From contig CM069880.1 of the NCBI GenBank assembly GCA_036172665.1, positions 5,768,501-5,832,500 of the forward strand: a stretch of DNA of 64,000 bases, read 5' to 3'. The notes below the pieces were generated by a model that saw only the letters and a list, made by a program, of their open reading frames with translations, searched no databases and was not told the DNA's origin. Within the stretch, counting starts at the first letter, position 1; each line of letters starts with the position of its first letter. The position numbers and the translations under genes were made by a program. The stretch comes from Prosopocoilus inquinatus (taxonomy: Eukaryota; Arthropoda; Insecta; Coleoptera; Lucanidae). Below, one piece after another: positions 1 through 64,000 of the stretch.

Positions 1-101
1 TCTTTCAACAATTGATCTGTAAGACACGGTACATATTTAAATCCCGGTATGTCGGTTTCCCCTTTGCATTTAGGGCGAATGTATTTCGTTGGAATGGGCA
101 T
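1..101 (-). CDS. Start of a Polinton gene downstream of the major capsid gene (partial)
   Basis: An open frame begins with ATG at 101 on the minus strand, 8 bases after the capsid stop codon, and runs off the window edge. The first 33 codons begin MPIPTKYIRPKCKGETDIPG and carry two cysteines in a short basic stretch. Two decayed copies of the same start occur at about 16045 and 17145 on the plus strand, each also just after a capsid 3' end, so the gene order is conserved. The position suggests a structural or late gene of the element. I do not recognise the product. Confidence 0.55.
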   Translation of the reverse strand, partial: MPIPTKYIRPKCKGETDIPGFKYVPCLTDQLLK

Positions 102-893
102 TTTTTTCTTTAGAACAATTTTACTACTTTCGTGAGCGGATTGTACTTAACTAACCTGTCGTGTAATATTAAACAATAGGCGCAGGTATTTGTGGGTACG
201 TTTTTACTGGTTTCAAATTCTAATCGTATACCTACGGTTCCCGATTTCAATGTTTCGTTTTGTCGGCTACAATCAATCACGACTAACGGTGCTAAATCTT
301 TAAATTTTGAAAAATTAAAACACGGTTCGCCTGCAGTTTTATAATAGTAGGACTGTTAAAATTGGGCGTACATTTCGTACAAAATGGCGAATTGATATTT
401 TTCAAAATTTAAATTTAGATTATCGTATGATAGACGTCTGAATTTAAATACAATTTTATGTTTGTTAAGTTGCAATGATCAAAATAACTGGTGTTTCTTA
501 AGATATCATTTTTTCTACTAGTTTGAAAACCTACGATAATGAAACGCGGCTTTTCTAATTGACTGCTCGCTTTAACGTTCCAGGTGTGTTGTGTCGTCTG
601 TTGTAAGAGAGGTAGTTCGTCCAGTTCTCTTCCTTTGTCGATATATCTAAGTAATTCTAATTTTTCGGCGTCAGACACTTGAACATGAGAAATTTTCCAT
701 AATATTTTTAAACGTTCTATTTTAGAACAGATAAAATAGCGACATCTTACTATCGCTTTTTGACCTGACATTGCAGTAGGGTAGACAAATTGAAGCGGGA
801 TTTGCTCCTAATAAGTTCCCCATGCAAGGCGGCCATGCTTGCTGTCAAGGATAATGAAAATTTTAGAAAAATTTTGTGCAAATCGTTTTTGAT

Positions 894-984
894 TGCAGCG
901 AGAACCTCGAGCAGCCTCTGGACAGCTGTTTCAGCCCTGCTTGGGGCTTCTTCAGCAGAGACGTAGCTCGACATTCCCGCTGCA
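894..984 (-). ncRNA. Hammerhead ribozyme, type I (inverted monomer)
   Basis: On the minus strand this copy has the core CTGAAGA, helix II AGCCC/GGGCT with loop CAAGCA, GAA plus the ACA/TGT three-base-pair helix III, and a cleavable C followed by CAGAG. Helix I is extended by CTG/CAG, TCGAG/CTCGA, GAA/TTC and TGCAGCG/CGCTGCA. All conserved core positions of the hammerhead are present. The predicted cleavage site lies after the base paired to position 921. Confidence 0.8.
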
Positions 985-1269
985 AACAAAAACGACTTGC
1001 ACAATTTATTCGCATTTGCGATGTAAGAGTGATGAACAGATAAAATAGCGACATCTTACTATCGCTTTTTGACCTGACATTGCAGTAGGGTAGACAAATT
1101 GAAGCGGGATTTGCGCCTTGCATGGGGAACTTATTAGGAGCAAATCCCGCTTCAATTTGTCTACCCTACTGCAATGTCAGGTCAAAAAGCGATAGTAAGA
1201 TGTCGCTATTTTATCTGTTCATCACTCTTACATCGCAAATGCGAATAAATTGTGCAAGTCGTTTTTGTT

Positions 1270-1360
1270 TGCAGCGGGAATGTCGAGCTACGTCTCTGCT
1301 GAAGAAGCCCCAAGCAGGGCTGAAACAGCTGTCCAGAGGCTGCTCGAGGTTCTCGCTGCA
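1270..1360 (+). ncRNA. Hammerhead ribozyme, type I
   Basis: The core CTGAAGA lies at 1299-1305, helix II follows at 1306-1321, GAAA at 1322-1325, and the minimal helix III ends in GTC with predicted cleavage after 1333. Helix I pairs TGCAGCG (1270-1276) with CGCTGCA (1354-1360), GAA with TTC, TCGAG with CTCGA and CTG with CAG. Relative to the copies at 17-19 kb, T-A pairs are replaced by C-G pairs on both sides of helix I. Confidence 0.82.
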
Positions 1361-2140
1361 ATCAAAAACGATTTGCACAAAATTTTTCTAAAAGTTCTAT
1401 TTTAGGTCTTTCTCCGTTCTTCGTGGTAATGGTCGCGTTGAGATCTGAAGAACTTCTAATAAGCACTAATTCTTGTCGCACATTAACCAAAATTTTGTTA
1501 TAATCTTCACAGAAACCGAGCAGAATCTTCAACGGAATGCAAACGCTAAAATTTCCTTGCAGATCGGGAATTATAGGATTTTCAAGGTGATTCCAACATG
1601 CGTTGTTATATCTTATGCAATCGTTGTTTGTGAAAGAGACGTACCCCTTCAAAACAGAGGTGATACCTGGATTTTTAGCTCTATCGATGACCGATCCTCC
1701 GAGTTCATATCTGATTTCATCGAACAGGAAAGCAATACCATTGTTGACAAAATTCAACGTGTTGGTCACTTTACTGTCGTAGTCGAGTATTTTTCCTTCG
1801 ATATACAAGTAACTTTGAGCTGGTAAGGTGTAGATGTCCTGCGTTTGAATCGGTAATCGTATTTCGTCAGATTTATTTAACGTAGTATTTGCATATGGAG
1901 GATGACTGTGTATTTCACAATTTATAATAGAATTATCTATTAAAACGTGTTCACCAATGTTAAACACACCGAAACTCATATTTCTTCTTTTTTCTTATAA
2001 TAATTGGAATCCTAGTGATAATAAAAACTGCTTACTTTCAGGTGTTAACTTCTTCGACTGCTTCTTCAAACTGAACCTTTGCCGTGATAATTTTCTTTTT
2101 ATATCTTTATACGGAAATGTATTGTATCGAAACACCATTT

Positions 2141-2942
2141 TTACTTTAGCTCTTTTAAATGAAGTCTTACCGTTCTAATCTCGTTTTGGAAATTAACTAG
2201 ATTCTTGTCTTGGTCTAGTATTTTAATGACGATTTCATCGATGTATTTCGTATTTATCGGTAGATAAATAACGTTGTTTACTTTTTCCACTATTCGAAAC
2301 ACCGGAGGCACTTGAGGAAAAAATATGTGTAGCACGTGATCTTGATTGTTGTTGCTATAGGAATTAATAACTAGATTACATTCAAAGCAAATCGCATTTA
2401 CTTTAGAAATGTTAACAGCAAAATCGGATTTGTATGTCGTATTTGCATTCAGTTTTTTTCTATCGAATCCCAACAGCGGCGCAATCGAATTCGGTTTCTC
2501 GAAATGTATAATTTTGTTGCTCTTTATTTCGTATTTTAATGTATTGTGATTGGTATTTGCTTTCAATACTATATCATTGTTATCATCGAGTGTATTTTTT
2601 TTTATATATAACATTTATAGGGGCTCCGGTTGTATTATGCGTAGCGGAAACTATCGTTTCATTACTAATTCGTTTCCTCTCTAAATTAATTTGAGTCAAT
2701 TGTAACTTGATGTACCTTTCGACGTCTTCTACCTCATAAGCACCTTCTGGTATTTCTATGACGTGCCTATCTATGTAAAATTTATTGTTGGTTTTATCAA
2801 TGTTTGGAATTGCATTGAACGAATAAAAGTCGATCAGTCCTAGAACGTATGACCTCTCATTATCTAGTATAATTGACGGATATATGCACACACTCACAGA
2901 TTCCTCCCCTGAAAACGTGAACGTGTCGGAAGGCATTTTCAC
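2141..2942 (-). pseudogene. Polinton penton-like minor capsid protein, one frameshift
   Basis: Two overlapping reading frames (2942-2583 and 2614-2141) together give one protein of about 265 residues. The first holds TFTFSGEESV, SYVLGLIDFYSFNAIPN and IEIPEGAYEVEDVERYI. The second holds KPNSIAPLLGF, VNAICFECNLV and NVIYLPIN. These blocks are typical of the minor (penton-type) capsid protein of insect Polintons. The gene lies between capsid and protease, as expected for the structural arm. A frame change in an A-rich tract near 2600 breaks it, and the shift could be a recent single-base indel. Confidence 0.75.
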
Positions 2943-2994
2943 TAGGTCGGAGGTTATCGTGTGAATGAAAGACTAAACGTATTTTACTTAGAAT

Positions 2995-3800
2995 TTATTC
3001 AGAAAGAAAAGATAAACATAATTGTCCACAATTAGAACTGTTCTAAGTTTGATACGGATGATTGATTATAAATAATTTTACATGGCTCTTTTGAATTAAA
3101 GTACGCTACGATTTCTCGAGCTGGCTTCAAATTTCCAAAACTATCGAAATAAATCACTCAAGGTCCATTTTTCTTGTAAGCCGTCCAATGAGTTCCTGGT
3201 CCATTTGCACTGTCCAAATTAATTATACCTCTTTCAGTTTTTCTAATTTTTTTAGGTAGCTCGTTTCTCATAAAGACACCTCTGAAATGTGGAACTTTCA
3301 TAATTTTCGCGTATCTTTCTAAGTCAATGTTAGTCATCGGTTGATTTTTTTTTTTAATTTGCAGTCTTTTTTGCAGAAAAAGTCCGAGTCCAGTTTTGTA
3401 CGGTTTCAAGTATAATCCTTTGCTCATTGCTATCGCTTCCATCGATTTATTGTGACGTTGTGATTCTTTCAATTGTTCTTTTGCAGTTCTCGCTTCGTTT
3501 ACCGCTTTAACCACGCCTGTCACGCCGCCGGTGAGAGCGCCCAAAGCGCTGAGACCCGCAAAAATTGGTATCAAAGGCAATACTCCACCTTTTTTAGGAA
3601 CTTTAACAATGCGCTTGGTGGGTTTTATTTTATTTTTAAATTTTTTGGATGAATTTAAAGCTATTTTAACCGCAGTACTTAGAGTACCGGTTTTTTTTAA
3701 GTATGCGTTTCTCTATTCGCTTGATTGCTTTCGAAAGAGGTACCGTCTTTGTCTTGGATTTTTGCTTTCGGTTGGTCGTTGACTTACGTGATTTTGACAT
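2995..3800 (-). pseudogene. Adenain-type maturation protease with basic/hydrophobic N-terminal extension, frameshifted
   Basis: The reading begins at ATG 3800 (MSKSRKSTTNRK, strongly basic). It changes frame in an A-run near 3690, then runs through a glycine/alanine-rich hydrophobic segment (IFAGLSALGALTGGVTGVV) and GLYLKPYKTGLGL into the protease domain. PHFRGVFMRNELP and GTHWTAY (catalytic His) lie in one frame. YFDSFG (Asp) follows just past a TGA at about 3158. NCGQLC (Cys) appears after another shift near 3047, with TAA at 2995-2997. Order and motifs match the adenovirus-like cysteine protease of Polintons, which cleaves capsid precursors. At least three lesions make it non-coding today. 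Confidence 0.8.
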
Positions 3801-3859
3801 CTTCACTCAACAAATTTTAATTATGTACTGAAGTATTAGTTTTATATCTGAAGAATTTA

Positions 3860-4442
3860 TTAAATCATCATGTTATCATATGAGTCTCGTTTTCTTTTAG
3901 CAGGATTTTCTATATAATCATCGTCGATTGTCGAGGATATTTTTGGTTGTATAACAGGATTTGTTTTAATTTTTTTACCATTAATGTGATCGTTGTCATC
4001 TATTTCTAACTTTCTCTTTTCACCTTTGTTCGGTTTCATTTTTTTACGATAAAATTTTACATTTAAATTCATCCATTTCTAATTTTCTCTTTTCGCCTTT
4101 GAACGGTTTCATGGGATAATCATCTGCAATATCTACACCCCTTTCTAATTTTTTCCTTTCACCTTTGAACGGTTTCGTGGGATAATCATCTGCAATATCT
4201 ACATCCATTTTATGATCTATTCGTTCTTTAACGTTATTATTTTTGAACATATAAAATAGCGACATCTTACTATCGCTTTTTGACCTAACATTGCAGTAGG
4301 ATAGACAAATTGAAGCGGGATTTGCTCCTAATGAGTTATTATTTTTGTTCTTTACGCTACGTTTTTGTTTCTTCGTCGTCGTCGTCGTCTTCGGTCTCCT
4401 CTTCTGATATTTCTTCTGTATAGGTTTGTTTTGTTTTAACAC
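3860..4442 (-). pseudogene. Lysine-rich Polinton protein with KPFKGEKRKLE repeats
   Basis: Two frames (4442-4044 and 4072-3860) carry three to four degenerate repeats of the type DDYPxKPFKGExxKLE plus basic nuclear-localisation-like stretches (KKYQKRRPK, AKRKRD). Low-complexity ACG/GTC triplets encode a run of threonines at about 4375-4395. An 89-bp retrozyme fragment sits inside it (4246-4334). The gene directly follows the PLA2-like gene and may be its C-terminal extension, displaced by a frameshift near 4450. I do not recognise a domain. A DNA-binding or core-protein role is only inferred from charge. Confidence 0.45.
4246..4334 (-). mobile_element. Truncated retrozyme fragment (89 bp)
   Basis: A short copy consisting only of the terminal 89 bases of the family is flanked by the perfect 13-bp direct repeat GTTATTATTTTTG (4233-4245 and 4335-4347). 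It shares the AACATATAAAATAG end with the other insertions and lacks the ribozyme. The shared end and the long target duplication suggest 5' truncation at insertion. The 102-bp net gain (34 codons) leaves the host reading frame open. Confidence 0.85.
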
Positions 4443-4464
4443 TTTTATACAATGTTCGATATTT

Positions 4465-4890
4465 TCAACGGAAGATACTGTAACTTTTTTTGATTTTTCT
4501 AATTTTTTTTAGACACTCGTTAATAATTTTTTTGTAATTTATCTTTCCCAAACCCATTGCCAATTTCACTTTAGCTTTCATCGCTCCTGCAACTCCTAGT
4601 GCAGCTGCTTTCTCGCCGAATGAAGCGTCTTTAGATCGAAATCTGTCCTTGGCAGTCTTATATAATTTTTTATCTGCCACGTGTCTACGCGTTACATCTT
4701 TTTCTTGAGAATACGCTATGTCGTGTTCCCTACACGCCTCATCTAAATCGTTTATACCAACGTCATCGCGTGCCAATCGTTTTTGTTGTTTGGTTCCGGG
4801 TCAGCAGAATCTGTAGGTAGGTATGTGTAATTCGAAGGGTAAATTATTGATGGCTGTATTTAATAATCCGTCTCCTATGTAACACTTCAT
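4465..4890 (-). pseudogene. PLA2-like minor capsid protein (parvovirus/Polinton type), one in-frame stop
   Basis: From ATG 4890 the frame runs for 29 codons to a TGA (4801-4803) and then continues in the same frame to 4465. After the stop, LARDDVGINDLDEACREHD shows the phospholipase A2 active-site signature with the HD pair. The stop falls immediately before the PGT of what should be the calcium-binding loop. An alanine/lysine-rich helix follows. In related Polintons this protein is a minor structural component, and the lipase is thought to help cross membranes. The start is 87 bp from the divergent ATPase gene. Confidence 0.72.
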
Positions 4891-4977
4891 TTTTAATGTG
4901 ATTTATTAAACGACAACTCTCTAACTGAACATAAATTCGAATGTTCAGGCTATTTTAAATGTAAACGCTCCAGCAGT
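4891..4977. promoter_or_regulatory. Divergent intergenic region between PLA2-like and ATPase genes
   Basis: Only 87 bp separate the two divergent start codons, so both promoters must lie here or inside the neighbouring genes. The stretch is AT-rich (TTATTAAA at 4901-4908, TATTTTAAAT near 4951). I see no perfect TATAAA plus initiator pair, so the assignment rests on position. Confidence 0.35.
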
Positions 4978-5661
4978 ATGAAATTAGTTAAACAGAAAAC
5001 AACTTTAAACATTGAGAATAATAATTTTGAAGAAGAACCTTTTAAAAGACACGGTGTACTATTTCCTTCGACCTTGAGGTGTATCATCGTAGGACCCTCG
5101 AATTGTGGGAAAACATACCTTATCGTTAATCTGATTGAGCATCAAAATGGTTTGACATTCGAAGACATTTACGTGTACTCGAAATCTTTAAATCAACCGA
5201 AGTATATTTATTTGGAAGAGCTACTGAAACCGATCAAAGGTATAGGTTATTTTGCATACAGTGCCAGTGAAAACATACTTCCACCTTCGGAGGCGAAACC
5301 TAATTCTATTTTTATTTTCGATGATGTTGCCTGTAACAATCAAGACATAATTCGAGAATATTTTAGTATGGGCAGACATAATTACATCGATTCGTTTTAC
5401 CTGTCTCAAACGTATGCTAAAATATCTAAACATTTAATAAGACACAATGCTAATTCTCTCGTACTTTTCGAACAAGATGATTTAAATTTAAAACACGTTT
5501 ACAACGATCATGTGGGAACGGACATGAACTTTGAGAAATTTAAAGATATCTGTTCTCTCTGTTGGGAAAGCGGTCGGTATGAATTCGTAACCATTTTTAA
5601 AGATAATCGAATTGATGACGGAAGATACAGAAAGGGATTTGATCAGTATATATACCTTTGA
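4978..5661 (+). CDS. Polinton packaging ATPase (FtsK/HerA, A32-like)
   Basis: This 227-residue open frame has Walker A GPSNCGKT at residues 39-46 and Walker B IFIFDD at 111-116, followed by SQTY near 140, the usual sensor-like motif, and the C-terminal GRYRKGFDQYIY. The length is typical of the Polinton A32-like genome-packaging ATPase. It is the only long gene of Polinton 1 without a visible lesion. It leads a plus-strand series (DUF8207 66 bp downstream). A second copy, clearly diverged, lies at 56107-56871. Confidence 0.88.
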   Translation: MKLVKQKTTLNIENNNFEEEPFKRHGVLFPSTLRCIIVGPSNCGKTYLIVNLIEHQNGLTFEDIYVYSKSLNQPKYIYLEELLKPIKGIGYFAYSASENILPPSEAKPNSIFIFDDVACNNQDIIREYFSMGRHNYIDSFYLSQTYAKISKHLIRHNANSLVLFEQDDLNLKHVYNDHVGTDMNFEKFKDICSLCWESGRYEFVTIFKDNRIDDGRYRKGFDQYIYL

Positions 5662-5727
5662 TGAGCAAATACGATAGTTATTAAGGTTCGAAGTATCATA
5701 CGCACCGTTCGTTACCTCCTCATCAAG

Positions 5728-6393
5728 ATGACGACGAACGATATAAATTTGAAACAGAAACTTTTACTAAAACGTAAAAATATACAAAATAAATTAAATT
5801 ATTTAAAACATGGTGAATTAATGCAGGAAAAGATGTTCGATCCCATCACTAAAGATTTAAAAAACATTGAAAGTAAATTACAACTGAAAAGTGAAAATTT
5901 ACGAGAAGAGGAATTACCTAACGTTGACGTAAAACCTTCGACATCACAAAAACATGATTTCATAACTCCTAAACAAAAATATTCCTCTGTAAAGAAACGT
6001 TTGATAAGTAACTTTGAAGCGGCAAATAAGGCAGACGAATCGGACAAATTTAAAGAGTCGATTTTAGAAAGTATTGAATCAGACGAAGAAGACGAGGAAG
6101 GTACGCGATTTAAGGACATCGATGAGAAAGCATACGTCGATTATTTGGAACAGTATTATCCGTTACCTAGAAAATACATCAACGAAATGTACACGGACGA
6201 TGAAAATAAAGAATTCGATCGCAAATATGGAGTGAGACTTGATAGAATTACGGAAAACCTAAAAATCGGTGATTCGTCCTTAATTTTCGACGGAGCTGAT
6301 ATTATTAATAAAAATAGAAGGTACAAAGGTACCCCAGGTTTCTACGAGTTACTATTTAAAAAATTTCCTGATAATTATACTAAACTAACTTAA
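5728..6393 (+). pseudogene. DUF8207-type Polinton protein, C-terminally truncated
   Basis: A 221-residue frame starts MTTNDINLKQKLLLKRK with a coiled-coil-like N-terminus, then an acidic serine-rich middle (ESIESDEEDEEG) and the conserved FDRKYGVRLDR and YKGTPGFYELLFKKFP blocks. I know this family as DUF8207; its function is unknown to me, but it always accompanies Polinton genes. The intact partner at 56888-58110 goes on for about 90 more residues (SRGFKY block). Here the protein ends after PDNYTKLT and integrase sequence begins within 10 bases, so one deletion removed its tail and the integrase core together. Confidence 0.75.
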
Positions 6394-6400
6394 GTTAGTT

Positions 6401-6733
6401 GACGTTAAGAATAAAAAATTCAATGTCGGTGATCACGTACGCATTTCAAAAATTAGAGGAATTTTTGATAAAAAATACATGCCTAACTGGTCGACGGAAA
6501 TTTTTACGATTCGAAAAATACAACTCACAAATCAGATCACTTATTTATTAAAAGACGCAACGGGAAGCGATATATTAGGAGGATTTTATAGAGAACAATT
6601 ACAGAAAGTAAAACATCCCGACAATTATCTCGTGGAAAAAGTTTTAAAGAGAAATAAAAATAAAGTGTTTGTGAAATGGTTAGATTTAGATAAAACACAT
6701 AACAGTTGGATAGATAAGAATAATGTTGCGTAA
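6401..6733 (+). pseudogene. Integrase C-terminal chromodomain remnant
   Basis: The frame reads FNVGDHVRISKIRGIF, then PNWSTEIFTI, ILGGFYREQLQKVKHP and a chromodomain-like tail ending HNSWIDKNNVA. It aligns block for block with the C-terminus of the second integrase (59160-59492). The catalytic core and zinc-binding N-terminus are missing, lost in the deletion at about 6393-6400. It marks where the integrase gene of Polinton 1 used to be. Confidence 0.8.
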
Positions 6734-6872
6734 GCTAAAGTGAGGAATTACCTAAAAAAAAATAATAAAATAAAAATGCCACAGTATATAAACGTGCCAA
6801 TATCCGTAATATGTTAGTGAAAAAAGTATCAACGAAGCTTTGCACACGATAGTTTATTGTGAAACGATAAAA

Positions 6873-7380
6873 ATGTACATAATCGACATACAAGGTTTCC
6901 AATATAAGGAGAGCGACTTTATTATCAGGAAGGTGGCAATATTCGACGTGAAGACAAAACTTATACACCACGCCTTTGGATCATCGCCGCAAAATTCATC
7001 TTGGTTTTCTGAGAAATTAAAGAAACAAGTTGACTGGACAACCAGGTATTTACACGGTCTAGATTGGAATAATCGCACGACTACTATCTACCCCAAGAAA
7101 AGATCGGTAACTACATCCAAGCCAACCAAATCGTTTTCGTCAAAGGACTCAGCAAAGAAAAAGTTTTGAATAAAATTATAACTAATCAAATTGTAGATTT
7201 AGATCAGCTTTAATGTCCAAATTTAAGAATTTTAAAGCGAAATTATACACAAAATCATTGTAATCTACACGTTAATAATACTCTAAATTGTGCGAAAGAT
7301 CATGTAAATTTGTTGTATCAGTGGTTCGATAATGTAAAAAAATGTGAATTCTTTTATTATGTAACATAAAAATAATTATA
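6873..7380 (+). pseudogene. DIQGF family (conserved Polinton protein of unknown function), broken
   Basis: From ATG 6873 the frame reads MYIIDIQGFQYKESDFI and continues to WTTRYLHGLDW. It shifts near 7090 into a frame with IVFVKGLSKEKVL, and after a stop shows CPNLRILK and later CAKDHVNLLYQWFDN. The second copy at 22265-22698 has the same order: DIQGF, VKGIEHTRFL, a cysteine/histidine pair and a final ALYGYV. The layout (an early acidic residue in DIQGF, a KG block, a C/H cluster) recalls RNase H-fold nucleases, but I cannot show this. At least one shift and one stop inactivate it. Confidence 0.6.
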
Positions 7381-7462
7381 TTATATCAATGGTTTGTTAA
7401 AGATTATAATAAAACAGTCTAAATATTTAATTATGTTTTATTGAATCATATACATAATATTT

Positions 7463-8047
7463 TTATTCATCATCTATTACTACAGAATATTTTTGAGAAT
7501 CAAATAAATGTGCATTTTCATCATTCACTGCCTTTAATTTAGGAATTTCAGTTTTTTTTATTACTCTATTTTCTAAAACCTTAATTTTCTTTTTAATATT
7601 ACAATCTTCATCGCTGTTAATTGTATCAGGCGTCCATTTAATTATTTTCCTCGATGTTCCTTCATCCCCTCCTTCTATCATACGTTCATCGTCGTCTTGC
7701 TGATTAATTGTGTTGAAAGAAAATTTCATCATCGCCTGTTGGAACGTCATCTCTTCTTTGGTCTCCAACGCCAATCGTACGTATTGAAGCGGTAAGTTTC
7801 CAAATTTTTTTGTTAGAGTTTCACCTTTAGGTGAATAAGTCAAACTTATTATAACCTGATCCGTTCCCTTCATTTGTAATGATTTCATTCCATACCTAAA
7901 AAAAAAAAAAAATTAAGCAACTTATGTTATAAATACAATGAAGAAATCTTACCTGAACAATTGTTTGCACACAACATATAACATTTTCAACGGTAAATCG
8001 TTTACATCATTGCTTTGTACTATCAACGTGCACGGTACGTTTGCCAT
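7463..8047 (-). CDS. Spliced Polinton gene, unknown product (175 residues)
   Basis: Exon 1 runs from ATG 8047 to 7953 (MANVPCTLIVQSNDVNDLPL), the intron 7952-7896 has GTAAGATT at its 5' end and a T-run then TAG at its 3' end, and exon 2 runs 7895-7463. The junction restores one frame (R-Y-G-M-K). The product has a conserved-looking N-terminal half (SYSPKG-like, GNLPLQYVRLALETKEEM) and an acidic then lysine-rich C-terminal tail. It is convergent with the DIQGF gene. No stops or shifts are seen, unusual for this element. I do not recognise the family. Confidence 0.6.
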
Positions 8048-8189
8048 TTTTTATGTTGTTGTTATTGTTGGTAATGTTGTCGGTTTTCTGCTGGGTTGGA
8101 TAGGTACTATCGCTCTGTGAAACTCTGCAGCATTTATATGAAATTTTATCTAATTTTTACATAAAATTCAACTATTTTTGTTGAAAGCA

Positions 8190-8770
8190 ATACATGTATG
8201 CTATTAAAAATGATTTTTACAGACATTCTCATATTTTGCTTATTTGGAAACAAATTGAAAATAACACGTGTATATTTTTATAAATATTCTGCACACTTTG
8301 TGAAAAACATAATTTACTCAGAAAGAATGACACACATGTACATTTTTTTAAATGCAATTAAGCATTTCAATTTTATTACTATCAGAATATTAAAATGATT
8401 TTTACAGACATTTTGCTGACGTCAATTGAACATGTGTAGCTTTGTGGAAAACATAATTTACTTAGAAAGCATAGTAAAACATGATGCAAGATTTTAGGGG
8501 AATTACATATATACAAATTAATTGAAAACAACTTAATCACCATAATTTGAAATATTAAAGTGATTTTTACAGACATTCGGTTATTTATTAACAAACTGCA
8601 CGACAGCAATAACAACTCGTTTACATTTTTATAATCGATATTCTAGATGACGGAAATCAATTAAAATTTTGTTTACTAGCGTAAAAGACAATAACGTGCA
8701 CATTTTTATAATCGATATTTCTAGATGATGCAAATCAAGTAATAATTTTGTTTACCAGTGTAAAAGACGT
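8190..8770. repeat. Imperfect tandem repeats upstream of polymerase B
   Basis: The phrase TGATTTTTACAGACATT recurs at about 8210, 8395 and 8560, marking three diverged units of roughly 165-185 bp. Two further units of about 77 bp share CATTTTTATAATCGATAT (near 8622 and 8700). Together they fill the gap between two gene blocks, immediately upstream of the polymerase promoter. They could be upstream regulatory repeats or decayed satellite. No gene is seen. Confidence 0.55.
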
Positions 8771-8774
8771 CAGT

Positions 8775-8782
8775 GTATAAAT
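8775..8782 (+). promoter_or_regulatory. TATA box of the DNA polymerase gene
   Basis: TATAAATA lies 33-40 bp upstream of the ATG at 8815, consistent with a TATA-driven promoter and a very short leader. The sequence ATCACTTGCG follows at the spacing expected for the start site. Confidence 0.5.
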
Positions 8783-9171
8783 ATCACTTGCGCACATCGC
8801 AACAGAGAAAAGTTATGAGCTTCAATAACAAATTAGGTGAAATTGTGAACAAAATTGAAACTGTTAGTAAGTTAGTTAGAACAAAAAAAAGATTTTGTGA
8901 AGTGGTTAAAGTTCATTAGGAAAACTATTTTTTTAACTAAGAAATATTTGAAACTTTTTAAACAACGGCTAAGAAAAAAAAGAAATCAAAAAAGAAAAGC
9001 TTTGGTATGGTAAACGTAATATTTTTAGCTAATTTTATCAAGCCTCAAAACGGTGAAACTAACATAAAACATTTTACAATTAAAAATCAGATAATAGATC
9101 ACTCAACAAATTTAAAGGAATGGTACGAAGCGAACGTTAAAAATAAAATCTTATCAAAATTGGAAGAATTT

Positions 9172-10893
9172 ATCAAAAGAATTTATCAATAGAACCAAAT
9201 ATTGAAAGGAATCCAACATCCCTCTATTTACATCCAACGGACACCACAGAAATTATTAAAACTATGAAAAAAACCTGGAAAAAAAGATCGTCAGGAATAG
9301 ACGAACTACCGGGAACAGTGCTACTACGCGTGCATAAAGACCTCGCAAAACCCCTGGTAACCATCATTAATAAGAGCTTCGTAGAAGGAACATATCCAGA
9401 CCAGCTGAAAACGTCAAAAATCACACCAGTGTTAAAAAAAGGAAAAATAACAGAAGTAAAAAACTACAGACCCGTAGCCTTGCAAAGTCAAATAGCAAAA
9501 ATATTTGAAAGCTGTTTTAACTCTCGATTAAATTCCTTCCTGGAAAAAAACGATCTGTTAACTCACACACAAAACGGATTCAGACAAAATCGATCAACAC
9601 AAACAGCCTTGGAGGATGCCATTGACTTCATACACGAAAACCTCAACGACAAAAAACAACCCCTCGGTTTATTCTTTGACATGAGCCGCGCCTTTGACAC
9701 CATAGACCACCATCTACTTACCGAGAAGTTAGAACAAATGGGTGTAAGAGGAACCGCCGGAAGCTGGATCAAGACGTACCTCGCAGATAGTGTACAAATA
9801 GTTGAAATCAACGGCAATAGATCGTCAGACCAAATTATTAGAAAAGGAGTGCCACAAGGTTCGTGCATATCCCCCACATTATTCAACTGCTTCATTAACG
9901 ATCTTCCGCAAACAATCACCGAAAACGGAAAAGCAGTACTGTACGTGGACGACTTTAACGTGATAATCGACGGAAATTTACAAAATCGAATCGCCGAAGC
10001 AAGAAGTTGTATTTATGGAGTGATACAATGGTGTAAGCGAAACGGAATTGTGCTCAACGCCGAAAAATCAACGGTGGTAGATTTCTGCATAAAAAACAAA
10101 ACAGTTGACTTATCGGTACTACTGAAAATCGAAAATAAATCGATAGAGTGCGTAGAAACGACAAAATTTCTCGGTGTATATTTGGACCAAAAACTGACAT
10201 GGAATTCTCACATCGAGCACATTCTACCAAAAATTAGCACCGCGTGCTATATGATTCGCAATATCCAACCCACAGTATCGACACATGTCCTAAAACTTAT
10301 GTACTTTGGACTAGTACAGTCAGTAATGAGTTATGGACTGATATTCTGGGGTGCGGCAAGTGGAAGACACAAAGTGTTCGCAATGCAAAAGAAAGTCATA
10401 AGACTAATGATGGGAGTACCACTACAAACATCGTGTAGGGAATTGTTCAAAGCTTTAGAAATATTACCTTTTCCTGCTTTGTATGTGTATTCTCTGATTA
10501 TATTCACGAGAAAAAAATCCAGACAACCAAAAAGGTCAGATTTACATCAGTACAATACAAGAACAAACAACGAAATACAAGTTCCATTTTCAAGACTTAC
10601 GGCAGGCCAACAGAACCCCAATTACATCGGACCAAAACTCTACAACAAACTGGTGACGTTGGATCGCGAATTTCAAAAATGTAGTATAAACACTTTCAAA
10701 ACAAAGCTTAAGACCTTGCTGTTAAAAAATTGCATTTACTCTGTAAATGAATTTTACGACTTAAAAATTAATAGTTAATTTACATTTATATATGCATATA
10801 TACACTGACGAGTCCGATTATATTATATTTGTGTTTTTGTACTGTATAATATGGACAATAAAGCATCAATCACAAAGCATCAATCAATCACTC
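9172..10893 (+). mobile_element. 5'-truncated LINE (non-LTR retrotransposon) inside polymerase B
   Basis: The polymerase codons for LEEF and QERDSG are separated by 1722 bp flanked by a short AATTT duplication (9167-9171 and 10894-10898). The insert contains a reverse transcriptase gene and ends in AAGCATCAATCACAAAGCAT-type short repeats (10861-10893) rather than a long poly(A). The endonuclease domain is missing, as is usual for 5'-truncated copies. It inserted in the same orientation as the polymerase. Confidence 0.8.
9264..10778 (+). CDS. LINE reverse transcriptase, intact RT region
   Basis: This 504-residue open frame has PVLKKGKITEVKNYRPVAL (about residues 55-73), GFRQNRST, motif A FFDMSRAFDTID (137-148), KGVPQGS (194-200), and catalytic YVDD (227-230), followed by a thumb region and a C-terminal domain with LMYFGLVQSVMSYGL. 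It belongs to the Jockey/CR1 side of non-LTR elements; I cannot place the clade. The frame is free of stops over 1.5 kb, much less decayed than the surrounding polymerase, so it inserted late. Confidence 0.85.
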   Translation: MKKTWKKRSSGIDELPGTVLLRVHKDLAKPLVTIINKSFVEGTYPDQLKTSKITPVLKKGKITEVKNYRPVALQSQIAKIFESCFNSRLNSFLEKNDLLTHTQNGFRQNRSTQTALEDAIDFIHENLNDKKQPLGLFFDMSRAFDTIDHHLLTEKLEQMGVRGTAGSWIKTYLADSVQIVEINGNRSSDQIIRKGVPQGSCISPTLFNCFINDLPQTITENGKAVLYVDDFNVIIDGNLQNRIAEARSCIYGVIQWCKRNGIVLNAEKSTVVDFCIKNKTVDLSVLLKIENKSIECVETTKFLGVYLDQKLTWNSHIEHILPKISTACYMIRNIQPTVSTHVLKLMYFGLVQSVMSYGLIFWGAASGRHKVFAMQKKVIRLMMGVPLQTSCRELFKALEILPFPALYVYSLIIFTRKKSRQPKRSDLHQYNTRTNNEIQVPFSRLTAGQQNPNYIGPKLYNKLVTLDREFQKCSINTFKTKLKTLLLKNCIYSVNEFYDLKINS

Positions 10894-13800
10894 AATTTCA
10901 AGAACGTGACAGCGGGTGGGCGTTATATGAAATACTACAACTAAAAGTTAACATTAATAATTTTGCACCCATTAATGGAGGTATTTCGACATACGTTCAA
11001 ATGCCTAAATTTATTCAAAATAAGAAGTGCGTTTTAAATTTGTAAAATAATGATGAATATTGTTTTCTTTGGTCGATCGTGGCAGCCTTACATCCTGCTC
11101 CCGCACATAAAAAATCTGAACGCATTTCATCTTATCCTCATTTTTCAAACGTTTTAAAATTTGAAGGCATTAATTTTCCTATTAGTTTAAAAGAGGTTAA
11201 GAAATTTGAATTAATGAACGAGCCTTCAACTAATGTATTTACAATAGAAAAAACAGACGTATTACCAATTTCTTTAAGCTAGTTTGAATTCACAGAACGA
11301 ATTAATTTATTAATGATACCTTGTGAAGAAAATGATGAAAACAATGCAAATTCAAAAACAGGATTTCATTTTGCATTAATAAAAAATTTATCTGGTTTAC
11401 TTCACAGACAAATCGGTAGTTTACATAATAAGAATTGGTTTTGTGAACGTTGTCTCAATCATTTTATATCACAAGAAAATTTAGAAAAGCACGTAATTAC
11501 ATGCAAAGACGTTAACAAAACTAAAAGTACTGTACCGCTCGAAAAAGAAAAATATCTAACGTTTAAAAATTTCAAAAACAAAGAGAAAGTTCCGTTTGTT
11601 ATTTATGCGGACGAATGTATACTGAGAAAATTTAACGATTTAAAACCTTCTAATAAAAATAGAAAGTATCAAAAACATGAACCATTTTCTATAGCATATT
11701 TTCTAGTGTGTTCATATAATCCTTCACTTTCAAAATTTAGATTACATACCGGAAAAGATTGCGTAAGTTGGTTTGTCAGCGAATTGGAAAAAATAGGTTT
11801 AGAAATTAATGATATTTTCTCAACAGTGGTGCCATGTAAAAAATTAACGGTAGAACAAGAGTACGAATTTCAAAATGCTACACATTGTCATGTCTGCTTA
11901 AAGCCATTCGATAATCTTAAAGATATTAAAGTACGCGACTATTCGCATCTAACTGGAGAATTTCGTGGAAGTTGTCATCAAGCATGCAATCTAAATTATA
12001 AAAACACTAATGCGATACCAGTAGTTTTTCACAATACGTCAGGTTACGATAGTCATTTTTTAATAAAAGCGTTAGCTACACAAATACCAGGACAAATTAG
12101 TTTATTACCGATTAATAAAGAAAAATACATTTCATTTTCTAAATATATTTCAAATACTAATATTAATTTTAGGTTTTTGGATTCATTTCGATTCATGCCC
12201 AGTAGTTTAGACAAACTTTCATCATATTTAGATAGAGATCAAAAACTTATTACCAAATCACATTGTAAAAATGATACGGAACTTAAATTGCTCGAGAGGA
12301 AAGGTATTTTTCCGTACGAATATCTTGACAATTGGGAGAAATTACAGGATACCAAATTGTCTTCTAAAAGTGATTTTTATAATAAAATTAATCAATCTCA
12401 CATTTCGGACGATAAATACGAACATGCCTTGAACGTATGGAATACGTTCAATATTCAAAATTTACAAGAATATGCAGAGCTGTATTTAAAAACGAATGTC
12501 TTGCTGTTAACGGACATCTTTGAAAATTTTAGAACATGTTTACAAACTTATCAGTTAGATGCCCTGCATTATTATACCGCACCCGGTTTAGCTTTCGACA
12601 GCATCCGAAGACAACTTCCATTACCTTAGAATTATTAACAGACATAGATATGTTAATGTTTATCGAAAAAGGTATCAGAGGTGGAGTTTCTCAATGTTCA
12701 AATCGTTACGGTAAAGCGAACAACAAGTATATGAACGATTTTAACATTGATGAACCGTCGTCATATTTAATGTATTACGACGTTAACAACTTATACGGCA
12801 CAGTTATGTGCTTACCTTTACCTTTCGCACAGTTCGAGTGAGTTGATCCTTATTCGATAGATATTATGAACGTGTCGGACGATGCTGAATTTGGTTACAT
12901 TCTAGAATGCGACCTACACTATCCGGAACAAGTATTTGAAGAACATAAAGATTTACCGCTTTGTCCTGAACGCTTAGTACCACCGTGTTCATCATCAAAA
13001 ATCCCCAAATTATTAACCACTTTATTTGATAAAAAACAATGTATTATTCATTACAGAAATTTAAAACAAGCAATTTCAATTAGGTTTGAAAATTGAACGA
13101 GTATTAAGAGTATTAAAATTTAAACAGTCTAATTGGATGGAATTGTACATAAATTTAAATAATGATTTACGTAAAAGAAGTAAAAATTATTTTGAGAAAA
13201 ATTTCTACAAATTAATGAACAATTCAGTGTTTGGTAAAACTATGGAAAACGTTCGGAAATATAAAGACGTAAAACTGGTTACTAAATGGGAAGGACGTTA
13301 CGGTGCAAAATATTACATATCGAAACCAAATTTTCATAGTTGTACCATTTTCGAAGACGACATGGTCATCATCGAAATGAAACGATTAGACATTAAATTT
13401 AATAAACCTATATACGTAAGCTTCACTATACTAGATCTTTCCAAAACGTTTCTGTACGATTTCCATTACAATTACATCAAAACGAAATTTAAGGACAGCG
13501 CTAAATTACTCTATACCGACACCGACTCTTTAATTTATCACTTTTTCGTGGACGACATTTATGATCACATTAAGGAAGACATTTCAAAATTCGATACATC
13601 TGATTATTCACCAACTAACAGATATCAAATACCTCTCCGGAATAAAAAAGTTTTAGGATTAATGAAAGACGAAAACAACGGGATATTAATGTTGGAATTT
13701 ATAGGACTCAGATCAAAAATGTACGCAATAAAAATTTCAAATAATAATGTCATTAAAAAAGCAAAAGGTGTGAAAAATTCAGCACTTCGTTCGATTTCGT

Positions 13801-14104
13801 TCGAAGACTATTATCAAGCTCTGTTCAATAATTCTACTCAGGAGACGACACAATTCCTGATCAGATCACAAAAATATGAGGTTTTTACGATCGAGCAAAG
13901 AAAATTAGCCCTAAGCCCATTCGATGACAAAAGAATCATTAATTTCATTTACACTGATACATTTCCCTGGGGTTACAAAAAGATCAAAAAATGAACAATT
14001 TTTTTTGTCAGAAAATTAACTTATAAACAGTTTCAATTATTTCACTATTGCAGAAAGATTTTACTCGTAAGTTTTTCATTTATTTTTTTTATTTGTATAT
14101 TTAA

Positions 14105-14543
14105 TTGTTTTTCCTATTTGTAGTCACAAACCAACTACAGCAATTAAAATTTATTAAAGCTGTCCCACACGCTTTTGCACCTACGAAAGGATCGACAAAA
14201 GCAGCTGGCCTACAATTATTTAGTACCTGCGAGAGGAAAGGAAATTATAAACACCGGCATCCAAATTCAACATCCCGAAGCTTGTTACGGTCGCATAGCG
14301 CCAAGGTCAGGACTGGCATTGAAACATTCTATAGATGTTGGCGCAGGTGTCATCGACGAAGATTACCGTGGAATAATAAAAGTCGTCCTGTTTAATCATT
14401 CAGACGTACCGTACGAGATAGTAAGCGGTGACCGCATCGCTCAATTAATCTGTCAACAAATTTACTATCCGGAATTAGAAGAAGTTACAGAATTGTCATC
14501 CACAGTTCGATGTGACAGCGGTTTCGGATCAACTGGTATTTAA
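14105..14543 (+). pseudogene. dut: dUTPase (trimeric type), one frameshift
   Basis: Motif 1 (TKGSTKAAG) lies in one frame up to about 14215 and the rest lies in the next frame from 14175: [11 protein letters not shown] (motif 2, about 14291), [17 protein letters not shown] (motif 3), [12 protein letters not shown] (motif 4) and the glycine-rich C-terminal [10 protein letters not shown] (motif 5) ending at 14543. The enzyme hydrolyses dUTP and keeps uracil out of DNA. A GTAAGT near 14069 and a TTTGTAG near 14125 could bound a small intron upstream. It follows polymerase B on the same strand by about 110 bp, so it appears to be cargo of Polinton 1. A single shift of frame in the YNYL region breaks it. 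Confidence 0.8.
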
Positions 14544-14544
14544 C

Positions 14545-14745
14545 ATGAGTTCCTACTGCGAGATATGTAAAATGTATTTTTGTTTTTGTAAAAATTCTAT
14601 TGCAAATCATTCACAAAAAAATCGACTTGCTGCAAGAGGTAAATCAATAAAAAAGAAACAATTTATAAAATTGAAACCGTTAACACACAGCAGCAAGGAA
14701 AAGAGCGATTTATATTGTACTGAAACAATATTTTTTAAGTCCTAA
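14545..14745 (+). CDS. Small cysteine-containing basic protein
   Basis: An ATG at 14545 overlaps nothing and lies directly after the dUTPase stop. The frame gives about 66 residues starting MSSYCEICKMYFCFC, with four cysteines in the first 16 residues (CxxC and CxC spacing), then a basic tail. A small zinc-binding protein is possible, but the third and fourth cysteines are too close for a standard finger. It is the last open frame before the non-coding terminal region of Polinton 1. Confidence 0.35.
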   Translation: MSSYCEICKMYFCFCKNSIANHSQKNRLAARGKSIKKKQFIKLKPLTHSSKEKSDLYCTETIFFKS

Positions 14746-14949
14746 ATGATTGTCAATTAGAATATTTGTTATTAATTAGTAAATTTTTATCTATAAATAA
14801 ATGATTTTGAACGAGCGTTTCATCAATCCTCCTGACCTCTTGCTTGACCCTTTCCCTTACGGTGTTTACCGCGGACGCGCGAATCTTACTCCGCATATTT
14901 TCTGCTGCCCTGTTACTCTCCGCAATTCTCAATTCACCCGTTTAAACAG

Positions 14950-15480
14950 ATAAGCAATTTTTTTACCTCGGCCAAGGGTAGCCTAGGGGATGCCCGCACA
15001 CCACTTCACCTGAGAAAAAACTTTCCACCCGTCTTTTGCGCACACTTCTTACAAAATTACACGCCAACGCAAGAATTAGCGTCAGCAAAAAAAATCTCTT
15101 ACAACCTCCTTTGGTCATTGACGACGGCGCTTCTTCGCGAGAACCAGAAAAAAATTCTTCTGCGACCACCTCTGGCCATCGTCGACGGTCTCTTTCACCT
15201 CAGCAAAAAAAAAATACTCAGCAACCTCTTCTGGTAAAATTACGTCATTGTCGACGGTCTCTTTCACCTCACCAAAAAAAATACTCAGCACCCTCTTCTG
15301 GTAAAATTACGTCATTGTCGACAAGTCTTCAGCTATAAGAACCAAAGGGGTTACTTCATCTGCACAAAAAAACACCCCTCAATTACTTCTTCAGCACTAA
15401 AAACCACCCCTAAACATGGGGATGACCTTCAACGGTGGTCACTGCGGATGGACATGCCATCGAGTTGTCCTAGGATCCCT
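14950..15480. repeat. Polinton terminal-region-like sequence with 68-bp tandem repeats
   Basis: A pattern of CTCTTTCACCTCA, ACTCAGCA, CTCTTCTGGTAAAATTACGT and CATTGTCGAC recurs every 68-69 bp between about 15165 and 15320. The stretch ends in AAAGGGGTTACTTC and GGGGATGACCTTCAACGGTG. Related sequence occurs at 17745-17880 and, more loosely, at 50380-50660 at the left end of Polinton 2. I read it as terminal non-coding DNA of a Polinton; true terminal inverted repeats could not be matched by eye. Confidence 0.4.
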
Positions 15481-15653
15481 CTAGTATTACTACTCATCCT
15501 GTTTTTGCTGTTTTCTTTTATTTTCTAAATACAAGAACTAAAACGATTTATATACAACCTGCTTATTGAAGACAGAACATCATCGACCGCCTCTTACTAA
15601 CCTAAGTTAGGTACAAGCAATATTTCTTATACAAAAAAAGTATAAAATTATTA

Positions 15654-15919
15654 GAAAAATTTTGTGCAAATCGTTTTTGATTGCAGTGAGAACCTCGAGC
15701 AGCCTCTGGACAGCTGTTTCAGCCCTGCTTGGGGCTTCTTCAGCAGAAACGTAGCTCGACATTCCCACTGCAGACCAAAAACGACTTGCCCAATTTATTC
15801 GCAAATGCATGGCCGCCTTGCATGGGGGACTCATTAGGAGCAAATCCCGCTTCAATTTGTCTATCCTACTGCAATATTAGGTCAAAAAGCGATAGTAAGA
15901 TGTCGCTATTTTATATGTT
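15654..15919. mobile_element. Retrozyme insertion, one inverted plus one forward half-monomer
   Basis: The 266-bp insert is flanked by the 13-bp duplication TATAAAATTATTA (15641-15653 and 15920-15932). It begins GAAAAATTTTGTGC with an inverted ribozyme-bearing segment, switches orientation near 15808 at CGCAAATGC/ATGGCCGCC, and ends in forward orientation at TATATGTT. The switch point is nearly the same as in the array at 18.40 kb, which suggests both descend from a template that already carried the inversion. Confidence 0.85.
15682..15772 (-). ncRNA. Hammerhead ribozyme, type I
   Basis: The complement of the plus strand carries the full set: TGCAGTG...CACTGCA outer helix I, TCGAG/CTCGA, CTG/CAG, CTGAAGA core, AGCCC/GGGCT helix II, GAAA, ACA/TGT helix III and the cleavable C. 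It belongs to the same sequence lineage as the array at 17.9-19.8 kb. Confidence 0.8.
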
Positions 15920-15932
15920 TATAAAATTATTA

Positions 15933-16165
15933 TTATAAAATTGCAAGCGAACCGTGTTTTAATTTTTACGTGAAAATTTGTTTCTATTTGGTAAGAATTT
16001 AATTAAATAATCGTCTTCAAGCGAATGTGGTAAAAAGTGTTCTAAAAAAAAATGTCCATTCCAACGACGAAATACGTTTGCACTAAATGTAAAGGAGAAA
16101 CCGATATACCGAGGTAAAAATGTATACTTTGTCCCACATATCAATTGTTAAGAGAAATTCATGGA
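15933..16165 (+). pseudogene. Capsid 3' end and following gene start, deleted relic
   Basis: LQANRVL-type capsid sequence (about 15940) jumps to the capsid terminus region (about 16020) and a following ATG at about 16052 that reads MSIPTTKYVCTKCKGETDIP, the counterpart of the partial gene at 1-101. Several stops follow. A second and longer copy lies 0.8 kb downstream. It shows that a plus-oriented Polinton capsid arm once lay here. Confidence 0.6.
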
Positions 16166-16784
16166 AAAAACAAGTAATTCAGCTATCAACAGCAAAGAGA
16201 AGTATTTTGTTCATTTTTCTTCTGACCTCCTATTTAAGAACTCATTTATTTGTTTTACTAATAATATATGTTTTGTTCATTTGTGTCCTGACCTCTACTT
16301 TTGATCCCATATTTAAGAAGTCATTTACTTTTTTTGTTCAAACATGATCAATCCTGTTTTTACAGGTAAATGACCTTTCTTTTTATTCATTCATTCGTTC
16401 ATAAACCAAAAACGAACATGGAAAAACAAATGCATACAAAGAAGCAACGCATTTTAACAGCGCGAATTGACTTATACATAGTTCAATTTGCTAAAGCGAG
16501 AGAAGCAAGAAAAGTGATTGTACATAAGAAGGTGACAAAGATGGAATACAATTTGGATAAATGAAATTTGGAAAGAAATGAACGAATCAACAGAAAAAAA
16601 AATAAGAGCAGCTATTCACTGTAACATATACAGAAATGAATTTTTGGTTCTTTTTTACTTTCCGAAATAATTTTTATTAGTTAACAAAAGATGCCGGGTG
16701 TTGTCATAACTGTCTGATATAATAGCTTTTAAAAGATATGCAAGAAAGAAAACATTAGTCACTTAGAGAAACCACGGTTCGTTA

Positions 16785-17245
16785 TTGTTGGTTTTCAACT
16801 AGTAGAAAAAATGATGCCTTAAAAAATATCAGTCAATTTGATCTATGTAACTTGACAAACATAAAATTATACTTAAATTCAGAAGTCTACCCTTATGACA
16901 ATCTAAATTTGAATTTCGACAAACATCAATTTGCTATTTTGCATGAAATGTACGGTCAATTTAACATTCCCACTATTATAAATCTGCAAGCGAACCGTGT
17001 CTTAGTTTTACAAAATTTAAAGAATTAGCTCCTCTAGTCGTTATCCCGCAAATACGTGCGCTTATTGTTTATTATTGCACGATAGATTAGTTTAGTACAA
17101 CCCGCTAATGAGTGTGGTAAAAATGTTCTAAAAAATGCCCATTCCAACCAATTACATTTGGCTTAAAGGTAAAGAAGAAACCGATATATCGCGGCAAAAA
17201 TATATACCTTGTCTCACATATCAATTATTAAAATAAATTTATAAG
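16785..17245 (+). pseudogene. Major capsid C-terminal region plus start of next gene, decayed
   Basis: Reading the plus strand across three frames gives RFVIVGFQ, the IKLYLNSEVYPYDN block near 16865, FAILHEMYGQF near 16930, LQANRVLVLQNL near 16985 and a CAYCLLLHDRLV-type end near 17060. ATG about 17144 then begins the MPIPT gene. Similarity to 1-735 is high, so it is a copy of the same capsid lineage in opposite orientation. Many indels. Confidence 0.7.
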
Positions 17246-17739
17246 AACAGTGGAAATTTAGCGTATTTTAAAATACATGACAAGAAACTATTTTCTGTAA
17301 GATGTGTAGGATATATAAAAATGTATTTTTAACTTTCATTTAGAAAAATAAATAAATAAAGAAGTAATTTATCTACAGCAAAAAGTCATATCATTTTTCT
17401 CCTGCCCTGTCCTATCTCTAGCAATATTGACTGACAGTTACATTTTTTTCTAAAATATAACACTAATAACAAGCAACAGTCCTTATCCAAAAAAGTACCT
17501 ACAGAATTATTATTTAAAAATTGCAAGCGAACCATGTTTTACTTTTTTCTTTCCAAATTGAAAGATTTATTAGCATCATTTGCTCAGCGAATTTTAAATA
17601 ATTGATATTTATGTTTTATTCAGTTGTAGAAAAATAAACTAAATTTACTCTAACAACGTTTTGGCTGTTTCATAAAAATAAATGACACATTTCATAGAGC
17701 TGCTGCAAAATACACAAGATTTACTAAGTTCTTTGAAGA

Positions 17740-17880
17740 CAATCAACGCTGCAATGGCCTCGTCGGCTATAAGAATTAAAGGGATAACTTTTTCACCCCT
17801 TAAACTACTCCCCTAACTTAGAGGATGACCCTCAACGATGGTCACTTCGGATGGACACATGCCATCCGCAATTCTTTTCA
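17740..17880. repeat. Second copy of the Polinton terminal-type sequence
   Basis: CTATAAGAATTAAAGGGATA, CACCCCTTAAACTACTCCCC and GAGGATGACCCTCAACGATG match the order seen at 15335-15470 with about 15% differences by eye. It lies just left of the retrozyme array. No coding potential. Confidence 0.4.
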
Positions 17881-17967
17881 AAGTCAATCAAGTTAACGAA
17901 AATCGACTATTTTTAGAGAATTTAAATTATAAAGTGTTAGAAAAATTTTGTGCAAATCGTTCTTGAT

Positions 17968-18059
17968 TGCAGTGAGAACCTCGAGCAGCCTCTGGACAGC
18001 TGTTTCAGCCCTGCTTGGGGCTTCTTCAGCAGAAACGTAGCTCGACATTCCCACTGCAG
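17968..18059 (-). ncRNA. Hammerhead ribozyme (first inverted monomer)
   Basis: Minus-strand copy with every core element intact: CTGAAGA, AGCCC/GGGCT, GAAA, minimal helix III, cleavable GTC and an extended helix I closed by TGCAGTG/CACTGCA. Confidence 0.8.
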
Positions 18060-18278
18060 ACCAAAAACGACTTGCCCAATTTATTCGCAAATGCGATGTA
18101 AGAATGATGAACATATAAAATAGTGACATCTTACTATCGCTTTTGACCTAACATTGCAGTAGGATAGACAAATTGAAGCGGGATTTGCTCCTAATGAGTC
18201 CCCCATGCAAGGCGGCCATGCTTGCTGTCAAAGCATATTGAAAGATTTTAGAAAAATTTTGTGCAAATCGTTCTTGAT

Positions 18279-18370
18279 TGCAGTGAGAACCTCGAGCAGC
18301 CTCTGGACAGCTGTTTCAGCCCTGCTTGGGGCTTCTTCAGCAGAAACGTAGCTCGACATTCCCACTGCAG
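18279..18370 (-). ncRNA. Hammerhead ribozyme (second inverted monomer)
   Basis: Minus-strand copy identical in the core to the first inverted monomer. It lies 311 bp from it, immediately before the orientation switch at about 18400. Confidence 0.8.
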
Positions 18371-18565
18371 ACCAAAAACGACTTGCCCAATTTATTCGCA
18401 AGTATGGCCGCCTTGCATGGGGGACTCATTAGGAGCAAATCCCGCTTCAATTTGTCTATCCTACTGCAATGTTAGGTCAAAAAGCGATAGTAAGATGTCG
18501 CTATTTTATATGTTCATCATTCTTACATCGCATTTGCGAATAAATTGGGCAAGTCGTTTTTGGTC

Positions 18566-18656
18566 TGCAGTGGGAATGTCGAGCTACGTTTCTGCTGAAG
18601 AAGCCCCAAGCAGGGCTGAAACAGCTGTCTAGAGGCTGCTCGAGGTTCTCACTGCA
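18566..18656 (+). ncRNA. Hammerhead ribozyme (forward monomer 1)
   Basis: Core intact. The base after the cleavage site is T instead of C (GTCTAGAGG), which would form a G-U pair at the first step of helix I, so activity may be lowered but the fold is kept. Confidence 0.75.
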
Positions 18657-18877
18657 ATCAAAAACGATTTGCACAAAATGTTTCTAAAATCTTTCATTAT
18701 GCTTTGACAGCAAGCATGGCCGCCTTGCATGGGGGACTCATTAGGAGCAAATCCCGCTTCAATTTGTCTATCCTACTGCAATGTTAGGTCAAAAAACGAT
18801 ATTAAGATGTCGCTATTTTATATGTTCATCATTCTTACATCGCAATTGCGAATAAATTGGGCAAGTCGTTTTTGGTC

Positions 18878-18968
18878 TGCAGTGGGAATGTTGAGCTACG
18901 TTTCTGCTGAAGAAGCCCCAAGCAGGGCTGAAACAGCTGTCCAGAAGCTGCTCGAGGTTCTCACTGCA
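18878..18968 (+). ncRNA. Hammerhead ribozyme (forward monomer 2)
   Basis: Core intact. TCGAG has become TTGAG in helix I (G-U pair with CTCGA), and CAGAGG is CAGAAG. Both changes are in the outer helix, not in the catalytic core. Confidence 0.75.
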
Positions 18969-19189
18969 ATCAAAAACGATTTGCACAAAATTTTTCTAAA
19001 ATCTTTCATTATGCTTTGACAGCAAGCATGGCCGCCTTGCATGGGGGACTCATTAGGAGCAAATCCCGCTTCAATTTGTCTATCCTACTGCAATGTTAGG
19101 TCAAAAAGCGATAGTAAGATGTCGCTATTTTATATGTTCATCATTCTTACATCGCATTTGCGAATAAATTGGGCAAGTCGTTTTTGGTC

Positions 19190-19280
19190 TGCAGTGGGAA
19201 TGTCGAGCTACGTTTCTGCTGAAGAAGCCCCAAGCAGGGCTGAAACAGCTGTCCAGAGGCTGCTCGAGGTTCTCACTGCA
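19190..19280 (+). ncRNA. Hammerhead ribozyme (forward monomer 3, cleanest copy)
   Basis: CTGAAGA at 19219-19225 (all fixed core positions), helix II AGCCC (19226-19230) with GGGCT (19237-19241) and a 6-base loop, GAAA at 19242-19245, helix III ACA/TGT (19245-19247 and 19250-19252) with a 2-base loop, cleavable C at 19253. Helix I: CTG (19216-19218) with CAG (19254-19256), then an internal loop, TCGAG with CTCGA, GAA with TTC, TGCAGTG with CACTGCA. Pairing continues imperfectly outwards (CGTTTTTG with CAAGAACG), giving a rod. Short helix III variants of this kind are known in Penelope-like elements and animal retrozymes. Confidence 0.85.
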
Positions 19281-19501
19281 ATCAAGAACGATTTGCACAA
19301 AATTTTTCTAAAATCTTTCATTATGCTTTGACAGCAAGCATGGCCGCCTTGCATGGGGGACTCATTAGGAGCAAATCCCGCTTCAATTTGTCTATCCTAC
19401 TGCAATGTTAGGTCAAAAATCGATAGTAAGATATCGCTATTTTATATGTTCATCATTCTTACATCGGATTTGCGAATAAATTGGGCAAGTCGTTTTTGGT
19501 C

Positions 19502-19592
19502 TGCAGTGGGAATGTCGAGCTACGTTTCTGCTGAAGAAGCCCCAAGCAGAGCTGAAACAGCTGTCCAGAGGCTGCTCGAGGTTCTCACTGCA
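19502..19592 (+). ncRNA. Hammerhead ribozyme (forward monomer 4, weakened)
   Basis: The core bases are kept but helix II carries GAGCT instead of GGGCT, giving one mismatch in a 5-bp stem. Activity is likely reduced in this unit. Confidence 0.65.
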
Positions 19593-19879
19593 AACAAGAA
19601 CGATTTGCACAAAATTTTTCTAAAATCTTTCATTATGCTTTGACAGCAAGCATGGCCGCCTTGCATGGGGGACTCATTAGGAGCAAATCCCGCTTCAAAT
19701 TTGTCTATCCTACTGCAATGTTAGGTCAAAAAGCGATAGTAAGATGTCGCTATTTTATATGTTTATAAAGTGTTAATATAAAGTAAAAGAAGGAAGAGAT
19801 TTTTAGAAACTGTACATGGAAAGAGTTGTACCGTAGCATCATACTTTCATACTTACACGTTAGCCAGTCATCATTTATT

Positions 19880-20600
19880 CAGAACGAAGTGGATATTTTG
19901 GGAGTAACCGATAAAATTAAAATTGATACTTCAATTACTGGTTACACTTACCATTCGGGTCAATGTCTTTCGGTAACAACGGCAAAATCAGAATAACAGT
20001 ACCGGAAATTGATTAATTTCACCTTGCCATGTGAAAGCGATTTGTACATAGAGCTCGCTTAGCGAGCAATAATACCAAAAACAACCCGACAGCACAGTTG
20101 ATAAACAATCCCACAGCTCACATGTTTAGCGAGATCAGAAACCTTCTGAACGGAGTCCATGTGGATTCAATAAGAAACGTCGACATAACTTCAACACTGA
20201 AAGGGTATTTTTCATTCTCCCCAAACGAAACAGTGAAACTGGAAAATACAAGATGCTTTCGGAAAAGAACAAGCAACGTACTCGATAAGGGAAATTTCAC
20301 GGCAAGCGTTCCTTTAAAGACATTGTTGGGCTTTACCAAAGATTATAAAAAGATCATGATGAACATGAGACAGGAATTAGTATATATCAGAGTGAACGAC
20401 AACGTGGACGCAATTATCCAAACTCATCCGGCCGAAAAGGTCAAACTATCAATCGATAAAATAGTATGGAGAATGCCTGACGTTTCAGTACGCTTACGGG
20501 AACAGTTGGCACTAACGAGGCTAACCGACAGAGATACAAATTCCGTTACGAGATCACTCATGGACGCTTAGAACAGCTCCACAGTTAAAGGCGCCAAGAT
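19880..20600 (+). pseudogene. Major capsid N-terminal and middle region, second lineage
   Basis: Early blocks near 19890-20060 are broken by stops (VDILGVTDKIKI, LPCESDLYIE). From 20098 to 20571 one open frame of 157 residues holds ITSTLKGYFSF, FTASVPLKTLLGFTKDYKKI and MNMRQELVYIRVND. These align with ITSVLKGYVSF, IPLKILLGFCEDYNKI and VNVRQELVLIR of the capsid at 1400-1979, at roughly half identity. After 20571 the frame shifts again into the LRTAPQLKAPRY block. It is a distinct, older capsid lineage. Confidence 0.75.
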
Positions 20601-20609
20601 ATACAAGTG

Positions 20610-21800
20610 ATTCACAATAAGTGTCCGATCCGTTAACCACAGATAGTACTCGAGAAAACAAAGCAAATAACTGTAGACAAAGGAGGGTCAAACTTTTGAA
20701 CTTCTCGAGATAAAATAGATTGGATATTCGCATGTAAACTTGTTGGTGGTCGATGGAATAGCTGAATGCGTCACAACAGCAACGAACTCCCGAGAAAAAA
20801 AACACATAACACGATTATTTACCTTGAACTGAAACTGTAAAACGTTTTTGTTTACGATTCTCTAACGAAAGATTGCATAATGGGAACACTGAACTTGAAT
20901 TTTTTATGATGTAAGTAGGTATACAATAATAACTTTGTCAGTGCATTTCTGTTCGTGTTGGTGTTCGTGTCAATGTGAATTTACAGAAATTTAGTGAAAT
21001 TCGTGCATTTTAAGATTACGTGCCATGGCGGAATACAACAATGAGTAATTGTTCTTAATGATAACCGGAATCCTTTAGGATTTTCTTAATTGAATGTATG
21101 TATTACCACATCGTATTTTACGTATTTGCAATTACTTTATGTGTGAAATAATTAATCGAATTAAAGTAAAGAGAATCTTATGTTTAATCAAACATACAAA
21201 TGAAAAGCTCGGTTTTTGAACATTTCATTAATACGACTGAGGAACTTTAAATTGGGAATTTTGCTGGGGCAAGAAAAAATTAAACCAAAACAAATCACTG
21301 CCCGGTATACGTAATTCATTAGGCCTACATTCACACAAAATTTTCGAACGCTCTTGGCTCGTAATGTACTTAGCACTCAGACTCGCTCGTGCAAAGAAAA
21401 ATAAAAATCTTGCGCTCCAAGTACACAAGTCAAAACCTACATCCAGGAGTAACTGAAGTTTTAATAAATTAAATAATAAATTAAATTTGGCCGTATAAGC
21501 TATTCCTAAGACGCTTTGTATATGTCGGCTTATTCATCAATCATGTAACTAGGCGCAGACGCAGTGACACAGTTTCTGAAACGTAAGCAGTTAGTCAGCC
21601 CAATTTAAAAAAATACGTTACGCAACACATTCCAATAGTTATCAGCTCTATTCAAACAGTTTCCATTTGGGACTTAAAAGAGGTTGATTTTCGAAATATC
21701 TGATAGATTTGTTTTTTGCAATTTGGTACTTCCTCGATTTTAGTAAATCCGCCCCCAACGGGTCAGACAATTATTACGAATCACGCTCGTCGCTTTCAAA
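20610..21800. other. No gene seen
   Basis: AT-rich unique-looking DNA lies between two capsid fragments. It presumably replaced the middle of the capsid gene or was inserted there. Short open frames (such as 21188-21428 minus) show no family resemblance. Confidence 0.4.
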
Positions 21801-21809
21801 TCAAGAGAA

Positions 21810-22212
21810 ATGGCCGCTATGAATATGAGCACGTTCAAGGACATTAAGTTGAATTCCTTGACGGTATTTCTAAACGGTGAGAGGTATCCATACGATAAAT
21901 TAAACATAGATTTTCAAAATGATAAATACGTCAACGTCTAGGATATGTATTCAATAATTCAAGAACATTATTATCATTAGGGAAGCAACCAAACTTAGTT
22001 CACTCCGAAAGAATTGGCCATATGTCCGGTGGTTGGAATTAACTGTCTTTTTCAAAAAGACACTTTATATAAAAGCGCAGTAGAAATAAGAATTAAAAAA
22101 AGATGTGACGGCCGGTACTATCGCTTACTGTTTAATTCTGCAGGACAAGGCATTCTCTTATTCATCTCTCTCAAAAATCGCGCGTCAGTTGATATAATTG
22201 TTGACGGTTAAT
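21810..22212 (+). pseudogene. Major capsid C-terminal region, divergent lineage
   Basis: FLNGERYPYDKLNIDF (near 21870) is followed after two stops by FTPKELAICPVVGINC and KSAVEIRIKKRCDGRYYRLL, ending IIVDG at 22212. The YPYD block is the same as in the capsid copies at 415-771 and 16865, but the C-terminal third is of a different subtype. It stands just upstream of a DIQGF gene copy. Confidence 0.6.
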
Positions 22213-22264
22213 ATCATCTTTAACAGAGACGGTATAAGATAAAAGTAATTTAATTTCACAAGAA

Positions 22265-22698
22265 GTAACATCAGTCCAATCGACATCCAAGGTTTTAAAG
22301 TGGAAGATAATGTTTATACCAAAAGAGTTGGCTTCATAATGAAGACACACAAAGACATTTTATATTTCAACCATTGCATTAATTGGAATATAGGATTCGT
22401 TCCCTTATCAAAATTAGACGCAATCATCACTTTTTTGTGTTGTACAGCTAAAGTAGTTTACGTGAAAGGAATAGAGCACACACGATTTTTAAATGGAATG
22501 TATGGAATGTTAACGAGAAATAAGTATGTAATACCCGTAATGGACTTAAAAGAAATTTACGGAAACGTACAAAAACTACAAAAATCGGAACCGAGGTGTC
22601 CGTTTCATGTACAAAGAAACTGCATATGTGGCTTAACCAATGTCTACGCTTTATATGGATACGTGGGCTGCTGGAAAAGTTTCTGGAAACGGTATTAA
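22265..22698 (+). pseudogene. DIQGF family protein, second copy, cut by mariner
   Basis: The frame reads PIDIQGFKVEDNVYTKRVGF from about 22270, then VYVKGIEHTRFLNGMYG, VIPVMDLKEIYG, CPFHVQRNCICGLTNVYALY, and ends in mariner terminal sequence at about 22685-22698. This copy keeps one open frame for at least 140 residues and therefore shows the family better than the broken copy at 6873. Conserved features: DIQGF near the N-terminus, a KGxE block, a CPFH...CxCG metal-like cluster. Confidence 0.6.
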
Positions 22699-23870
22699 AA
22701 AACGCATATGAAATTTGGTAAACGGTATCATTGTTTTTCGAAGTATTCGCCTTTGACGTCAATACAGTTTATATGGACAATGGGTCACTAATTCAACATT
22801 TTTGTTGGACAAAACATCAACTGACGGGCTGAATGAGATCTGGCGTTGTCATGATGGAGAATAATTCGTCGATTTCGATTGTTTCTTCTTATTTGATCGC
22901 TGACTTCCGGCAAACAAATTGTAGTATACCAATCAGCATTCACGGTTTTTCGATCCTCTAAAGCCATGGTTGCTACATGTCCAGTTAAACCAAATAAACA
23001 AGCAATCATTTGCTTCGCAGCACTGCGTGAACAGACAACTTTTGTTGCTTTTGGTTCATTTTGAAATACCCAAACGGTAGATTGTTGTTTACTTTCTGGC
23101 TCGTACGAATAGATCCACGTTTCGTCACCAGTAACGATGTTATAAACTAAATTTGAACGACCTCCATTGAATTTCTTGAGCATTTCTCCGCACCATTTGA
23201 CACGACCCTGCTTTTGCGCTTCTGTTAAATTGTGTGGGATCCAACGACTGCAAAGCTTTCGTACGTTCAAATGATCATGCAAAATCTGGTGTGTTGCTTT
23301 CATGTCAATGCGTAAGGATGCTTGAATCTCACGGTATATCACATGTTGATCTCGCTCAAGCATTTCACGCACAACATCTACATTAGTGGCAACAACAGAT
23401 GTTGATGGACGACCTTCATGAAATTCGTCACTGAGAGAGGTACGTCCACGCTGGAATTCGGCAAGCCAATTATAAACACTGCTCTTTGATGGTGCTTCAT
23501 CTCATTCAAATGAAGCCGTTCGAGGTATTGTTTCGGCGTTAGACCACATTTGAAATCGTAAAAAATCATGGCACGAAAATTTTCACGCGAGATTTCCATG
23601 TTTAAATGCTGTACAAACAAAACTAGGTCACTTGGATAGGAACTGTCAATAGAATTATAGGCGAAAAATGTCAAATTTTTCAAATATGACAGTTGGTAAA
23701 CGCTAACAATTCTAGACCTACTAGATTCCAGAAAATTTTCCAGCAGCCCACGTATGTTCGAACAAAGTATAAGAACGCATTTTTTATTAAAGGCATTTGC
23801 GATATAATATGAGGGAGCTGCGTTTCTGTAATTATTGTAAGTGAAGTTCAACTTTGCGATGGATTTACTG
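22685..23870 (-). mobile_element. Mariner-family DNA transposon, defective
   Basis: Transposase pieces are read on the minus strand. N-terminal helix-turn-helix sequence lies in 23600-23378 (SRENFRAMIFYDFKCGLTPK). 23372-22788 includes GDETWIYSYEPESKQQS (first Asp) and HHDNARSHSARQ (second Asp). The frame is broken at about 23375 and 23500. Downstream, sequence jumps from the region of the expected third Asp straight to the final KGEYFEK-like tail near 22745, so the third catalytic residue is deleted. It sits within the DIQGF gene. Confidence 0.8.
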
Positions 23871-23879
23871 TGTCGCCTC

Positions 23880-24790
23880 TTTTACAAGTAAATTATAAAG
23901 CACACTGCAGATAAAACGAGCGAAGTAATTGATAAATACGAAAGAGATTGTTCGTTTAGCGGTATAGAAGATAAGAACTTGATCCATTTTCCAAAATCAT
24001 ACTTGTCTCAAAGAGTCAGAGTCATCGATTTGGAGTTTGTATGGTCAATACTGCCAGGTAGTTATAAAAAAGACAAATGATGGCGGGAGCCGCCCCGACA
24101 CTTACAAAAACTAACGTAAATGCGTCTGCTTTAACAATCGCACTACCACCCAAGTTACAGCAAAAGATCGTTTTTGCCTAGGAAAAAGAATTTGAAAAAG
24201 GGGTGTCAACAAACAATCGAAAAGAGAGCCAGTCGGCAAACTATTTATTCGTCTATTTATTCACCACAGAATCGAATACTTGTTAACTCAGCAACGATAT
24301 TTACACTAGACTTCGGACTAAAAATTCAGAAATTATTCCTGAACAGACAATTGCGACTTCTATGCTACAGAGGGAATATTTTTCAAATACCACATTATTA
24401 ATTATTCTTGATTACTTTCCGTAACGTCATTAATGTTTGCAGTGCAAACAAAACTTCAAGATGTGGTGGTCGTTAGTTTTAGAGTTTCAATTTTTAATTT
24501 TTAATTTTTAGTATTTTAGTTTTTAGATTTTAAGCCAAACATACAGGCTCTCCCATGTTAAGTGGCCTTTTAAAAGTTCCCGGGGAAGGAAACATACAAA
24601 TATTCTGAAAATTAACACACTGCCCTAGAAGGAAATTATCTTTAATAAAAAGCTAATGGCGACTTGCGGCATAACTGGAAGCGATATAAAAGTGAAAATA
24701 GTCTGAAAGATCGCTTCCTCCTAGGACAGTGTATTAATTTTCCGAATGTTTGTATGATGGTTTCCCTGAAAACTTTTAATATGTCACTCA
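23880..24790. other. Probable decayed Polinton DNA, no assignable gene
   Basis: Short plus-strand runs such as AGAAPTLTKTNVNAS (near 24085) suggest former coding sequence, but nothing is long enough to name. Near 24480-24535 there are tandem TTTTTAATTTT runs. At 24590-24750 the phrase CTGAAAATTAACACACTGCCCT and its inverted counterpart bracket a small palindrome. Confidence 0.35.
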
Positions 24791-24799
24791 ACTTGGAAT

Positions 24800-25376
24800 A
24801 CCCTGAATATTTTTCTACTCAGTAAAATATATATGTCTTCAGTGCATAGTTTTGACGTTGAATTATTTCCACACTTCTTCATTAAATCATACAGTCTGCC
24901 TTTTAGTACCCATAATACGTATGACAGGATCAAGAAACGTTTCAAAACATAATCCCGCGCTAACCCATTTCGTGTGACTTTTATTTAAGAAATACACACT
25001 TTGAGTTAATAATGATAGCTGCTCGATCTCCACCTTTTCCCTCGCATCGGATATTTCTGCGTTCTCACTTATTGCACGGTGACGAAAATCTTCATGCGTG
25101 AAAAAAGGTTGTGAAAATATATCAAATAATTGATTTTGAGTTGAAGTCTCTGCGAATCTTCTTCCTTCTAAATTTTTACATTTTGGGTCTCATCCTGTTT
25201 CTTTACTTCTGGAATTTAGAAGTTTCCGGATTTTGTATTGGGTACTGCAACACAATCATCATTTATAGGTCTTCTTCTCTGAGCGAAAAACATTTCTGTT
25301 TGTCTAGCGGTCACTATTATATAAATAAAAGAAATTAAAAAAAATATTCACAGTACCAAAATATACTTTTTTTACT
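24800..25376 (-). pseudogene. Relic of the split-start Polinton gene
   Basis: The minus strand repeats the layout of the gene at 51247-52166. Exon 1 ends with A at 25376; the intron 25375-25314 (GTAAAA...ATAATAG, 62 bp) is followed by TG at 25313-25312, so the ATG is formed by splicing. The reading then gives TARQTEMFFAQRRRP. Further on, FDIFSQPFFTHEDFRH, LSLLTQSVYFLNKSHTKWV and VIRIMGTKRQT match the intact copy closely. Stops and frame changes are present from about 25210. The rest of the gene is lost beyond about 24800. Confidence 0.78.
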
Positions 25377-25466
25377 CCTACACGACACTAACGAACCATT
25401 GCTTTTACAAATATTTCCCTCAACTTAGCACCGAACTGCTTCTTTAGTTGCAAGCTTCACGTTTGT

Positions 25467-25501
25467 ACAACTGAATTTATCCGTAAATCCGGTCTTATAT
25501 A
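25467..25501 (-). promoter_or_regulatory. TATA plus initiator core promoter of the relic gene
   Basis: On the minus strand TATATAAG (25501-25494) is followed at about 27 bp by TTCAGTTGT (25475-25467), an arthropod initiator (TCAGT). The same pair at the same spacing occurs at 51158-51193 upstream of the intact copy, while the sequence between them has diverged. Confidence 0.65.
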
Positions 25502-25529
25502 GCGACAGTTCAATTAAAAATAGTACTAA

Positions 25530-25860
25530 TTTACTTGGACCTCCTCAGACCATTGTAAGACTAAGGTTATGAACAAACCAATTCTAGAACCTCCTCGGAC
25601 CTTAAAGGAAATAGGTCGATTCTAGAACCTCCTTAATGAGGAGAAACGATTGGAAAAGTTCTAGGTCAAGGTCGAAGGAGGTTCCAAATCAAATTCATCA
25701 ACCTTGAAAGGGATAAGCAGATTCTGGAACCTCCAAGTTCTACGACAAGGACGAAGGAGGTTCCAAATGAAGTTCATCAACCTTGAAAAGGAACCTCTTC
25801 CGACCCAGAATTTTTCCCAGTCGTTTCTCCTCAACAAGGAGATTCCAGAATAAGCATATT
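25530..25860. repeat. GGAGGTTCCAGAATCG-type repeat cluster
   Basis: The motif GAACCTCCT / AGGAGGTTC occurs about eight times in both orientations, often with TTCTAGAACC or CAAGGTC nearby. The same motif clusters upstream of the intact gene (50680-51130). It is therefore part of the Polinton left terminal region, upstream of the promoter at 25467-25501. Confidence 0.6.
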
Positions 25861-25959
25861 CCCTCCACTAACTTTCGGCTAATTTGTGTGTGTAAAAAAT
25901 ATGTTAGACTGGTGTGTATGTTATAAAATAAGTCTTGTAATTGGCGTATGTTGTTTATA

Positions 25960-26726
25960 CACCGTGATTCAGAAATGTCTCCCGATATTTTCACACTCAG
26001 AAAACAAAATGCATTGGATCAACAAAACTGTTGCAATTGACTATATTTAATCAAAAATATTTGTTAAATTTGGTTTTCTTGGTTGGCCCAATGCATATTT
26101 GTTCTTGGATCAACCACAAAAGCCAAATTAAACAACTATTTTTGATTAAATACATTCAGTAGCAACAGTTTTGTTGATCCAATGTATTTTGTTTTCTGAG
26201 TGCAAGGTGAATAGAACATCGAAAAATAAAGTCGCCTTTTTACATATTTTTTTTTTCGAAAAGTGAAAAACAAGAAATTGGTAAATTTTAGGGTATTAAC
26301 ATTACGTATAGGTGCATACGAACTTTCAAACCTCAATTACTCCAAAACGGTTAAGTTTATCGAAATGCAATAAGAGAACCTTTTTGTGCCAAATAATCTA
26401 AAGAATATTTCTTTCACAAATTTTTGACAAAATATGTAAAAAATAAAAAGTTAGGGATAAAATACTGAAAGCTGCCCCTACAAAACTACCTTTTAGAAAT
26501 ATGTTGTTAATGTGCAGTTAGGTGCCTTATATCTGTGTTTAAAATATTAGTTTGATAAGTTAGGATCCAAAAGATATTGTAAAAAAACAAAATTTTTCAC
26601 CCCTCTTTCATAGGTTATAACTCCCATATTTTTCAGTTTTGGAAAAATATGATATGAAAAGGTGACCTTATTTATTGATGCTCTATTCATCCTGAAAATA
26701 TCGGGAGACATTTCTGAATCACGGTG
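25960..26726. mobile_element. TA-flanked non-autonomous DNA transposon
   Basis: Termini CACCGTGATTCAGAAATGTC (25960) and its inverted counterpart (ending 26726) are about 33-bp inverted repeats flanked by TA on both sides, as in Tc1/mariner-type MITEs. A partial copy of the same family lies at about 49570-49790. A second MITE (25994-26202) is nested inside, near the left end. Confidence 0.75.
25994..26202. mobile_element. Foldback MITE nested in the previous element
   Basis: The inverted repeats CACTCAGAAAACAAAAT...ATTTTGTTTTCTGAGTG extend for about 41 bp and enclose AT-rich DNA. Comparison with the related copy at about 49600 (GATATTTTCAGGGTGAATAG, no insert) defines the insertion point and a 2-bp CA duplication. 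Confidence 0.75.
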
Positions 26727-27312
26727 TATAATTGTTAAAACGTTATAAAGAAAAATAAACTGCTTTCCATCAGGTAATGAGCCCAGCATATAAGAATTCG
26801 ATCCGTAGAAATTATAAGTAACACTATTCGAAAGTTTAATTTTTTTGAGATTCGGTGACGGACGAGAAGTATGACGCAGGAAAATGTCAAAATGAACATC
26901 CCCCTTCTAAACGGCGGAAATTATGTTTTCTGGAAAACGAAATTGCGAGCAGTGTTGATTCGTGATGATTTGTGAAACGTCGTAAGTAAGCCAAAGCCGA
27001 AAATGGTAAATAGGCAAAAACGAAGCAATAAAGCTTTGACGTACATCACGCTGAGCATTGAAGAAAATAAACTAATTAAGTTTTGTACATCTCGACGATG
27101 CAGGTGAAATATAGGAAGCACTGATAAAGAAATATGAACGTTCTACATTTGGTAGTCGTTTGTATTTGTGCGGGAATCTGTACGGCATTCATTATCACAG
27201 TGGGTCAATGAGTGATCACATTGATGCGATCAAGGAAGTAATCAGTTTACTTCGTGGGTCAGCAAAGTCACTTGAAGATGAGGAGGTTGTTGCGGTAATA
27301 CCTACTCGTAAG

Positions 27313-28142
27313 CATAGGCGCCGCTTCGTCGGGTGCAGGGGCCTTGTGCACCCGACAAATGATTTTGTTGGTAGTGTCTTTTTATTTAATGAATTCAAAG
27401 GGGTCACGCAGTTCTTTAAAGAAAATTCATAATTAACAGGATTACCAGAAATTTACAAATTGTTTAAAATATTGCTAGTTTTTCCTGGTTCGTCGTCCAA
27501 AGCAGGAATACAGCATACTTGCGTTTTCTACTGACGTGCACTACGTGCGTGCGTACTCACTGTATCTCCATCTTCTAACCTCATGTAATAAAATGAGTTA
27601 GAGATATTCTTAGTGCACACTCAGTGCATATAGTGTACGTCAGTAGAAAACGCCATTAGTGTATTATTTGTTTACAAATCAAAAACCCACCACCTGTTGC
27701 ATTATGTTGGTATAAAACACAGTCACCTGTAAAATTTTTTCAAAATACTAAGCAGGGATGAGGAAAAACTTTTCTTTCCTCCTCCCTGACACTAAGTTGG
27801 TAAGACAATTTTAATACTTATCTTATTATCTTATTCACATTTATGTGCGTCTTAAGAATCCTTTTCAATGACACGCAAATGGAAAAAACCTGTTCACTGT
27901 TAAAATGAAAGATGCCCTTAATTAAATTATCGTAATTATTAAAAATTCAGAACTCATAACCTTGTCATTTATTTCATATACTTGTCACTTTATTATCAAT
28001 TTCTTAACTATTGTTATAGTTGTATTTTTCATAAGGCAGTGGTCTTTTAATTTATGAATAAGTTATATTATACACATTATAAACTGAACTAAATACCGAC
28101 AAAAATTGCACCCGACAATATTTGCAAAATCCGGCGCCTATG
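27313..28142. mobile_element. Non-autonomous hAT-like element with 8-bp target duplication
   Basis: The ends CATAGGCGCCG and CGGCGCCTATG are perfect 11-bp inverted repeats. The flanks CTCGTAAG (27305-27312) and CCCGTAAG (28143-28150) match at 7 of 8 positions. No transposase is seen. Inside lies a 133-bp palindromic element (27521-27653). Confidence 0.75.
27521..27653. mobile_element. Palindromic MITE, copy 1
   Basis: GCGTTTTCTACTGACGTGCA at the left and TACGTCAGTAGAAAACGC at the right form near-perfect inverted ends. The centre ATCTTCTAACCTCATGTAAT recurs in copy 2 (47986-48114) and, weakly, in a palindrome at 44731-44848. Confidence 0.7.
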
Positions 28143-29207
28143 CCCGTAAGTTTGCCGGAATCTTATGCTAGACTAGTGACAGCGTTTGAAAGTCGAGATG
28201 AAGCTGATTTAACAGTAGAATATGTAATAGGGAAAATGATGGATGAATATCAAAGAAGAACAGCAAGGTCATTTAAAGGCAAATTGTTTCTCATTTAAAA
28301 GACCGCTTCAAAAAGCGTGGGGTACAGAACTAGTTAAATCCTCTGTGACAGTAAAAGACAATACTGCTAGTGATCAAGTGGCATTTAAAGTGTGTAGCGA
28401 AGCACACAATACAAATATTGGAGGATGGTGTACAGACTTTGGCGCGTCAAACCATATTACAAATTCCAGATCATTTTTCTCAGTATTGCACAATACGGAT
28501 ACTTCAGTGTTTCTTGTGGATACTTTGTCTTCCGTATTGAATCTTCAGTATTGAATATACTATATCGAATGACAAATTACTATTTAAATAAGCGAAAATT
28601 TGTAATTAAATTGACAAGCTATGATTTCAATGTTTTTTTTTTTTTTTCTAAAAGTTTGTAGCACTAACAGCTGTTCAATTATTTCATTAGATAAATATGA
28701 AATTGTGACTCTTTGTATTTTCAATTTTTTAAAATGTTGAAACTACAACACAAAATTTTTATTATTAAAAGCTATTTAGAAAAATTGCCAACTTCAATCT
28801 AAAAAATAACGCTTAAATGAGCCAAACTCACCAAATCCCCCTAAATATGTGTTCTTTCCATATTACCTATTTTTTTCGGAATGAAGCCATTCAGAAATAT
28901 TGACTCTAGCATTGTTTAACTCTGAATTAATAAAAAAAATTATATGCTTGTCAAATGTACCTATGTTAAAAACGCAATTTTTTAGATAGTGATTCCGTTT
29001 GTATTTTTTGAGGTAACACTTAATGCTCACCCGCACAGGACTGAAATTTTCTGAATCAAGTCGATGACATTGAGTTTCGTGAAGGATTTTTCCAAGAAGG
29101 GTCCACAAATCACATCAATGCTGAAACACTGAATACGTTACGTGAATATTATATACCATCGAATTGTCAGTCGAAACACGAACAATAACTAACCCCCACA
29201 AATCTGT

Positions 29208-29324
29208 GACCTGACTCCATTAGATTTATTTCTGAGGCCTCATCTAGAAAATAAGATATCTAGAAATTCTGTACCGAATCTTGAAAATTTACGTGATAGA
29301 ATCATCACAAAATTCGAAGTTTGA
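29208..29324 (+). pseudogene. Fragment of a Tc1/IS630-type transposase C-terminus
   Basis: A 38-codon frame reads DLTPLDLFLRPHLENK and PNLENLRDRIITKFE, which resembles the D-L-x-P-x-D-F-F-L block and following helix of Tc1-like transposases. Faint continuation is seen to about 29410. Too short to classify further. Confidence 0.5.
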
Positions 29325-29942
29325 ATAGAAACGTCAAAAATGACTGGCTGAACTAAATGCGAACATGCGTGTTCGGTTGCATCACCAACTCTAATTCGTT
29401 TTTCAATTGATCGCTTATTATTAAGGATAAGATTGGAATAAGTACACGCCATCGTTTCAGTAGCGCCGTAAAAATGCATCGAACCGGCATATTGTGTAAA
29501 TGGGACGGTGAAAATAATTTACGGCGTTCGTACTTCATGATGCAATGTGGCGGTATATTCCGGAGGTCGAGGTACAACTGGTGAACTAATTACTGTAATT
29601 TTTATAACGGCAATATTGCTCTGTTTTTTATTATACTGAGTAACACCATTGCTGTAGCGGCGTTAATTTTCCCCGCAGCCCTCGCGTTTGTTTACACGCT
29701 ACGATCTAATATCTTATATTGTCCACTTCATTGGAATTTGAACCACCCAAAATATATTTCCCTAACCTATACTTATTATATAGTATAAACAAGTTATCTG
29801 TCCGCTTACAAAACATATCGAAGAAACTTCTTACATTTAGTTTAGTTTCACATTCCTACTCTGTTAAACTTGTATTTTCATAAAGTTCTTGCTCCTGAGA
29901 ATTGCAAAAAGGATATGAAACAAATAAGACACTTTAGAAACG

Positions 29943-30136
29943 AGCTAAAATTAATTTTTATTACTTACTTGACGTTTCGCAAACAGGTTTGCTTGCTTTA
30001 TACAAAAGTGAACGCAAAACGAAAATGTAAAATAAGTAGGCTAAATTGTTTACATTTTCGTTTTTCATTCACTTTTGACAAAGCAAACAATCCTGTTTGC
30101 GAAACGTCAAGTAAGTAATAAAAATTAATTTTAGCT
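29943..30136. mobile_element. Foldback MITE
   Basis: AGCTAAAATTAATTTTTATT at 29943 is mirrored at 30117-30136. The arms continue through ACTTACTTGACGTTTCGCAA on both sides, giving a hairpin of more than 60 bp per arm with a short AT-rich loop. Outside it and the next element lies a further inverted pair (AAGGATATGAAACAA near 29910 and its complement near 31460). Confidence 0.7.
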
Positions 30137-30142
30137 CCTATA

Positions 30143-31440
30143 CAGTGATCGCCAAAAAGTCGGCCTATTTAGCCCCTATCAGATATATCCCAAGAAATTG
30201 AATTTTTCAATTTTTAGAATATTCTCAAAATTTCACGTACTTAAACTTAATTTCAAGTTCAAGCTTTTTGGGGTGAAAACTTCAAATATTTATTGGAAAA
30301 AATAGTAAAGAAGATTAATTACTGCTTCGATTATTGAATTGTTTAGCGAAAAGTAATATTTTTACCTAATTCTTACGTTTTTGATGCAAGGTCTTTTCTA
30401 AGAGAAATATTGTTCATTGATACCTAACATGCATTTAAATGACTTCCAAAAACTCTAATCTATCCCTGTGAATGACTTATTTTCACAAAAACCCTATAAA
30501 TACTACTTTACAGCTGCCTAAGTGAGGAGATGTTTTCTTATTTACTTTACTTGTTTAGTCGATTAAGTAGACAGAATATGAGATGACCATGAATTAACAA
30601 CTGAAATTACTAAAGACCTCTTTCATAAAACGACTAAAGAACACTTCAAATCACAATGCAATACAAAAACATAGGTAGTTTTACATTTTAAAGTAATTTA
30701 AAGTAAAGTCCTATTATTAAAATAGCCCTTTAGTAATTTGATTTGGCAGTAAGAAAATCCATAGCCATCTCATATTCATCTTAAACTTGTAAGCTACATA
30801 AATAAAAACTCCTCCTTTAAGCCACTGTAAACAAATATTTACAGGCTTTTTGTGAAAATAATTCATTAACAGGAATAGATTAGAGTTTTTAATTAATTAA
30901 TTGTTTAAATACGTTTTAATTATCTTTGAAAAATATTTCTCCTGAAAGGCATCTTGCATCAAAAACGTAAAAAATATGCAAAAATATTACTTTTGGGTAA
31001 ATAATAAAATGTCTGAAGCAATAATTAATCTTTCTTATTACTTTTTCCAATTATAAATCTTTGAAATTTTCACCTAAAAATAATATGTTTTGAAGTTAAA
31101 TTTTAATATGTGAAATTATGAGAATATTCTAAAAATTGAAAAATTCAATTTTAACGGGATTTATAGCAAACCAAGTTATCTTCTGGACTTAATATTTTTC
31201 AATAAGATGAAACTAACCAAAAGAAATCTAATTGAAATGTTGACTAGTTTCCGAGGAATAACAATTTTACGATTTCGACCACTTCCAAAAACTCTTTTTT
31301 CTAGCTAAGTAAAAATCACTCGGTATATCTGATAGGGGCTAAGTAGGCTTTCAGATAAGCAGAAATTATTGTCGTAAAAAGTTTTTTCGAAAAATCAAAA
31401 ATAAAGTTTTTTCCCATTTGATGTCAAATTTTCGGCACTG
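30143..31440. mobile_element. TA-flanked element with CAGTGATCGCC termini
   Basis: The left end CAGTGATCGCC and right end GGCACTG are flanked by TA. Sub-terminal segments (AGCCCCTATCAGATATA at 30169 and TATATCTGATAGGGGCT at 31323; AATTTTTCAATTTTTAGAAT and its inverse near 31120-31145) are inverted copies. About 1.3 kb, no transposase seen. It resembles the element at 35381-35972 in its ends. Confidence 0.6.
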
Positions 31441-31444
31441 TATA

Positions 31445-33600
31445 AAATGTCTTGTTTGTTTCATATCCTTTCTATAAAAAATAATAATCTTATGCTATAT
31501 GTTAGATGATACTTTGTGGGACTTTCAAAATTGAATGTATTCTAGAGGGAAATTTTACAAGTAATCTTATTGAAGCTGAAATATGTAAACATTTCCGAAC
31601 GGAAGAATGTGTTGTCTGCAAAAAAAAATGTCAATAGTCCTTTTGTTATAATTATTAATATTAGTTTAGAACATGACTATCTTTTACACATTAGCAATTT
31701 TGTAATATACTTTTCGGGTATTTTTAAATCGTCTTTTCAAAGACTGTGACTGAAAGCTGTCCATCCAGATAGTGAAATCTGGTCTAGTGAGCGATCAAAA
31801 ACATATCTACAAATGATATGAAAATGGCATTTGAAGTGCCAAATTTAGCAAAATTTTGACATTTAAATTAAAAAAAAAGTTATGAGGTAAAACAAGTATT
31901 AAATTGATACTTCGTGTAATGATTTAACTTATAAAAAGTGTCAACTGAAATGCTGTATCTTCATCGACGTTCTCAGATTTTCCTTTATATTTTCTATTTT
32001 CTCTACAAGGAAGTTGTTACTACTAAAACATATACTTAATTATCTAAGAGTGCTCTTCACTGTCTAATTTTTCGTTTTGTATAATATTTAAATAATAACT
32101 GTGTCATCTGATCTGTAATGGCTACTCTTGTTATACAGATTTCACTTGTAGTAGTGCGACTGCCTCTGACAAATTAACCATATAATACCTCTGTCTTCAA
32201 TCAGCCTGGACCTACTGAGCCTAATGACGTAAGGGATCTTCGAGTTTTTAATGGTCAACAGTGATTTCACCTCTTTAGATGGTTTCACAAATTTGTCTCC
32301 TAAAACTAAAAATTAACTACTGGAATAACCCACTGTTTTCTCTAGAAAATCTAGATCTTGTTTCTTTAGTATAAATTAAACTGTGAAAATGATGACGAGC
32401 AAATAATTTAATGTAATTGTATTTTTCTATAGAAAAACAACAAATTTCGCGAACTGCCAGCATAAAATATATAGTTCGCGAGTTGCTTCACACAGATTTT
32501 CACATAAAAAAATTGTTGCAAATATGAGTCTGAATTATGTTTGTCGGAAATAAAATGGAACGAATTAATTAAATTAAAAATTTTCAACTAATATTTGGTA
32601 TAATAATATTTATATATTTGTTAATATTTGTAGGAGTATCTAACATTTTCGCTCAATTTTGTTTGCGACTAAATTTAGGGAGTCAATAAAAATCTATGAA
32701 TTCAGTGAATTCAAAGAAAACGTTTAAGTTGTTTAGAACTGCACAAACTTTTCCTAAAATTTATATAACTGAATGTATAATCCTGCTTACTTTTGTCTTT
32801 GCTCATCAAAAATATAATTTTTAAACTTGAATAATAATATGCTTCAAAAATTCCGGTTAACAAATCTAAGATATCATGTGTATAAGTGTTTGACAATAAA
32901 AAAAAAACTTGAAATTCTAAAATATTCATTCTATTTCATGTCAAAAAAATTCCACGAGCCATTAAATTAATTTGAAAAGTAAAATTCACATTTCCAGTAA
33001 ATTTCAGTTTACTACTTATTATTTCCGTTAGTTCATATTTAAGGTTAAAACAAAGAATTTTTATTTTTGTATGATTTGATTTTTTTAATTTACATTTTCA
33101 AAATAAAAATATTTAAATAAATCAAACTTCATACTTGGCTTTAATAAAAGTTAATGTAAATCTTGAAGTCTTTTAGGTTTCAGATTTTTTTTCGTAGAAT
33201 TTGAATAAAACTAATTTATGATCACTGAAAGATCATACTAATTACGCCGAAAACGAAACGAATATAAAAATTTTTGCGCTTTATTTTTTTTACTGAATAA
33301 AAAAAAATTAAATAAATTAGATTCGAAACATCATTTCTACAATTTGTTACACGTTTTTAACAAAGTCCTCTTTGTAAAAATCGAATTCAAACAGATATTT
33401 TTAATCGAATGAAAATGGATTATTTAAATTTATTAATTAAATTGATTATTATTTAAGAATAGAAATAATAAGAATTTGAGTATAAACTTTTGATTCAAGT
33501 TTGACAAAAGTCTAATATTTTAATAGGAATTGTTTAAACACAATAAAAATTTCCATTAATATGACTTTTTTATATAAAATGCGCAATACTTTTGTATAAT
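31445..33600. other. AT-rich DNA without features
   Basis: No open frame with family resemblance, no clear repeats except short A/T runs. It lies downstream of the host RGS exons (in gene orientation) and is probably intron of that gene. Confidence 0.4.
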
Positions 33601-33654
33601 TAAAATTATTTGAAACAAAAAACATCCTTAAAGTCATGCAACATTGTAGCTTAC

Positions 33655-33981
33655 CAAGAGCAACTGCAGCAGCAACACCAACATAAGCAACACGGTTTTG
33701 GGCGAAGCGGTCCTGCCGCTGCAGCCCCCGAGTTCTGGGCCCCTTTGGAGTTAGGCGGCGTAGCGAGGCTTGTACTGCTTGAGCCCCGTAACCGGCACCC
33801 GCCGGCCCCGGTTCTATTATCCGGCACTCGCTCAGTCACACTGCAGGACATCTGCAAAGAAATCATATTTATTATAAAAATAAAATAATTCTCAAAATTT
33901 AAAAAGAAACACCTCAAAAGTTTCAATCGGTTGAATATTTTCGATGGCGGTGCCGCTGGATGTTTCTTGTTGCAACTCCAT
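33655..33981 (-). CDS. Dhit: First coding exons of an RZ-class regulator of G-protein signalling
   Basis: Exon 2 (33851-33655) begins after TTTCTTTGCAG and ends LRPKPCCLCWCCCCSCSW with the last codon split by a GTAAGC donor. The CCxCWCCCCSCS cysteine string is the palmitoylated membrane anchor unique to the RGS17/19/20 class (Drosophila Dhit). These proteins speed GTP hydrolysis on G-alpha i/z. A possible exon 1 (33981-33913, MELQQETSSGTAIENIQ) joins in phase, though its donor (GAG/GTGTTT) is weak. The RGS domain exons are not in the window, so a long intron must follow toward lower coordinates. GC content is far above the surroundings. Confidence 0.7.
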
Positions 33982-33984
33982 CTT

Positions 33985-35378
33985 ACAAATTCCGAATCAA
34001 GTTTAAAGCGAGCTGGTATGAGATAGGCCAACCAATCACGAAGGTCTGCGAGCGGTTGATATGGTTACGGCTTTATACATGTATTTCATAGCCAAAATAT
34101 TCATATTGCACATACGCCTGCACAAAGATCGTTACGTTGTTGAAATACACATTCTATAATGTACGTTTGAAATCATTCTTCAGAGAACCTAAATGCAACA
34201 GGAGAGAAAATATTTAGTTTTATTATCTGCCTGAGATTAACAACAAAATGTCTATAACAAATCAAAAGGTGTTTTTTAAAGGTTTCTAAAGAAAATTAAA
34301 TCATCTTCTCAGTAAACTCTTCTGCTACACAGAAACTGTACAATGACAGGGAACTGAATTGTTATCAAAGACGTAGACAATTTAAACGTAAACAGTGTTA
34401 TAATTTTAATACTTCACAACGGTATACTTGGATTCTAATTTTAACCGAGAGACCTCACAAAGTCCCGAACGAGCAAAGCATAGATGTCTCGTAAACAATA
34501 TTTTTTCTAAAGGGAATCCTTCTGGGAAAATATGAGCTGATCGAAGGACGCAGCTTGAATCCAAGCGAGTCATTCAATGTTTCATTTTTATCGATTCTGC
34601 TCACCGAAATAAACAGCAGAAAGCGCATCCATTCAACCAATAAAAATACACGTCTTGTCTTTTAGTTCGTTTTGCGTGGCGCTGTGTGAAACTTTCAGAC
34701 TGAAACACTCTCCCGGTAAATCGTTGGTAAATTATTTACTTCCAATCAATGAAGCGTGAGCTCGGGTCACCAAGGAAATTCTACGACCATTGATTTATTT
34801 TAGTAAATACTGGCAGAAACTGAATCGAAACTTAATAAAGTTATTTCTTAGCTGGGCGATTACGAAGATTTTAAATGAATTAAAATATCAGAAAATTTAT
34901 AGGAGGTTACTAACATCTTTTAATTTTATTACTTTTTCTGAATTAAACAAATCAATACATAACGAATGTATGATGACGTAACCAAAATTGATTGTTTGAT
35001 AATTGTATCATTTAGGTCACTTTGCTTCCAGATGTACTGATATTTTAATTTTTAACGAAATTTCATGGCAATTTTGTTTTTCAAATTATATAACTGAATA
35101 TTTTGTAATAAGAAATAGAATGAAGCATTGAGTACTGATACAAAACAGACTTGACAGTTCAGATGCCTCAAAAGTAATATGTAGATAAGGGGTGTATTCA
35201 CATATCCCTTTCTGATCCTATTCTTTCTGAATAATTAGCTTAATACTGTGTAAATTCTGATACTTGTTGCATTTAAAATATTTATAGTCTATGACTATGG
35301 TTAGTATGGATAGTATGGTTAGTACTGAAAAAAATGAAGAATGTAATGTTTTATTCAGTTTTAAGTTCACGGGATATA
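33985..35378. other. No gene seen
   Basis: Mostly AT-rich; presumably upstream intron or promoter-proximal DNA of the RGS gene. Short frames (34455-34640 minus, 34790-34981 plus) have no recognisable content. Confidence 0.35.
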
Positions 35379-35380
35379 TA

Positions 35381-35972
35381 CAGTGACCGGCAGAAAGTCG
35401 GACACATGGACAATTTTTTTTATTATTTATTTCTCGGAAACATTTATTCTTTCTGAAAGCTCCTGCATCTTCCCAAACTGAAGATGTACCTACGTATCTA
35501 AGTTTGTCATACGTCGAGGAAATCAAAATATTTTAAAGCGACATAAGATTAAAGTATCTTTATTTTTTAAGATACGGGGAATTATTATTTGCAAAAGTTA
35601 TTCAGCATTCACAAATATGAGATCAAGGTACCTACGATGAAAATACAAATTTCACGTACTATGTCCATAGTAGAACTTGTAGAGTGGGACATTTCTGACA
35701 CTTCTCTTTTGTCAAAAAGTTGTTTTTTTTTCATCGTAAGCGGTTATAAATTCATATTTGAGATCTCATAATAATTCTGAAAGCTTTTCTCAAATAATAT
35801 TATTGCGTATACTGGTACTTTATTCATAAGCCTTTAAAATATTTTAGTTTCCTAGGTATATAACATACACTTTGAAGAATTCTTTATGAAAGCTGCTTTC
35901 ATAAAGAATTTTTTTTTTCTAAGAAATCACTAATAAAAAAAATCCCATGTGTCCAACTTTCTGCGATCACTG
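35381..35972. mobile_element. MITE with CAGTGACCGGCAGAAAGTCG termini
   Basis: CAGTGACCGGCAGAAAGTCG followed by GACACATGG at the left is mirrored by CCCATGTGTCCAACTTTCTG and CGATCACTG at the right, with TA next to the left end. The internal 500 bp is AT-rich. The termini are related to those of 30143-31440. Confidence 0.65.
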
Positions 35973-36359
35973 TGTATGTGGAAAGATTTTGCGTAGCAGA
36001 GTCTCTTGTCCCAGATCGGAGAGTTGAACGCGTGGTATTGATCTGAAAGATAGTGAGTGCGGGGTTGACGTCAGAGCGTACCTTTATCAATGGCCATGAA
36101 GATAGCGGCTGGCACATGTGCCTTGTGCACCCGAGGGGGAGCCCATACCTCGGTAGCACTAATTTTCTTTTATTGATTGCGTACCATGACGGCGGTCAGC
36201 GACGGGCCACGGCCTTTTGGTTCACTTTGGCCGCTCCCGGGCAGACTGTCTTCACAGGTACACTATACACTGCACAACACCTGCATCGTACCTTCGTACG
36301 ATCATAACACACCCTACCGTACCAGTTCTCTGTGCGTTACACCCATTTTGATAAATAAG

Positions 36360-36720
36360 TGATCGCGATGTTCAGACGCGTTGGGCGCGGGTTTTGAGCG
36401 ATCGTCGACTGCGAGGCGTTATGCGTCCTGAGATGACTGCGCGCGCCTTCTTAACATGGCGTCGACGCCCAGCGTCCCTGCGCCGCGCGTCGCTGCGTCT
36501 CCCGCTCGTTTACCTGGTGCAGCAGCCGTCATATTGTTGCGCGTCCGGTCTCCGTGAATAGCAGTAGCATTGGCACAGTCATTTAAACTATTTAACCCGC
36601 ATATGATGTGGGCGATCGATCGCTGAATATCTGCACCTGCGCCGTCCACCACCACCTTTACCGCTGCAAACACCGCCGTTCCATGGCACTTACAGACTCA
36701 CCGCCAGCGCGATAGCCTGC
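36360..36720 (-). promoter_or_regulatory. CpG-rich island, possible 5' exon/promoter of the RGS gene
   Basis: A 350-bp block is rich in CG dinucleotides (GTCGACGCCCAGCG, GCGCCGCGCGTCGC) inside AT-rich DNA. On the minus strand CTGCTGCACCAG/GTAAACG near 36510 would serve as a splice donor. It lies 2.5 kb upstream of the first RGS coding exon in gene orientation. The open frame across it (36673-36419) may be chance, owing to the lack of A/T-rich stops. Confidence 0.35.
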
Positions 36721-37096
36721 ACAAATTAATTCCTGATCGAAATGCCTTAGCTTGTTAACATCAATAACTACGCTCCATCACAGAATTATAACAGAATTTC
36801 CATCCCCATAGCAGTCATGCTGCTAAGACTATTAAATTTAATAGTTTTCATTAATCTACATAAAAGATGTTGCATCCAAGTGTAATTACTATAGTTTGTT
36901 CGACCAAATTAATCCTCTCACAAACCCATCCTGATTATCTATCTTATCTACTTGTAAATGACATCTAAAAAATAAATTATGGACATAATTCTTTAATTGG
37001 GATGACGCAAGTCTAAGATTGGGTTCGGTTTATTTTTATTTATATTTTACCACGTGTGCACCTATTAGAAAACATATTCAGAACGAGCGATTTATA

Positions 37097-38781
37097 CACC
37101 CTGTTTCAAAGTAAGTCGGCACCATTGCTAACTTTCTTATTTTTAGAGCTACAGAGTCATTCAAATTAGCAAATTTGTTTCACCTGTTCCGCTCATTAGA
37201 AATATGAAAACAAAAAAACAATTTAATGTGAAGTTCTCGAGATATCTTTTGTTCCACGTTTTCTTTTAATGGAACACCCTGTATATTATCATCTTTAACG
37301 AAAAAAAAAATGAACTCTAGTAATAGTCTAGTCTTTATGTGCGCCATATTTGAAAAATGTCATATAACTGAGATATGTCAACTTAAAATTAACAAAGCGC
37401 GTCTCCTCTTTTATTTTAATAATAATGATTTCATTCATTAACCACCTCTAATTATTTAAAAGTACAACGTAATAAATTATTTTGTCGCCCTCACGTCTAT
37501 TAACTTTATTAGACAAAGGTAGTAACAATGTAGTAGATAATGTAGTACAGCTAACATTGTATAATTTATCATATAGATTCCAAATTTGTTAAAATAACAT
37601 AAAGTTGTCTTATACGCATTTTAAAACGATACAACACAACTTTACATTATTTTTACCATTACAGACCGAGTATAATACAATGCTACACAAGCTACACTGT
37701 TGTTTACGACTACTGACTAAGGGGGTCATTCACGAAACACGATAAGCGTCTGCAACCGTTTACTATAACAAACAAAGCTAACTTAATTCATTAAACTTTC
37801 AGCCAAACGAGAGCGTTATTAGTATAACCATAGGAACAAGTAAAAACCGAAAAGGTAATTCTTTAAAAAAGAGTTTGCAAAGTGTCGTTATCGGTTTGTA
37901 AATTGCACCTGATCTTTAGGTCCTGCAACGCATTTGTATGATTTAGAAATAGGCCATATTCTATTTAATTTTATTTAAAAAATATTTTTATATAAGATTT
38001 ACTAGTGTTAATTTGCGTGAAAATTAAACAAAGTTTGGCACGACTTACGGTTTTATAGTAAAAGGTTTAATTGAAAACGATGTGACCAGAAGAACAAGAC
38101 TTTCGAATCCTATTAACGTCGTTCTCTTCAGTTTGATTTGCAAAAACCGCGCAAAAACTGCATTGCAAAGGATTTGCAATTTGCACCGTCGGTAACGACT
38201 TGGAAGTCCTTTTTCGTAAATGACCCCCTAATAAAATTGGGTTAGGATAAATGCGATGCAATACACACAAAATTGCACAAAATCATTCGAAATACCGTAT
38301 TTCATAAAACCGATGCATTTTATAGGCATATTAAAGTGCCTATAATACCACCACGTGACTAGATGCATTAGGTTATTCTGTACCATAGGTTAATAAAGTT
38401 AGGTTATGATAAACTACGATACAATACACGTAGAGATGTACAAAATAATCGAAAATACCATATTTTTACATCACTAAAGTTGGCCAATGAATTAAATCAT
38501 TATTATTAAAGTAAATAGGAAAGGCAACTATAAGTTGATATATCTCACTGGTATGACATTTTTCAAATATGGCGTACATAAGAACTGATTACTAGAATTC
38601 AATTTCATTAAAAGAAAACATGTAACAAAAGATATCTCGAAAACTTTACATTCAATTGTTTTTTCTGTTTTCATATTTGTAATGAGCGGAGCAGGTCAAA
38701 CAAATTTGCTAATTCGAACGACTTTGTAGTTCTAAAAATAAGAAAGTTAGCAACGGTGCCGACTTACTTTGAAACATGGTG
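37097..38781. mobile_element. 1.7-kb TA-flanked element with long inverted arms
   Basis: CACCCTGTTTCAAAGTAAGT at the left and ACTTACTTTGAAACATGGTG at the right begin inverted arms of about 200 bp (for example AAGATATCTCGA and TTTGCTAATT are mirrored). TA lies at both borders. No transposase. A Harbinger-like MITE (37721-38228) is nested in the middle. Confidence 0.75.
37721..38228. mobile_element. Harbinger-like MITE with TAA duplication
   Basis: GGGGGTCATTCACGAAA at 37721 is mirrored by TTTCGTAAATGACCCCC ending 38228, and both sides are flanked by TAA, the 3-bp target typical of PIF/Harbinger elements. Confidence 0.65.
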
Positions 38782-39094
38782 TATTCATAGATGCTACATT
38801 TTATTTACAACTTTAATTACTCACCTTCATCATCCTAAAAGCAGTTTCTTTCAACAATGGCATAGACTTATCCGTTATATTTGATTAAATCACTGGAAAC
38901 CCAAATGACATATCCTTTTCCTTTTACGCGTGTGTTAAATTTTCAGTTGACTTAAACGTCGCAATTCTAATTTGGGGAAAATTCAGCATGTAGGTTTCGT
39001 AAATAGTCCACCATCAACCATCAATCATAAATTTTACCGACAGCAGTGGCGGCTCGTGGAAGAATATAGAATGTGTTCTGCAATATACAGGCTG

Positions 39095-40620
39095 TCCCAA
39101 GCCTCTGATAAGATCAAAGTTCTTATTTGTTAGATAGAACACTTTATATTTTACTGCAAATTCGGTTAGCCCTTGAAGAGACGATATAAATGATAGCACA
39201 TTATACTTACTTATTTCTCGTATTTACCAAGTTATTTTTAATTTTATGCAAAAAAATGGGTCATGTTTGATCATCTGCCAAGTTTTCAATTTTAATGATA
39301 CGACAATCAATCTTAGATCAAAATATTTCTAAGTCTCTCTCAACTTCAGCAGCGTGCTGTAAAATATTTTTATTCGTCTCAGAAATATTTTATCTGCTGT
39401 ATCCTTCAAGACATTTATCCAAATTTTATTTTTGTTCAAATTAACAATTTTTTTATAATTGTTTTAGCGGTTGCAATAAAAATATAAAATAAATACAGGA
39501 ACCGAGCGATTTTCACTAAATAATTCCAATTACATTATGAAAACGAATGGAAAGGATGTATTTACACTGAAAAACAAATGGAATGTTAACATTTTTTTAC
39601 ATATTAACTAAGAAAAAGTAAAATGTCTCAAGTCACAAGTAGGTCTTAAAAATGATAAAAATCTAAACTATTAAAAAAATTTAAATAAACTGCCATTTTG
39701 CTAGACACGCAGTTTCTTCTCTTTGCATGTGGCGGTTAGATCTTTATGCCCTTATTTCTTTACATATCCTCATGAACTAAGAATAGTAAAGGTGAAAGCT
39801 GTTTAGTAATATTTTCTTCAAATGTATTTCATACTAACATATTAGATTATATATCTTTTTAAGCGTATTTCAACAGGTACGCTGCCATTTTCAATCATTC
39901 ACACACGTACATTCTTTGGTTGATATGAGCAAAGAGGATATTCTCATTGAACGTCCAATAGAAATGAAGATAGTAGCGCGGCTGTGAAAATACGTATCTA
40001 CGATTATAAGCAAATTATGATTAGAGAACATTTTTTTCTTTTGTTTACTCATATGCCATAAACGAAGCCGAGAGACAAATCTGGTAACCATGGAGACCAC
40101 GACAAAGCATTACCACGTTATATCCAGCGATTATCCAACCGATTCGTAATATGTTCCTACATGACAGGACCTGAAAAAAAGTTCAGTTCCTGAATTTATT
40201 TTGTATTTTTATTTAAATCACTAAAACTACAATAAATTGTACGCATAAATATCTTAAATGATTCTGAGACGAATAAAAATATTTTACAGCACGTTTCTTA
40301 AGTTGATTATAGATAAAGTGTTAATAAATCACAAGTTATCAATCTTAAGACTATAAAATACGGTATGTTGCTGATAGTCGTTAGATTTTTTTAAATGTTG
40401 AATATTTTAAAAGTAGAAAGATTTAGAAATATTTTGATCTAAGGTTGATTGCCGTATCATTAAATTGACAATTTGGCAGACATGACCCATTCCTTGCATA
40501 AAATTATAAATAACTAATACTAGAAATATGTTAGTACACTGTTATATCACCTTTATCGTCTCTTTAAGGGCTAACCGAAACTGCAATAAAATATATAGTG
40601 TTCCATTTAAAAAATAGTAA
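39095..40620. repeat. Long inverted repeat inside the hAT element
   Basis: Arms of about 330-380 bp: ACTGCAAATTCGGTTAGCCC at about 39160 is mirrored near 40570 (GGGCTAACCGAAACTGCAAT), and TTTTTATTCGTCTCAGAAA near 39370 is mirrored near 40255. The arms are diverged by perhaps 15%, and the spacer of about 0.8 kb has no gene. A second hairpin with 22-bp arms (AAAAAATCTTGACTTGTACG) lies at 40771-40821. Confidence 0.65.
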
Positions 40621-40839
40621 GTTAGGTTTGTAACTCATTAAATGAACAACCCCTATATTTGAAAATAATTTTAAATTATGGGCAATGAAAACCTACACAA
40701 CTTTTATTAACACATTTTCTTGATAAAATAAATTTAACGGGATTTTTTGGACTTTTCCAGTGGTTTGGTTTAAAAAATCTTGACTTGTACGGCATGTCCC
40801 AGCCGTACAAGTCAAGATTTTTTGTATACAGTATCAGTA

Positions 40840-41640
40840 AAGTACACGTTTACGTTATTTTTATATATTAATTCTATTCTTCGATCTTTCCTGGTTGCAA
40901 ATTTGTCGATGACCCTCTCATTAAAATTCTTGATTTCAGAAATATTTTTTTTCAATAAAAATCATTGATAAAGCTGTCAAGCGATCTTCTAACGTTGTAT
41001 TGCGGAGAAATGACTTATTTCGTTTTAATGTCCAGAAACAACGCACTGCTTCGGCTGTCCTCATTGGAGTTGTTACAACAATTTGTAGTATTTTTTTTTT
41101 GTTTCTCTCATTGCTTCATCTAAATTATTTTTTATCAAAAATTTCAGAAGAGGTAACACACCCTTTATTTCTCTGGAGTCGTTTCTTGAAAAAATAACGG
41201 ACAGCTCTGTGCAAAGTGGTTCTTTTTCAAACGTGGGATATACTGAACAAATTTGTTTTTAGGAAACTTGCCACAATACTCTCCAAATTGTTCTGGGAAA
41301 AAGAGAGACGCAGCTACTAAATGATCCCTGAAAATGAATCTATCTGTGACAGAATTCGTGATAATATCCCACACTTCCAATTAGGCAAGCACGGTTATCA
41401 AATTTACTATTACCGGGTCATTTTCGTTTATTTAGCGGTACTTCGGTACAAATATTTGAAACCTCCTTAGTAATGTCATCACTTGTATTCCGAATGTAGA
41501 CAATACTCTGTTCGAAATCATCAATGGTATGTTTCACCTGTGTCGGATCGGTATTCCTTCTTTGTAATTGATTAAATAAAATATCAACATGTGGCATTAC
41601 GTAGTGGAAGAAACTAAGCCAAAAATAGAACACTGACGGT
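40840..41640 (-). pseudogene. hAT transposase C-terminal half (DUF4371/dimerisation type)
   Basis: On the minus strand: FFHYVMPHVDILFNQLQRRN and VKHTIDDFEQSIVYIRN (41633-41418), then FRDHLVAASLFFPEQFGEY (41380-41165), then blocks like FNERVIDKFATRKDRRIE near 40900. The order matches ZMYM1/52-kDa-repressor-like hAT proteins. Frames are broken at least three times. It belongs to the transposon at 39044-42681. Confidence 0.6.
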
Positions 41641-41785
41641 GAGTTTCACAAAGAAATCGTTAATCAGCGATTAATTTAATTCTCTGATTAAGGAACGTCA
41701 TTGGATGAAGTTGAACCAATCACAGGCTCTAATCACGCTGTTAAATTAATCAATGATTAAATAGTGTGTGTGAAACTGGGAGTTA
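41640..41785. mobile_element. Small MITE with TGAGTTTCACA ends
   Basis: GAGTTTCACAAAGAAATCGT and TTAATCAGCGATTAATTTAA at the left are mirrored by TTAAATTAATCAATGATTAA and TGTGTGAAACT at the right, a 145-bp hairpin typical of insect MITEs. Confidence 0.6.
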
Positions 41786-41945
41786 ATCTTGTAAAGTACG
41801 TCGTATAGAATTAGACAGTTGCTTGAGTGAAATTTTCGACTATTTCATCCATACACTTAATAAGAGATTTTCTGTTTTCAAATACGTTAATTGTTGTATG
41901 TAAGTCCAACCAATTAAACTAATTTTAAGTACAGTTAGTAAAATA

Positions 41946-42154
41946 TAGTGCTGTTGCAAACCCTATGTATTCGAGTAACGGATATATCATTAGACTCGAA
42001 GTACCGATTCGTTACTTGTTAAAACATTTCGTTACTCGTATGACCATAGCGCACAAACGAAAGTAACGAATAACGAATACTTTGTATCTGGTACCGAAAA
42101 GTAAAGGAACGAATACATGCGAGTACAAACTTTTTCGTTACTTTTACAGCACTA
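41946..42154. mobile_element. hAT-like MITE, perfect 8-bp target duplication
   Basis: TAGTGCTGT...ACAGCACTA ends enclose 209 bp rich in CGTTAC/GTAACG motifs. GTAAAATA occurs on both sides (41938-41945 and 42155-42162). Nested in the larger hAT element. Confidence 0.75.
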
Positions 42155-43239
42155 GTAAAATAGATGTTTTAATCATTAGATTAAAACAATTGTTAATACC
42201 AACTTCAAATTTAATTTATAGTGAAACGTTGACTCTTCTCTTTGAATTTAACAGTGCCTGTTCAAAGTTTGAAGACTATATTCTTTAATTTTATTAACTC
42301 TAGCTTCCTTTAAAATTTAATACCAACACTGGCCGCAGATCCTTAAAAAATTCGCAATTACGGCGTCGATCTGTTACAACCCCACCATTGTGCATGAACT
42401 GCAGCAATTGCAGCTCCAAGTCTGCCTTAAATTTGTGACGTTAATCTATCGAGGAGGTCGAGAGAAACAGGGGGGTGTGTGCGAAACAGTGCACAGATCT
42501 ACTTCAAGTAGCCCAGATAAATCCTGTATCTGTGCTTAGAAGCTAGCTAATGGTGAACTTCATTGGTATGCTATGAAGTCAGTGTGCTAAAAGTAATAAG
42601 TAAATAATAATTTTTCGAATTTTTATAATATCATTTTGGTAGTTCTGCAACACTGCAGCTTTTATGCACTAGCCGCCCCTGACCGAGAGTTATATTTAAC
42701 TTAGGTACCCTCATTACATAATGATATACTATCTTCAATCAAATCTGTCAGCTAAATAGCATAACCATTACATACCTTCTAAATAATTCTTAGTGTCTGA
42801 TTAAATCTATGAAGTGTTAATTTCTTTTTACGGTAGTATTGGCTGTGGAAACAAAATATTTTTCTAAAGCCGCAGCTCAACTTTACCGCAAACAGAACAG
42901 ACACACAGAACAGTCATTAATGTCATTTCTTCTGTCAACTGTCGAGTCAATTGTTTTCGTATCATTTATTATTTATTATTTATTGATTTCATTGAAAAAT
43001 AAGTTCTTTTCACGACTGTTTACGTTCTTATTGACTTTATGTTGCATTACAAAATGGTATTTTGTGTTTACGTTGGATCAGAAAACATTTAGAGTTTAAT
43101 TTGTCGCTGTATTTTTCACTATAAAATATTTGAAGATAACCTGCATTGGTAGATGTTTCGAGAAACCGGAGGACTCTTTCGAAGAAAAACAGTCAACTAT
43201 GAAAACACACTGCTAAAGTTATGGAAAGTGCAATATATA

Positions 43240-43983
43240 CAGGGTGTTCTTTTACTTGTGCAAATAAAAAAACCTCAGCATAAGTACACGAAATGCTACC
43301 TTCTGCGGGTATTTTTTATGGCTACCGTATCATAGCCAAAAAATTTCGGATGGACCACTTGTTTGGAACTGCTGAAATGTGCGAGAAAAAATATTTAGGT
43401 CAACGATGCCTTCTTCTCGGTATAAACACGCCCACCGATACCGCACTCGATATTTAACGCAGCGTTTCGTAATAATCAAGGAAAAGGAATCGGGCCACTT
43501 GTTCCGCGATCAATACGAAAATTTAATACTCGGACTGCCTATTAAATATAAAATGGAATGAGAAATTACAATTTGTTTGTACCTCGCTTTTAATTTGTTT
43601 GGCAATTACGAACCGCAGCTTTTTGAATTGCACTAGATTTTAATTAAAAAATATTTAAACTTGTAATTATTGCAGTGAAGTTAATTTAAATTGTAAACGT
43701 TTTCACTGACTAGCTGATCGGAGCGGCTGATTTACGTCGTTCGTGCTCAAGATCAAGTAACATACTGACCCTGGCCCACTTCGGCTTCGAGTCATAATTG
43801 AAGAGGCGGCTGCGTTCCACTTTTAGGTATGCCAGCAGTTCTCAAACGGTTTAGTCATAATCTGCCACTGCATTTTTCTCTAAAACTGTTACATTTTTGT
43901 TAGAAACATATGAGTTCAATCGTTGCCATTTATGATGATATATTACAGGTTTAAATATTTGCACACAGTAAAAGAACAGCCTG
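43240..43983. mobile_element. TA-flanked element with CAGGGTGTTCTTTTAC termini
   Basis: CAGGGTGTTCTTTTACTTGT at 43240 is mirrored by AGTAAAAGAACAGCCTG ending 43983; TA on both sides. Small open frames inside have no recognisable content. Confidence 0.6.
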
Positions 43984-44188
43984 TATAATGGAAAATGGTC
44001 CTCACATGTTTATTTAGAACTTTATTAAAATTTTACGATTTATTTTTAGTGTGTTTTTACTGTACCAAAAACTTCAAACTTAGTGGTATAAATACGCGAA
44101 ATAATTCCCATTAATAGCATTCCATATATCGTTACCAATATAGGATAAAATCCACCAAACTGTCAATCAGTAGCATTCAAACACGCTT

Positions 44189-44401
44189 AAAAAAACAACC
44201 AAAAAACTTTACGATCAAGATCCAAGAAAAGGGGAAATAATTAGTCATGAAGAAGAAGCTACAAGTAAATATGAACGAACCGTCATGGTTACCACTCTGA
44301 GGAATAAGCTTGCAAGTGCCCAAAGTGCGAACGAAGTGTTGGAAGGCAAAATTCATTCTTACCAACGTGAAATAGATAAACTTCGTCTTGAAAATATATA
44401 G
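44189..44401 (+). other. Open frame with coiled-coil character
   Basis: About 70 codons ending at TAG 44399-44401 read KLYDQDPRKGEIISHEEEAT and then a heptad-like segment ANEVLEGKIHSYQREIDKLR. There is no start codon before an internal Met. It could be an exon of a host gene, a LINE ORF1 piece or chance. Base composition is less AT-rich than its surroundings. Confidence 0.3.
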
Positions 44402-44404
44402 AAC

Positions 44405-46965
44405 CCATCTAACTTTAATAACCGAAATGAACACAATTGATACTCTTTCAAATCAAATTCAGTTCTAAAATCTAAAAATACTACCCAGTAAACACTAAAC
44501 ATCACGGGGACATCGCAAAATGTATTTCAGTCACATTTGGGATGTTTTTCTTCAATGTCTATGCGACTTTAATTTTATATCATAAAAATTATGTGACATC
44601 AATTACACAGAGATGTAATGTCCCTGTTACTAAAAGGTACACGTGTTTGTAACATTGTGGCAACGTTGCGTACACTTTCAAAGTGACATATGTTCGTGTA
44701 TTTTCGTTGTTGGTTCGAAGGAACAATAGGTCTGTCTGTTATCCTACACTAGTGTACACCAAAGTATTTGTGCCTTGTTCTAACCTCATACATTAACACG
44801 AGATGAAGATATGTTGAGGGGCACTAGTACAGGATAACAAACAGATCTAATAAGGCATGTTATATCGCGCTTGTACATTGTTACTGCGTTTATTCTTTCG
44901 CTATCCTAGTGCGTTTTTTAAGTGAAAAATTTATGCAGTATTGTATTGTGCAATCTTAAAAATTGCGTATTTGGTATTTAGTAGGTACAGTGTTTCGCGA
45001 AACTAACGAATAAATTCTAGAAAATGGTTAAGAAAAATGTTTCGTAAAAATACTCAGGCAGGTCGATTTTTATTTTTAAATTATCATTTGAAGATGTAAT
45101 TTTGAACCCACCCCTCATACCCTACCCACTAAGCAAAAAAATGTTTTGTAAACATTTTGTGAACGTTATTTAGTCATACGTAATGTTTCCGGTTAAACGT
45201 GTTTAGTGTAGAAAGTAACGTTATGCCGATAGTTCTATGTCCTAGTAAGCGATGTTACATAATAACGTTATAATAAAAATGTTGATTCGACGTTTCTTTA
45301 TTAACGCTGTATAAACATAAATTGCAATGTTTTATTAATATTTAAACGTAATATTATCATTATGTTTCCTATACTTGTTTCATGAACGTTCCTTTAGGAA
45401 TGTGTCATTGACGTTCCTTTAGAAACATTGCACTACTATTACAGGATAACACACTGTATTTCACTTCTCATCTACACACATCTGTACTTTTTTTTAATTT
45501 ATTAACGGATCGATTTTAAAATTTCGCCTTGTTTAATCATGAAAAGTTATTTAAAAAAATTGTTTAAAACTAAGAAATAACCCCAATTCCCAAATTTCTT
45601 TATAACTTTTCGTGATTAAACAAAGTCTAATATGTTAATTTTTTGCAATTTGTTTTTGACTGCGGCTTTATAATCAGAAAATTTTGATTTTAAAAGGACG
45701 CACAATTGACAAAAATTTAGAATCGATCTGTAAATAAATTAAAAAAGTCAGGGATTTGTAGCTGAGAAGTGAAACACAGTGGATATCTTTAAAGCAAACC
45801 GCACATTAGCATCGCATCATTTTACAAACTAAAAATCTGCAGCAATCACTACCTAACATATTTTTTGTATGTTACTTCATTCTGTATTTATTGGTGCAAA
45901 TTTTTAGTTTAGCAATATGAAGCAATGCAACACATGCTAACGTCCACTTCAATAAAGCTGCTTTAACACTTGTAAACTTAAAATGTTTAATTACTTCGCG
46001 ATCCCTCTGCTGAGGAGCCCCCAAACAGGACCGAAACAGCTCAACAAAGGGTGCCATTGTAATAAACTGTATTCATAATAAGTAGTTACAAAGGAGATCT
46101 TTCTTATTTTGTGAGACAGAGATAGATTTAATAAATTCCAAATGCAAAGATGAAGTATATCCAGTATTAATGTATCTACATAGATTATATTTTCTAATTC
46201 TAACACAGAAGGAATCTTACTATGCAATGTGTTTATTAATACAATTAATGAAGTATTTACAATCAAAATAATATATTGAAACACCAGATATAAAAATACA
46301 AGCCGTGGAGATCATAATAATTATTAAATCTAATCCGCTTATTAAATACTGAACGAGCGAAATAGGGGTACTTGCAGGCGGGTGATAATAGAACGTAATC
46401 AGCTGTGTCTATTTGGTCCAAAACTTCTATATAATCGCTGTTAATCATACATTTGTTTCAAAAAATTGTATGCCTTCACCATTATTTTCTCGTGCTAAAA
46501 ATTTTGTTCTCGGTGAGGTTACAAAATTCTGTAAATATAAATGAAGAAAATGATATATAAATACATTATAATGTCAAAACAATTAAAAAAATCGTATTAC
46601 TTACCCTTCATCAGTTTTTCAACAATTTTTCCTTATTAACATATAAACATTTTAGATGATGTGACTGAAAATCTGAAATGTATCTCTTTTAAAAATAGGT
46701 AAAATAAATAAAACATTTTACCTCTATATTTTTCACGTGTGTTCTTTGCATTCTGTATTCTAACTTTAAAATGTAGCATCACTTTCGAGGATTTATCGCA
46801 AAGAGATAGTGCATCCTAACTGCAGCGGTTTTTTCCCTTTTCCTAAAGCAATGTCACTTTTTAATTAGGAGTAATTTTTAAGTGTGTTCTTCTTATAACG
46901 AGCCTTCAATAAAAAAAACCACCTCCAGTAGCCTTAGAAACAAAAGTACATACCGTAGATTGAAC
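44405..46965. other. AT-rich DNA with small palindromes; no gene seen
   Basis: A palindrome at 44731-44848 (CTGTTATCC...GGATAAC) is related in its centre to the MITE at 27521. At 45121 the phrase TACCCACTAAGCA begins a repeat whose inverse ends at 49499. A stretch at 46010-46060 resembles a diverged hammerhead core (CTGAGGA, then CGAAACAGC). Confidence 0.4.
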
Positions 46966-46971
46966 AGTACA

Positions 46972-47808
46972 CAGGGCCCCCGTAACCATATGTGCAAAGC
47001 CTGCAGTGCACGCGGGCGCCATGTTCAAGGGGCGGCAATTAACATCTTGGTCATTTGACATATTTTGTTTTTTTTTTTCGCCCAAGAAAAGAAAAATAAT
47101 GGGAAACAGTTTCTTGTCTGGTATAAATTATTCGAAAAACTAACCACAAGTTTTGATGAAGCCGTCAACCTCACGGCAAAACGTCGACTAAAATAGAACA
47201 ATTAACTGCGGCAATTAAAAGTAGAAAAGTCTAATTTATGTAATTTTCGTTTGCTAATTTTTTCATAAAAATTTAATAATTTTATTAGGTAAAAAAATAA
47301 ATTATGTTACTGTTTGGTTAACAAAAAACAAATTATATTTCACTTTTTAAGTTTTTATAAATTTATGTTCCTTTTGCTTTTGTGATTTTGTTTCTTTTTT
47401 TCTAATATTAGTAACTTGCATTCTGGGAGGGGGGGGGAGGCGTCTAAACAGAGGTCTTCTCGGTCAGATGAGAAGAAAGCGCTTCCCTTCGTTTTTGGGG
47501 GCTTGCGGCAGCTAGGAACTTGAAAAAATGAAGGAAAATGTTTAAATAAAAGTGAAGGAGAATGCTTAAAAAAAGCGAAGGAGAATGTTTAAAAAAAGTG
47601 AAGGAGAATGTTTAGAAAAAGTGAAGGAGAATGTTTAAAAAATGTGATAGAAAATGTTTAAATTTTTTTCTGTTTTTTCCATTTCGTTTCTTTTAATTTT
47701 TAATAATTTTGATAATTGACCGTTTTTGTTTGCCCCAACTCAAATCTGTTAGAGGGCGCCAAAATATGGATTGGCACGCGGGCGGCTTTTGGCCTCGCGG
47801 GGGCCCTG
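46972..47808. mobile_element. Non-autonomous hAT-like element, perfect 8-bp target duplication
   Basis: CAGGGCCCCCG at the left and CGGGGGCCCTG at the right are perfect inverted ends, flanked by ACAGTACA on both sides (46964-46971 and 47809-47816). Inside are a G-run (about 47428-47438), a short tandem repeat (47530-47660), and a hammerhead-like motif (47154-47192). The perfect duplication suggests a fairly recent insertion. Confidence 0.85.
47530..47660. repeat. 23-24 bp minisatellite
   Basis: About six copies of AGTGAAGGAGAATGTTTAAA plus A-rich spacer lie in direct repeat inside the hAT-like element. Units differ by one to three bases. Confidence 0.7.
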
Positions 47809-47985
47809 ACAGTACAGGTTCTGTGATATTCGCAATAACTGTCAAAAAACAAAATTAAATATAGTATAGTAAAATAGTAATTTAAATTTCTTCTGACATT
47901 GACCACTTTCACCAACAAATTTGCTACTTTGCAGATATTTAAAAAAAAACTTGAATCTTAATATCCACATTTTAAAATGAACTCA

Positions 47986-48114
47986 GCGTTTTCTACTGAC
48001 ATGCACTAATGCACTGAGTGCGCACTCAGTCTATCTCCCATCTTCTTCTAACCTCACGTAATAAAATGAGTTGGAGATACACTCAGTGCATGTAGCGAAC
48101 GTTAGTAGAAAACA
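47986..48114. mobile_element. Palindromic MITE, copy 2
   Basis: GCGTTTTCTACTGACATGCA and GTTAGTAGAAAAC bracket a centre (ATCTTCTTCTAACCTCACGT) shared with copy 1 at 27521-27653. Confidence 0.7.
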
Positions 48115-48606
48115 CTATCAGTTTTTGTCACGTGTAAGAAGTCGAGATATACCGGATGTTTAAATTGATTAAATTGGTTATTGGGGATGGTGAGTTGATG
48201 ATCGGCAAAAAAAAATTCCAATAAAAGTCCTTTAGTTTTCGAAATAAAAATTACTAAAAATTTGGCTAAAATTGTTGTTACGCCACTGAGTTAAGATGAT
48301 AAGCTGTCACAATAGTCACAGCTTGCTACATTGTTATTACTGAAATGAATGCCGCTTACATGAATAATGAGGTGACGGAAATGGCGTTATTTTATGGAAA
48401 ACAAAAAAAAAATAAAAATAATAAAAGAAATTTTTTTAAATGTTTTTTTTGGATTTCTTAGGATTTCCAGATGCCATAGTTTTTTTTTGTACTAGCAATT
48501 TTCAAACAACCTGTATTTTTTCAATTGTCAGAATTTTATTTTTGTTTAGGAAACTATGATTTAACGTTCCTACTCCTTTTCATTTTACGTTTTTAATAAT
48601 AAACAA

Positions 48607-48810
48607 TAAGTACAAAGTTTTTTTAATCTCAAACCGGACAGAAAAATGAAGGGAAACACACTCAACGTTTCGCTATAGATTTATAGCTTCGTCAGGAGAC
48701 GACAGAAAAATGAAGGGAAATTTATTTATAGCTTCGTCTCCTGACGAAGCTATAAATAAATTTCCCTTCATTTTTCTGTCCGGTTTGAGATTAAAAAAAC
48801 TTTGTACTTA
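48607..48810. mobile_element. Foldback element with hammerhead-like core
   Basis: TAAGTACAAAGTTTTTTTAA and CCGGACAGAAAAATGAAGGG at the left are mirrored at the right, ending 48810. On the minus strand near 48640-48700 the sequence reads CCTGACGAAGCTATAAATCT then ATAGCGAAACGTTG, i.e. a hammerhead-type core with a GCTATA/TATAGC helix II. Confidence 0.6.
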
Positions 48811-49564
48811 CTATTTTCATCGGACAAGAACAAACTTCAATTAATAATAAACATTTGAAAGTTGGTAGGAGGTAGTACAAATTCAATCTGCGACATATTG
48901 CGCGTATGTTAATACAAGATATTTTCCAAATATAGTATGTATAATATATATTATATACATATGTATAGTATACTTAAGGTGTCGCATTCAGTTTTATACG
49001 TAAAGTAGAAGTATTAAATTAGTCCATAAACTGTTTACCTGTTCATTAAATAGATGATGTTTCATGTCCCCAAATTAAGAACAGCAACGACAATCAGCAC
49101 TGTCAGTAGCAATCGGAAAGTAAAAAAGTCTAGTAAATTGTCGAAACTAGTGAAGAGCAGCAAAAGTTGCCACGCCATATTATTACGCACAGGCGCATTA
49201 AATAATTGAGAAATATCGTTGAATTTGGGTTGTTATTATAATATTTAAATAAAACTTTACTTATCATAAAAGTATCATGTTTCAACAATATTATGTAATG
49301 TTTCATGCAGTGCTGTAAAGTTATTTCGATATTTTCAATAAATGTTATTATTCTGTTATGTAGTAACATTACATTGGTGTTTCATAACATTCCACATACC
49401 ATTTGTAATATTCTATCAACATTTTGTTCAAAATATTGCTGTATTGTTGTGTTGAAAACGTTTCAGAAATGCTACGTAACATTCTATGCTTAGTGGGTAA
49501 GCGATAACAACCCCAACTTTAAAAATTCAAATACCAAAGTACTTTTTATTGAAAGATAATAATT

Positions 49565-49790
49565 TTAATGCACCGTGCTTCAAAAATGTTTCCTGATATT
49601 TTCAGGGTGAATAGAACATCAAAAAATGAAATGTATTTTTTTTTTCGAAAAGTAAAAAGTAAGAAATTGGTAAATATTAGGGTATTAACATTACGTAATA
49701 GATGCATCGTAACTTTTAAACCTCAATTACTCCAAAACGGTTGAGTTAATTGAAGTTATTTTTTTTACATAATCTGTCGTAGAAAACATT
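49565..49790. mobile_element. Partial copy of the MITE at 25960-26726
   Basis: CACCGTGCTTCAAAAATGTT and GATATTTTCAGGGTGAATAG are related to the left end of 25960, followed by shared interior such as ACCTCAATTACTCCAAAACG. It lacks the nested insertion found at 25994-26202. Confidence 0.6.
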
Positions 49791-50379
49791 CCACATATGC
49801 TTCACATAAAAATAGAAAACTTATATCCAGATTTGTTTTCAGTTCCACTTCCAAAAGCATCCGGTGTACACATTTTTCCTTTTCACCCTTTTGATCTCTT
49901 ACTGTACTATTAATCTCTTCGGTAGGTTATGAGACACCCAGTATATTTAAAAAATAAATATGGTATATTAATGACCATTGTGAATCTCTTATCTACTACA
50001 AAAATGATACTACACCTGTGCAAATCAGAGGATTTGTTTTTCGTTGTGGTTTCATATCACTTACGGTGGACCAACCTGTACAGTTTTTATGGAAACGTCA
50101 ATTATTTTAAATCGACCAATCACGAATAGGATTCCGAATGCCAGATGCCGTGTGCCAGAGGTGTGAAAACCCAGCACTAGACATTACATTTTACTCGAAT
50201 GCGTCATTGTTGTAAAATTACATGACGTTCTGACCTCTCGATAGGCGACGCGTTATAAAGTAAACAAGTGATTCAACATATTAGCACCGAGTTGTAAAAC
50301 AAGCGGCCACCGTCACCTCCTGCTACCCTATCTCTGCGAAACAGCAATTTTTTTTAACAGGTAAGAATTACCTCTCAGG

Positions 50380-51130
50380 TATTTTCTTCGGACAAGGAGA
50401 AGCCTGGTTTTACCTTTACTTCTGCCAAGGGGAAGCCAGGGGATGATTCGCCTTCTATTCCAAAAACACTCCAGCAACTAGGCTCACATACGCTACACAC
50501 ATTTTTTCTTCTTCAACAACCTCCGAGCAAATTGCGTCATTACCTACTTCTTCTTTGAGGACACTTCAAGAACTAAAGCCTTTGTACACTTTCTCACCTA
50601 AAGGGGTTGCTTCTTCATCTGTTCAACCACCCCTTACGTACGGAATTACCTTGAACGATGATAGTGGTAGGATTAGGCCGATTCTGGAACCTCCTCCGAC
50701 CTTGACCAATAAAAGTCAAGGTCAAGGTCGGAGGAGGTTCCAGAATCGGCCTATTCCTGACGTGACCTCACCATGACCTTAAACTTTAAGGCCATGACCT
50801 TGAGGTGACCTCGATCAAGGTCAAGATTAGAGGAGGTTCCAGAATCGACCTGTTCCTAACGTAATCGAGAGGTAACTTTGAAATGACCTTGAGGGTTCAA
50901 GGTTAAGATCGGAGGAGGTTCTAAAATTTGCTTTGTGCCGATGTAACTACAAGGTTAAGGATCAAGTCAGAGGAGTTTGCAAAATCTCAATGTCATTGAC
51001 GTGACCTCATCATTACCTCTAAAAGCGAGGTCAGAGGAGGGTTCCAAAAATTATCTATCGTTGACGTGACCTTAACTTGACGGAGGATCCAAAAACGGTT
51101 TATCTTGAATACGACCGTAAGGTTGGAGGA
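50380..51130. repeat. Left terminal region of Polinton 2 with GGTTCC motif array
   Basis: AGGAGGTTCCAGAATCGGCC-type motifs recur about eight times between 50680 and 51130, spaced 40-90 bp, mixed with CAAGGTC and TGACGTGACCT phrases. 50680-50755 forms a near-perfect hairpin (CCGATTCTGGAACCTCCTCC pairs with its inverse). The cluster ends just before the promoter. A counterpart in reverse orientation lies at 25530-25860. Confidence 0.6.
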
Positions 51131-51157
51131 GGTAGGGACCCCCACCTAAAATCTTCT

Positions 51158-51193
51158 TATATAAGGTTCTTCATTTGGGAATAGATTCAGTTG
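51158..51193 (+). promoter_or_regulatory. TATA plus initiator core promoter of the split-start gene
   Basis: TATATAAG at 51158-51165 is followed about 29 bp later by TTCAGTTGT (51186-51194), an arthropod TCAGT initiator. Transcription from there would give a leader of about 60 bases before the intron. The same two boxes at the same spacing occur in the relic copy at 25467-25501. Confidence 0.7.
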
Positions 51194-51246
51194 TTACAGA
51201 ACTGTGAGTTGTGTTGTTAAGTTAATCAGCTACCTTTATACATAAA

Positions 51247-52166
51247 AGTAAGTTTAAATGATCTTATTGTAATAATTTATAATTTGTATATTTTTATTGT
51301 ATTTAACAGTGACATCTAAACAAGTGGATTTTTTCCTGAAGCAAAAGAGAAGGCACGTGAACGATCCTTTTGATGACGTACAGAAGAAAAGACTTCTGAC
51401 TGAAAACGTTGACAAACCAAAAGAAGAAAAGCCGGATGAGCACGGTTTGAATATGCCCTCAGTTCGAAACGAGTTTCAATTTGAAATACTCTCCCAGCCT
51501 TACTTCACAGATGAAGATTTTCGTCAATGTGATACTAATGAGACAGCACTTTCCGAGATTTCAGAAGCAAGAGAGGTGACTGACGTAGATCAGTTGCCAC
51601 TTTTAGCTCAAAGTGTATATTTTCTAAATAAGAGCCGTACGAAGTGGATTTGTGTCGGACTGTGTACCGAAACATTTTTTGAACCGATAATACGTATTAT
51701 GGGTTCCAAAAGGCAGAGCATATCGTTTTTAGAAGAAGAATGGAAAGAGTTTTCGTCTTATAACTACACTTTGAAGTCGTATTTTACTGAGAAGAAAACT
51801 ATTTATCCGGTAATGAAAATCAGCTCAGTAAAGGCGTCTTTCGAACGCATCGAAGGAACGAAAATACTGAAATTAGAAAGAGGTGTGGAGACATTATATA
51901 TATCTTATAAAGGTCTATTGGAACTCTGGAAATTGTGTGATATTATATTATATCGTTTAGAAGTTTTGAAACAATTGAACTATAAATCATTCTATAGCAA
52001 CATGATTCCATGCTTGAGTGTTATGGAAAGTGATATGAAGACAAATGTTAAATCATTTCTTAATAATGAAATATCTGAGAAAGGAGCAATTACAAATGAA
52101 TTAATGATGTTTGGAATTAGTAAATTAATTTTTGATATAAGTATGCATAAAGCTGTTAATATGTAA
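51247..52166 (+). CDS. Polinton gene with start codon split by an intron, unknown product
   Basis: Exon 1 ends ATAAAA at 51247; the intron 51248-51309 (GTAAGT...TTTAACAG, 62 bp) is followed by TG, so splicing creates ATG. The reading MTSKQVDFFLKQKRRHVNDP then continues for about 286 residues to 52166. Conserved blocks are LSQPYFTDEDFRQ, QSVYFLNKSRTKW, IIRIMGSKRQS and KLERGVETLYISYKGLLELW. The last block is beta-rich with alternating aromatic residues and recalls PC4-like single-strand DNA-binding folds, but that is only an impression. The frame has no lesions. Homologous to the relic at 24800-25376. Confidence 0.68.
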
Positions 52167-52169
52167 ATG

Positions 52170-52510
52170 TTATGTGGTTTAATATGTATATATTTCTAGA
52201 TATGACACTCAGTCAGTTATCAGGTCAGTGAGATGAGTGCTCGTGAAATGTGTATCGTTAAACTGTGTGACACTTGCAAGTTTGATTTAGGAAAATTTTT
52301 GCAAATAAAGATTATTATTCGACAGATACACTTTTTCCTTACATTCATTTGAATAAAGATTATTATAAACTTGGTAATAATAAGATTAGAATTACTATTT
52401 AACTTGGTAATAATAAGATTATTATTAAACTTCGTAAATGTTATTCAAATTCTAAAGTCGTTAGAGAGAATAATTAGTTATTGAAATTTTTTCAAAATAA
52501 CTGCAAGTAA
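52170..52510. other. AT-rich intergenic DNA
   Basis: Contains two near-identical ATTATTAAACTTGGTAATAA phrases (about 52360-52440). No gene seen. Confidence 0.4.
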
Positions 52511-52618
52511 GAATGAAAAAAGAGAAGGAGAGAAAAAGGAGAAAAAAGAAAGAAGAAAAGAAGAGGAAGGAAGGAAAAAAGGAGGAAAGAAAGGAAAGAA
52601 GAAAAGAGGAAAGGTTAG
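52511..52618 (+). repeat. Polypurine tract of about 105 bases
   Basis: From 52511 to 52617 the plus strand consists almost only of A and G (one T in an ATG at 52514). It can be read as a lysine/glutamate-rich peptide from that ATG, and ends in AAAG/GTTAGT, a possible splice donor to the next exon. Whether it is coding (first exon of the following gene) or a structural tract is open. Confidence 0.4.
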
Positions 52619-53296
52619 TTCCAGTGGGCCGTGTTTACGCCTTCGTTACGCCTTCGTGACAACCAACTCAACCCCTTATTTCTTCTTTCCTTACGCAAAC
52701 CAAACCTACTCAGCACACCAAAACTATTCAACCTCTCATTTCTCAACAGTCAATAGTTACTCCTATTGTTACATCCACATCCACCTCTACTACTCCTATT
52801 GTTACATCCACATCCACCTCCACTAGTCTGGTTGCTGTTACAACCGTTCCTATTGTTACATCCGTCTTTACAACTCCGAGTACCATTTCTAGATCTGTTG
52901 TTTCTAAATCCGTTTCTAATACTCGTGAACCCACACGATATGTACGCATCCTACGAGGCAAGCAATATTCTCGTCTAAGGAACGTTAGCGACAAGTATGA
53001 AAGAGTGTGGTTGCCTAAAGCAGAGTATTCCCAACGCAGAAGGGAACGCACAATGGAACGTAGAATGGAAAGAATTGCTAATGAAAGAGTTTTTCTTTCT
53101 TCTTTGCGTTCAAATGATGACTTGATGCATAGTGCGGAGTTGCAAGGTCAACTGTGTCAGTCGCGACCCCGTGTTGTTGCAGATAATATTCCGCTAAATC
53201 CTTATGACTCAGTTTCTGAAATAATTGATATATCAGACCGTTCAATGGAGATATCTCAATTATCATCAATTGGGAATAATAATAATTTTAACAACT

Positions 53297-54479
53297 GGGA
53301 AAAAGGAAATCTTGTTTGCGGTTTTTTTCTTGACTTAAGTAAGGCCTTCGATACTCTCGATCATAACATTCTCTTAAATAAGTTACACCAATATGGCATC
53401 CGTGGTTTGGCTCTTGACTGGATCAAATCTTATCTCTCCCGTAGGTTACAAAAGGTAATTTTAAGAGATAAAAATGAGACAACACAATCTAGTCTAATTG
53501 AAATTACCCGGGGAGTACCGCAAGGAAGCATTCTGGGCCCGTTACTGTTCATTCTGTATATGCATGATCTTCCACACGCTGCGCAGAATTCCTTCTGTAA
53601 ACATCTATAACTATGCAGATGACACATGTGCTTTAATAACCGGAGAAACGTTCCCAGATATACCTAAACAAGGTGAAGAATGTTTGCAAAACATCGATCA
53701 ATGTTTTTCTCAAAACAACTTAATTTTAAATGAATCCAAAACAAATTGTGTTCTATTTAAAACGAAACATTTTTGTGAAACTCCACCTGTGATAACAATA
53801 AACAATAAAAACAACTTACTTAAAAGCAGTGTACGATATCTAGGTGTTTCTTTGGACGAAACTCTAAATTGGACTTATCATTTGGACCATCTGTGTAAGA
53901 AACTAAGTTCAGTTTGTTTTGCTTTAAGAACTCTGGGCAAATACACTAGCGCAGAAATACTAAGAACTATGTACTTCGCAAATTTCTACTCACACTTACA
54001 ATATGGGATAATCTTCTGGGGGAATAGTAGTCATGTAAAAAATGTTTTTGTCATGCAGAAGAAAGCTGTACGTATTATTCATAAAATGTCGTGTCGTCAA
54101 TCCTGCAGAGGTATTTTTAAAAATAGTCACATTTTGACAGTTTATGGCATATATATTTATAAATGTCTATCTTTTTTGTTCAAAAATAGGCATCTTTTTA
54201 TTAATTTTGAAAACAAGACATTAAACAAATACAACACCAGAAATATTGACTACTTCCTTTATCCTCCTCACAGGCTTACGAAATTTGAAAAATTTTGAAA
54301 ATTGAGAAATTCAAGTGAGATGAAGCGAAGCATCTTTAATTTTCTGGTGGATGTAGAACCTTACAACTTACTAGATTATTATAATGCATCAGGAATGTAA
54401 ACATTTTTCTTAATCAATTTTTGGACGTTTTCAAACTTGTACTGTTTTTTTTTTTGTTCAGTTGTTTTGAAATAAATAC

Positions 54480-54560
<81 letters not shown>
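53297..54560 (+). mobile_element. 5'-truncated LINE with (ATT)n tail
   Basis: The reverse transcriptase begins mid-domain with CGFFLDLSKAFDTLDHN (motif A) and has TRGVPQGSILGPLLF, then after a frameshift at about 53600 YADDT (catalytic) and a thumb region ending at 54298. The 3' end is a run of about 25 ATT units (54479-54558). It is a different, more decayed LINE than the one at 9172. Left boundary is estimated from where the host gene frame stops making sense. Confidence 0.75.
54479..54558 (+). repeat. (ATT)n microsatellite, LINE tail
   Basis: About 26 uninterrupted ATT repeats immediately downstream of the LINE 3' UTR. The length suggests slippage growth after insertion. Confidence 0.9.
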
Positions 54561-55285
54561 TTAATATTAATCCAGTAATGATTAATAATTCTCCTTCAGT
54601 TAGTCAACCGAGGATAATTAATCTACCGAGGACTAATGCTAATGATTCTGTTAATATTATTTCCAATGTTCAGATATTGTCACCATCACAACCAGAAATT
54701 TCTCAACCGGAGCTACATATTCCACCCTCTCAAATTCCACCTTCTCGACTTGAAATTTCCTCACCTAGTATACGGACATCTACACCTATTCAATCCCTTT
54801 CCTCACAACCTAATATTTCAAACTTGGAAATTTCATCGATGAAATTTCCTTCATCCTCTCCCAATTTAGTTGGAGTTATCTCAACAGCAGTCCAAAATTA
54901 TTTTGACGGAATTATGCCTGAAGTCAGGAACTGTTGTTTACAGGGTGAGCAAAATCTGAGGAAAGTCACGGACGAGTTGCAATCTTGTCGTGAAATTTTA
55001 CGTACAGTTCGCTTAAGGTCTCCGACTGACCAGGCTTTAAACGAACAATATGATAAAATTTCGCTCATTCACGATCGTCTGAGCCTGATCCAAGATTTGT
55101 TTGATAATCTTGTCGCGGACATATCTACCTTATGAAAACCTCTTCTCTTAAGGTAAATATGTTTGTGAATATTGCTGTTTAATGGATTGTTGTTCAAATG
55201 AAAGTTGGGAATGTTGAACAAGATATTAGGTATACTTAAATCTTCATCTTAATCGACTTCTTATAATTTGTTGTTCAATCTACAG

Positions 55286-55748
55286 ATGACTTCCCCAAAT
55301 AATATTCCATATGTGAAATCCATTCACATTAAGCAGGTAGAGCTGAAAGTAAGTAAACTAATTTGTATTTTACGGTTCACAGTGTACATAAGTTACGGAA
55401 GTCATTTTGATTATTTCCTTTTTTCAGTTCCCTGACGGGACCCTCATCAACTGCGAGACCGCCATCGTGAATTATGCGATGGCCGGAGATCGTCCATTCA
55501 TCTCACCCTCACCGGTGTATACACCGACACCGCTGTTGGTGGCAACGCCGACCCCTGAGCGTCGACCGCCGGAACAGGAGGTAGCGGCGCCCCAAAGAAT
55601 TCTCCTGAAAAGGAGAGTTTTTGCGCCGCCGGTGTTCTCACCGGTAGTACCGCCTCCACCTCTACCGAAACCCACCGTGTCAACGGTGGAAGTTCAGGTG
55701 GATGTGGAGGCGTCGTCTACCGAGATGGATGAATCTTGGGTTCGTTAA
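55286..55748 (+). CDS. Short proline-rich spliced Polinton gene
   Basis: Exon 1 from ATG 55286 to 55348 encodes MTSPNNIPYVKSIHIKQVEL plus K. The intron 55349-55427 (GTAAGT...TTTTTTCAG) joins in phase 0 to FPDGTLINCETAIVNYAMAG. The tail is rich in P, T and V (VYTPTPLLVATPTPERRPPE) and ends ESWVR at 55748. The 127-residue product has an ordered start and a disordered tail. CTACAG just before the ATG may itself be an acceptor, as in the split-start gene. The second exon is notably GC-rich. Function unknown. Confidence 0.6.
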
Positions 55749-55785
55749 TTATAAATTTTCATGTTTTCAACAATTTACTATCTTA

Positions 55786-55852
55786 TTTTTTTACAGTGAG
55801 GAGTACATTGCAGTCAGTTTTTTACAGTGAGGAGTACATTGCAGTCAGAAGT
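55786..55852. repeat. Tandem duplication of about 32 bp
   Basis: TTTTACAGTGAGGAGTACAT followed by TGCAGTCAG occurs twice in direct repeat upstream of the ATPase gene. Each copy contains a splice-acceptor-like TTTTTACAG. Confidence 0.8.
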
Positions 55853-56106
55853 CATTGTTATAAAATCATATTATTTATTAATTTATTTTAATTTTTATAG
55901 TTTCTAATTTTAGTTTTTAAAGTTTAGTATCTTATTCTTTATAGTTTTCTTTACTTTTATTTATTATATATAAAAACATTTTATTCGAGTATCTTGTTTT
56001 TATAACGTAACAAAAAGGAAGTGGTTTAAACAATAGTTGATATTACACTTCCAGCACAGCAATAGAAACATAATATATCGCGTTGAGTAATTGAAGTGAT
56101 TGAAAT

Positions 56107-56871
56107 ATGAAGTTTCAAGAACAGTTTTTAAAGTTACCCGTACAAAATTTCGATGATGCAATCGCAAACGAAATCTTTAAACGTCATAATGAACTATTCG
56201 GAGGATCAAGTAAACGCGTTATCATTAGCGGGAGCTCAGGAGCTGGCAAAAGTAATTCATTAGTGACATTATTAACCCATCCGAACGGACTACGTTTCAA
56301 AAATTTATACATCTGCTGTAAGACCTTATCTCAAGGGAAGTATGAATTTCTCAGACATTTGCTATCAACAGTGCCCGAAATAGGTTACTTTGAAATTTCC
56401 GATATGGAAAAAATGGTATCACCTACAAATGTAAAAGAATATTCAGTCGTTGTTTTTGATGACGTTCAGTGCACTACACAAAATTTAATTAAAGAGTATT
56501 TCTCCTTTGGACGTCATAGAAATGTTGACTGCTTTTATTTAAGTCAAACTTACAGTGCAATACCCAAACAAATGATTCGTGATAATTGTAATTTCTTAGT
56601 ACTATTTCGTCAAGATTTCACAAATTTGAAACACGTTTACGATGATTACGTCAGCGGAGATATGACTATGGACCAGTTTCGTAATATCTGTTACGCTTGT
56701 TGGAAGGAACCGTTTGGTTTCTTAGTTATTGATACCGATTGTTCCATAAACGCAGGGAGATATCGTAAAGGATTCGACACGTACATATATATCTTTAAAA
56801 CCACTACATTTTACATAGTTCTTTCATTTTTACATAGTTCTACAGTTCTTCAGTACTGTAAAAGACGTTAA
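56107..56871 (+). CDS. Polinton packaging ATPase (A32-like), Polinton 2
   Basis: A 254-residue frame with Walker A SGSSGAGKS (residues 41-49), Walker B VVVFDD (114-119), SQTY (147-150) and the C-terminal GRYRKGFDTYIY. After that the frame runs on for 25 residues of hydrophobic and serine-rich sequence (TTTFYIVLSFLHSS) not seen in the first copy, probably read-through past a mutated or absent stop. It leads the plus-strand module; DUF8207 starts 17 bp after. Around 45% identical by eye to the copy at 4978. Confidence 0.88.
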   Translation: MKFQEQFLKLPVQNFDDAIANEIFKRHNELFGGSSKRVIISGSSGAGKSNSLVTLLTHPNGLRFKNLYICCKTLSQGKYEFLRHLLSTVPEIGYFEISDMEKMVSPTNVKEYSVVVFDDVQCTTQNLIKEYFSFGRHRNVDCFYLSQTYSAIPKQMIRDNCNFLVLFRQDFTNLKHVYDDYVSGDMTMDQFRNICYACWKEPFGFLVIDTDCSINAGRYRKGFDTYIYIFKTTTFYIVLSFLHSSTVLQYCKRR

Positions 56872-56887
56872 AGGATGCGGATGCGCC

Positions 56888-58110
56888 ATGAGTAACAAAC
56901 TTAAAGCAGAATTAGCCACTGCGCGCGAAAGTTTGCGTACTAAATTAAAAACACTTAAATCCGATATTGCACAAGCAAAACATCATGCGGAGCAATCAAA
57001 AAAGTATCTGCAGACAACTTATTCACCTATTGTAGAGCCACTCCGAGATATTGTCAATAAGCTAGATGTTGTTGGCAGCGTATTACCTGTGAAAGAGGAG
57101 CAACAGTCATACGAAGCCAGTGAAAAGAGATTGAAAGAGGAGCCAAAGAGTTCTTTCCTACGAAAAAGACCGATTTATAAATTGAGATCTGATCCTTCTT
57201 TCATACGAAGAAGACCGAGTTATAAATTAAAATTCGATCCTTCGTCGCGAATTGGATTGTCAGAGGAGCATGATGTGGGTACTTCAACACCACTTGGACC
57301 TGAAATTAAACAACCTTCCATCTTAGAAGATGAAGAAATTCTTGAGGTTCCTCATGAAAAGTCCACATCTCCAACAACTCTGTTTATGAAGAAGCAGAAG
57401 AATATGACACCGAAAGCAGTAACCCCCCTGCGGACGAATCCCTGGCTCATGCTCGTACACTTCTAGAAGAACGAAAATTATTACTTCGGACTAGATTAGA
57501 ATCACCGCTGGTCGAAGCTGCCTTAGAATCATATCATCCGTTAGCACGTGATTATGTTACACGATTTGAAACTGATGTAGAAAATGAATTCGATACAAAA
57601 TACGGTGTAAGAGAAGAAGATGAGAGATTGTTTGTTGGGAACCAGGAGCTTAAGTTTGACGGTCCCGATCTTGTAATTGGAGACTTGGCGTATAAGGGTA
57701 CTAAAGGTTTATACGAGCTGGTTTTTAAGAAAAATCCAGAGAAGTTTACGTTTCACGATGTGCGAGACTATAGAGATATATTGAGAAGAACTAGTGCGTT
57801 TAAAATTAATTATAATCCCTCAGGGCGAATATCTGCAAGCAGAGGATTTAAATATGTGAATATTATAAAACCAATAATTCAGGGAAAACCACCAAACGTT
57901 TGGTGGGCGCGAAGCTGGAAAACAGGTGGAGCTTTGGAGAAAAAGCTTGTACCTAACAAATGTTTGCAGTATCAATACTGGGATGATCCTAACGAACTAG
58001 TAGAACGATTGCGTTTATTGAACGCATCCAAATCAGCAGGTCACACCGCACATAACAATGAAATCATAGCGATCATTGACGAATTAAAAGAGGCAAAAAT
58101 TATTTTGTAA
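56888..58110 (+). pseudogene. DUF8207-type Polinton protein, near full length with one frameshift
   Basis: The first frame (56888-57466) has a coiled-coil-like start and repeats of RRRPSYKLKFDPS/RKRPIYKLRSDPS. A shift near 57380 leads into a frame with YEEAEEYDTES, FDTKYGVREED, YKGTKGLYELVFKKNPEKF and SRGFKYVNIIKPI, ending at 58110. Together about 405 residues, the usual range. The internal duplication of a YKL(R/K)xDPS unit is unusual. It lies between ATPase and the next unknown gene, the same order as in Polinton 1. Confidence 0.72.
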
Positions 58111-58178
58111 ATTGTAGTATTTAGTGGAGTGCAAGCGAGCACACATTTCAGTTTCACATAGTTGTTGATTGATTCACA

Positions 58179-58562
58179 ATGACTATTGATAAGTTTGGAA
58201 GAACCGTTCATAAACACACAGTTTTCAAACACATTGCTGCTATACCATTACTTTACGAAACATTATTAGACTTTCAGAGTCAAGAACTTTACGCCGAAAG
58301 TGTATATTTGCTTTCAAATAGAGGTCACCAAACGACGTATACGATCCAAGAAACTTGCGTTGTTAAAAAAGTATTTATTCATCAACCTACTATTGTCAAC
58401 ATTACAGTATCCATCAACGCTATAAATTGTACTGATACTTTAATTGGAAGAACGTTGAATGTGGGAGATCAAATCTCGTTTACTTGCACATCTTCAGTTT
58501 GTGCAGTTCCATTATTTGTTGAATTCATCGTAAGAAAACGAGTTCTAACTGAAAATGTCTAA
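58179..58562 (+). CDS. Polinton 2 protein of unknown function upstream of integrase
   Basis: A clean 127-residue frame starting MTIDKFGRTVHKHTVFKHIA. The second half is beta-strand-like with alternating hydrophobics (TIVNITVSINAINCTDTLIG, QISFTCTSSVCAVPLFVEF), which would fit a small jelly-roll or fibre-head domain. The stop overlaps the integrase start by 8 bp. No equivalent is seen in Polinton 1 at this place. Function not known to me. Confidence 0.6.
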   Translation: MTIDKFGRTVHKHTVFKHIAAIPLLYETLLDFQSQELYAESVYLLSNRGHQTTYTIQETCVVKKVFIHQPTIVNITVSINAINCTDTLIGRTLNVGDQISFTCTSSVCAVPLFVEFIVRKRVLTENV

Positions 58563-59492
58563 TCTATCTTCTAATGTGAAACGTGATGTTGTTAATGAGT
58601 TGCACAAACCAGCAAGGAAAAACTTTCACCGTCGTCGAGTAATAATAAAAGGACTCAGAGATCTCTTCCAAGCAGACTTAATTGAAATGCTACCTTATGC
58701 CAAGATAAACAAAGGATACAAATACATTCTGACAGTGATCAACGCATTTTCCAAGTATGCTTGGGAAATACCATTAAAAAATAAGACAGGTAAAGAAGTA
58801 ACCAAAGCTTTTCAATCGATTTTATCTGAAGGTAGAAATTCTGTACCGAAAAATATACAAACAAATAACGAAAAGGAATTTTACAATGCAGAGTTCCAAA
58901 ATTTAATGAAGAAGTATAGAATTAATCACTATAGCACATACTCTAATTTAAAAAGTTCGATAGTCGAAAGATTTAATAGAACCCTAAAACAAAAAATGTT
59001 GAAAGAATTTAGCATGCAAGGAAATTTCGGATGGTTCAATTTATTACCAAGGCTAATTGAAGAATACAATAACACAGTACGACGGGTTACAAACCCAGCA
59101 AGATAAATCAAAGAAATGCACAAACTATTTTACAGTCCGTCTACAGCAACCTTAAAATTATGGATCCAAGAATTGCAAAATTTAAAGTTGGAGATCATGT
59201 GCGCATCAGTAAATACAGACAAGCATTTTCGAAGATGTACACTCCGAATTGGTCCAACGAAATATTTACCATTTCGTCGGTGCAGAATACTAATCCCAGA
59301 ACATATCTAATTAAAGACGCTGATGGTGAAGCCATTCTTGGTGGGTTTTATGAGTACGAGTTACAAAAAGTAAAACATCCAGATATATATTTAATTAATG
59401 TATTGAGAGAAAAAGGTAACAAAGCGCTTGTAAGTTATTTAGGATTGAGTTCTAAACATGATTCATGGATACCAAAACGCAATGTTTTATAA
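58555..59492 (+). pseudogene. Polinton integrase (retroviral-type DDE), broken
   Basis: The core 58555-59106 (183 residues) has QADLIEM (first Asp, residue 41), QTNNEKEFYN where the second Asp of the DDE triad is expected at residue 104 but is Asn, and SIVERFNR (Glu 138). A stop and frame change at 59104-59160 separate it from the C-terminal part (59160-59492: KVGDHVRISKYR, PNWSNEIFTI, ILGGFYEYELQKVKHP), a chromodomain-like end. The enzyme would insert the element. The Asp to Asn change alone should abolish catalysis. Confidence 0.82.
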
Positions 59493-59524
59493 TAAATATT
59501 TATTAACTACAACTGTAAACATAC

Positions 59525-59780
59525 TGTTACGTTTCTAGGGTTTAAATTTATTTATTTAAACGAATAAAACACTCGGTAAAAACTTAAATGTAATTTAATA
59601 CTGCTTACGAACTAATTTATTTGTAACAATTTATTTACACACTAAAATCTAACTTCGACGATCGCTGTTAGAATTCGACTGTTCGATGTAGGCCCCGGTG
59701 GCGTGACGGCCGATGACGCATAACAGCGAACCGACTTCTTGACGCCTTCAGTCTGACGTAGTGCTGAGTGGCTCGCCACA
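59525..59780. mobile_element. Solo LTR with 4-bp target duplication
   Basis: A 256-bp block begins TGTTACG and ends CGCCACA (TGT...ACA) and is flanked on both sides by ATAC (59521-59524 and 59781-59784). Internally it is GC-rich relative to the flanks (GGCCCCGGTGGCGTGACGG). It lies between the convergent integrase and polymerase genes. Gypsy-type LTRs often begin TGTTACG; the family is not identified. Confidence 0.6.
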
Positions 59781-59863
59781 ATACAATACTCACAATACAC
59801 AATAAATGAATTTTACAAATTAATTTATTTACTTTCTAACAGAACTTATAAATAAAACATACT

Positions 59864-62800
59864 TTATTTATTTTCTAATTCTTTTTCCAGTTTTTCAATT
59901 AGTTCTTTTAGTTTTTTATCTCTTTCTATATCAGCAATTTTATGGTGACCCCACGCCAGAGTATGAATTTTGTCATCCAAAATATAACGTTTATCGTCTT
60001 TAGATGATAAGGCAATTTTATTTTTCAACTCTGTATACACCGTATGAAAATCCGAGTGAAACACATACATCTTTTTAAAAATAAAACCATCTCGTTCAAT
60101 GATTTCTTTGTAGTCATCTACAGATAAGTATTTATCTATAACGTAGTTTTTAACACCTTTTGCTTTCTTAGTACATTTTGAAATAAGCTTTACACAGTAG
60201 GCTTTCGCACCGGTCCTGATAAAAGATTCTATAACCTGTCCTGCGTATTCGTCTTTAAATCGTCCAATAACTGATTCAGTTCGAGGCATTTCATGTATAT
60301 TATTCGGTGGGTAATTTGAAGTATCAAATTTATCTAAATTTTGCTTTATGTCATCGTATACATTGTCAGTATGAACGGTCAGTATTAAACTATCCGTATC
60401 AGTATATAATAAAGCTGCTCTATTGTTATATTTTCGCTTTATAAAATTGTAATAAAAATCGTACATTACTGTTTTTGATATTTCCAAAACACAAAACCCT
60501 ACGTATAAAGGTTTATTATAATTTACTTATACTTTGCATAATTCTATTACGGCCAGGTGATCACTAAAAATTTTACTCGATTTATAGTTTGGTTTAGCTA
60601 TCAATGATTCAGCTCCCGGTCTTCGATTATGGGTTTCCCAGCTGGTGGCAAATTTAATGTCGACGCGATTCTCAACATTTTCCATAGTTTTACCGAAAAC
60701 ACTATTATTTAATAATTTGTAAAAATTTGGAATAAGTTTACCATATTTCGAATTTGGTGGAATTATGTTTTCCGGACAAAATGGTAATTCGTTGTGGTTG
60801 TCATGTAAATGAGTCGGGTATTCCAAATCTACTTCGAATATATACCCGACATCTGAATTTTCTTCTAACTCTGAAATGTTAAGATTGTTTGTAGCATGAA
60901 GATATAGTAAATATTTAGTTGCCTTCTTAGAGTCAAAACCATGCACAAATTTATTATTAGCGTTTTCGATTCTTTTTGTGCACATACTCACTCCACCGCG
61001 TATACCCATTCTAAAAAAATGTAGCATATCAACATCTTGCAGTAGCTCTAATTTAATTTTTGTCATTCTTAACATTGCATCCCAACTTAATCCTGGAGCG
61101 ATGAAAAAATGGCAAGGATCTAGTTTGTAATTATCAATACAAAGGTCTCTGAAATTTTCAAATACGTCTGCCAACAGTAAAACATCAGATGTTACGTATA
61201 CATCACTGTAATCACCCATAGTTTTACAGTTAAATAAATTCCAAACGCGCTGTGCTCTCTCATAATCTTCATCACTTACGTATTCATCATACAGCACATC
61301 ATAAAACTCTTTCTTCGAAGGTAAAGTGGGAAAATCTAATTTCATGAGTGAGTCAATAAAACAATACGGGAAAATTCTTTTTTGACGTATTAATTTAAAC
61401 ATCTCATCGTTAAAATATTTTCTAATTTCCCTACATTGCCAATCTTCCAAGTATGAGCTTAATTTCTCTAAAGACGATTGCATGAAACGAAAAGAATCTA
61501 CAAATCTTATTTTGAAATATACTTTACGCTTTTTACCTTTACAGTCTGTCTTATCCCCCACGTGTATTAACTTCGAAAAGGATATATATTTTTCCTTATT
61601 TTGTGCGATCACGTCCACATTTTCGCCTTCTAATGCCATTGTCTTTAGAAATAAGTGACTGTCATAATTAGAAAGATTATGAAAAAACACTGGACTAAAC
61701 TTTGGTATTTTAAAATTAATGTTGCACACAGAATGAGCAGCACCTCTAAACGCTCCCGATAAATGTTCGTGATCACGCACCTTCTCCTTAACATCTAATA
61801 TTGGTTTTTCACAAATATGACACATTGTGGCACGGTCGTATGCCTCTTTTTCTTCTCGTGTTAAATCAGTCATCGGCTCAATTTTACTTTAAATATTTAT
61901 CGTAAATTTCTGTAAATTTCTGTAATATCTTTTTCTAACCATTTTATAAACTCAGTGGCGGCATTCTCTCCGCGATATAACTTTAACATTGACAAATTAG
62001 CATTGAAACTGCACTTAATGTAATATGCAAATGAATGAGGTTCGTGTTCATAACACTTAACAGTGAAAGATTTATCTGGATTTGGTTCTACTCTGTCCAG
62101 TGGTTTTAGCAATGCTTCGAAATCGGCATATATAACAAAAGGAAGTTTTAACTGTTTTTCAAAATTTTCAAATTGTAATATATTCTCTGGCAAAGATTCA
62201 CCATACTTATTTATTTTTAACTCTGTCGATGGTAAAACTGTTTTGATAACTTTACAGTCTTCCCTCTCGTGTCGTTGCAATTTTTCAATACATGGAAAAT
62301 ACACTAAACATCCTTCACAAATATATTTCTCGTGACCGTGATATGAAGTCTGTTTTGACACTAAACGTGATAAATTTTTAATCCAACAATAGTGAGTATT
62401 TCCGTTGTTGTCATCAATTAATAATAAGTTTATATGAATATTTTTTCTATTTTTAGTAAAATGTAACGGTCCTACAACTTCATCAACCGTAACCTTACCA
62501 ATAATGGGAACCGAGTCCGTAGACATTTATAGAAATATTGTTCTTGCTTTCAAATTTCTTCACGTCACAAACTTTCAGTGGAAATTCTAGGTCAGTGAAA
62601 TCCGCTACTGTGTTATAATGGGGATACGAAGACATCCTTTGAGGAAGACCTGTCGGTTGACACATCGTTGACGTTATCGCCCAGGCAAAGCAAGCGTTGT
62701 CGTTATTTCTAACATTTATGACAGCTTTCTTCGCACCTAGTGAAGACGGTAATGGCATGAAGCTGGATGCTTTCTGTGGATTGTATTTATTAATGTTGAC

Positions 62801-63064
62801 TTCCATATATAAAATTCTGCATAAAGTCCATCCTGTAACAATATTTGCAACTTTAAGTTTTATTCTAAACGATTGCACCTATTATTTTTTTTTACCTGAA
62901 TCTCGCTCCTGAAATTCCGACATTTTTACATGTATTTCGTTTAGAAAATCACGATATATATTGTATATATCAGTTCCAAAACAAGTTATTTTATTCTTGG
63001 TGTTAAAAGATTTTATCTCAGAACTTTCTTTAGAATCTAAGAAATAGACTCCGAAAATTTCCAT
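59864..63064 (-). pseudogene. DNA polymerase B of Polinton 2, spliced, frameshifted and deleted
   Basis: Exon 1 (63064-62896) ends MSEFQERDSG; the intron 62895-62833 (GTAAAA...TTACAG) rejoins in phase to WTLCRILYMEVNINKYNP. Further blocks: 62832-62495, 62526-61897 (FVIYADFEALLKP, exonuclease I), 61873-60527 (MCHICEKP zinc motif, [23 protein letters not shown] motif B) and 60487-59864 (YTDTDSLIL motif C). Breaks lie near 62510, 61890 (a 10-bp AGAAATTTAC duplication) and 60505. Between YLLYLHATNN and the SELEENSD block, and again before KLLNNSVFG, sequence present in the first copy is missing in frame. It is convergent with integrase. Confidence 0.85.
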
Positions 63065-63065
63065 T

Positions 63066-64000
63066 TTCCATTATCTCGGTGCTCAATAAACGACTTTCGA
63101 AGCTCACATAATTTTTCATTTAACTCAACGCCAAAGTGGTGACCCCGACGTGATCATAACGTGTAATTGGCGCGAGTGATTGTTACTAATTATTTCTTTT
63201 ATTTTTTTTAAACATTTCAAAATGAATACCGCGAGTGAAACAGAACACGCAGAAGTTAATCATGTAGGTGTTCGATTGCCACAATTTTGCACGAAAGATC
63301 CCGAAATGTGGTTCTGCATGGTTGAACGAAGCCTCGCGGCGGCGGGCATTACAGCGGATGCGACGAAATTCGGTTACGTGCTCGGAGTGCTCGACCCCGC
63401 AACCAAATTGGAAGTGCGTGATGTTATTGTAAATCCACCTGCCACAGAACAGTTTGAAAAATTAAAAAAGGAACTCGTCGCAAGATTGGGCACCTCGCAA
63501 GAACAGAAAACGGGGCAGTTGCTGGAACACGAGGAAATTGGCGATCGCAAACCGTCGCAATTTCTGCGACACCTACGAAGCCTGGCTAGGAAAAACGATT
63601 CCAGACGTGCTTTTACCAAAGCTGTGGGTAGGTCGTTTACCAAATCATACGCAGGCTTTTCTGTCGATGCAGAAGGACGTAAACCTCCACAAAGCCGCAG
63701 AACTCGCCGACACTATCGCAGAAACGATGCGACCAGCGGCGCCGCAGATCTCAAAGACTTCCAACGCCTCGGTGAAAGCCCTCTTGAATGTTAAAATGGC
63801 CCAACCGTCGATGAACCTGCTGGAACAGATGCAACGGATGCAGGACGAAATTGCGACACTGTCCGATTCGGTCAGACGCGACAGAAGCAACGACTGCAAT
63901 TCCAGCAGACGACGCATCAGATCACCGTCACGAAGAAGAGTCCCGGGCGCAGACAAGAGATGCTGGTATCACCAGACATATGGAAGCGATGCGACGAGGT
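63066..64000 (+). mobile_element. Gypsy-type LTR retrotransposon, left end and gag (partial)
   Basis: TGGTGACCCCGACGTGATC at 63137-63155 is a typical primer-binding site, preceded by an LTR-like end (TCAATAAACGACTTTCGAAG). Only about 70 bp of LTR-like sequence remain before polymerase coding sequence begins on the other strand at 63064, so the LTR is truncated by the junction. The element continues beyond the window. Confidence 0.65.
63222..64000 (+). pseudogene. Gypsy gag, frameshifted, runs off the window
   Basis: ATG 63222 starts MNTASETEHAEVNHVGVRLP; LPQFCTKDPEMWFCMVE, KLEVRDVIVNPPATEQFEKL and LLEHEEIGDRKPSQFLRHLR are the capsid-like gag blocks of insect gypsy elements. Near 63600 the frame changes; the next frame gives LPKLWVGRLPNHTQAFLSMQ, ELADTIAETMRP and ends RCWYHQTYG at the window edge, the usual junction of gag and protease. 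GC content is higher than its surroundings, suggesting a younger insertion. Confidence 0.75.

Follow-up and report, generated by a model that had tools for sequence, protein, structure and literature searches.

The 64,000-nt stretch of the Prosopocoilus inquinatus genome analyzed here (the window) contains a tandem array of a 312-bp repeat, which a first-pass annotation took for a probable insect retrozyme encoding type I hammerhead ribozymes. The locus raises the question of what this repeat is and which machinery moved it. Penelope-like elements (PLEs) have been named a strong candidate mobilizer of metazoan retrozymes, with no evidence at the level of single insertions in the passages drawn on here (PMC7229834), and a 2020 review describes metazoan retrozyme repeats as being without a conserved motif that would betray an autonomous mobilizer (PMC7761336). 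We analyzed the window together with related insertions and a PLE family of the same genome.

Materials and methods

Positions on the element RNA were counted from the hammerhead cleavage site, and two recurrent start sites were designated S1 (~+55) and S2 (~+197). The hammerhead descriptor required CUGANGA, helix II of at least 4 bp, GAAA, helix III of at least 2 bp, UH and helix I of at least 5 bp. A target duplication was called clear at a score of at least 11, which arises by chance in 7 of 1000 cases. Before counting we excluded L057 (layout as L056), L042 (place as L017), L018-L024, L027, L029, L030 and L037 (one array, read as L066), and three clusters that reach the end of their locus (two in L028 and one in L056). 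The stretch neighboring L065 and others without a clear duplication were counted among all clusters only. A set of 124 matches includes some that are partial or span a junction. For the PLE, six stretches were chosen because their two matches lay close together, which biases this sample; L094 and L096 were excluded for overlapping L093 and L095, and L068, L069, L071, L072 and L077 fell outside the L086 family.

Insertions in the window

The reported 312-bp array proved to be real. Its first ~460 bp, though, are inverted, so that the array consists of a minus arm and a plus arm meeting head to head with a 4-nt overlap (18398-18401). Three further insertions had been overlooked (A, C and D in Table 1). 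The window thus holds four insertions of the family, each lying between different target duplications of 12-13 bp; at least 12 nt were shared between random 31-mers in only 0.02% of 20,000 draws. A paralogue of the site occupied by insertion C was found in its empty state. The right end of insertion A is given as a range since its value depends on how the duplication is drawn, and insertion D is without a hammerhead because it covers RNA positions 107-197 only. The retrozyme has a GC content below 50% (0.436 and 0.440). One reading frame stays open for 103 codons per monomer, consistent with the caution that such frames could be mistaken for proteins of about 96 residues.

Table 1. Features of the 312-nt family in the window (window coordinates)
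Feature	Coordinates	Strand	Remarks
Left target duplication of A, GTTCTATTTTAG	714-725	+	right copy 1394-1405
Insertion A (second subfamily), double arm	726-1393	.	left end S2-type (197), right end S1-type (55-60)
Hammerhead core in A	921-955	-	
Hammerhead core in A	1299-1333	+	
Left target duplication of D, GTTATTATTTTTG	4233-4245	+	right copy 4335-4347
Insertion D, single 5'-truncated arm	4246-4334	-	ends at S2 (197)
Left target duplication of C, TATAAAATTATTA	15641-15653	+	right copy 15920-15932
Insertion C, double arm	15654-15919	.	ends at RNA positions 55 and 197
Hammerhead core in C	15709-15743	-	
Natural empty-site paralogue of C	17469-17547	+	left flank, one copy of the target motif, straight into right flank
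Left target duplication of B, TTATAAAGTGTTA	17927-17939	+	
Insertion B (reported array)	17940-19762	.	head-to-head double arm, 1823 bp = 5.8 monomer lengths
Minus arm of B	17940-18401	-	outer end at RNA position 55 (S1)
Hammerhead core in B	17995-18029	-	cleavage predicted after last base
Hammerhead core in B	18306-18340	-	
Plus arm of B	18398-19762	+	outer end at RNA position 196 (S2)
Hammerhead core in B	18595-18629	+	
Hammerhead core in B	18907-18941	+	
Hammerhead core in B	19219-19253	+	cleavage predicted after C19253
Hammerhead core in B, C-A mismatch in helix II	19531-19565	+	fails strict descriptor
Right target duplication of B	19763-19775	+	

The hammerhead motif

All the hammerhead strings quoted in the first-pass annotation (CTGAAGA, a 5-bp helix II with a 6-nt loop, GAAA, GTC and a long interrupted helix I) are present in the 312-nt family, and its predicted cleavage site in the fifth core of insertion B was rightly placed. 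Its helix III, drawn as 3 bp closed by a 2-nt loop, was wrong; a hairpin of that kind is sterically impossible in RNA. Instead, GAAACAGCUGUC can form 2 bp with an AGCU tetraloop. Alternatively, two copies can pair with each other over 8 bp, as ACAGCUGU is a palindrome. An internal loop UAC/U and a loop CAAGCA are present as candidates for a tertiary contact between helices I and II. The nucleotide preceding the predicted cleavage site is C in 102 and A in 8 of the 110 copies with GGGCTGAAACAGCTGT preserved.

The strict descriptor matched eight of the nine window copies and nothing else in the 64-kb window, the ninth failing by its helix II mismatch, and two sets of 120 Markov random strands of 64 kb, one with the composition of the window and one with that of the element, gave no match. 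A scan of the whole window with Rfam 15 returned nothing at gathering score, and no copy of the family reached a hammerhead cut-off, the best sub-threshold match being HH9 with 18.7 bits against a cut-off of 52. This was the covariance check proposed with the first-pass annotation, for which sub-threshold scores in all copies were to count as refutation. Formally that is the outcome, but in view of the descriptor matches and the covariation we judge this condition too stringent for the present family; nor is reaching an Rfam cut-off among the defining features of metazoan retrozymes in the literature consulted. Matches to MIR5048 and MIR169_2, likewise under their own cut-offs, we attribute to the inverted arms being taken for hairpins. 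A looser hammerhead pattern gave 14 matches in IMG/VR, none of which folded with both helix I and helix II, while two family patterns, one run against genome_contigs and one against IMG/VR, found no match.

In an alignment of 66 distinct copies, which had been fitted to the structure, 97.0% of the cells at hammerhead pairs were paired. Both sides had changed in 20 cells, as compared to 7.0 +/- 1.9 in shuffles (0 of 500 reached 20), and helix II carried a C-G to U-A change in four rows. Two weaker measures on the same copies gave 5 pairs with a change on both sides against 2.8 in shuffles (reached by 14 of 500) and 31 further pair types against 29.6 (reached by 68 of 500). The covariation score of the nine window copies alone was reached by 79 of 500 shuffles and is not decisive. 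From these data we confirmed that the family carries a type I hammerhead motif, for which self-cleavage is predicted. Its conserved core is complete, as expected of a metazoan non-LTR retrozyme.

Folding placed the motif in a highly self-paired RNA, with circular-fold z-scores of -8.0 and -8.8 for the two subfamilies (100 shuffles each). Substitutions between the subfamilies break 2 pairs of the circular fold against 5.4 expected by chance (P 0.027, junction columns removed), and a compensatory double change between them is expected in 5.5% of random placements. For a single unit, the hammerhead fold (-43.8) lay 6 kcal/mol above an inactive alternative (-49.8). When the hammerhead region was folded as two strands, the minimum free energy was -103.5, versus -99.6 for two separate inactive folds; this modeled structure, the program's own optimum, we read as a double hammerhead.

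Insertion ends across the genome

We scored the best 40 of at least 385 genomic candidates, a sample that is hence biased, and clear target duplications flanked 26 of the 44 retrozyme clusters examined (window and its genome). Twenty-four of these 26 insertions have two outward 3' ends, one at 53-65 (S1) and the other at 193-199 (S2). The rule holds in all 21 simple double arms and in three multi-arm insertions (L031, L043 and L045), and the remaining two (L032 and D) are single arms ending at S2. An insertion found through the PLE search rather than by the retrozyme query (L068) likewise has, as read by eye, one S2 and one S1 end and a 14-bp duplication. At weaker duplications (score 8-10), two of five further simple double arms were without S1 at the second end (L054 and L062), and other ends occurred in several clusters without a clear duplication (L017, L048, L053, L066 and others). 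The duplications measured 11-16 bp in 24 of the 26 clear cases, and their A+T content of 84%, as compared to 64% in the loci, indicates an A/T-rich target. No flanking LTR was seen in the arm maps.

The arms meet head to head, often with 2-5 nt of microhomology. Arm lengths lie between tens of bases and 3.2 kb, and the junction varies in position. More than one turn of the monomer was covered by 54 of 99 arms and the cleavage junction was crossed by 82 of 99, while only 2 of 86 inner ends lay within 5 nt of that junction. Arms of the same insertion agreed at 444 of 472 family-polymorphic sites (36 insertions; L031, L043 and L047, which are nested or complex, were left out), whereas arms re-paired 2000 times agreed at 63.6% on average and 75.1% at most. 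Both arms thus carry the same alleles and therefore copy one RNA. The S1 and S2 start positions shift by several nt with a target match of 0-5 nt (mean ~1.9), suggesting that the target helps to choose the start base.

The octamer TCTTWCAT occurs exactly twice per monomer (61 and 204), 6-7 nt behind each start. We treat it as a lead only: it was noticed by inspection, it varies among copies at 61-62, and no looser form of it was found near the PLE sites of L086.

The resident Penelope-like element

The genome of P. inquinatus is rich in a GIY-YIG PLE with both RVT_1 and GIY-YIG domains. Fifteen of 31 PLE clusters had a clear duplication; many of the other 16 run off the 3.2-kb locus. All 15 consist of head-to-head arms that terminate, in L086 coordinates, at 2005-2010 on one side and at 2045-2047 on the other; the end in L067 was 2018 raw and 2005 once the duplication was removed, and the query stopped at 2047, the full query placing those ends at 2046-2048 in most arms. 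Both PLE ends in L078 are of one type, but this locus is without a target duplication and its sequence is identical beyond both ends. Two internal start sites, one per end, were therefore used in 24 of 24 two-ended retrozyme insertions and 15 of 15 PLE insertions with clear duplications.

Just upstream of both start sites the resident PLE carries a CUGAAGA hammerhead motif whose helix III is palindromic (AUACGUAU); no hammerhead was evident when this region was folded alone or as two strands. The PLE thus shares with the retrozyme two start sites, head-to-head arms and a hammerhead motif. It differs in that the retrozyme is without reverse transcriptase or endonuclease, has the longer hammerhead helix I and starts at 55/197 rather than ~+47/+86, a spacing of about 142 instead of about 38 nt. 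No clear motif common to the start sites of the two elements was found. They are weakly similar 3' of the cleavage site (P 0.004-0.0075, base shuffling); for a second PLE family (L072), comparison with the retrozyme downstream of the hammerhead revealed none (P 0.74). A connection with PLEs had figured in the first-pass annotation as background only and now has insertion-level support. The label of an insect element is plausible, since the named matches listed for a resident reverse transcriptase are mostly from beetles and moths; a mussel is also among them, and the best matches (55% identity) lie outside this named set.

Proposed mechanism and alternative explanations

The insertion anatomy of the retrozyme matches that of the resident PLE and so points to the PLE enzyme as its mover. 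We consider it likely that the element is a metazoan non-LTR retrozyme parasitizing the resident PLE, whose enzyme would mobilize it by target-primed reverse transcription, with a separate internal start site for each of the two target strands. Hammerheads would cut tandem transcripts, and folding energies suggest that adjacent units probably cooperate as a double hammerhead, the palindromic helix III pairing best between two copies. The 312-nt monomers would then be closed into highly self-paired circles. The PLE reverse transcriptase/GIY-YIG endonuclease, probably as a dimer, would cut both strands of A/T-rich DNA ~12-13 bp apart, and each cut 3' end would prime one cDNA at a fixed position within a shared RNA template, S1 serving one strand and S2 the other. 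The enzyme may read round its template once or several times, in keeping with the observed ends, asymmetry and multi-turn arms. The two cDNAs would finally meet head to head, joined often at microhomology, to leave a mirror-image double array with two outward 3' ends.

The template could instead be a long uncleaved tandem transcript, with the hammerhead unneeded for transposition. We regard this as unlikely, while giving it real weight. Long tandem loci exist (L066, 4,054 nt), hammerhead mutants of a lizard PLE still insert in vitro (PMC11167929), one site of insertion B (33) is split 4:2, and the 16 deep insertions together hold 32 intermediate-frequency columns, 27 of them in L028, L043 and L047. 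However, monomers are nearly uniform within most deep insertions, L066 having no such column in 312. The ribozyme core and its pairs are kept, and circular forms of retrozyme RNA accumulate in coral, mussel and axolotl (PMC7229834).

The mover could also be a LINE of the same genome acting by ordinary twin priming, which we find improbable. The window does hold an open frame with RVT_1 (9147-10778), which we take to be jockey-like, and twin priming by LINEs gives 5' inversions and duplications of 7-20 bp. In that process the first cDNA starts from the 3' end or poly(A) of the RNA and the second from a variable place. In the present family the two starts are both fixed and internal, the four window insertions show no poly(A), and the resident PLE follows the same two-site rule.

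It is very improbable that the family is a plain satellite with a chance hammerhead-like string, which the silence of Rfam at its cut-offs would allow, given that individual insertions carry different target duplications and end at fixed termini, that base pairs covary and that random sequence gave no descriptor matches. The inverted, duplication-flanked arms might recall the terminal inverted repeats of a small DNA transposon or foldback element, yet the two ends lie at different RNA positions and are not mutual inverted repeats, and arm length and junction position vary, so that we give this reading practically no credence.

Relation to known elements

The identification as a retrozyme is supported by the features shared with metazoan non-LTR retrozymes as described in PMC7229834: a type I hammerhead, a monomer of a few hundred nt (312 nt falls within their range of ~170-400 nt), GC below 50% (here 44%), no LTR, target duplications longer than 4 bp and a highly self-paired RNA. 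Those elements are described as short tandem repeats, and the word 'inverted' is absent from the main text of that paper, whereas 24 of the 26 insertions with clear duplications are head to head here, with two different fixed ends. We found no report of a head-to-head retrozyme in the open-access literature searched. The satellite retrozymes of newt and axolotl (HHR_Amex1/2, PMC7229834) are alike in having a tetraloop-closed helix III of 1-2 bp, which is palindromic in Amex1, and they cleave better as dimers; set side by side by description, they differ from the present family in that its helix II is a regular 5-bp stem. Plant LTR retrozymes are likewise non-autonomous, with circular RNA processed by hammerheads, but they have a type III hammerhead, LTRs, 4-bp duplications and a proposed Gypsy machinery (PMC7229834, PMC7761336, PMC11722881).

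With PLEs the retrozyme shares an internal start of reverse transcription, two start sites that give a tail, inverted head-to-head arms, an A/T-rich target and, in the lizard element PAc, a minimal type I hammerhead (PMC11167929, PMC3846280). An inverted pLTR is typical of PLE inserts, and the Adineta vaga study describes head to head as the most frequent inverted arrangement (PMC3846280). The purified PAc enzyme, a predicted dimer, starts internally, cuts and extends both strands and prefers AT-rich DNA (PMC11167929).

Biological significance

The element is more than a tandem repeat: it is a non-coding mobile element spread as mirror-image double copies. We lean towards a broader rule for Penelope-type retrotransposition, 'one RNA, two doors', by which a two-subunit enzyme would make one cDNA per strand, starting from two internal, non-equivalent sites on one RNA molecule, and the retrozyme would be a minimal portable kit, a self-made 312-nt circle with a hammerhead and both start signals. 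PLE biology is sharpened as well, since insertions with clear duplications use one of each site, unlike the lizard enzyme in vitro, whose start sites did not differ between strands (PMC11167929). Both partners occur in one genome and share their insertion anatomy, which makes the question of the mobilizer testable with one protein and one RNA. The mechanism offers a route by which a 312-nt RNA may seed satellite-like and inverted arrays. If it is true, mirror-image arrays and satellite growth would follow directly from multi-turn copying of a circle, and retrozymes would be to PLEs what SINEs are to LINEs.

Retrozyme insertions in the window

We identified four insertions of the retrozyme, the 312-nt hammerhead-bearing repeat. 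Their direct repeats all differ from one another, and a repeat of this length between random flanks is expected in about 2 of 10,000 cases. Insertion A sits where a PF21738-matching frame ends and so seems to interrupt a double jelly-roll gene. Open frames resembling parts of several Maverick/Polinton-type elements were also present; Pfam backs the integrase and the A32-like ATPase, and the remaining frames, including PolB, we take to be such on our own reading.

Table. Features in the window
Feature	Position	Description	Flanks or scores
Insertion A	726-1393	Minus arm left, plus arm right	Own 12-13 bp direct repeats
Insertion B (array)	17940-19762	Minus arm left, plus arm right	Own 12-13 bp direct repeats
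Insertion C	15654-15919	Minus arm left, plus arm right	Own 12-13 bp direct repeats
Insertion D	4246-4334	Single truncated arm	Own 12-13 bp direct repeats
Empty relative of C target	17469-17547	Left flank, single duplicated motif, right flank	
Frame ending at A	1362-1994 (-)	Matches first part of double jelly-roll domain PF21738	
Frame containing D	4044-4508 (-)	154 aa; lengthened in frame by D and its duplication, 102 bp (34 codons)	
Hammerhead-like stretch	45998-46054	Decayed, distant; CTGAGGA and CAAACA loop	20.6 bits, E 0.0046 (family model)
Maverick/Polinton-like frames	4897-6393, 11283-13994, 56104-62526		
Mariner-type transposase remnant	22788-23498 (-)		PF01359 below its cut-off

The hammerhead

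The insertion B array is made up of 312-nt units, and the full unit reads CTGAAGA AGCCC CAAGCA GGGCT GAAA CAGCTG TC, enclosed by a long interrupted helix I. The first-pass annotation was right about a 312-bp family with CTGAAGA, a 5-bp helix II, GAAA and an interrupted helix I, while the helix III that it drew (3 bp with a 2-base loop) is sterically impossible. Eight of the nine hammerhead cores in the window, and no other window sequence, passed a strict descriptor that had no matches in 240 random 64-kb strands; the core at 19531 differs from the unit sequence by one base. The Rfam scan proposed in that annotation gave nothing at gathering scores in the window, the best match being Hammerhead_HH9 with 18.7 bits against a cut-off of 52. 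The decayed hammerhead-like stretch at 45998-46054 is perhaps a second retrozyme family.

The palindrome ACAGCUGU alone forms 2 bp with an AGCU loop, and between two units it forms 8 bp. By nearest-neighbour energies the single-unit active fold lies 6 kcal/mol above the inactive fold, and the best two-strand structure, read as a double hammerhead, gave -103.5 versus -99.6. The passages of PMC7229834 on newt and axolotl hammerheads describe a weak helix III and better cleavage by dimers. The retrozyme hammerhead is likely active, probably as a dimer.

Two fixed ends in retrozyme copies

We mapped the best 40 of 385 candidates from the 650-Mb P. inquinatus genome, including B (L015), together with A, C and D. 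Two copies, L056 (C13) and L057 (C11), have almost identical layouts with equal offsets on two contigs and are a duplicated or haplotypic segment; L057 was left out as a duplicate and 44 clusters were counted. The outward ends of the arms fall at two places on the RNA, ~55 (S1) and ~197 (S2) from the predicted cleavage site. A target duplication score of at least 11 was found in 26 of the 44 clusters, compared to 7 in 1000 by chance. All 21 simple double arms among these paired S1 with S2 (ranges 53-60 and 193-199), as did all three multi-arm clusters (197/58, 65/196 and 53/197), and the remaining two were single arms ending at S2. If ends picked the sites independently and equally, 24 mixed pairs out of 24 would arise about once in 17 million. 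At a score of at least 8, S1/S2 was seen in 24 of 26 simple double arms, the second end of L054 and L062 being ambiguous. Clusters without clear duplication show other end pairs too (for example, L053 53/64, L048 200/100, L066 200/81). L068, an insertion beside a Penelope-type copy, likewise combines an S2 with an S1 end, and its duplication measures 14 bp, as read by eye.

The start base matches the target over 0-5 nt (mean ~1.9 at S1 and at S2). TCTTWCAT occurs exactly twice in the unit, at 61-68 and 204-211, 6-7 nt behind each reverse transcription start site, and is a possible enzyme-binding signal. Five insertions (L031, L043, L045, L047, L052) have 3-6 arms each, mostly alternating, which suggests template switching or nested insertions.

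The template

Alleles were equal between the two arms at 444 of 472 family-variable sites in 36 insertions; when arms were re-paired across insertions, agreement averaged 63.6% and reached at most 75.1% in 2000 trials. More than one turn was covered by 54 of 99 arms (longest, 3.2 kb), and joints between opposite arms overlapped by 2-5 nt in 25 of 47. A circular template is probable, and is consistent with L066, the largest array (4,054 nt), because over 312 positions it has 4 fixed, 8 singleton and 0 intermediate-frequency differences. A multimer transcribed from a uniform locus is the less likely template: insertion B has one split site, and some intermediate-frequency columns occur in 7 of 16 deep insertions. 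A cleaved linear monomer is ruled out, since 82 of 99 arms run through the cleavage site, with no excess of inner ends close to it (2 of 86 no more than 5 nt away).

Selection on the RNA

Since the alignment was fitted to the tested structure, pair counts are biased in its favour: among 124 matches, of which 66 were distinct, pairing held in 97.0% of cells, 20 cells were altered on both sides versus 7.0 in shuffles (reached by 0 of 500), and 5 pairs were so altered versus 2.8 (reached by 14 of 500). In the 110 copies retaining GGGCTGAAACAGCTGT, the base preceding the cut was C in 102, A in 8 and G in none. The circular fold is much more stable than shuffles in both subfamilies. S1 and S2 fall within or next to a weakly paired central loop of the predicted fold, with unpaired probabilities of 0.49-0.84 (positions 53-60) and 0.27-0.99 (193-199) against a mean of 0.34.

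A resident Penelope-like element and retrozyme mobility

A GIY-YIG search of the genome gave 2232 candidates, of which 150 were scored, often as minus-then-plus pairs. The reference copy, L086, combines a reverse transcriptase with a GIY-YIG domain, which marks it as a Penelope-like element (PLE). We sampled the 30 best-scoring stretches and six picked for closely spaced match pairs, so the sample is not random; in it, 15 of 31 clusters had a duplication score of at least 11, and in all 15 the two arms ended at different L086 positions, one within 2005-2010 and one within 2045-2047 (L067, raw end 2018, gives 2005 after subtracting its duplication). L086 carries at 1927 a CUGAAGA hammerhead motif and the palindromic AUACGUAU, which places the end sites, as counted, ~47 and ~86 nt beyond the predicted cleavage point. 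On the 3' side of the hammerhead, PLE and retrozyme share weak sequence similarity (P 0.004-0.0075). Another PLE copy, L078, has two same-type ends with equal sequence beyond each and no target duplication; it may have arisen by inverted duplication instead of insertion.

The portion of PMC11167929 on the purified lizard PLE describes an internal start at two adjacent sites, cutting and extension of both strands, a preference for A/T-rich DNA and a hammerhead dispensable for insertion in vitro. There, start sites did not differ between strands, whereas P. inquinatus retrozyme and PLE insertions with clear duplications use one site per end. Rotifer PLE inserts, in the relevant part of PMC3846280, have an inverted pLTR, an optional tail and 8-10 bp duplications. 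In P. inquinatus, the ~38 nt between the two PLE end sites are the counterpart of the tail described for PLEs.

The family is very likely a retrozyme, for which an insect origin is plausible. A review says that the repeats hold no motif pointing to a mobiliser (PMC7761336); the authors of PMC7229834 favour PLEs on shared hammerheads, tandem copies and co-occurrence. We consider it likely that PLE machinery moves the retrozyme, and the insertion anatomy in P. inquinatus is evidence on which element moves retrozymes.
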